NCBI GenBank assembly: GCA_913054455.1
Contig: CAJXIL010000026.1
Location: 1-33,225, forward strand
Reading direction: 5' to 3'
Length of the DNA stretch: 33,225 nt
From: an uncultured Roseobacter sp.
Lineage (GTDB): Bacteria > Pseudomonadota > Alphaproteobacteria > Rhodobacterales > Rhodobacteraceae
Below the pieces are notes generated by a model. The model saw nothing but the letters and a program-made list of their open reading frames with translations, searched no databases and was not told the DNA's origin. The stretch's first letter is position 1; each line of letters begins with the position of its first letter. Positions 1 through 33,225 of the stretch are shown here, piece after piece. Position numbers and translations under genes: made by a program.

Positions 1-23
1 AGGTTTGCCGAGAGTAAAGGTCG

Positions 24-3000
24 GTGTTTTTCGTGGCAAAGACAGCAGATCAGCGTTCCGTCTCTCCCCATTACAGCGGGGATATCGCCATTGTTGGCAT
101 GTCGGTCAATGTGCCGGGTGCCGAAGGGGTCGCGACCTATTGGAACAACCTGCGCGCGGGCATTGAATCCATTGTACCGCTCGAGCGCGAGGCCTTGCTC
201 GAGGCCGGCGTCTCTGCTGCCACCCTGGCTGATCCCAACTATGTCCCCCATGCCGCCCTGCTCGACGGCTTTGCCGATTTTGATGCCGAATTCTTTGGCT
301 TCAGCCCCAAAGAGGCTGCCATTCTCGACCCGCAACACCGGAAATTTCTAGAGGTCGCCTGGGGCGCGATGGAAAACGCCGCCCATCCGCCCGAAAGCCT
401 GTCAGAGCCCATCGGCGTCTATGCCGGCTGTGGCATGGGCAGCTATTTTTACTTCAATATCTGCTCCAACCCCGGCCTGGTGGATGAGGTGGGCATGTTC
501 CTGCTGCGCCACACCGGCAACGATAAGGACTTCCTCACCACCCGCGTCAGCCATGTCTTTGATCTCAAAGGGCCATCGGTGAATATCCAGACCGCGTGCT
601 CCACCTCTTTGGTGGCGGTGCACTACGCCTGCAAGGCCCTGCGCGAGGGCGAATGTGGAATGGCCCTGGCCGGTGGGGTCACCATCGATATGCCACAGGG
701 GCGCGGCTATCTTTATAAAGAGAACGAGATCCTCAGCCCGGATGGCCATTGTCACGCCTTTGACCATCGCGCTCAGGGCACTGTTTTTGGCTCAGGCGCA
801 GGAGCTGTTGCCCTGCGTCGGCTCGAGGATGCGCAAGCCGATGGCGATCACATCTGGGCCGTAATCAAGGGCTCTGCCATCAACAATGATGGCGCTGACA
901 AGGCCGGCTATCTAGCGCCTTCGGTCGGCGGTCAGGCCGCGGCCATTCGCAGCGCGCTGACAGAGGCCGATATTTCTGCCGACACAATTGACTATGTTGA
1001 ATGCCATGGCACCGGCACCTATCTGGGCGACCCGATTGAGGTCTCCGCCCTGACCGAAGCCTATCGTGACAGCACCGAGGCCGAAGGCTACTGCCGCATC
1101 GGTTCGGTCAAAACCAATATCGGCCACTTGGATACGGCTGCGGGTATTGCCGGTCTGGTCAAGACCTCTCTGGGCCTGAAACACCGCGAAATCCCGCCTT
1201 CGCTGGGATATGAAGCGCCCAATCCGGCTATTGATTTTGACAGCTCGCCCTTTCAGGTGAATGACCGACTGACGCCCTGGACCTCGCACCAGGGACCACG
1301 CCGCGCCGGGATCAACGCGCTAGGGGTGGGCGGCACCAATGCCCATGCCATTCTGGAGGAGGCCCCTGATCGCGGGCCTTCTGAGGAAAGCGATTTTCCC
1401 TTTCATGTGCTTTGCCTGTCCGGGCAATCCAAAGCCGCGCTCAACGCCAATGGCACAGCCCTGGCGGACTATCTGGAGACCAACCCAAAGGCCGATCTGG
1501 CAGATATCGCCTTTACCCTGAAACAGGGCCGCCGTGGCTTTGGGAAACGCCGGGTGCTGGTGGCAGAAACCGCAGCCGAGGCTGCCGCGCTGCTGCGGGC
1601 AGGGGATCCGCGCCAAGTGTTTGACCATGAGTGCTTGGGCGATGCGCCAGAGGTGGTGTTTTCCTTCCCTGGCGGTGGTGCGCAATATGCCGGTATGGCG
1701 CGGGATCTATACGAGACCGAGCCGGTCTTTGCCGATTGGATGGATCGCGGGCTGGACCATCTGCAACCACAGCTGAACTTTGACATGCGCGCACTCTGGC
1801 TGCCAGAGGATGGCGATGAGGCTGCCGCCAATACCCAGCTGCAAAAACCCTCGGCGCAATTGCCGCTGATCATGATCGTGGAATATGCGCTGGCACAGCT
1901 CTGGATCAGCTGGGGCATCCGCCCGGCAGCGCTTGTGGGGCACTCCATGGGGGAAAACACCGCCGCTTGTCTGGCCGGGGTGATCTCCTTTGAGGACTGC
2001 ATTGATCTGGTGCTGCTGCGCGGGCGTCTGTTTGACCGGGTGCCAGCCGGCGGCATGTTGTCAATCGCCCTGCCACTGGCTGAGGTTCAGGCGCTCATTG
2101 GTGACGATCTGGACATTGCCAGTGTCAATGCCCCCAGCCTCACAGCCGTCTCCGGACCGCAGGCCGCGCTAGACACGCTGGCCGCACAGCTCGCCACGCG
2201 GGACGTGGATTTCCAGCGCATTCAGATTGATATCGCTGCGCATTCGCGCATGCTGGACGGTATTCTGGCAGACTACCGCGCGTTCCTCGGCGGCCTGAAC
2301 CTGGCCGCGCCACAGCTGCCGGTGATCTCCAACCGCACAGGTCAGCCCCTGACGGCAGAGCAAGCCACGGATCCCGACTACTGGGTTGGCCAGCTGCGCA
2401 ATACGGTGATGTTCGCCGATTGCATCACAACGCTCGCCGCCACTCCTGGTCGGGTGTTCCTTGAGGTTGGTCCTGGCAAAGCGCTCAGCGCGTTGACCCA
2501 GATGTCACCTGCGGTACAGCCCAATCAGGTGCTTAGCGCCCTGCGCCACCCCGATCAGGATATCATGGACGACGCCTATTTCTTTGGCGTGATTGGTCGG
2601 CTTTGGGGCTGCGGCGTCGAAGCCGACTGGGATCAGATCTGGGGCGAGGCCAAGCGCCATCGCCTGCCGCTGCCCGGCTACCAGTTCCAAAGGAGCCGCT
2701 ATTTCATCGCGCCGGGCACGCAACAGCACCAGGAAAACGCAGCGCTGCCCCGGCGCCATGACAGCCTGGACGACTGGGGCTACCGCCCCACCTGGCGACC
2801 ACGTTTGGCCGATTGCATTCTGGATCTTGAGACGGAACTGGGGGACGCGCCGCAAAACTGGCTGATCTTTGCTGACGCCTGTGGGAAGGCCGCCGCTTGT
2901 GCCACCCGACTGCGTGCGGCGGGCCATCGTGTCAGCCTGGTGCACCCCGGTGATACCTACGCCACGCTTGCTCAGGACAACTATATCCTGCCCCCCGAAC

Positions 3001-6000
3001 AGGGGCGGTTTGGCTATGCTGCCCTGCTCGCCGATCTGGCCGAGGTAGATGCGCTCCCCCATCGCATTGCGCATTTCTGGCTTGTCACTGGACCGCAAGA
3101 GCACTTCCGCCCTGGCTCCTCCTTCTTTGACCGAAATCTAGAAATGGGCTTCGCGTCCCTGACGGCCCTGGCCCAGGAATTGGGAAGCCTGGACCTGGAA
3201 CATCCCGTCCATCTCACTGTCTTCACCACCGGTGCGGCGCAGGTCACCTCAGAAGCCCTCCCCTACCCGGAGAAAGCGATGATTGCCGGCCCAGCCGGGG
3301 TCATCCCGCGTGAGTTCCCACTGGTCACCTGTAGCACCGTAGATATCGAACTGCCCCAAGCCCCAGGCTTCCTCGCCACCCTACGCGGCGCGGAACCGGC
3401 AGATCTGACACCGCGCTTGTTGGAAGAACTCATGGCCGAACCCTCCAATGCTGCCGTGGCCTGGCGCGGCGACAAGCGGTTTGAAAAAAGCTGGCGCAAT
3501 CAGGCCCTTCCGGACCGCACAGATAAGACGGCAGCCGATCCAGCCATGGCCAATCTGAGCGGGTTCAAGCAGGGCGGCAGCTATCTGATCACAGGTGGCT
3601 TTGGCGGCATTGGCTTGACCACCGCGGCCCATCTAATGCGTCACTACGGGGCCAAGGTGAGCCTGGTATCGCGCACAGGTCTGCCGGACCGGGCCGACTG
3701 GCCACGCTATCTGACCACGCATAGCCCCGCCAATCGCACCGCCCAGCGCATCCGCGCGGTGCAGGAATTGGAACAGATCGGCACCGGCGCGGTGCTGTCC
3801 CTTGCCGCTGACATTTGCAACAGTGCCGAAATGCGCAGCGCTGTTGCCAAAGCTGAGGCCAAATTCGGTGCCCTCAACGGCGTGATCCACGGCGCAGGCG
3901 TCATTGAAGACGGGCCGATCCTGGCCAAATCAGAGGCGCAGATCGCGCGGGTACTGTCCCCCAAGGTGACCGGATTGCGGGTTCTGCATGATCTGTTCCC
4001 AGACGGCAGCCTGGACGTGATGGTGCTGTTTTCCTCTTCCTCGACCGTGACCCAGCCTGCGGGGCAAATCGACTATGTCGCCGCCAACGAATATCTGAAC
4101 GCCTATGCTGCCCATCGCCAGGGCGATCAAACGCGCGTCGTGGCGATTGACTGGGGCGTTTGGGCCGATACCGGCATGGCTGCCGAAGCCATGGCGGCGC
4201 GTCAGGGCAAGGCCACGCCAAGCCCACGCCAACGCTGCCCCCAGCCCCTTTTGGATGAGACCGGGTTTGATGCCTTTGGCAATCCGATCTTTGCCAGCGC
4301 GCTGGACGCTGAACAGTCCTGGTTGCTGGATGAGCATCGCACCAAGGACGGCACCGCACTGGTTCCGGGCACCGGCTATATCGAATGGATCGCCGAAAGC
4401 CTGGCTGCACAGGATCAAAAAACGCCCTTTGAAATCAAAGATCTATTTTTTCTGCGTCCCCTGGTGGTGGATCCGTCTGCCCCGCGTGACGTCCTGTTGC
4501 GACTGGTTGCGCAGGATACGGGCTATGCCTTTGCCACCCATAGCGCCCTGAGCACGGGGGGGTATGCTCTCAACGCTGAGGCAGAAATCAAGCTGCTGCC
4601 CGAGGCAAACACGCCACCAGCGCTGGATCTGACCGCAATCAGGTCTCGCTGTCCGCAGGTGAAAAATGCCACAGCGGATGACCACCTGCAGTCGCCCCAA
4701 GAGGCACATCTGAATTTTGGACCTCGCTGGCAGGTCCTGCAACAGATGGCCTTTGGCAGCGACGAAGGCCTGGCGCAACTCCGCTTACCCCAGGCCGCAC
4801 AGGGCGATGATTGCCTGCTGCATCCCGGTCTGATGGATCTGGCGACCGGCTGGGCCATCTCATTGGCGCCTGGCTACACTGGTACGGATCTCTGGGTCCC
4901 GCTGGGCTATGGCAGCCTTCTGGTGCTGGCACCGTTGACCGCAGAAATCCACAGCCATATGCGGCTCTGCCCAGGAGCCACAACACCAGAGAGCGCCAGT
5001 TTTGATATTACCCTCACCGACTCCACAGGTCGGGTGCTGGTTGAGATCACAGGCTTCCAGATGACCCGGCTTGCGGGCGGGTTTGAATCCACGCCCGATC
5101 AAACCCATGCGGATCACAGTAGCGAGGCCCTGGGCCTTACAGCCAGCGCGACGCAGCAACCGCTGTCAGAGGATGAGCGCCGCCTGCAGCTCAACATTGC
5201 CAATGGCATTCGCACATCTGAGGGTCCTGAGGCGCTGATCCGTGCGATCAGCACTGGGCACGCACAGATCGTGGTCTCCTCCCTGGATCTGCCCATGCTG
5301 ATCGATCAAGCGGCACAGGTCAGTGCAGGCGCGGCGGCGGATGAAAGCCAGAGCTTTGAGCGACCTCAACTGGATACGGATTATGTCGCGCCGTCCAACC
5401 CCGTGGAGGAACAGCTGGCTATGCTGTTCCAAAGCCTGCTGGGGGTTTCGCAGGTCGGGGTGGAGGACAGTTTCTTTGATCTGGGCGGTCATTCCCTAAT
5501 TGCGGTGCGGCTCTTTGCGCAGGTCAAACGCCACTATGATCTGGATCTGCCGCTGGCGACCCTGTTTGAGGCCCCCAGCGTTGCCGCATTGGCGGCGCTG
5601 CTGATCCAGCGCGGGGCGGGCGGACAAGACGCCAGTGCCGATCCTGCGTCCCAATCTAACCAAGCAGCACCCGCCGCCTTTTCCCATCTGGTGGTGCTGC
5701 ACCCTGGCTCCGGCACCGATGCCGCGCCTTTCTTTGTGGTGGCAGGCATGTTTGGCAACGTGTTGAACCTGCGCCATCTGGCGCAGGAGCTCGGCGGCGA
5801 GCGCCCGGTCTATGGGCTCCAGGCGCGGGGTCTGATTGGCGGTGATGATCCACATACTAGCATTGCCCAGGCCGCTGCGGACTATCTGGACGAGATAAAA
5901 CAGGTCCAACCCCATGGCCCCTATCTGCTGGGGGGCTTTTCAGGCGGCGGTATCACTGCCTATGAAATGGCGCAGCAATTGCAGTCATCAGGTGAAGAGA

Positions 6001-6554
6001 CCGCCGCTCTGGTTCTGCTCGACACCCCCCTACCGGTGCGCCCCAGCCTGAAACCTGTCGACAAGGCCTTGATCAAATTGCAGGAACTGCGCCGCAAAGG
6101 CGCAGGCTATCTGCTGGAATGGGGCAAGAACCGCATCCTGTGGGAAATTACCAAACGCCGCCAAGCCCCGGTGGAGACCGGCCAGGTGCCCGCCTTCAAC
6201 AACCGCAAGATCGAGCTGGCTTTTCGCCAAGCCGTCGAGAGCTACGCGTTGCAGCCCTGGAATGGCCCGCTGACCCTGCTGCGCCCCCCACTGGATCGCC
6301 ATTGGCAGGTCTCTGGCGGCAACTGGGTGAGTTCCGAGCGGGAATATGTCTTTGATGACAATGATTGGACAGGCTGGGCTCCAGGTCTGGAGGTCATCGA
6401 AGTGCCCGGGAATCACGACAGCATGGTTCTGGTGCCCAATGTGAGCACACTGGCGGCGGCTCTGAAGCCCCGGCTGGCAGGTCCGCCAGAGGCCAAGCAA
6501 TCAGCGCCTAATGCCGCCGATGCGCAGGCCACTTATGCAAGAGCCGCGGAGTGA
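24..6554 (+). CDS. Type I polyketide synthase, KS-AT-KR-DH-ACP-TE
   Basis: A single extension module with its own release domain. The ketosynthase (about residues 18-450) has Cys192 in TACSTSL, His328 in ECHGTG and His368 in KTNIGHL. The acyltransferase (about 543-850) has Ser641 in GHSMGE, a malonyl-like rather than methylmalonyl-like motif. The ketoreductase (structural half about 900-1180, catalytic half to about 1400) has the GGFGGIG nucleotide site, Ser1338 and Tyr1351, and an IED motif resembling B-type enzymes. The dehydratase-like hot-dog domain (about 1415-1700) has His1438 and Asp1605. The carrier has Ser1824 in LGGHSL, and the thioesterase has Ser1973 in GFSGGG, Asp2000 and His2131. 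There is no loading domain, so a partner must prime it; the NRPS two genes downstream is the obvious donor. Placing KR before DH is unusual for modular PKSs. An in-frame stop at 15-17 limits the start to GTG 24 or GTG 33; AAAGG at 16-20 sits very close to the first. Confidence 0.95.
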   Translation: MFFVAKTADQRSVSPHYSGDIAIVGMSVNVPGAEGVATYWNNLRAGIESIVPLEREALLEAGVSAATLADPNYVPHAALLDGFADFDAEFFGFSPKEAAILDPQHRKFLEVAWGAMENAAHPPESLSEPIGVYAGCGMGSYFYFNICSNPGLVDEVGMFLLRHTGNDKDFLTTRVSHVFDLKGPSVNIQTACSTSLVAVHYACKALREGECGMALAGGVTIDMPQGRGYLYKENEILSPDGHCHAFDHRAQGTVFGSGAGAVALRRLEDAQADGDHIWAVIKGSAINNDGADKAGYLAPSVGGQAAAIRSALTEADISADTIDYVECHGTGTYLGDPIEVSALTEAYRDSTEAEGYCRIGSVKTNIGHLDTAAGIAGLVKTSLGLKHREIPPSLGYEAPNPAIDFDSSPFQVNDRLTPWTSHQGPRRAGINALGVGGTNAHAILEEAPDRGPSEESDFPFHVLCLSGQSKAALNANGTALADYLETNPKADLADIAFTLKQGRRGFGKRRVLVAETAAEAAALLRAGDPRQVFDHECLGDAPEVVFSFPGGGAQYAGMARDLYETEPVFADWMDRGLDHLQPQLNFDMRALWLPEDGDEAAANTQLQKPSAQLPLIMIVEYALAQLWISWGIRPAALVGHSMGENTAACLAGVISFEDCIDLVLLRGRLFDRVPAGGMLSIALPLAEVQALIGDDLDIASVNAPSLTAVSGPQAALDTLAAQLATRDVDFQRIQIDIAAHSRMLDGILADYRAFLGGLNLAAPQLPVISNRTGQPLTAEQATDPDYWVGQLRNTVMFADCITTLAATPGRVFLEVGPGKALSALTQMSPAVQPNQVLSALRHPDQDIMDDAYFFGVIGRLWGCGVEADWDQIWGEAKRHRLPLPGYQFQRSRYFIAPGTQQHQENAALPRRHDSLDDWGYRPTWRPRLADCILDLETELGDAPQNWLIFADACGKAAACATRLRAAGHRVSLVHPGDTYATLAQDNYILPPEQGRFGYAALLADLAEVDALPHRIAHFWLVTGPQEHFRPGSSFFDRNLEMGFASLTALAQELGSLDLEHPVHLTVFTTGAAQVTSEALPYPEKAMIAGPAGVIPREFPLVTCSTVDIELPQAPGFLATLRGAEPADLTPRLLEELMAEPSNAAVAWRGDKRFEKSWRNQALPDRTDKTAADPAMANLSGFKQGGSYLITGGFGGIGLTTAAHLMRHYGAKVSLVSRTGLPDRADWPRYLTTHSPANRTAQRIRAVQELEQIGTGAVLSLAADICNSAEMRSAVAKAEAKFGALNGVIHGAGVIEDGPILAKSEAQIARVLSPKVTGLRVLHDLFPDGSLDVMVLFSSSSTVTQPAGQIDYVAANEYLNAYAAHRQGDQTRVVAIDWGVWADTGMAAEAMAARQGKATPSPRQRCPQPLLDETGFDAFGNPIFASALDAEQSWLLDEHRTKDGTALVPGTGYIEWIAESLAAQDQKTPFEIKDLFFLRPLVVDPSAPRDVLLRLVAQDTGYAFATHSALSTGGYALNAEAEIKLLPEANTPPALDLTAIRSRCPQVKNATADDHLQSPQEAHLNFGPRWQVLQQMAFGSDEGLAQLRLPQAAQGDDCLLHPGLMDLATGWAISLAPGYTGTDLWVPLGYGSLLVLAPLTAEIHSHMRLCPGATTPESASFDITLTDSTGRVLVEITGFQMTRLAGGFESTPDQTHADHSSEALGLTASATQQPLSEDERRLQLNIANGIRTSEGPEALIRAISTGHAQIVVSSLDLPMLIDQAAQVSAGAAADESQSFERPQLDTDYVAPSNPVEEQLAMLFQSLLGVSQVGVEDSFFDLGGHSLIAVRLFAQVKRHYDLDLPLATLFEAPSVAALAALLIQRGAGGQDASADPASQSNQAAPAAFSHLVVLHPGSGTDAAPFFVVAGMFGNVLNLRHLAQELGGERPVYGLQARGLIGGDDPHTSIAQAAADYLDEIKQVQPHGPYLLGGFSGGGITAYEMAQQLQSSGEETAALVLLDTPLPVRPSLKPVDKALIKLQELRRKGAGYLLEWGKNRILWEITKRRQAPVETGQVPAFNNRKIELAFRQAVESYALQPWNGPLTLLRPPLDRHWQVSGGNWVSSEREYVFDDNDWTGWAPGLEVIEVPGNHDSMVLVPNVSTLAAALKPRLAGPPEAKQSAPNAADAQATYARAAE

Positions 6555-6559
6555 CGATC

Positions 6560-7579
6560 ATGAGCAAAGGCAGCATTCTCACCATCATCCTGAACTACCG
6601 CACCCCTGAGATGACCCTCAGAGCGGCCGAAGCCGCCTTGACGGAGATGCAAGACCTCCCCGGTGAGGTCCTGGTGATCGACAATGGCTCGGGCGATGGA
6701 TCCTGGGAGGCCCTGCAGGCCGGAGCTGCCCAGCGCGGCTGGCAAAACAGCAAGAAGATCCGCTTGCATCAATCCATGGTCAATGGCGGCTTTGGCGCCG
6801 GCATGAATATCGGCTTTGCCGCCGGGCTGTCGGATGGCAAGGCCCCAGACTATTACTACCTGCTGAATTCTGATGCCTTTGTGCAGGGGCAGACCATCTC
6901 CACTTTGCGCGATTTTCTGGCCGATCATCCCGGTGCCGGACTGGCGGGGTCCTATGTACATGGCACCGATGGCAGCCCCCATCGCACCGCCTTTCGCTTT
7001 CCGTCAATCGCGGGCGAGTTTGAAATGGCCGCGCGCACTGGCGTCTTTACCCGCCTGCTCGCCCCTTGGGTGGTGGCGATGGAGATGCCAAAGACCCAAA
7101 CCCAGGTGGATTGGACCGCCGGGGCCAGCCTGATGATCCGCCAACCCGTCATCGAAGAGACCGGCGGCTTTGACGAGACATTCTTTTTGTATTTCGAGGA
7201 AACCGATCTGTGTCGCCGCGCCGCCCGCGCGGGCTGGCGCACCCATTATGTGCCTAACAGCAAGATCGAACACCTCGGCTCTGCCTCAACTGGCATGAAA
7301 GACTGGAACCGCACGCCGGCCTATTGGTTTAAGTCGCGCAGCCATTATTTCACCAAATCCCACGGCCGTAGCTATGCGGCGCTTGCCACTTTGGCCCGCG
7401 TCGTCGGCAGCTGCATTTACGGGCTGCGCCGCCTGGTGCAGGGCAAACCCCAGGCCGATCCCAATCATTTCCTGAGAGATCTCATCTCTCATGCCCTGAC
7501 GCCTGCGCCTGCGTCGCGCAGCCCCTCATCCACCCGTGAAACGCGCCTTCACGCCCCGGTTTCGGAGGATCTAAAATGA
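6560..7579 (+). CDS. GT2 family glycosyltransferase (rhamnosyltransferase-like)
   Basis: A cytosolic GT-A fold glycosyltransferase of family 2, expected to move a sugar from a nucleotide donor to a lipid-linked or assembly-line acceptor. The N-terminus has the Rossmann-like [10 protein letters not shown] strand and [10 protein letters not shown]. The middle has LLNSDAF at the metal-binding position, and the C-terminal half has the family signature [20 protein letters not shown], followed by an amphipathic tail. ATG 6560 is chosen because GGAG at 6548-6551 lies 8 bases upstream; a GTG at 6551 overlapping the PKS stop is the alternative. The gene sits between the PKS and the NRPS, and its stop overlaps the NRPS start (ATGA), so it is translationally coupled to both. 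The sugar and acceptor cannot be read from sequence. Confidence 0.9.
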
Positions 7580-10500
7580 GCCAATTTTCCTGTGTCGTCA
7601 TCGGCAATGAATCCCTGTTGATCGGCTGTGCCGAAGCCCTGCTGGCCCAGGGCCACCAGATCACGGCTGTGGTCTCCACCGATGCCGATATCCGCGCCTG
7701 GGCCAAGGGCAAAGCACTGCCTCTGCTGACAAATCCCGCTGAACTCACCCAGGCCTTTGATTGGCTGCTGTCGATCGCCAACCTGCGGGTGATCCCAGAG
7801 CCCATTCTGGCCCTGGCCCGTAAGGGCGCAGTGAACTTTCACGATGGCCCGCTGCCGCGCTATGCCGGATTGAACACGCCCAACTGGGCATTGATGGCCG
7901 GAGAGGCCCAGCACGGTATCACCTGGCATATGATGGAGGGCGGCATTGACGAGGGCGATATCCTCGCCCAGCGCCTGTTTGATATTGCCGAGGATGACAC
8001 CGCCTTTAGCCTCAATTCCAAATGCTATGCCGCAGCCATGGACAGCTTTGGCGAGGTGCTGGATCAGCTGAGCGCCGACGACCTGCAACGCCAGCCGCAG
8101 GATCTGTCCCTGCGCAGCTATTTTTCCAAGGATCATCGCCCTGCAGCTGGGGCCGTTTTGGACTTTTCTCAGACCAGTCTGAGCCTGAGCCGCCTGGTGC
8201 GAGGCTTGGACTATGGCTCCTATTGGAACCCCCTGAGCTGTGCCAAAATAGCACTGGAAGACCGAGTTTTGCGCGTCGGCAAGGCAGGTCCTGCGGAGGG
8301 CAGCGGTCCAATTGGCACAGTTTTGTCAGTGACAGGGGCTGTTGTCACCATCGCCGCCTGCGATGGCGCGATTGCGCTGGAAGATATCACCAGCCTGGCA
8401 GGCAAAAAACTGGACTTGCCCTCGCTCTTCAAGGTTGGTCAGCAGCTCCCTGCTGTTACCCCTTCTGAGGCGAAAGCCATAGAGGCTGCCCTGACCCAGA
8501 GCCAGGGGGGAGAATCGCACTGGCGCCGTGCCCTGGCCGCAATGCAGCCGGTCACTGTGCCCCTGTCTTCCGCGACCAACCGCCCGGTGGGCATCAGCCG
8601 CCTGGAAATTTCCCTGCCTGCATCTTTGTCTCAAGAGCAGATCGTCACTGCGACGCTGGCTTGGGCTTTGCTCAGCACAGGTGAGCAACAGGCCGATATC
8701 GCCTATGCCGCATGGCCCGCAGCGACCGGGACCGCTGCGCATCTGGTCTCGGATTGGATTCCTTTGCAGGGCGCGCGTGATTCATCTGTTAACACTTTAG
8801 CGACTCAGATACAGATAGATGTGGAAAAGGCCCGCAGGTTTGGCGGTTTTGCCCTGGATCTGGTGGCCCGCGCCCCAGAACTTTCAGCGCAAAACATGCC
8901 GGGTATCGGGTTTACAGCGGATCGGGATGCAGCCCTGCCAGGTTGCACTATGACGGTTTCGCTGAATGAGGGCGCCTTGGCGCTGCATGTGGATGACACC
9001 CGGCTGGATGCTCGGGCCGCGGAGCTGCTCGCCGCGCGGCTCGAACATACACTGGGGGTCATCGCATCTCATCTGACCTCTGCCACCGATTGCACGCTGT
9101 CAGAGCTGTCTATCCTGCCCGAGGCAGAGCGCCGGTTGCTGCTGGAGGACTGGAACCAGACCGCAACCGAGCTGCCAGCAGAGAGCACCATTCAGGCCGC
9201 CTTTGAGACTCAGGTAGCCCGCACCCCCAAAGCCACGGCCCTGGTGTTTGAGGGCGAGAGCTACAGCTACGAGGGGCTGAACGCCCGCGCCAATGCTCTG
9301 GCCCGCCAGCTGCAAGCCACCGGCGTCAAGCCCGGCACCCATGTGGGCGTCTATATCAAGCGCTCAGCCGATTTGATGGTGGGCGCCTTGGCGGTGCTCA
9401 AAGCCGGGGGGGCCTATGTGCCTCTGGACCCCGCCTACCCAAAAGATCGCATCGCCCACTATCTGTCAGACAGCCAGGCCAGCGTTGTTGTCACCCAGGG
9501 GGCCCTGCGCGCCGAGCTGCCCGACACCGCGGCACAGATCGTCACAGTGGATAGCCTTGCCGTTACCGAGGCCCTGGCTGAGAATGTCACCAGTGGAGCC
9601 ACTGGCGCCGATCTGGCCTATCTGATCTATACCTCCGGCTCTACCGGCACGCCCAAAGGCGTCATGGTGCGCCAGGACAATGTGGCCAATTTCTTTGCCG
9701 CCATGGATGCGCGCATCCCCTACAAGGCAGGCGATGCCTGGCTGGCGGTGACCTCGCTGTCCTTTGATATCTCAGTGCTGGAGCTTTTCTGGACCCTGTC
9801 GCGCGGTTTCAAATTGGTACTCTCCAGCGATGAAAGCCGGCTTGAGCTGTCCAATGGCCCCATCGCGATTTCCGACAGGCGGATGGATTTCAATCTGTTT
9901 TACTGGGGCAATGACGATGGTCCCGGCCCGCGCAAATACCATCTGTTGTTGGAAGGCGCCAAATTCGCCGATGCCAATGGCTTTAACGCGGTCTGGACGC
10001 CCGAGCGCCATTTCCACGCCTTTGGCGGCCCCTATCCCAATCCTTCTGTCACTGGCGCGGCTGTTGCCGCCGTAACAAACAACCTGAGTGTGCGGGCAGG
10101 CTCCTGCGTGGCACCGCTGCACCATCCCGCCCGGATCGCGGAGGAATGGTCGGTCATTGACAACCTCACCAATGGGCGGGCTGGGATCGGCATCGCTGCA
10201 GGTTGGCAGCCAGATGATTTTGTCCTGCGTCCCGAAAACACACCGCCCGCCAACAAACCCGCAATGTTTGACTCGATCGACACCCTGCGCAGGCTCTGGC
10301 GCGGCGAAGAGGTGGAATTCCCCCGCAAGGATGGCTCAATGCATGCGGTTGTCACCCAGCCGCGCCCGGTATCAAAGGAACTGCCAGTCTGGGTGACCAC
10401 GGCCGGCAATCCCGAGACCTGGCGCGAGGCGGGTGAAATTGGCGCCAATGTGTTGACGCACCTTTTAGGGCAAAGCATCGACGAAGTCGGCGGCAAGATC

Positions 10501-12189
10501 CGTATCTATCACGATGCCCTACGGTCCGCCGGTCATGATCCAGCGGATTTCAGGGTCACCCTGATGCTGCACAGCTATCTGGCTGAAACCCGTGAGGAAT
10601 CCCGTCGCATCGCCCGCGAACCAATGAAGGACTACCTGCGCTCGGCCGCTGGGCTGATCAAGCAATATGCCTGGGCCTTCCCCGCCTTTAAACGCCCCAA
10701 GGGCGTCAACAACGCCTTTGACATGCAGCTCGACGCACTCAGCGCCGAGGAGATGGAAGCAATTTTGGACTTCGCTTTTGAACGCTACTTTGAGGACTCT
10801 GGGTTGTTTGGCACTGTGGACGATGCCCTCGCCCGCACTGAGGAGCTGAAACGCATTGGCGTGGACGAAATCGCCTGTCTCATCGACTATGGCATCGCAC
10901 CAGATGTGGTGCTGGAAGGGCTGAAACCCCTTGCCGAAGTGCTGAAACGTGCCAATACTCCGCAAGATCTGGCTGCGGATGACTTCTCCCTCTCGGCGCA
11001 GATGATGCGCCAGGGTGTCAGCCATATGCAATGCACCCCCTCCATGGCGCGCATGCTGGTTCAGGATGACGAGGCTCGCATGGTGATGGGGCGACTCAAA
11101 CATCTGCTGGTTGGCGGCGAAGCCCTGCCCGGCGATCTGGTCGGTGCCCTGCGTGAAGCAACGCCTGCGCAGATCCACAATATGTATGGCCCTACTGAGA
11201 CCACGATCTGGTCGACCTCAACCAGCCTGACAGCCCCCGTAACGGGCGTGGCCAGTATCGGCACGCCGCTGGCCAACACCCAGGTCTATGTGCTGGACGA
11301 AACCCAACGCCCAGTCCCTATGGGCGCAGCAGGAGAGCTCTATATCGGTGGCACCGGTGTCACCTCGGGCTATTGGCAACGGGCGGAACTGACGGCAGAT
11401 CGTTTTGTGACGCTGCCCTTTGCCAATGCCGCGCTTTATCGCACCGGCGATCTGGTGCGCTGGACATCGGATGGCCAACTGGCCTTCCTGGGACGCACCG
11501 ACCATCAGGTCAAAATCCGTGGCCAGCGGATCGAACTGGGCGAAATCGAAGCTGCCCTGGCCAGCCAGCCTAATGTCACCGGCGCGGTGGTTGTGGAACG
11601 GCGCCTGGGCGACGACAGCCAACTGGTGGGCTATGTCACCCAGGACTCAGCCAATCCAACGGATCTGGACGCGATCAAGAGCGATCTCTCGCGCCATCTT
11701 GCCGCCGTCATGGTGCCAAGCCATCTTGTCGCCCTCGAGAGCTTTCCGCTGACACCAAACAAGAAAATCGACCGCAAGGCTCTGCCAGCGCCAAAACCCG
11801 CAGCGCCACAAGCGACGCAGGCGGTTGCTGCCGCCGTGGTGCCGCTCAGCGCGGGCGTGCAGGCGGAAATCGCCAAGGTCTGGTCGCGCATTTTAGGGGT
11901 GGAAGGCATTGGCGCACAGGACAATTTCTTTGCCTTGGGCGGCCATTCGCTGCTGGCGGTGCAGTCGCATCGCGACATTCGTGCGGCATTGGACACGCCA
12001 AAACTCTCGATCACCGATATCTTCCGCTTTCCTACCCTTGCCGGGCTCGCCTCCCATATTGAGGCCCTTGCAGGTGGCGGCTCAAAGCCCGATGATCTGG
12101 TGGAAGATGAAGCCGTACAGGCCGCCAAATCCGACACCATGTCGAAACGGCGGGCGATGCGGGCAAACCGCAAAGCACGGGCAGGATGA
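7576..12189 (+). CDS. NRPS initiation module: formyltransferase, C-like remnant, A domain with inserted luciferase-like monooxygenase, PCP
   Basis: Residues 1-190 resemble the methionyl-tRNA formyltransferase catalytic domain, with Asn87, His89 and Asp125 spaced as in the Fmt triad; about 195-285 resemble its C-terminal OB-type domain. Residues about 325-515 look like the C-terminal half of a condensation domain and lack HHxxxDG. The adenylation domain starts near 535, with A3 at 680-696 ([12 protein letters not shown]) and A4 at 729-740. It is interrupted at about 770-1126 by an FMN-dependent luciferase-like monooxygenase ([19 protein letters not shown]), then resumes with A5 at 1202 (NMYGPTETT) and a lysine at 1397. 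The carrier serine is Ser1458. The pocket read by eye is DILQLGMIWK, near the glycine code. The layout matches the known MupA/Atu3671 (TIGR04020-type) insertion and the LgrA-style F-A-PCP starter. No thioesterase is present. CGGAGGAT at 7563-7570 is the ribosome site. Confidence 0.93.
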
Positions 12190-12872
12190 CGGCACAGAGT
12201 TCAACCCAAGAGATGGAGCGGCTGGCACTCGCGCGGCCGCTCTTTGCAGATGACATCGCCCTGGCGCTGGTCAACCCTTTGGCGGATCCGCCGGCGCCCT
12301 TTGCCGCAGAGAGCGCCTGCCTGTCGCCCAATGCCGTTGACAAGCGCCGTCGCGAATTTGCGGCTGGGCGCGCCGCAGCCCATGAGGCGATGGCGCTTTT
12401 GGGGCTGGACCCTGTCGCCATTCCCGTGGCGGAAAACCGTGCGCCTGTTTGGCCCAGTACCCTTGTCGGCTCAATCACCCATACCCGCAGCTGCGCCATG
12501 GCTGCGCTCGCCCAAAAGGGCGAGATACAGGGCCTAGGCCTTGACGTGGAAGAGGACAAACCCCTGGCAGATGACCTATGGCCCGCGATTTGTTCGGCTC
12601 AGGAACAGGAGTGGCTGCGTCAGCAAAACAATCCGGGGCAGCTCGCCAAACTGGTGTTTTGTGCCAAGGAGGCGGCCTACAAATGCCAATTCACCATCAG
12701 CGAAAGATACTATGGTTTTGATGGCATGGAGTTGACAATAGACTTGGAAGCGCGCCGATATTCAGCCCGGTTTTGCGCCGATCAGCCCCCCTTCAATTGT
12801 GGCGATCAGATCTCTGGGCGCTTTGCCATTGGTGCTGGCCTGATCGTCGCCACAGCTGAGTTACGGAGCTGA
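12186..12872 (+). CDS. 4'-phosphopantetheinyl transferase, Sfp/EntD type
   Basis: Transfers the phosphopantetheine arm of CoA to a serine of carrier domains, here most likely Ser1824 of the PKS and Ser1458 of the NRPS encoded upstream. The Mg-binding GLDVEED motif gives Asp120 and Glu122, and the family signature KEAAYK gives Glu162 and Lys166. The upstream [13 protein letters not shown] segment matches the SxSHxxG-like substrate region of EntD proteins. At 228 residues it has the normal length for the family. The ATG overlaps the NRPS stop by an ATGA junction, which ties its production to the assembly line it should activate. Confidence 0.93.
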
Positions 12873-12875
12873 TCC

Positions 12876-13820
12876 ATGATGCCACGTCGCGCCCTTTTTG
12901 CTCTGCCTGCGCTGTTTGCCCTTTGGCCACTGGCCCGCTGGTGGCAGCCCAGCCCCCTGCCCGCCGTGCCAGTGCTAGCGCCACCGCAGCAGGCCCTGCG
13001 TGTGTTTCACCTGGGCCATTCTCTGGTGGGTCCAGACATGCCGTATATGCTGGCGCAGCTGGCCCCCCAAGGGCATCGTTTCAACAGCCAGTTGGGGTCC
13101 GGCACCAATCTGAAACAGCATTGGGAACCTGATCTGGCGATTCTGGATTTTGAGACGACCAACCACCCACCTGCCTACCGCGACGCGCGTGAAGCCATCG
13201 GTTCTGGCGAATATAATGCCGTGGTCCTGACAGAAATGGTCGAGCTGCGCGATGCCATCCGCTATTTTGACGGTGCCGCGTATTTCCACCGGTGGGCCCA
13301 GTTGGCCAGATCTGGCGCGCCGACAACCCGTGTCTATCTCTATGAAACATGGCATCCCCTTGATGACCCGGCGGGCTGGGAAAATCGTATCGCCGAGGAT
13401 CTCGATACCCTCTGGCTGGAGGGACTCAGCGGTCAAGACAGCCGAGCCGCCCCAGAGCGCCCAGCCTATTTGATTCCAGTGGGACAGGTTATGGCCGCAG
13501 TTGCACGGGCCGCCGAAGCTGGTGAAATCGAGGGATTAATGGCGCGCGAGGATCTGTTTGCCCAGACCCACGAGGGGACGCAGGACACGATACACTTCAA
13601 TGATTTTGGCGCCTACATTGTCGCCCTGACGCACTATGCAGTTCTGTATCAGCGCTCCCCGGTCGGATTGCCGCACCGGCTCAACCTCGCGGATGGCAGC
13701 GCTGCGAATAGCCTGCTCTCTGGCGCGGCGCGGCGGGTGCAACAGATCGTCTGGGACACCGTTCTGGCCCAGCCCCGCACCGGGCTTGCTGAAGCCGCAT
13801 CCGCAGGAGAGCCCACATGA
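12876..13820 (+). CDS. Membrane-anchored or exported SGNH-fold protein
   Basis: A 314-residue protein with an N-terminal basic-hydrophobic stretch (residues 1-23, rich in Ala, Leu and Trp), read as a signal peptide or signal anchor. The remainder has SGNH hydrolase features: Ser49 in LGHSLVG (GHS in place of GDS), a GSGTN block, and a terminal DTIHFND giving Asp237 and His240. The usual block III Asn is not evident; VLTEMVEL occupies that place. YLYETWHPL is shared with the next gene, so the two form a paralogous pair. It could be an esterase or acyltransferase acting on a glycan or on the assembly-line product outside the cytoplasm; the substrate is unknown. GGAG at 12865-12868 supports ATG 12876. 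The gap to the phosphopantetheinyl transferase gene is 3 bases. Confidence 0.75.
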   Translation: MMPRRALFALPALFALWPLARWWQPSPLPAVPVLAPPQQALRVFHLGHSLVGPDMPYMLAQLAPQGHRFNSQLGSGTNLKQHWEPDLAILDFETTNHPPAYRDAREAIGSGEYNAVVLTEMVELRDAIRYFDGAAYFHRWAQLARSGAPTTRVYLYETWHPLDDPAGWENRIAEDLDTLWLEGLSGQDSRAAPERPAYLIPVGQVMAAVARAAEAGEIEGLMAREDLFAQTHEGTQDTIHFNDFGAYIVALTHYAVLYQRSPVGLPHRLNLADGSAANSLLSGAARRVQQIVWDTVLAQPRTGLAEAASAGEPT

Positions 13821-16345
13821 ATCTCGAGACCCTGGTCACCTCTGTGGTGATGGTAGGGCATTCGCTATTTGGGCCGGATAATCCGCAAATGCTGCAACAG
13901 CTCCTAGCTGAGCAGCCGGGTGCCACGGCAGAGGTAACGGTCCAAGCCCAAATCATCAATGGCGCGCCGCTGAGCTACAATTGGCAACACGCCGATAGCG
14001 CCGAGGGAATCAATGCCCGCCAGCGGCTCGCCACACCAGTGGATGCGGTAATTGTCACCGAGGCCATCCCCCTGGCCAATCACCTCAAGTGGAGCAATTC
14101 TGAGGCGGCCGTGATTCAGTTTTATGAGCTGGCCCGCGCCGCCAACCCGGATGTGCAGTTCTACCTGCAAGAGACCTGGCACAGTCTCAACAGCGGCACC
14201 GGCGCCGAAGTGCCCTTTGACGAGGGGGCCGCGACCCCTTGGCGCGACCGGCTGGAGCAAGATTTGCCCCGCTGGCAGGCCCTGGTGGATGGCGTCAATG
14301 CAGCCACCAATGGCACAGTGCAGTTGCTGCCTGCCGGGCAGGCCATGGCGCGGCTGGATGATGCGATTCAGGCAGGTACCCTGCCGGGGCTGAAGTCGAT
14401 CTCTCAGCTGTTTGCCGACGACATACACCCAAATGCGCTGGGGTTTTATTACCTCAGCCTAGTGCAATATGCGGTGCTGACCGGGCAGGATCCACGGGGG
14501 CTTCCCACTCAGCTTCAGGACCGATGGGGGCAGGCCTATCAGGCGCCATCGCAGAACCTGGCGCAGCAGCTTCAGCATCTAGCATGGGCGGCAGCTGGCG
14601 GGGTGGAAACCGCATTTGCCGCTCTGCCCGAAGACCCTGCCCCTCTGCCCCATGAACCTGAACTGGCCAGGCTCAATGGACCGGTGCCCGAAGATCTGCC
14701 GCCCCAGAATTTGATGCAGAAATCGCTCAGCCAACAGCCCATCGCAATGAACCTGATGCCCGTTGCCGACTGGAGCCCGCAGGCCCCCTTTTTGGACCAT
14801 TTCAAAACCGCGCGCCCCTGGATCGGGCATCTGCCCGGCCAATGGGGCGGTGCCAGCGAGGCCGATCTGGCGCAGGCGGGCTACCTGGATGAGGCGGGCT
14901 GGCCCACCGCTTTGCCCCCCGAACTTGGCTCTATCGGGACCGTTATCCTGACAGATCTGCCAGAAAGCGCCCTTAGCCTAGCTGGGCGCTACGTGCTGCG
15001 TTTTGACGGTCAGGGCATTATCGAGGTCTCCGGGCGCGCAAGCAATCAGCGCTACGGGGAGGGGGAAGTCTCTTTTGATTTCACCCCGGGCCCCGGCCCA
15101 GTAGAAATCCGGTTGCAACGCTTCGGCAAGGCAGGGGATTACCCGCGCAATATCACTGTTGTGAAAGAAGAGCATCTGGCACGGTTTGCCACTGGCGAGA
15201 TCTTTAACCCGGACTGGCTGGAGATTTTGGACGGCTTTGAGGTGCTGCGGTTCATGGATTGGATGAGCACCAATGACTCGCCGCTTATTGGCTGGGAAGA
15301 TCGTCCACAGGTGAGCGACTATAGCTGGGCGCGCAGTGGCGTGCCGCTGGAGATCATGCTGGCTCTGGTGAATGAACTGGGGAGCGATGCCTGGTTCAAT
15401 ATGCCCCATCGCGCTGACAACAGCTATATCCGCAACTTTGCCCGGGCAGTTGAGACGGATCTGGACTTTGATCTGAAGACCTATGTGGAATACTCCAATG
15501 AGGTCTGGAACTGGCAGTTTGAACAAGCGGCCTGGGCCGACTCCCAAGCGCAGGACCGTTGGGGCGGGCAGGATCTGTGGATGCAGTACTACGGTGGCCG
15601 CGCCGCTGAGGTCTCGCAAATTTGGAGCGGCGTCTTCGGCGCGGCAGCCAGGTCCCGCCTGGTGCGGGTGTTGGCCACCCAGACGGGCTGGCTCGGGCTG
15701 GAAGAGCAAATCCTGACTGCGCCACTCTGGGTCGCTGAAGCCCCTGACCGAGAGGCTCCTGCCAGCTATTTTGATGCCTATGCTGTCACTGGCTATTTTG
15801 GCGGCATCCTTGGCCTCCAAGAGCGCGCTCCTATTCTGCGGGCCTGGATCGCGGATAGCCAGCAACACGCCCGCGACGCAGCTGCCGCCCAGGGGTTGCG
15901 GGGCCCCGAGGCAGAGCAATTCGTTTCTGAACATCAGTATGATGTCGCCAGTGTACAGGCGGCAGCCGAGCTCACCGATGGGCTGGTTACCGGCGACAGC
16001 AGGGATACGCTCAGCGATCTATTGGGTCGGGTTTTGCCCTATCACAGCGAGGTCGCAGACCAGCATGGGCTGGATCTGATCATGTATGAGGGCGGCAGCC
16101 ATGTAGTGGGTATTGGCCCTATGACCGAAGATCCGCTGCTCACAGGCTTTTTCACCCATTTCAATTATACGCCCGAGATGGGCGCGCTCTACGCAAGGCT
16201 ACTCGGCGGCTGGCAAGAGCTGGGCGGCAGCCTGTTCGGCGCCTATGCGGATGTGGCGGTTCCGGGCAAATGGGGCAGTTGGGGAGCCCTGCGCCACCTC
16301 CGCGACGACAACCCCCGCTGGGCCGCTTTGGAGGCTGTGAAATGA
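13817..16345 (+). CDS. SGNH-fold domain fused to glycoside-hydrolase-like TIM barrel
   Basis: An 842-residue two-part protein. The N-terminal about 270 residues are paralogous to the preceding gene: Ser16 in VGHSLFG, VIVTEAIPL, YLQETWHSL and Asp201/His204 in ADDIHPN. After a Pro-rich linker (about 275-310) comes a beta-rich segment (about 340-450) and then a barrel-like domain. That domain has YVEYSNEVWN with Glu562 after Asn, as in the acid/base of clan GH-A enzymes, and IMYEGGSH with Glu758, which resembles the nucleophile strand. This suggests cleavage or remodelling of a polysaccharide combined with an ester or acyl activity, but no GH family can be named from sight. No clear signal peptide is present, unlike its neighbour. 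AGGAG at 13805-13809 supports this ATG, which overlaps the upstream stop. Confidence 0.72.
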   Translation: MNLETLVTSVVMVGHSLFGPDNPQMLQQLLAEQPGATAEVTVQAQIINGAPLSYNWQHADSAEGINARQRLATPVDAVIVTEAIPLANHLKWSNSEAAVIQFYELARAANPDVQFYLQETWHSLNSGTGAEVPFDEGAATPWRDRLEQDLPRWQALVDGVNAATNGTVQLLPAGQAMARLDDAIQAGTLPGLKSISQLFADDIHPNALGFYYLSLVQYAVLTGQDPRGLPTQLQDRWGQAYQAPSQNLAQQLQHLAWAAAGGVETAFAALPEDPAPLPHEPELARLNGPVPEDLPPQNLMQKSLSQQPIAMNLMPVADWSPQAPFLDHFKTARPWIGHLPGQWGGASEADLAQAGYLDEAGWPTALPPELGSIGTVILTDLPESALSLAGRYVLRFDGQGIIEVSGRASNQRYGEGEVSFDFTPGPGPVEIRLQRFGKAGDYPRNITVVKEEHLARFATGEIFNPDWLEILDGFEVLRFMDWMSTNDSPLIGWEDRPQVSDYSWARSGVPLEIMLALVNELGSDAWFNMPHRADNSYIRNFARAVETDLDFDLKTYVEYSNEVWNWQFEQAAWADSQAQDRWGGQDLWMQYYGGRAAEVSQIWSGVFGAAARSRLVRVLATQTGWLGLEEQILTAPLWVAEAPDREAPASYFDAYAVTGYFGGILGLQERAPILRAWIADSQQHARDAAAAQGLRGPEAEQFVSEHQYDVASVQAAAELTDGLVTGDSRDTLSDLLGRVLPYHSEVADQHGLDLIMYEGGSHVVGIGPMTEDPLLTGFFTHFNYTPEMGALYARLLGGWQELGGSLFGAYADVAVPGKWGSWGALRHLRDDNPRWAALEAVK

Positions 16346-17205
16346 ACACCTCTGACGCGCGCACCGATCAGACCGCTCCGCAGGTGAGCGTATTGATCCC
16401 GGCCCATAACGAAGCCGACTACATCGCGGCTTGTCTCGCCTCCCTGTTTGCCTGCGCCCTGCCCGAGGGACTGCGGGGCGAAGTCCTGGTTTTGGCCAAC
16501 GGCTGTACCGATGCCACCGCCCGTATCGCGCGTGCCCAACAGCCCACGCCTCAGTGGCAGTTAAAGATCCTGGAGCTGCCGGAGGGCAACAAGCTCTATG
16601 CGCTGAACGCGGGGGATGCTGAGGCCCGCGGCACTGTGCTGATCTATCTGGACGCAGATGTCACGATGGAGCCTACACTCATCGGCCAGATCACAAGCGC
16701 GCTTGGGACTGCGCCCCCCCGCTACGTAAGCGGCACACCACAACTGGCACCAGCGCAGAGCGCGCTGACCCGCGCCTATGGCCGGTTTTGGATGCGTCTC
16801 CCCTTTGTCCAGAATGGCACGCCGGGTTTTGGCCTCTTCGCGATGAACCGCGCCGGACGGGCCCGCTGGCAAAACTGGCCGGATATAATCGCAGACGATA
16901 CCTTTGCCCGGCTCTCTTTCGCCCCGGATGAGCGGGTCAAATTGCCCAGCCAGTACTGCTGGCCGATGGTCGAGGGGTTTCGCAATCTCACGCGGGTGAG
17001 GCGCCGTCAGAATGCAGGTGTGGCAGAGCTGAGCGAGACCTACCCCGCGCTTATGGCCAATGATGACAAGCAAAAGCTGCCCCTTAGGCACCTCTTGCGT
17101 CTGCTGTGCTCAGATCCGGTGGGTTTTGCGGCCTATGCGCTAGTATCTGCCGCTGTGAAATCACCCCTATTTCGCAGCCAACAGCGCTGGACGCGCGGTC
17201 GCTAA
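16342..17205 (+). CDS. GT2 family glycosyltransferase
   Basis: A 287-residue family 2 glycosyltransferase. VSVLIPAHNEADYI opens the GT-A fold, VLANGCTD follows, and IYLDADVTM supplies the DxD metal site (Asp104 and Asp106). FGLFAMNRAGRARW lies in the acceptor half. No transmembrane segment is obvious, so it probably acts on the cytosolic face of the membrane. The true start is ATG 16342, which overlaps the stop of the SGNH/GH gene (ATGA); longer readings from 16270 run inside that gene. It ends the seven-gene operon and faces the convergent GT4 gene across 195 bases in which I see no clear terminator. Confidence 0.88.
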   Translation: MNTSDARTDQTAPQVSVLIPAHNEADYIAACLASLFACALPEGLRGEVLVLANGCTDATARIARAQQPTPQWQLKILELPEGNKLYALNAGDAEARGTVLIYLDADVTMEPTLIGQITSALGTAPPRYVSGTPQLAPAQSALTRAYGRFWMRLPFVQNGTPGFGLFAMNRAGRARWQNWPDIIADDTFARLSFAPDERVKLPSQYCWPMVEGFRNLTRVRRRQNAGVAELSETYPALMANDDKQKLPLRHLLRLLCSDPVGFAAYALVSAAVKSPLFRSQQRWTRGR

Positions 17206-17400
17206 ACCCGCTTTCCGCGCCTAACCGCTCCAAAATACCCCCGACCCTGGGCAAGCGCCCCTCGCCGCGCGCCAGCGTGGCGCCGGGCCCAAGGGATTTG
17301 GTGGTTTCGTCAGAAACACCCAAAGCGCGCGGGAGCCGCCCCTTCCCTAAAAACCACCATCTCACCAAGGCGATCCAGAGGGGTCTGCCCGTCGGGAAAT

Positions 17401-18624
17401 CTAGTCTGTTTGGTTTTCACCCTTGCAGGCTGCCCGAAACAGATCTGCTAGCTTCCGCGCCTCAATATCACTGTCGTGACGCTGCAGCACCCGCTGCCGC
17501 GCTGCCGCTCCCATTTGCGTCAACCGCTCTGGCGAGACCTGCGCCAGCTCGCCTATAGCCTCCGCCAGGATTCCCGCATCGCCAGCGGGCACCAGCCAGC
17601 CAGTTTCAGCAGGGAGCACCAGTTCCGGCGTGCCGGCAATATAGGTCGCCAGAACGGGGCGCGCTGCGGCCATGGCCTCCATCACCACCATGGGCAGTCC
17701 CTCTGCGAAGGAGGGCATCACCAGCGCATGGGCACCAGCCAGTTCTGCCCGCACGCCGGCCTCTGACAACCACCCTGTGAGGGTGACATTGTCCTGCAGC
17801 CCAGCCGCAGCAATGGCCGCCTCCAGATCCGCGCGCATCTCACCGTCTCCGATCAAAACTAGATGCACCTGCGGATGAGATTGCACCACCTCTGCCATGG
17901 CACGCACCAGCACCATCTGGCCCTTTTGCTCCACAAAGCGCCCTATAGCCGTCAGTCGCAACGGGCCATCAGGCATAGGCGCCGGGTTTTCAAACTTTGC
18001 CGGTTCAATGCCACAATGCACCACTTTCAGCTGGTTCCAGACCCCGAATTCCGCCCAGCGGCTCAATTGGCTTTTGCCAAAACTGCTGATGGCCACGGCG
18101 AAACGCGCCCGGTTGAGCTTTTCGCCCAATGACAAAGCAACTGGGGCATCAAACTCTTCCGGGCCATGGGTAGTGAAACTGTACCCCGGCCCACCCAGCG
18201 TCTGCGCCAAGAGGGCCACTGCAGTCGCGTTGGTACCAAAATGCGCGTGCATATGGTCTACCCCTGCCCCCTGGCAATGCGCGGCTACATAGCAGGCCTC
18301 CGCCAGATAAATCAGGTGCCGCGCGACCCCGGCCTGCGACACCCGTCCCAGCCCAATTGCCAGTCTCAAGGCGCGTAAAAACGCCCCCGGCCCCGCCAGG
18401 GCCTGCCGCAGCAGCGACAGAAGCAAAGGGAACATCCCGGCCTGCAAAACATAGTGTGTCTTGGCCGCCTCGGCCTGATCCCCCGGATCCACCAATGGCG
18501 CAGAACCAGGCCGCATGGCCAGCCGCACTATAGTGATCCCCTGACGCTCCAACGCCTGGATCTCACGACGGATGAAACTATGGGAGGGCTGCGGGTAACT
18601 GTTCAGAACATAAGCGATTTTCAA
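17401..18624 (-). CDS. GT4 family glycosyltransferase
   Basis: A 407-residue GT-B fold, retaining-type glycosyltransferase. The N-terminal domain starts with IAYVLNSYPQPSHSFIRREI, typical of EPS GT4 enzymes. The linker to the donor domain is near LRLTAIGRFVEQKG, and the donor site has the EX7E motif in AEGLPMVVMEAM followed by AGTPELV. It likely adds a sugar to the growing lipid-linked EPS repeat unit. AGGAG lies just upstream of ATG 18624. It is convergent with the PKS/NRPS operon and divergent from the flippase gene, sharing a 261-bp intergenic region with it. Confidence 0.92.
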   Translation of the reverse strand: MKIAYVLNSYPQPSHSFIRREIQALERQGITIVRLAMRPGSAPLVDPGDQAEAAKTHYVLQAGMFPLLLSLLRQALAGPGAFLRALRLAIGLGRVSQAGVARHLIYLAEACYVAAHCQGAGVDHMHAHFGTNATAVALLAQTLGGPGYSFTTHGPEEFDAPVALSLGEKLNRARFAVAISSFGKSQLSRWAEFGVWNQLKVVHCGIEPAKFENPAPMPDGPLRLTAIGRFVEQKGQMVLVRAMAEVVQSHPQVHLVLIGDGEMRADLEAAIAAAGLQDNVTLTGWLSEAGVRAELAGAHALVMPSFAEGLPMVVMEAMAAARPVLATYIAGTPELVLPAETGWLVPAGDAGILAEAIGELAQVSPERLTQMGAAARQRVLQRHDSDIEARKLADLFRAACKGENQTD

Positions 18625-18683
18625 AGGCCTAAACTCCTGTCAGCCCGCGGATTTCTCCTCAAGGTACCGCCTCTGGCGCAACT

Positions 18684-18832
18684 TGCCTAGGGGGCGCAGT
18701 CGCATGTCTTCAAAACCAGCTTAATGATCCAGCTAGGCAAAGATTGTCTGCCTCAGGACCCACAAATCCTGCCATGGTGCCGCACTTGGACGCAGACAAT
18801 TGACCCCCCAGCAACCGCTGCCTAGCCTAGGC
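18684..18832. promoter_or_regulatory. Cluster of TGCCTAG boxes and a 9-bp dyad between divergent EPS genes
   Basis: TGCCTAG occurs at 18684-18690 and 18819-18825, its reverse complement CTAGGCA at 18733-18739, and CTAGGC again at 18827-18832. The last two copies form a 13-bp perfect palindrome, GCCTAG-C-CTAGGC, at 18820-18832. A separate inverted pair, ATTGTCTGC (18743-18751) and GCAGACAAT (18792-18800), lies between them. The elements sit in the divergent GT4/flippase intergenic region, where both promoters must lie, so they are candidate binding sites for an EPS regulator. No regulator is identified. Confidence 0.4.
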
Positions 18833-18885
18833 CAAAATGCTGCTGATTTGCTTGTCAAAACTGCAGCACCCCAACCGGAGATCAC

Positions 18886-20253
18886 ATGAAACAGCTGACC
18901 CGTCATTTTGCTGGCCAGGGATTGATGGCCCGAGTGCTGCGCTCGGCCTCATGGGTGATGATCGGCTATGGCGGCAGCCAGGCGCTGCGGCTGGCAGCCA
19001 ATCTGATCCTGGCCCGGTTGCTCTTCCCTGAGGCCTTTGGCCTGATGGCGCTGGTCACCGTCGTCACTGTGGGGCTATCGCTGTTTTCAGACGTGGGCAT
19101 CGGCCCCTCCATCGCGCAGAACAGCCGTGGAGATGACCCGGATTTTCTCAACACCGCCTGGAGCATTCAGGTGCTGCGGGGGTTTGGCCTCTGGGCCTTT
19201 ACCCTCGTCCTGGCCTGGCCAATGGCATGGTTCTACGCCGCACCGGAATTGCTCTATTACCTTCCTATCGCTGGAATTGGCCTCGCCATTGCCGGCTTCA
19301 ACCCCACCCGGATTGAGACCGCCCACCGCCATCTGCTGGTGGGGCGCGTAACCCTGCTGGATCTGGGGGCACAGGTGATTGGCGTAGGCGCCATGGTGCT
19401 CTTGGCCTGGGTCAGCGGTTCGGTGATTGCGCTGGTGCTGGGCGGGGTCATCCAGGCCACTGCCAAACTGGCGCTGACCCATTTTGGCCTACCCGGCCTG
19501 CGCAACCATTTCCGCTGGGAGCCGGCTTCGGTGAAAGAGCTGGTGCGCTTTGGCAAATGGATTTTCCTATCCACTGCCTTTTGGTTTTTGACCTCCCAGG
19601 GGGATCGGGCGATTTTGGGCAAATTTGTCTCGCTCGAAGTGCTTGGCATCTACAACATCGGCTTTTTCCTCGCCAGTTTTCCAATGCTGCTGGGCCACGC
19701 GGTCAATCAACGTCTGATGATCCCGGTCTATCGCGACACGCCCGTCGCTGCGGATCCTGCCAATCGGCGCAAGCAACGGCTACTGCGGTTTGGACTGACC
19801 ACGGCGATCCTGTCTATGCTGCTGCTGATGGCCTGGATCGGCCCTTGGCTAGTCGATCTGCTCTATGATGCCCGCTATGTGCAGGCTGGGGCGATGATCG
19901 TGATGATCTCCCTAGCGCTGGTGCCTGCGGTGATCACCATGACCTATGATCAGGCTGCTTTGGCGGCGGGTGACAGCCGGTCGTTCTTTGTTTTTACCGC
20001 CAGTCGTGCCCTATTGCAGACCGCCTTGTTTTTGTTCGCGACCATGTGGTTTGGCCTGCCAGGCGGCATTTTTGCCATGGGGCTGTCAATGCTGGCGGCC
20101 TATCCGGTCCTGATCTGGTTGGCCGTCAAACATCAGGCCTGGGACCCGCTGCATGACCTGTGTTTTGCAATAGTCGCTGTACTCATCGGTACCGGAGCAG
20201 TCTACTGGCATCTGGACCGGATCATCGCCATGATCACCCCCCTATCAGCCTAG
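18886..20253 (+). CDS. Wzx-like lipid-linked oligosaccharide flippase
   Basis: A 455-residue polytopic membrane protein of the MOP/MATE-like polysaccharide flippase group, expected to move undecaprenyl-linked repeat units across the inner membrane. The start SASWVMIGYGGSQALRLAAN and LLFPEAFGLMALVTVV match the first two helices of this family; about twelve hydrophobic segments follow, with PTRIETAHRHLL in a cytoplasmic loop and SQGDRAILGKF in the central region. GGAG at 18877-18880 precedes the ATG. It is convergent with the Wzz-like gene, only 55 bases apart. A flippase together with a sugar-phosphate transferase and a co-polymerase indicates a Wzx/Wzy-type pathway. Confidence 0.92.
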   Translation: MKQLTRHFAGQGLMARVLRSASWVMIGYGGSQALRLAANLILARLLFPEAFGLMALVTVVTVGLSLFSDVGIGPSIAQNSRGDDPDFLNTAWSIQVLRGFGLWAFTLVLAWPMAWFYAAPELLYYLPIAGIGLAIAGFNPTRIETAHRHLLVGRVTLLDLGAQVIGVGAMVLLAWVSGSVIALVLGGVIQATAKLALTHFGLPGLRNHFRWEPASVKELVRFGKWIFLSTAFWFLTSQGDRAILGKFVSLEVLGIYNIGFFLASFPMLLGHAVNQRLMIPVYRDTPVAADPANRRKQRLLRFGLTTAILSMLLLMAWIGPWLVDLLYDARYVQAGAMIVMISLALVPAVITMTYDQAALAAGDSRSFFVFTASRALLQTALFLFATMWFGLPGGIFAMGLSMLAAYPVLIWLAVKHQAWDPLHDLCFAIVAVLIGTGAVYWHLDRIIAMITPLSA

Positions 20254-20308
20254 CGGAAGACCTGTGCCACATGCACAGCTCCCGCTGTCAGCAGGCCTAT
20301 TCAACCGG

Positions 20309-21589
20309 TTAGCGCCGTGCCATTTTCTGTGGTCTTGGGCGCAGCCAGCTGCGCAGGAAGCGGCTTAGGCCCCGACCAGGTGGTCTGGTATCCAGTACCG
20401 GTATCGAGGCCACAGGCGCCAGACCAGTTTCGCGCTCCATCTGCGCGGCAGAGCGCAGCACCGGGGCGCGAAGTTCCAGCACAAAGGCAAGGGCGAGCCC
20501 TGCCAGAATACTGGCCATGCCCCCCATCAGCGCCTTGTTTTTACGCGCCGAGGTCGACGGATAATCCGCAAGCCCCGCAGGCTCCAGCACCGTCAGCCGC
20601 TCTCCTTGGCGCGAGGTTTCCAGACGGAACCCAACTTCGGCCTCATTGCGCCGCGTGGATACCACCTCCAGTTCGCCCTGCAGCGACTGCATCTGCCGGG
20701 TGTAGACCCCCAACTGGCGTTGGACCTCAGGCGTGGTTTGCAGGGCCGCTTCCAGCTCTTTCTTGCGCTGGGTCAACAGGTCACGCTGCGCATCCAGAGT
20801 TGCCAGCTGTTCCTGGGCCTCAGCCAACATACGACGCGCTGTCGCTGGGCGCTCATTCGCACTGGCCTGATCTGCGGACCGACGGATCAGGATCTTTTCC
20901 CGTTCAATATCCAGCAGGCTTTCGTTGATGGTCGCCACTTCGTTGCGACGGAATTCAGCCGTGCCAGGCAGCGCAACATCATTGGCGGTATGAAAGGTAG
21001 AGATTTCATCTTCCAGCGCCGTGATCTGGCTTGCCAAAGCAGCTTCTTTTTCAGCAAAAAAGCTCAGGGTCTCACGCGCCTGAGCAATGCGACTGCTGAC
21101 GCTCAGTTCGATGGTGCGGCTGCCAAATTCGCTGGCCACCTGCTGTGCTTGTTCCGCAGTCGGCATCATGGCGGTGATGGTCAAAACCGAAATGGTTCCG
21201 TCATCCGCAAAACCTTCGCGCACAGCGGCAACGCCAGTAATGCTCACGGCGTTGCGCAGCATCACCACCTTTTCGGTCGGCGTAAGAGCAGGAACATCGG
21301 CGTAAAGCGAGAATTTTTCGATGATATCGAGCAGGGTCCCACGGGCCATCAGACGCTGCTCGATCAATTGCATCCGCCGCGCCGAGGAGCCCTCGACAGT
21401 AGATTTAGCAAGATCATCCGCAATCGTGGGCCGGGTGACCTGTATCACCTCGGCGCTGTGATACATATGCTGCTGATTGAGCGCCACCCAGACGGAGAGA
21501 ATGCTGCCCGCCACCACGACATACAAAATCACCGCCGCACGGCGACGCAGCATGTCCAGAAAATCTGCCAGCGAAAAAATCGGCCCCAT
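20309..21589 (-). CDS. Wzz/ExoP-type polysaccharide co-polymerase (chain length determinant)
   Basis: A 426-residue inner-membrane protein. It has a short cytosolic N-terminus with FLDMLRRRAAVI, a first transmembrane helix at about 19-37, a long periplasmic region with extended coiled coil (about 165-310, rich in Glu, Ala, Gln and Arg), and a second helix at about 352-371 preceded by the Pro-containing PAGLADYPSTS segment usual in Wzz proteins. The Arg- and Pro-rich cytosolic tail lacks a kinase domain, which is encoded separately by the preceding gene of the same unit. Its role is control of EPS chain length and export. The ATG is preceded by AAGGTGA. It is the last gene of the minus-strand set sugar transferase, ATPase, co-polymerase. 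Confidence 0.9.
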   Translation of the reverse strand: MGPIFSLADFLDMLRRRAAVILYVVVAGSILSVWVALNQQHMYHSAEVIQVTRPTIADDLAKSTVEGSSARRMQLIEQRLMARGTLLDIIEKFSLYADVPALTPTEKVVMLRNAVSITGVAAVREGFADDGTISVLTITAMMPTAEQAQQVASEFGSRTIELSVSSRIAQARETLSFFAEKEAALASQITALEDEISTFHTANDVALPGTAEFRRNEVATINESLLDIEREKILIRRSADQASANERPATARRMLAEAQEQLATLDAQRDLLTQRKKELEAALQTTPEVQRQLGVYTRQMQSLQGELEVVSTRRNEAEVGFRLETSRQGERLTVLEPAGLADYPSTSARKNKALMGGMASILAGLALAFVLELRAPVLRSAAQMERETGLAPVASIPVLDTRPPGRGLSRFLRSWLRPRPQKMARR

Positions 21590-21741
21590 GGGTCAGCTCA
21601 CCTTGTCGTCTTCTCTCACATCCTGCCCGTGTTTGCTGCCGCAGACCAGCGCACAAGCGGATACATTCACCAAGTCTTACAGCACTGCAACCGGGCAAAA
21701 CTGTGGCTTTGACCGGGTGCTTTGGCGAAAGACGATGGATT

Positions 21742-22854
21742 TTAGGGTGTGACCTGCGACTTATCGGACTGTTGCGCCCGGTTCAGCACCACACCAAGCA
21801 GTGGCGCATGGCCTGCGAGCATCTTTTCGCAAGCGGCAAGTTCGGCCGCAGTGGTCCGATCCCCATCAGAGATCAACAGCACACCGTCCACCTGCGGCAA
21901 GAAGGCGGTGACGTCATCATGCTCCAGCACAGGCGGCAGATCGAACAGGACGGTATCAGCCTGGGTCTCTTCGATCATAGAAGAGATCACCTCTGCGGCG
22001 CGACGGTCATGCAGGATATCCGAGGCATTGAGTTCGGGATGACAATTGCAACCCACCGCCAAGGTATCCGACAATCGTTGCAGGTGCTGGCCCAGAGGCA
22101 CTTCACCCGCGAGGAAGGCTGCCATGTTGCCATGGGGGGGAATGCCCAGCGCTGATGCGATGCCGGGGTTGCGGAAATTCATATCCATCAGCAGAGTGCG
22201 GCTCTGAGGCACGCGGGCAAGGCTCAGCGCAAGATTAACCGCGCTAAAGGTGGTGCCCCCTCCTGCGGCGGGGCTGGTAATCGCCACACGTTTCCAGCCA
22301 TGAGCCTTGAGACTGTGGAGTAGCCGGGTGCGTAGCAGATCGAAGGCCCGCGCGGTTGGCGAGGCGCGAAAGGCGCTCACCAAGGGCAGGCGCGACGGTT
22401 TTTGCCCCAGGAAGTCAAAGGGAACCTTAGGCATCTGCAACCAGGGATCAAAGCGCGTTGGCAAACCTGCTGGTGGGTCCTGCACAATATCAACCCGCGC
22501 CTGCGGATCCAGTTCCAACCGGGTCGTGACGGGTGCCGGGCGCACCGGCTGTGGGTCCGAACTTTCTGACTTTAGCGTTGCCCTTGGCCGCGTTGCCGCT
22601 GCTGAGGGGGGGATCTGTGGGGCGGCATCAGTTTCCACAGGCGCCGCAGCTTTCAGGCCAGCCCTCTGGCCTTGCATTTGATCCGCCTTTTGGCGCGCCT
22701 GGGCGCTGCGGCGACGAAACGTTTTGAAACCCTTTTGCGTCATGCGGTCCTCACCACCTGTGTCAAAGGTCGGCGCTGTGTTACTCAGGGCAGTTTCACC
22801 GTCCTGTGGACGGGCTGGCATGCCATCAGAGGCTGATACAGCAAAATGCTTCAT
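21742..22854 (-). CDS. CpsD/ExoP-like BY-kinase-fold ATPase with altered Walker A
   Basis: A 370-residue soluble protein. The first 160 residues are a Pro/Ala/Arg-rich linker; the rest is the P-loop fold of bacterial tyrosine kinase and MinD-like proteins that pair with Wzz. Walker A reads TSPAAGGGTTFSAVN: at the position of the catalytic lysine is Thr201 (codon ACC, at 22252-22254). Walker A' LLMDMNFRNPG and Walker B VLFDLPPV are kept. The C-terminus ends without the tyrosine cluster usual in autophosphorylating kinases. It is therefore likely a degenerate regulator or scaffold for the co-polymerase, or uses a modified nucleotide site. AGGAG precedes ATG 22854. The reading frame is intact, so it is not a broken gene. 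Confidence 0.87.
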   Translation of the reverse strand: MKHFAVSASDGMPARPQDGETALSNTAPTFDTGGEDRMTQKGFKTFRRRSAQARQKADQMQGQRAGLKAAAPVETDAAPQIPPSAAATRPRATLKSESSDPQPVRPAPVTTRLELDPQARVDIVQDPPAGLPTRFDPWLQMPKVPFDFLGQKPSRLPLVSAFRASPTARAFDLLRTRLLHSLKAHGWKRVAITSPAAGGGTTFSAVNLALSLARVPQSRTLLMDMNFRNPGIASALGIPPHGNMAAFLAGEVPLGQHLQRLSDTLAVGCNCHPELNASDILHDRRAAEVISSMIEETQADTVLFDLPPVLEHDDVTAFLPQVDGVLLISDGDRTTAAELAACEKMLAGHAPLLGVVLNRAQQSDKSQVTP

Positions 22855-23052
22855 GCGTCATCTCCTGACAATTCCAACATCTCAAACCTAACTTCAGGAA
22901 CTGTCCTGCCCGCTGTGCCCAGCGTATTTCTCGCCCCTGTCCTTCGCCCTTCGTGCTCCGGCTTAGACCTTTTCAAATCTGTGTCGCAGTCAAGGGCAAA
23001 GAGATTAATATCCAGTGCCTTTGTTGCGACCACTGACCACCCATCCAGCAGC

Positions 23053-23862
23053 TTAGTAACCGGTCCCCTTGGCAACAACGCCAACCGTGCGCAACAAAAG
23101 GCTCAGATCTTGCCGCAACCCCATATCACAAAGGTAGTCCACATCGGCCTTGGCCCGCGAGGCAAAACTGCTTTCGTTGCGGGTAGAGACCTGCCAGATC
23201 CCTGTGATGCCGGGTTTTACAGCAAAGTAAGCGCTGGGCTCACCATACAAAGGCAGCTGCTCCGGCAGCATAGGGCGCGGGCCGACCAGGCTCATCTCTC
23301 CGGTGGCCACGTTCCAAAGCTGAGGCAGCTCATCCAGGGAGGTCATGCGCAGAAACCGCCCCACGCGGGTAATCCGTGGGTCAGATTTAAGCTTTTGAGT
23401 GGTTTCCCACTCGTGGCGCAGCTCTGGATCACTATCCAGATACTCCTGCAACCGCGCATCCGCGTCCCGGACCATGGTGCGCAGCTTGAAAATGCGAAAG
23501 CGTTTGCCCTGTTGCCCCAACCGGTCCTGACTGTAAAACGGTAGACCGCTTTCTAGCCACAGCACCAAGGCGGACAGGACAATAATCGGCAGGGCGACAG
23601 GCAGCGCCAGCAAAACCAGGAGCAGGTCCAGCATCCGCTTTCCTGCTACTGCGTAGCCCGAGTTTTTGCCCCGCGCCGATGCCAATGCCTGACTGATACT
23701 GCCGCCTACAGTTTGGGGAGGGACCGAAACAGGGCCAGCCGGGCTCATCACCGGGCTCGCCGCACAAACCAAGGAGGATCTCCGTGCGGTGGTGATACCG
23801 GACAAGGTCAAACCTGGCGCAGCCAAAGCCTGCTCGGTTGCGTTTGATACGAAATCTTTCAT
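23053..23862 (-). CDS. Undecaprenyl-phosphate sugar-phosphate transferase (initiating EPS glycosyltransferase)
   Basis: A bacterial sugar transferase of the PssA/ExoY/WcaJ C-terminal type that places the first sugar-phosphate on undecaprenyl phosphate. AGKRMLDLLLVLLALPVALP begins the single re-entrant membrane helix. The cytosolic catalytic part has FRIFKLRTM, LRMTSLDELPQLWNV, GEMSLVGPRPM and KPGITGIWQVS, all hallmarks. At about 270 residues it is the short form without the four-helix N-terminal region of WbaP. ATG 23862 is preferred, with GGGG six bases upstream; GTG 23868 is in frame and possible. It is the first gene of the minus-strand EPS unit and is followed by the ATPase and co-polymerase genes. 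Confidence 0.95.
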   Translation of the reverse strand: MKDFVSNATEQALAAPGLTLSGITTARRSSLVCAASPVMSPAGPVSVPPQTVGGSISQALASARGKNSGYAVAGKRMLDLLLVLLALPVALPIIVLSALVLWLESGLPFYSQDRLGQQGKRFRIFKLRTMVRDADARLQEYLDSDPELRHEWETTQKLKSDPRITRVGRFLRMTSLDELPQLWNVATGEMSLVGPRPMLPEQLPLYGEPSAYFAVKPGITGIWQVSTRNESSFASRAKADVDYLCDMGLRQDLSLLLRTVGVVAKGTGY

Positions 23863-24576
23863 CGTCACCCCATGCGCTCACAGCTTTTGCTCCGGAAAGA
23901 TCCCGGTGCTCAAAGCTCCTTCATTTGCCAAAACCCGCAACAGCAGCGAAGCGGGCGATGTCATCACTTTTTGGGTTTTACCGAACCATGCCCCCACATG
24001 GTTCGCCCCTGCTGAATGCTTGGGCTGGATACCCCTGTGGCTCTTTCAAGCTACAGCATTCCGTGACCAGAATATATCTAATCAAATTGTAGGGAATTAT
24101 AACTAAAGGTTAGCGATTGGGGCAAAAAAGGGTCCCAAAAGCGCAAAAGGGGAAACAATCCATCCTCTTGGCTAGCAACTATCCGCAAAACCCCAAAAAT
24201 CATCAAAGCCGCTTCATGCTTTAGGCGACAAAATGCCTGATTCTTTACTGCTGCACCACCCGTTGGTCGCTGCTGCGCCTCGCGCCCCTCAGGCCGTGAC
24301 ATGGCACCTCGAAACCTCCTGCTTAGCCCGCATCCCGTGGCAACCGCCCTGAATATGACCACCCTTGTCGCCTATGTTGCGAAGGCACCCTCCCGGAACC
24401 AACTGCAAAGAGCGGGGTTCACCGTATTGCGCACCAGCGCCGCCGCCCTATTGGGGCAGTGGCGCTGGGCCCAAGGGGATACAATCTCCAAAGGGAGATA
24501 AATCTGCGCGGGAGCGCCCTCCTTTTTTGATCAGACCTCCGTGCCCAGGAGACCCCGATTGGCACAATTCCCCCAC
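23863..24576. other. 714-bp intergenic region without a supported gene
   Basis: Lies upstream of the sugar transferase gene and downstream of the TIGR03084 gene, both on the minus strand. It holds an AT-rich patch (about 24061-24190), the candidate promoter described separately, and a small hairpin ATCTCC-AAAG-GGAGAT at 24484-24499 near the T-run at 24523-24528. Short open frames here (up to about 105 codons) show no recognisable protein features. I see no RNA gene. Confidence 0.5.
24096..24125 (-). promoter_or_regulatory. Candidate sigma70-like promoter upstream of EPS initiation gene
   Basis: On the minus strand TTGCCC (24120-24125) and TATAAT (24096-24101, a perfect -10 hexamer) are separated by 18 bases inside an AT-rich patch. 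The start codon at 23862 is about 230 bases downstream, so the leader would be long. This is supported by pattern only. Confidence 0.3.
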
Positions 24577-25371
24577 TTACGTTTTGTGGCGCGCGCCCTT
24601 TGCCGGGGGCGTTTCAGCGGGACCGGCGAAACACTGTGCCACCTCCATCCACCGCGCAGCCAGGGCGCCACGGGTCTCAAGATCTGTATCCGCGATGTTA
24701 CGCACCTGCGTGACCACCTGGGAAAACTCCACCGCAGAGCCACGCACCACATTGTCCGGTTGGGGGTCGTTCCAGGTCCAGACCGCACCAGAGGGGCCCG
24801 TCAGCTCCACAAAAGGAGCGGGCTCTGGAATGGGCTCTTTGCGGTTTTTGAAGGTCCAGCCATGGGTCGAAACTCCCAGATGCGCGATATTGCGGATCCG
24901 GTCTTGCTCTTGCCGCTCTACGCCCAATAGATCAAAGACCTCCTGCCCATGAGCCCAGGTCTCCATCTGCCGCGCCGTGATCGAGCTGAGCGCACTCATA
25001 TCTGGACCCACCCATTTTACCCGCGCTTTTGGGTCAGCCTCGGCAAAAGCATCGGCGCAGCGCTCAGCCCCGGCGCGCCATGCCTCAAACAAAGCCCGCC
25101 CCGACAGGCCGTCGAGCCAGGGGAACTGGCACTCCAAAATTGATTTTCCCGATTGCATATCCTTCACAATCGGCCCGATGAACGTCCCAAAGGCCACCTG
25201 CCCCTGCAGCGAGGTTTCAGCCGCAACGTTGAAAAGATGCAGATGCCCCAACACGTGATCAATGGTCCAATCCTTGAACAATGTGGGGCGATGCAAGTCC
25301 GCCTCTGGCAGATCCTGTAAAAGAGCAGCAAGCGCCTGACTCTCGGCGCGGAAATCTTCAGCTTGTTGCAT
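24577..25371 (-). CDS. TIGR03084-family metal-binding protein (DinB / maleylpyruvate isomerase-like fold)
   Basis: A 264-residue protein of the DinB/YfiT-like four-helix bundle superfamily that includes mycothiol-dependent maleylpyruvate isomerase. The FKDWTIDHVLGHLHLFN segment gives His39 and His43 as likely metal ligands and METWAHGQEVFDLLG gives His141, the three-histidine pattern of the fold. Family members are annotated as metal-binding proteins of unknown substrate, possibly thiol-dependent isomerases or transferases. AGGGAG precedes ATG 25371. It is divergent from a TetR regulator and an acyl-CoA dehydrogenase, so a role in breakdown or detoxification of a small acid under TetR control is inferred from context only. 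Confidence 0.85.
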   Translation of the reverse strand: MQQAEDFRAESQALAALLQDLPEADLHRPTLFKDWTIDHVLGHLHLFNVAAETSLQGQVAFGTFIGPIVKDMQSGKSILECQFPWLDGLSGRALFEAWRAGAERCADAFAEADPKARVKWVGPDMSALSSITARQMETWAHGQEVFDLLGVERQEQDRIRNIAHLGVSTHGWTFKNRKEPIPEPAPFVELTGPSGAVWTWNDPQPDNVVRGSAVEFSQVVTQVRNIADTDLETRGALAARWMEVAQCFAGPAETPPAKGARHKT

Positions 25372-25388
25372 GTTTGGCTCCCTTTGTT

Positions 25389-25412
25389 GGTCAAATGCCG
25401 CTGCGTTTGACC
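25389..25412. promoter_or_regulatory. Candidate TetR operator, 7-bp perfect dyad
   Basis: GGTCAAA (25389-25395) and TTTGACC (25406-25412) form a perfect inverted repeat with a 10-bp spacer. It lies 18 bases upstream of the TIGR03084 start and 63 bases upstream of the TetR start, in the shared divergent intergenic region, which is the usual place for a TetR autoregulatory site. Confidence 0.5.
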
Positions 25413-25428
25413 TGAATTCATGAGATTG

Positions 25429-25448
25429 AACAGACCAGATGTTCTGTT
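25429..25448. promoter_or_regulatory. Second candidate operator dyad
   Basis: AACAGA (25429-25434) and TCTGTT (25443-25448) form a 6-bp inverted repeat with an 8-bp spacer, just upstream of the TetR ribosome site. Its sequence is unrelated to the GGTCAAA dyad, so at most one of them need be the TetR site. Confidence 0.35.
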
Positions 25449-25474
25449 TTACGATTCGTCAAAAGGATATGCCG

Positions 25475-26173
25475 ATGCGCTCAGGAACCGAAGACCAACC
25501 GAACGTCACCGAAGGCCAGGCCCAAGCCCAGCGCAGCAACCCGCTGCGGGTGGCCCGCACCCGAGGCAAAATCCTTGATGCGGTGATCTCATCGCTGGAC
25601 GAAGTTGGCTATTCAGAATGTTCCATAAACCGGGTGCAGACCCTAGCCGGGGTCTCACGCGGTGCGCTCACCCATCACTTCCCGTCCAAAGAAGAGATGA
25701 TGGTGAAAACCTTGGAGCATCTGCTGGCTCCGGTGCGCGGCACCTCAATCCCCGACGACCAGGAGGCCAATATGCTGCGCCCCTCTGAGGGCAGTGATAA
25801 TCTGCAGGACCAGCTTCATGCGCTTTGGAGGCAGGTCATTAATACCCGCGAAGGGCGCGCCCTGATGGAAATCCTGGTTGCCGCCCGCACGGATGAGGCG
25901 CTGCGCAGCCGCATCACCCCAGCGCTCTGGAGCTACAACGACGAATTTAACCGCAACATTGCCAATCTCTACCAGGCCACCGAAGGGCATGAGGATGAGC
26001 TGGCACTGCTTTGGTCGATCTGCCGCAGTTTCATGCGGGGGCTGCACACTCAGGTCCCCTTTGAACGGGATCCCAAAATTATCACCAAGATGGTCGATCT
26101 GTTTGGCCGCATCATGGCACCGCATATGTCCGCGCGCAGCCCTAAGGGAGAGACCAATGAAGAACCCATTTGA
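25475..26173 (+). CDS. TetR/AcrR family transcriptional regulator
   Basis: A 232-residue regulator. After an unstructured polar start, residues about 25-75 form the DNA-binding domain: TRGKILDAVISSLDEVGY, then CSINRVQTLAGVSRGALTHHF and PSKEEMM, the standard TetR helix-turn-helix. The C-terminal ligand domain is rich in helices and includes EILVAARTDEALRSRITPAL. ATG 25475 is preferred because AAAAGGA (25461-25467) lies seven bases upstream; ATG 25439 and 25469 are in frame alternatives. It overlaps the acyl-CoA dehydrogenase gene by 17 bases and is divergent from the TIGR03084 gene, so both are probable targets. The ligand is likely an acyl-CoA or related acid, by context. Confidence 0.9.
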   Translation: MRSGTEDQPNVTEGQAQAQRSNPLRVARTRGKILDAVISSLDEVGYSECSINRVQTLAGVSRGALTHHFPSKEEMMVKTLEHLLAPVRGTSIPDDQEANMLRPSEGSDNLQDQLHALWRQVINTREGRALMEILVAARTDEALRSRITPALWSYNDEFNRNIANLYQATEGHEDELALLWSICRSFMRGLHTQVPFERDPKIITKMVDLFGRIMAPHMSARSPKGETNEEPI

Positions 26174-27299
26174 AACGCCGGAACATCGCGCTTTTCGAGA
26201 CAGTATTCGCAGCTTTGTGGAAAAGGAAATCCAACCCTATTGCGACGACTGGGACGAAGCGGGCGCGGTGCCTTGGGAACTGCACCAGAAAATCGGAGAG
26301 TTTGGTGTCTGGGGGTTTGGCATTGATGAGAAATACGGCGGCCTGGGGTTTGACGACTGTTTCCTGCGCGCAGCCTATAGCGAAGAGCTGTGCCGCTGTG
26401 GCGCTGGCGGGGTAACCGCCGCCTTGGCGGGGCGCACCATTTCCGTTGAACCCATCGCGCGGCTTGCCTGCGACGACATCCGCGAACGGGTGCTGCCGGA
26501 AATCCTGTCTGGGCGTAAAGGTTCCTCCCTCGGGGTAACTGAACCGGGGGGCGGTTCGGATGTCGCCAACCTCAAGACCACGGCGCGGCGCGATGGCAAT
26601 CACTGGGTGCTCAATGGCTCCAAGACCTTTATCACTGGCGGGATGACCTCGGATTACTTTGTCATCCCGGCCCGTACTGGTGGCCAGGGGCTGGACGGGA
26701 TCTCCCTGTTCTTTGTAGAGGCGGATACCGCTGGCTTCTCGCGGTCTGCCCTAACCCGCAAGATGGGCTGGTGGTGCTCGGATCAGGCAACGCTGTTTCT
26801 GGACGAGGTTCGCGTTCCTGCCAGCAACATGATGGGCGGCGAAGGCACCGGGTTTCTGGCCATCATGAACAATTTCAACATGGAGCGGATCAACCTGATT
26901 GCCGGGGTTCTGGGCATGATGAAGACCTGCCTTGAGGACAGTATCGCCTGGGCGCAGGAGCGCGAGACCTTTGGCAAGAAGCTGATCCGCCATCAGGTGA
27001 TCCGCCATAAGATCGCCGATATGTCCGCCCGTATCGACGCGGTAGAGGCGACGCTGCGGATGATCTGCTGGCAGGTGAACCAGGGTGACATGCCAGTGGC
27101 AGAACTGAGCAAGGCCAAGTTTTTTGCCACTAAGGCCTGCGAATTCTGCGCCTCAGAGGCCATGCAAATCCTGGGCGGCGCGGGCTATCTGCGCGGCAAC
27201 CGGGTGGAGCGCATATACCGAGAGGTCAAGGTCATGGCCATTGGCGGCGGGTCCGAAGAGATCATGCGGGATCTGGCCGTGCGCCAGATGGGATTGTGA
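26157..27299 (+). CDS. Acyl-CoA dehydrogenase
   Basis: A 380-residue flavoprotein that should introduce an alpha,beta double bond into an acyl-CoA and pass electrons to ETF. The N-terminal helical domain (FETPEHRAFRDSIRSFVEKE) leads to the beta domain with SLGVTEPGGGSDVANLKT and WVLNGSKTFITGG, then the C-terminal helical domain with WAQERETFGKKLI, MQILGGAGYLRGNRVER and the final AIGGGSEEIMRDL. The position of the medium-chain enzyme base is Gly here, but Glu243 in NMERINL matches the base position of isovaleryl- and long-chain-type enzymes. The real start is ATG 26157 with AAGGGAG at 26144-26150, overlapping the TetR gene. Substrate unknown. Confidence 0.95.
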   Translation: MKNPFETPEHRAFRDSIRSFVEKEIQPYCDDWDEAGAVPWELHQKIGEFGVWGFGIDEKYGGLGFDDCFLRAAYSEELCRCGAGGVTAALAGRTISVEPIARLACDDIRERVLPEILSGRKGSSLGVTEPGGGSDVANLKTTARRDGNHWVLNGSKTFITGGMTSDYFVIPARTGGQGLDGISLFFVEADTAGFSRSALTRKMGWWCSDQATLFLDEVRVPASNMMGGEGTGFLAIMNNFNMERINLIAGVLGMMKTCLEDSIAWAQERETFGKKLIRHQVIRHKIADMSARIDAVEATLRMICWQVNQGDMPVAELSKAKFFATKACEFCASEAMQILGGAGYLRGNRVERIYREVKVMAIGGGSEEIMRDLAVRQMGL

Positions 27300-27313
27300 T
27301 CCCCTTTGGGTGG

Positions 27314-28327
27314 TTAACCTTCCGCTATGGCCTTAAAGGCCCGCCCAGCGGATTCAAAATTGCGGGTCAGGGGTGCGGTCAGTTTTGACTGCGCCGAAAA
27401 ATAGGCGCCAACCCGGCAGAGCTGGCGGGCATAATCCGGGTGCACGCCCGCATCATCATATTTGATCACCCGCGACTTGCTCAGCCAGCCGCGTTTCTTC
27501 ACCTCTTTCTGGATCAGCTTCAGCCGCTGCACCGCATGCAGGCTGGTATAGACCGACAGGTAACCCAAATAGTCGGCAATGTCATATCCGGCCCCGTGAT
27601 CAAAGGTATCGATCATCACATCGGCCATCTTGTCCGGGGCCACCGGCCAGGTCTCGTCAGCGATAAGCCAGGCGAAATCCTCCCCCCCGTGGCGCAGGCC
27701 CGCATATTCAAAATCAAACCAGCGCACAAAGCCATCGTCGCCAATGGCCGCATTGCCCGCCCGGCAGTCCCATTTCAGAAATTGCCGCCCTGGCTGGTCC
27801 ATACGCTCGGCAACCGCAACAAAATCAAACTCCTTTGGGATCCCCATGGAATAGGCCTGCAAAGCCTCCACCGATCCGACCAGATTGATGATCCAGTCCC
27901 GGTTGGAACCCAGATGCGGCAGCATCTCGGCCAGATCGGTCTGGCGCGCGGCGGCGTGAATGCGGAAAATCGCCGCGCAGGCCTCGGCCGCCAGCTCGAC
28001 CTGATCCCCACTGTCATGTTCCAGCACCTCGCGACTCAGCCGGGTCTCGCCGGTATCGGACTGGAACAAGACATCGTCATTGACCCCAAGAACACGCGGG
28101 ATATCGTCACAATGAGGCCCGAGCTTTTCTAGCACATAGGCCTCCAGATGGGTGCGGCGGAAATTCTCACGCAGGGTGGCAATCGCCGTATCGTCGCCAA
28201 AATGCAATCGCATTGATGAGCGGGACTTGCCGCCAGGCGTGGTGATCTGGTCCGGGACTTCACCCAGGGTCTCTTGTGCCTTTGCGACAATATAGGCCGC
28301 GCGCTGATCAAAGCTTCCATCCGCCAT
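27314..28327 (-). CDS. APH/choline-kinase-like phosphotransferase family protein
   Basis: A 337-residue protein with the aminoglycoside phosphotransferase/protein-kinase-like fold. Brenner's motif HGDxxxxN is here KWDCRAGN (Asp187 and Asn192, His replaced by Lys185), and the metal-binding DFE-type motif is WFDFEYAG (Asp205). The N-lobe includes SRSSMRLHFGDDTAIATLRE. Small-molecule kinases and uncharacterised phosphotransferases share this pattern; the substrate is unknown. ATG 28327 is chosen because of the strong GGGAGAGGG site seven bases upstream; a reading from TTG 28405 has no comparable site. It is convergent with the acyl-CoA dehydrogenase, 14 bases apart. Confidence 0.82.
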   Translation of the reverse strand: MADGSFDQRAAYIVAKAQETLGEVPDQITTPGGKSRSSMRLHFGDDTAIATLRENFRRTHLEAYVLEKLGPHCDDIPRVLGVNDDVLFQSDTGETRLSREVLEHDSGDQVELAAEACAAIFRIHAAARQTDLAEMLPHLGSNRDWIINLVGSVEALQAYSMGIPKEFDFVAVAERMDQPGRQFLKWDCRAGNAAIGDDGFVRWFDFEYAGLRHGGEDFAWLIADETWPVAPDKMADVMIDTFDHGAGYDIADYLGYLSVYTSLHAVQRLKLIQKEVKKRGWLSKSRVIKYDDAGVHPDYARQLCRVGAYFSAQSKLTAPLTRNFESAGRAFKAIAEG

Positions 28328-28694
28328 CGGGTCACCCTCTCCCTGGCCCAGGGCGGCCTGCGCACCGAGCATCTCTGGTAACACCTTAGGTGTAAAAGAT
28401 GGCAATTTTCAGGAAACATAGCGCCCCCTTCTGGGACGTGTCATGGCACAGAGGGTTCCATATGCGCTCAGCCGACTGCGTCGGAGTGAGTCGGGAATGG
28501 CCTTCGTAGCAAAGACAAGAACAGTCCAATGCCCCAGCCAGGATTTGTTTCTGAAATACAGGTGAAATAAATCAAATTTGTCCAAAATACGGCAAAAATT
28601 TTGCTCAAATGCACCACCACCTTAATTTGCCCAGGTGCGTTTGCCGCGTGAGTTCCACTGCGGCCGCGGAGGACATTTTTAAGAGGTGTTTAGT
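28328..28694. other. 367-bp divergent intergenic region
   Basis: Separates the phosphotransferase (-) from the repeat protein gene (+). Apart from the 13-bp palindrome it has an AT-rich patch (about 28555-28605) that probably contains the promoter of the repeat protein gene, and AAGAGG at 28681-28686 as its ribosome site. No RNA gene or further protein is seen. Confidence 0.45.
28381..28393. promoter_or_regulatory. Perfect 13-bp palindrome upstream of the phosphotransferase
   Basis: ACACCT-T-AGGTGT is a perfect dyad with one central base. If the phosphotransferase starts at ATG 28327 it lies 54 bases upstream, a sensible operator position; if the TTG 28405 start were used it would fall inside the coding region. 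The binding factor is unknown. Confidence 0.35.
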
Positions 28695-29984
28695 ATGAGC
28701 TGGGGACATTTTTCTGGTTGGGGCGGTGGACGCTCGGCATGGGGCGGCAAAGGCGCTTGCCAAAGCAACAGCTACCACGACGGTGGCGTGCGCGATAGCG
28801 GCTTTGATCGCTGGTATAGCGACAAGCTTTCGAACCACTTCGGTGGCCGCGGCAGCCACAAGCACTGGCAGCGGGACGAAGACGAGCATGGGTCAGGCAC
28901 AGGCGGTTCTGGAACCGGCGGAAGCCATGGCGGACGGGATCACGGCGGCAAGAGTAAGTGGTGGAACCACCGCGACGACGATGAAAACAACGGCAGCGGC
29001 ACAGCTGGTTCGGGCACAGGCGGCTCCGGAACTGGTGGCTCTGGTAAAGAGGGCTGTGGATCCGGCGGCGGACGCGGCGGCCATGGTCGTTGGGGCAAAA
29101 AGAAGTGGTGGCAGGATCGCGACGAAGACGAGAACGGCTCTGGCACTGGTGGCTCTGGAACGGGTGGTTCTGGAACGGGTGGATCCGGCACAGGTGGCAC
29201 TGGCACCGGTGGAACAGGAACTGGCGGCACAACAGGTGGTGCAGGCTCAGGTGGAACTGGGGACACCGGCGGTGGCGACACGGGTGGCGATGACAAAACC
29301 ACCCTCAGCTTTGAAATTGGCGGCAATGGCGACCCAAGTGTCACCGTCGAAGTGACCCAAACACCGCAAGGCCAGCTCTTTATCAATCTGCAGCCAACCT
29401 CTTATGACGGTGAAGTGGCCGATATCGACGGTATCTTCTTCAACATGAGCGACGATGCCACGGTGGATGGTCTGAACTTCCACCCATCCGTGAATGGTTT
29501 GCCAGTGACAGGACAGGCCGCAGAGGCCAATTCCGTCAACGCGCTGGATACAGGCACTACGGTTCCTGAAAACTTTGACGGCATGGTGCAATTCGGGCGC
29601 GTAAACGACAGTACAGACGGTGAGGTCAACTCGGCCAATTTCACCCTTTGGTCCGATGACGGGCTGACGCTGGATGACATCGACCTCAGCTCAATGTCCC
29701 TGGTTGTCACCACCCCAGAGGGCGGCCAAGAAGTGCTGAACGGCGGCTACGACCCGGCGGCGGCGGCCTCGGACAGCAGCAGCTATGCCAATGGCGGTGT
29801 GTCCGACGCAGGGCTGGATGCCTGGTACGCAGCCAATACCGCCCCAACGGGCGCATCTGACACCGGTGAAGAGGACGAAACTCCAGGCACCGAGGCGATC
29901 ATGGCGCTGATGAACCAGCCCGTCGAAGATCCCACTGAGGACTGTGAAGAGGACGAAGCAGTGGAAGCCGACTGCCTAGTTTAG
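28695..29984 (+). CDS. Gly/Ser/Thr-repeat acidic protein with duplicated SYxxGGVxDxGxDxWY box
   Basis: A 429-residue protein of unknown function. The N-terminus (1-45) is Gly/Trp-rich and contains SY..GGVRDSGFDRWY at residues 26-41. Residues about 46-205 are low complexity: three blocks start with an Arg-Asp/Glu run (Arg60, Arg93, Arg142), two of them after Lys-Trp-Trp, and continue into GSGTGGS repeats. A beta-rich domain (about 206-350) has VADIDGIFFNMSDDATVDGL and ends in SLVVTTPEGG. The box recurs at 363-378 as SY..GGVSDAGLDAWY, before an acidic tail. There is no N-terminal signal peptide, and no RTX GGxGxDxUx repeats. A surface or matrix role is a guess. ATG 28695 follows AAGAGG by 8 bases. 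A strong terminator follows the gene. Confidence 0.7.
   Translation: MSWGHFSGWGGGRSAWGGKGACQSNSYHDGGVRDSGFDRWYSDKLSNHFGGRGSHKHWQRDEDEHGSGTGGSGTGGSHGGRDHGGKSKWWNHRDDDENNGSGTAGSGTGGSGTGGSGKEGCGSGGGRGGHGRWGKKKWWQDRDEDENGSGTGGSGTGGSGTGGSGTGGTGTGGTGTGGTTGGAGSGGTGDTGGGDTGGDDKTTLSFEIGGNGDPSVTVEVTQTPQGQLFINLQPTSYDGEVADIDGIFFNMSDDATVDGLNFHPSVNGLPVTGQAAEANSVNALDTGTTVPENFDGMVQFGRVNDSTDGEVNSANFTLWSDDGLTLDDIDLSSMSLVVTTPEGGQEVLNGGYDPAAAASDSSSYANGGVSDAGLDAWYAANTAPTGASDTGEEDETPGTEAIMALMNQPVEDPTEDCEEDEAVEADCLV
28872..29292 (+). repeat. In-frame GSGTGGS-coding repeat tract
   Basis: Within the repeat protein gene, degenerate 15- to 18-base units coding for GSGTGGS or GTGGT recur. Groups begin at 28872, 28971 and 29118, each opened by an Arg-Asp/Glu run; the last group runs longest. 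Synonymous changes between units (for example GGC/GGT/GGA and TCT/TCC/TCA) show they have diverged at the third base, so they are retained for protein sequence and not only as fresh slippage products. Confidence 0.7.
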
Positions 29985-30018
29985 CTAGTTTAGCGCCTAA
30001 CAGGACCATATCACTGAC

Positions 30019-30046
30019 AAAGGGGGCGCATCACTGCGCCCCCTTT
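30019..30046. terminator. Strong hairpin terminator, 12-bp perfect stem
   Basis: AAAGGGGGCGCA and TGCGCCCCCTTT pair perfectly around a TCAC loop. With its A-run on one side and T-run on the other it can act in both directions, ending both the repeat protein transcript (+, stop at 29984) and the thioesterase transcript (-, stop at 30073). Confidence 0.85.
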
Positions 30047-30072
30047 GCTATTGTGCGAAATCAAGAGGGCGC

Positions 30073-30582
30073 TCAGCCCCGGCGAATGCCGAGCTTGGCC
30101 CCCAGCCGTTTGGGACGCGCGAGCGTGGCGTGATCCGCCTGCAACCGCGCCAAACGCGTCTGCAACCAGTCGGGAAACACAGCCGAACGTTTGGTGGTCA
30201 GGTCAACATGCATCGCCAGGACCTCCTGGGTAGCGCAGACCTGACCGTCCAACAGAATTTCTGACCAAAAATGCAGCCGCTTTGTATCGTGATCAATGAG
30301 CTGAAAACTAACCGAGAAGACCTGCCCCAGCCGCAGTTCCTGCAGGAACTGCATATTCGACTGCAATACAAACATACCCTGGGCAGCGGCGCGCACATAG
30401 GCCTCGCCATTACCTATGTGGTCATCAAACATCTGATCAATCGCATTATCGAAGGCCAGACCATAATAGGCCACGTTCATATGGCCATTGTAGTCGATCC
30501 ACTCTGGCAGAACTGATCTGTCTGTAACCACGATAGGTGTTGGGTAAGGGCCATCATGCCCCTGTGTGGGTTGTGTTGTCAT
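30073..30582 (-). CDS. Hot-dog fold acyl-CoA thioesterase (4HBT family)
   Basis: A 169-residue thioesterase of the 4-hydroxybenzoyl-CoA/YbgC family that hydrolyses small acyl-CoAs. The signature DYNGHMNVAYYGLAFDNAID places Asp30, His34 and Asn36 at the catalytic helix. FSVSFQLIDHDTKRLHFW forms the central strand of the fold. Similar proteins are found with carnitine/betaine metabolism genes, but nothing nearby supports that here. The start is ATG 30582 (MTTQPTQG); reading further upstream to 30693 adds sequence with no family character. It follows the RNA methyltransferase on the same strand with a 153-base gap. Confidence 0.87.
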   Translation of the reverse strand: MTTQPTQGHDGPYPTPIVVTDRSVLPEWIDYNGHMNVAYYGLAFDNAIDQMFDDHIGNGEAYVRAAAQGMFVLQSNMQFLQELRLGQVFSVSFQLIDHDTKRLHFWSEILLDGQVCATQEVLAMHVDLTTKRSAVFPDWLQTRLARLQADHATLARPKRLGAKLGIRRG

Positions 30583-30735
30583 GGCTGTCCTGTCCCCTGT
30601 TACTCGGTCTGTACTGCGCAGTCTGTCCTCTGGCCCAGCATCCGGCAATCTGCCCGGTGCCAGGGCTACGGGTAAAGAAAACCCCCACGTCACAGTTTCA
30701 GAAGCCGTTGCGTTCCTTAAGCAAAAACCGCCCGG

Positions 30736-31866
30736 TCAGCTCAGAGGATTGGTCTTGAACAGGCGGATTTTCAGACCGCCATGAGCCACCGGCGCCCCCA
30801 GTGGCAGCAGCGGCAATCCCGTGGCCTTGGCCAGCCCGGTTTCGCTGGTGACAATGCCAACCCGCCAGCCAGAAAAACGCTCCATTAAGGTCTTGCCCAG
30901 CGCACCGTATAGGGCAAAGAGCAGTTTCTTATTGCCGATCCGCGCCCCGTAGGGTGGGTTGACGATCACCAAACCCGGCTTCGCGCCCTCCGGTGGCGTC
31001 AGATCACTGACCGCGTGATGGCTGAACTCTGTATAATCGGCCACCCCCGCGCGTTCTGCGTTAGCTGTGGCCATCTCAACCGCGCCAGCGTTGCGGTCAG
31101 AGCCGTAGAACTGCAATGCCGTGATATCGACCTGCTGCGGGGTGAGCTCTGCCTTCAGTGCCGCATAGGCATCAGCATCAAAACTCGCCATCTGCTCAAA
31201 GGCAAAGCTGCGGCTACGTCCCGGCACCAGCCCCAAGGCAATTTCAGCGGCCTCAATCACAAAGGTGCCAGAGCCGCACATAGGGTCCACCACCGGCTCC
31301 GCCCCGTCATAACCACAGTCGCGCAAGAACAGGGCCGCCAGGTTTTCGCGCATCGGCGCCTTACCAACGGCAGATTTGTGGCCACGCTTGTGCAGACCTT
31401 CGCCGGAAGTGTCGACGCTGAACTGGCACATATTGTCGTCTATCCGAAGTTTCAGCGTCAGCGCCGCCTCTTTTGACACCGTCGCGCCAAAGCTCTCCAC
31501 CAGCGCTTTTTCCACCCGTTGCGTGGCAGCTCCGGCGTGGTAAATCTTGGATTTCTTGTTGGTGGTGACCTCTACCTTGATTGGAACGTCCTTGCGCAGT
31601 ACCTCACCCCAGGGAAACTTGCGCGCGCGCTTGTCTAACTGGGCGAGGTGAAAGGCGCGGAACTCTCCAATACGTGCCAACACCCGCGCGGCGCCGCGCA
31701 GACACAGGTTAGCGCGCCAGACCTCACGCCAATCCCCTTGGACGGTGACGCCACCAGGCACCGATTTGGCCGCAGCAAACCCCGCCTCGCGGGCCTCAGC
31801 CAGCAGCGCCGTTTCCAGTCCGGGGGCTGCGGTCAGGAAAATCTCAAATGTATCTGTATCGCTCAT
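30736..31866 (-). CDS. THUMP-domain class I SAM-dependent RNA methyltransferase (RlmL/YpsC group)
   Basis: A 376-residue enzyme that probably makes N2-methylguanosine in 23S rRNA. The N-terminal ferredoxin-like and THUMP region (about 1-155, with FEIFLTAAPGLE and CLRGAARVLARI) binds RNA. The Rossmann methyltransferase domain has VVDPMCGSGTFVIEAA for SAM binding and VIVNPPYGARIG, the NPPY catalytic motif of N-methyltransferases. The length fits the N-terminal half of E. coli RlmL and stand-alone YpsC proteins. Older annotation calls such proteins N6-adenine-specific DNA methylases. It looks like ordinary housekeeping and is unrelated to the biosynthetic locus. Confidence 0.9.
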   Translation of the reverse strand: MSDTDTFEIFLTAAPGLETALLAEAREAGFAAAKSVPGGVTVQGDWREVWRANLCLRGAARVLARIGEFRAFHLAQLDKRARKFPWGEVLRKDVPIKVEVTTNKKSKIYHAGAATQRVEKALVESFGATVSKEAALTLKLRIDDNMCQFSVDTSGEGLHKRGHKSAVGKAPMRENLAALFLRDCGYDGAEPVVDPMCGSGTFVIEAAEIALGLVPGRSRSFAFEQMASFDADAYAALKAELTPQQVDITALQFYGSDRNAGAVEMATANAERAGVADYTEFSHHAVSDLTPPEGAKPGLVIVNPPYGARIGNKKLLFALYGALGKTLMERFSGWRVGIVTSETGLAKATGLPLLPLGAPVAHGGLKIRLFKTNPLS

Positions 31867-32026
31867 GGGGCTCTCTTACCCCGCTTTGCTGCTCTGGGCG
31901 ATGGCTATTTTATTGGCGCGCCGCTATGCCACCTTAGCCAGATGTCCCACGTCATCGCTTTAGCTGCGATTCGGAGCGACAAGAAAAAATCGCTGCCCGA
32001 TCCGGTGGAAAGGCATGCATACCGGC

Positions 32027-32746
32027 TCACATGCGCTGATACAAAACGTCTCCATGACGCGGAACCAACGCATACCAATGCGATATCAGTTTGAAACCAT
32101 GATCGCGGAAATGCGGATCCAGCTGTGAGAACTGCGCCCCCCCCTCATACATGGGAACGCGGCTGACTTCACATTTGCACAGGTGGAACTGCTGCAGGAT
32201 TTCGTCCAACCCTTGCAAGACAGAAAATTCGTGCCCTTGAACATCCAAGACCAGCATGGCACGGCGCGCTTGTGTGAGATCCACCCCGTGCGCGGCAAGA
32301 ATATCGGGGAGCGAACGCGTCTGCATCGCCATAACTTCCCCTGTTTCGCGGCTATTTGGAAAGCGCGCTTTATACGTCTCGGTGGCTGGATAGACCGACG
32401 AAGACGCGCCGTCATTGTTGAACCGATGAAACTCTAACTCCTGCCCACCCGCAGCAGAAACCAAAGCGCATTCCGTCAAATGGCGGGTGTTGCTTTTGCG
32501 TTTAGCGAGCACATCACAAAGCTTGCTGTAGGTCGTTGGATCTGCCTCGACCCAGAGAACCGTCTCTGCTCCGTATTGCTCGTAAACATCAGCATCCTCA
32601 GCCCAATGTGCACCGACATGGACGATGAGATCAACCGGAGCAAGTTGCTGCATTTTCAACTCGTAACGCGAGGCGCGGAAATATTTTCGCAAAGACTTGG
32701 GGACAAGTTTTTTGGCCCCTTTTTCGATTAACTTCAACACATCCAT
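32027..32746 (-). CDS. FkbM family methyltransferase
   Basis: A 239-residue SAM-dependent methyltransferase of the FkbM family, which O-methylates sugars, polyketides or other small molecules. DLIVHVGAHWAEDADVYEQY holds the SAM-binding loop, VLWVEADP the ribose-binding acidic residue, and AMLVLDVQGHEFSVLQGL the family-typical third block. Many FkbM proteins sit in EPS or LPS loci, and this one lies about 9 kb from the EPS genes, so glycan methylation is possible but not shown. ATG 32746 starts MDVLKLIEKGAKKLVPKSL, a basic amphipathic lead. Confidence 0.9.
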   Translation of the reverse strand: MDVLKLIEKGAKKLVPKSLRKYFRASRYELKMQQLAPVDLIVHVGAHWAEDADVYEQYGAETVLWVEADPTTYSKLCDVLAKRKSNTRHLTECALVSAAGGQELEFHRFNNDGASSSVYPATETYKARFPNSRETGEVMAMQTRSLPDILAAHGVDLTQARRAMLVLDVQGHEFSVLQGLDEILQQFHLCKCEVSRVPMYEGGAQFSQLDPHFRDHGFKLISHWYALVPRHGDVLYQRM

Positions 32747-32801
32747 CGTCTTATCCCTTGGCCTGCAAACACAGCTCTAACCGCGCGCTCCACTTGTCAA
32801 A

Positions 32802-32817
32802 CCCCTCGGCGGAGGGG
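32802..32817. other. Perfect 6-bp-stem hairpin upstream of FkbM gene
   Basis: CCCCTC-GGCG-GAGGGG. On the minus strand it is followed directly by TTTGACA, so a TTGACA hexamer (32795-32800) lies next to it and could be the -35 element for the FkbM gene, although no good -10 follows. It could instead be a weak terminator. Confidence 0.35.
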
Positions 32818-33121
32818 CTTATATTTGTATCTGTCGAATGGGCGCTTAGCGGAACGGGGCCCCCAACGTTTGCCACCATAGCGAACGGCCTGTTCTCGCC
32901 CTTTTTACATGATCAGCCCTATGTGCCAAGTCCGTAAATCCCTGTTCCGTTTGAGCAAAAACGGTCGCGTATCCCCGGCGATGCCGCAGAGAACAAATTG
33001 GCCACCGCCACCGCCCGCTCCCCAGGGCAAACCGTCAAACTGACCCAGACCTGAGTCGAAACGGGACACGGGGTTCAAAAATTAGACAGAAATAATATTT
33101 TAATTTCAATATGTTGAGCTT

Positions 33122-33139
33122 AAACTAAATATTTAGTTT
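33122..33139. promoter_or_regulatory. 18-bp perfect AT-rich palindrome
   Basis: AAACTAAATATTTAGTTT is identical to its reverse complement over all 18 bases. It lies about 75 bases before the ribosome site at the window end and overlaps a TTGACA hexamer by two bases, so it may be an operator for a dimeric regulator at the promoter of the next gene. Confidence 0.5.
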
Positions 33140-33213
33140 GACAACTGCCGCATCGATATGAAAGCTAAAAGCCAGTCAGATGCGAGAGAGCGTAGCTGGC
33201 CTTACAGACTTTT

Positions 33214-33220
33214 AGGGAGG
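33214..33220 (+). promoter_or_regulatory. Ribosome binding site of a gene starting beyond the window
   Basis: AGGGAGG followed by AAAAA to the last base. It is a near-perfect Shine-Dalgarno sequence with no start codon left in the window, so translation presumably begins just past base 33225. Confidence 0.55.
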
Positions 33221-33225
33221 AAAAA

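Follow-up and report, generated by a model that had tools for sequence, protein, structure and literature searches.

What would an NRPS starter module with a formyltransferase (Fmt) head and a monooxygenase lodged inside its adenylation (A) domain make, and where would its product go? The question is raised by an open reading frame (positions 7576–12189) in a 33,225-nucleotide stretch of DNA from an uncultured Roseobacter sp., referred to here, at its full length, as the window. Judged from its domains and residue code, the enzyme probably loads glycine and both formylates and oxidises it; the genes around it point to the cell surface.

Domain organisation and residue code of the starter module

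The frame runs without a stop through all 1537 residues, as originally predicted, and its parts are listed with their neighbours in Table 1. Among the domains that the original prediction expected, Pfam places Formyl_trans_N at residues 68–153 (E 1.9e-17), AMP-binding over two stretches (best 543–755) and PP-binding at 1431–1495, and the curated NCBIfam cut-off for TIGR04020 is exceeded (470.5 bits against 244.45, residues 772–1122); only Formyl_trans_C stays marginal, at 20.5 bits against a cut-off of 21.1. Additionally, AMP-binding_C lies at 1323–1397, Bac_luciferase at 784–1098 (E 4.4e-48), and TIGR01733 in two stretches (best 1126–1339). The best NCBIfam match, SolG (485 bits against a cut-off of 2200), was rejected as general A-domain similarity.

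Motif starts at residues 685 (A3), 730 (A4), 1202–1204 (A5), 1306 (A8) and 1455 (PCP) set the luciferase-like monooxygenase (LLM, 772–1122) between A4 at 730 and A5 at 1204, very close to the predicted insertion at about 770–1126. The A4-to-A5 spacing, estimated beforehand at about 460 residues, measures 474 in the window module and 471–481 in 20 further genera; a neighbouring, insert-free A domain of L070 has 94. This architecture is not a product of chance, because 50 relatives align with it across more than 1300 residues, namely 43 (L004–L046) of the 46 loci and seven plasmid loci; rows above 1300 residues were kept, which left out L047, L048, L049 and the split L054. Mean identity of these 50 relatives to the window is highest in the LLM, at 83%; it is 59% in Fmt and 43% in the condensation remnant.

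That remnant, at about residues 303–530, is the one component overlooked by a module description otherwise right in domains and coordinates. It lacks HHxxxDG in 51/51 aligned rows and in all 20 further genera, and its best PDB match is McyB residues 398–465 (E 1.1e-8), aligned to profile positions 156–223. The Fmt head, in turn, carries the predicted Asn87/His89/Asp125 triad, which the alignment confirms in 50 of 51 rows (window counted; L022 has gaps at these positions). Of 20 further genera, 19 keep it; the exception is L114, with N-F-S, whose source genome gives two LLM matches. Deinococcus encodes Fmt on its own, in a separate gene whose two Fmt domains both exceed their cut-offs. On trees of 33 LLM rows and 31 A-domain rows, all with long branches, the Fmt label requires two and three changes, respectively; starred branches force at least two changes on the A tree, and a single origin of the fusion may still be compatible with the LLM tree.

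Read by motif anchors, the A-domain code is DILQLGMIWK, with D, I and L at positions 235, 236 and 239; it recurs in 32 of the 51 rows, and the remaining 19 carry DILQ[M/F/A]GMIWK. The code is identical to the Gly-MOX code printed in PMC12283262 as common to four Gly-activating A domains with MOX. As PMC10204066 and PMC11342130 describe, oxidases inside Gly A domains hydroxylate Cα, and in myxothiazol and melithiazol the oxidase sits at A4–A5. Action at the alpha position is likewise proposed for the palmerolide LLM, placed in TIGR04020 by its paper, and for the puwainaphycin monooxygenase (PMC4219810). The original prediction had named neither the amino acid nor the myxothiazol/melithiazol precedent, and was right in comparing the module with LgrA, whose Fmt triad, A and PCP come in matching order, and with MupA/Atu3671-type monooxygenases. 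Its expectation that the loaded amino acid would be both formylated and oxidised on the carrier follows naturally from the domains.

Table 1. Features of the module and of the surrounding window
Feature	Position	Strand	Basis
NRPS starter module, Fmt / condensation remnant / A (part 1) / LLM / A (part 2) / PCP, 1537 aa	7576..12189	+	Pfam, NCBIfam, motif alignment
Formyltransferase head, residues 1–290, triad N87, H89, D125	7576..8445	+	Pfam, alignment
Condensation domain truncated to its C-terminal part, residues 303–530	8482..9165	+	Profile, PDB match, motif scan
A domain part 1, residues 530–755, A3 and A4	9163..9840	+	Pfam, motifs
Inserted FMN-dependent LLM, TIGR04020, residues 772–1122	9889..10941	+	NCBIfam
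A domain part 2, residues 1126–1403, A5, A8, A10	10951..11784	+	Pfam, NCBIfam, motifs
Peptidyl carrier domain (PCP), residues 1431–1495, GGHS	11866..12060	+	Pfam, alignment
One-module PKS KS-AT-KR-DH-ACP-TE, 2176 aa	24..6554	+	Pfam, alignment
GT2 glycosyltransferase, 4-base overlap with each neighbour	6551..7579	+	Pfam
4'-Phosphopantetheinyl transferase (PPTase)	12186..12872	+	Pfam, NCBIfam
Conserved 314-aa protein, possibly secreted (by eye), SGNH/GDSL-like (weak)	12876..13820	+	DUF4886 E 0.27
Conserved 842-aa protein, N-terminal part GDSL-like (weak)	13817..16345	+	Lipase_GDSL_2 E 0.019, below cut-off
GT2 glycosyltransferase	16270..17205	+	Pfam
GT4 glycosyltransferase, EpsE-like	17401..18624	-	230 bits vs 400 cut-off
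Wzx-type oligosaccharide flippase	18886..20253	+	Polysacc_synt_3 E 8.6e-42, 143.8 bits vs 23
Polysaccharide chain-length determinant-like	20309..21589	-	TIGR03007 E 1.7e-22, below cut-off
Polysaccharide tyrosine autokinase-like	21742..22854	-	TIGR03018 E 4e-19, below cut-off

Operon partners and polysaccharide setting

The module belongs to an operon of the order PKS–GT2–module–PPTase, set among Wzx, chain-length/kinase-like and glycosyltransferase genes. The original prediction, sound in its domain calls, had missed both this setting and the TE-bearing PKS that partners the module. In an alignment of the window PKS with 39 relatives of at least 95% coverage, KS C192/H328/H368, AT S641, KR Y1351/N1355, ACP S1824 and TE S1973/D2000/H2131 are identical in 40/40 rows. 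The DH keeps its His and Asp in surroundings atypical of the canonical DH motifs, so this domain may be inactive. Deinococcus has a terminal condensation domain in place of the TE.

Downstream, the 314-aa and 842-aa proteins recur in 37 and 38 of 46 loci, and profile searches gave no convincing PDB match for either. The chain-length and kinase-like genes give significant matches, yet below equivalog cut-offs. The contig ends 23 bases upstream of the PKS and Wzy lies outside the window; upstream homologues in L004 and L007 match Wzy_C weakly, below cut-off, and L053 exceeds the cut-off (4.7e-15). No initiating sugar transferase was found among the 19 window ORFs scanned; the annotations of L051, L057 and L080 each include a 'sugar transferase'. 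A siderophore cluster, an expectation prompted by Atu3671/fabrubactin, was dropped, since polysaccharide genes surround the module and the same 19 ORFs include no gene for siderophore transport. A fabrubactin-type cluster would be marked by an FbnE-like monooxygenase together with the Dmaq genes FbnL/FbnM.

PKS and GT2 accompany the module in 43/46 loci, and a strict adjacency test is passed by 39/46. Across the window's family, taken as Rhodobacteraceae in the broad sense as judged from named relatives and sampled at one genome per genus, the LLM was matched in 104 of 295 genera, including a few partial matches or matches at 48–64% identity. Homologues of PKS, of GT2 and of Wzx or Wzy all lie within 20 kb in 20/20 genera inspected, hand-picked at about every fifth row of the 104-genus list where the contig left room, with the other 84 genera (the window's own genome and G331 among them) outside the count, three stretches cut by contig ends (35.6, 28.9 and 38.2 kb against 40), and Wzx/Wzy recognised by profiles built in this analysis, that for Wzy from upstream ORFs picked by an N-terminal pattern. 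As a thin background, limited to one genome and one flippase family, the 3.88 Mb of the window's own genome (86% complete) contain two Polysacc_synt_3 matches, including that of the window. The polysaccharide context also persists in other gene orders in Aminobacter, Paracoccus, Shinella, Ruegeria, Deinococcus and Rhizobium. Some distant relatives are without polysaccharide genes. In the stretches covered of L055, L072 and L071 (BLAST with the window's proteins) and of Aliiroseovarius L056 (annotation), the PKS–module pair has no Wzx or Wzy nearby; the L071 stretch breaks off within the PKS, and L055 shows a single GT4-like match at its edge (31% over 162 aa). In L045 the module is present but no homologue of the PKS.

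Proposed pathway and alternatives

Our preferred reading, held at slightly better than even, is that a glycine-specific NRPS starter feeds the neighbouring one-module PKS and that together they build a small acyl unit destined for a surface polysaccharide of the Wzx/Wzy type. Because the gene travels with the PKS inside a surface-polysaccharide cluster in many relatives, the product is most likely a decoration of the outer sugar coat. The domain order, A4–A5 insertion, Gly-MOX code identity, conserved Fmt, PCP and PKS residues, operon and polysaccharide context are directly observed; each chemical step, formylation before oxidation, the extender unit, the number of PKS cycles and attachment to a sugar are inferred. 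Specifically, the operon's PPTase would arm the PCP, the split A domain would load glycine, the Fmt head would N-formylate it with N10-formyl-THF, and the LLM, with FMNH2 and O2, would hydroxylate the alpha carbon to give N-formyl-alpha-hydroxyglycyl-S-PCP. The PKS would then extend this starter with malonyl units and reduce it, and the TE (in Deinococcus, the terminal condensation domain) would transfer the chain, ahead of export by Wzx, to an acceptor that is most likely a sugar or an amine in the polysaccharide repeat.

A bolder version, which we advance tentatively, sees here an NRPS-PKS system dedicated to modifying polysaccharide in about a third of the family's genera, and treats Fmt and the inserted oxidase as one device that would turn glycine into a reactive C2 starter, an N-formyl carbinolamide or glyoxylyl thioester, which the PKS would extend and the TE or terminal condensation domain would set on the repeat unit, yielding an N-acyl-hemiaminal- or aldehyde-bearing polysaccharide. 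If so, the polysaccharide could cross-link, or its new hydroxyl could be glycosylated by the operonic GT2; we know of no surface polysaccharide of this kind. More broadly, the preferred polysaccharide reading, if true, would tie NRPS/PKS chemistry to the cell surface in a marine-rich family with 104/295 genera matched (LLM only), perhaps with a link to surface attachment or algal or animal association, and would offer a compact one-protein system for an oxidase inside an A domain acting on its own aminoacyl carrier, for which proteins that naturally lack Fmt (in Nostoc and Streptomyces) or the LLM (in Rhizobium) could serve as comparators.

The same enzymology could instead end in a free small molecule, glycosylated or not, with the polysaccharide genes as mere neighbours on a shared island or plasmid; we consider this possible but improbable. 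A free glycosylated metabolite fits too, the PKS ends in a TE, the Methylobacterium-like and Aliiroseovarius loci lack Wzx or Wzy in the stretches covered, and genome papers (PMC8273931, PMC4062626) list such clusters, presumably the same one, as secondary metabolites. However, Wzx or Wzy lies within 20 kb in 20/20 genera inspected, and the polysaccharide link holds in Rhizobiales and Deinococcus even though the genes are ordered differently there. Whichever the destination, a myxothiazol-like cleavage is conceivable, though we hold it unlikely: Fmt would supply a minimal N-acyl group, the LLM would hydroxylate N-formylglycine, and the carbinolamide would fall into formamide and glyoxylyl-S-PCP, so that the PKS would start from glyoxylate. 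The shared oxidase position and Gly-MOX code speak for it, as does the glyoxyl thioester described as the fate in myxothiazol and melithiazol (PMC10204066, PMC11342130), but alpha-hydroxyglycine is retained in solanimycin B (PMC10204066) and discarding a formyl group after spending formyl-THF would be costly.

Two further readings appear highly improbable. In one, the LLM would N-hydroxylate glycine to give an N-formyl-N-hydroxyglycine hydroxamate starter, for which hadacidin is the comparison compound, and an iron-binding product; glycine, Fmt and a flavin monooxygenase would fit such chemistry, but the relatives described in the cited papers act, or are proposed to act, on the carbon alpha to the thioester, and the 19 window ORFs scanned include no siderophore transport gene. 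In the other, a vestigial Fmt would leave the module making only alpha-hydroxyglycyl or glyoxylyl units. The faster evolution of Fmt relative to the LLM (59% against 83%) and the loss of two triad residues in L114 are consistent with this, but retention of the triad in 50/51 and 19/20 rows, together with the separate Fmt gene of Deinococcus, both of whose Fmt domains exceed their cut-offs, speaks against it.

Relation to known systems

The original prediction knew of no characterised product for the Fmt plus A(LLM) combination, and none was found in the open-licence full-text literature searched; as far as searched, the assembly line is widespread and uncharacterised. Its nearest described counterparts are the Gly-A-MOx modules MtaG and MelG of myxothiazol and melithiazol. 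Like them, the window module has a flavin monooxygenase inserted in a glycine A domain, between A4 and A5 (PMC10204066, PMC11342130), and shares the Gly-MOX code (PMC12283262). Those modules handle a chain that is acylated, cleave it and release product through a TE, and a complete upstream condensation domain belongs to the type, whereas the window has an Fmt-headed starter with a remnant only. The C-A(LLM)-PCP proteins of Nostoc L068 and Streptomyces L069 resemble it in LLM position, spacing (464 and 475 against 474) and code, but they lack Fmt and their condensation domain is complete, HHxxxDG included.

From the Fmt side, LgrA of linear gramicidin shares the N/H/D triad, inside the aligned stretch, followed by A and PCP, but its chain has no LLM match and, in the aligned stretches, its A domain follows Fmt without a long remnant. 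The Fmt-A starters of Rhizobium leguminosarum L075 and Bradyrhizobium L076 match in Fmt and A at 37–47% identity to the window, without an LLM match in frame in the plasmid stretches covered, the best part-1 match of L076 lying in a later module. OzmO and CongA, of oxazole polyketides, are Fmt-Gly-PCP formylglycine starters that feed a PKS, as proposed for the window module; they are not known to carry an LLM. The solved structure closest to the LLM is PuwE of puwainaphycin (6ket, 333 bits), part of a PKS/NRPS hybrid protein with a proposed role in a 3-amino-2-hydroxy acyl chain (PMC4219810). Set against these systems, the Gly A-MOx core is already known; what is unusual is its combination with an Fmt head, a condensation remnant that lacks HHxxxDG, and the polysaccharide setting.

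Architecture of the module

A single open frame with the claimed formyltransferase (Fmt), adenylation (A) and carrier (PCP) domains is borne out by Pfam and NCBIfam profile searches. The luciferase-like monooxygenase (LLM), which the original prediction had put inside the A domain, is indeed placed there: TIGR04020 scores 470.5 bits (cut-off 244.45), AMP-binding falls into two stretches flanking it, and the A4 and A5 motif starts (table) position the insert between them. The triad of the Fmt head stands by alignment; Formyl_trans_C is marginal and under its cut-off. The triad N-H-D occupies 50 of 51 aligned rows (L022 is gapped there) and recurs in 19 of 20 further genera, the exception being locus L114 (genome G508, contig C6). 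That genome holds two LLM matches; the copy read here has N-F-S, possibly a dead formyltransferase. Averaged over the 50 relatives, identity to the window reaches 83% in the LLM, 75% in the PCP, 66–68% in the two large A-domain parts, 59% in Fmt, 58% in the small A subdomain and 43% in the condensation remnant.

Features and their coordinates
Feature	Position	Observation
PKS gene	24–6554	Contig starts 23 bases before it
Module gene	7576–12189	1537 aa
Fmt triad	residues N87, H89, D125	
Condensation remnant	residues 303–530	
A4 motif start	residue 730	
LLM (TIGR04020)	residues 772–1122	
A5 motif start	residues 1202–1204	
314- and 842-aa proteins	12876–16345	Adjoining; by eye SGNH/GDSL-like, both with a GHSL motif and a His motif further on; the 842-aa protein continues into a long C-terminal part of no assigned family with an invariant SNEVWNWQF stretch
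432-aa ORF	28686–29984	Many Gly-Ser-Thr repeats; by eye a possible surface protein; no match in Pfam search
FkbM-family methyltransferase gene	32027–32746	Near window end
Acidimicrobiales MAG module	L045:10175–15163	Fmt-A-LLM-PCP; best segment 41% identity
Nostoc module	L068:12519–17969	C-A-LLM-PCP
Wzy_C match, genome G000	C130:143–544	25.8 bits, under cut-off; near contig edge

The remnant, absent from the original prediction, matches the C-terminal part of condensation (C) domains. A profile built from 19 members of the family matches McyB (E 1.1e-8) and Txo2 (2.8e-7) near the C-domain end, and hhalign pairs the remnant with a Nostoc condensation domain across 57 columns (E 8.1e-7). Only 3 of the 19 members give a Pfam Condensation match (best E 0.0082), which marks the stretch as degenerate, and none of the 51 aligned rows or the 20 further genera has HHxxxDG. 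This domain layout suggests a C-A-LLM-PCP ancestor in which the front of the C domain was replaced by the Fmt head; trees do not settle the origin of the fusion.

Substrate and predicted reaction

The ten A-domain code residues, read through motif anchors, spell DILQLGMIWK in 32 of the 51 rows, window included. The remaining 19 deviate only at code position 299 (15 M, 3 F, 1 A), and the 20 further genera carry DILQxGMIWK in 19 cases and DILQFGFIWK in one. DILQLGMIWK is likewise the common code of four glycine-activating domains with a monooxygenase (MOX; excerpt of PMC12283262), and PMC11342130 (excerpt) concurs with PMC10204066 on glycine-recruiting A domains and Cα hydroxylation. For the palmerolide LLM, which its authors assign to TIGR04020, alpha-hydroxylation is the proposed reaction (PMC8739492, excerpt). 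The nearest solved structure to the module's LLM is PuwE, and the puwainaphycin monooxygenase domain has a proposed part in making a 3-amino-2-hydroxy acyl chain (excerpt of PMC4219810). Given the code match and the Gly-MOX, myxothiazol/melithiazol, palmerolide and puwainaphycin precedents, glycine is the likely substrate and Cα hydroxylation the likely reaction of the LLM.

Most likely, glycine would be loaded by the module, N-formylated, Cα-hydroxylated, extended by the PKS and transferred to a polysaccharide acceptor, a predicted chemistry in which the carbinolamide would be either kept or collapsed to glyoxylyl. FMNH2 could be supplied by Flavin_Reduct proteins: the window's genome has three matches over cut-off, all of them on other contigs. 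Streptomyces L069 has a flavin reductase gene next to its LLM gene. In the Nostoc module, the A domain contains towards its end an FkbM methyltransferase domain, which perhaps caps the new hydroxyl.

Operon and polysaccharide setting

In the series PKS, GT2, module and PPTase, each gene overlaps the next by 4 bases. The PKS reads KS-AT-KR-DH-ACP-TE in profile search. All 40 aligned rows agree in its catalytic residues apart from the KR serine, which is S in 34, T in 5 and V in 1; its DH keeps His and Asp in surroundings that are atypical against canonical DH motifs. Across 46 loci, the module or part of it occurs in 45, PKS and GT2 in 43, PPTase in 42, Wzx in 38, and Wzx or a chain-length protein in 40. 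A strict adjacency test is passed by 39; among the seven failures, L045, L048 and L049 lack the PKS, L047 is ended by a contig edge, a break close to the start interrupts the module frame of L022, and L006 and L036 hold all four genes in order under longer, overlapping ORF calls. No PKS homologue was found within the 24.6 kb stretch of L045. L016, a record under the name Nocardioides marinus DP1N28-1, has the roseobacter operon at ~68% identity and is probably mislabelled.

The window encodes a Wzx (E 8.6e-42), a second GT2, an EpsE-like GT4, and chain-length-like and tyrosine-kinase-like proteins. Weak Wzy_C matches lie upstream in L004 and L007, accompanied in L004 by WecG-type and GT2 transferases, and both Wzx and a Wzy_C match occur in Rhizobium L053. 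In the window's genome (G000) the sole Wzy_C match found is on C130, possibly the contig that adjoins the window's PKS end. Module and PKS also have neighbours of this kind, in partly different order, in Aminobacter, Shinella, Paracoccus, Ruegeria and Deinococcus; the annotations there are flippase or polysaccharide biosynthesis, sugar transferase or O-antigen ligase, and glycosyltransferase. The Deinococcus Fmt is encoded by a gene of its own, and its PKS has a terminal condensation domain in place of TE, which would fit transfer to an amine. Against a polysaccharide role stand L055 and L072 (both from Methylobacterium and kin), L071 and L056 of Aliiroseovarius, which have module and PKS with no Wzx/Wzy found in the stretch read; that stretch shows one GT4-like match at its edge in L055 and ends inside the PKS in L071.

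With the LLM alone as query and one genome per genus, 104 of the 295 genera of the window's family match at E <= 1e-100, a few partially or at 48–64% identity. Class-wide, the count is 11 of 385 at E <= 1e-60, four of them (42–44% identity) in a frame without an Fmt match. Twenty of the 104 genera, spread down the list, were inspected 20 kb to each side: all have PKS, GT2 and Wzx or Wzy (Wzx 15, one of them partial, at a contig end; Wzy 18; both 13), 18 have PPTase and 19 a chain-length protein. The window's genome (86% complete) has two Polysacc_synt_3 matches in 3.88 Mb, one being the window's own, so that a chance match in 40 kb of that genome would be ~2% or less, by arithmetic from one flippase family; the Wzx-or-Wzy criterion is looser. 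The module is a genuine Gly A-MOx variant, conserved and widespread, that carries a formylating head and has a predicted chemistry; its polysaccharide setting is unexpected.

Comparison with known systems

We take Inhi_1972 and Inhi_1974 to be probable orthologues of the window's PKS and module. Both belong to Phaeobacter inhibens, as PKS and NRPS respectively (PMC4062626, excerpt). The L080 module is located on Paracoccus marcusii plasmid pCP157_02, whose hybrid cluster probably contains it; PKS-NRPS-HSR hybrids occur in 60% of the compared Paracoccus strains, and the excerpt names no product (PMC8273931). Fabrubactin FbnE is mentioned in PMC12971057 (excerpt). No characterised product for an Fmt head with an A-inserted LLM was found in searches of open-licence papers, and the original prediction knew of none.

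The Fmt domain of LgrA aligns with the module stretch containing the N/H/D triad. The myxothiazol and melithiazol oxidase sits between a4 and a5, as the LLM does here, and hydroxylates the glycine alpha carbon before cleavage, whereas in solanimycin B the oxidase domain lies between a8 and a9 and the hydroxyglycine is retained (excerpt of PMC10204066).
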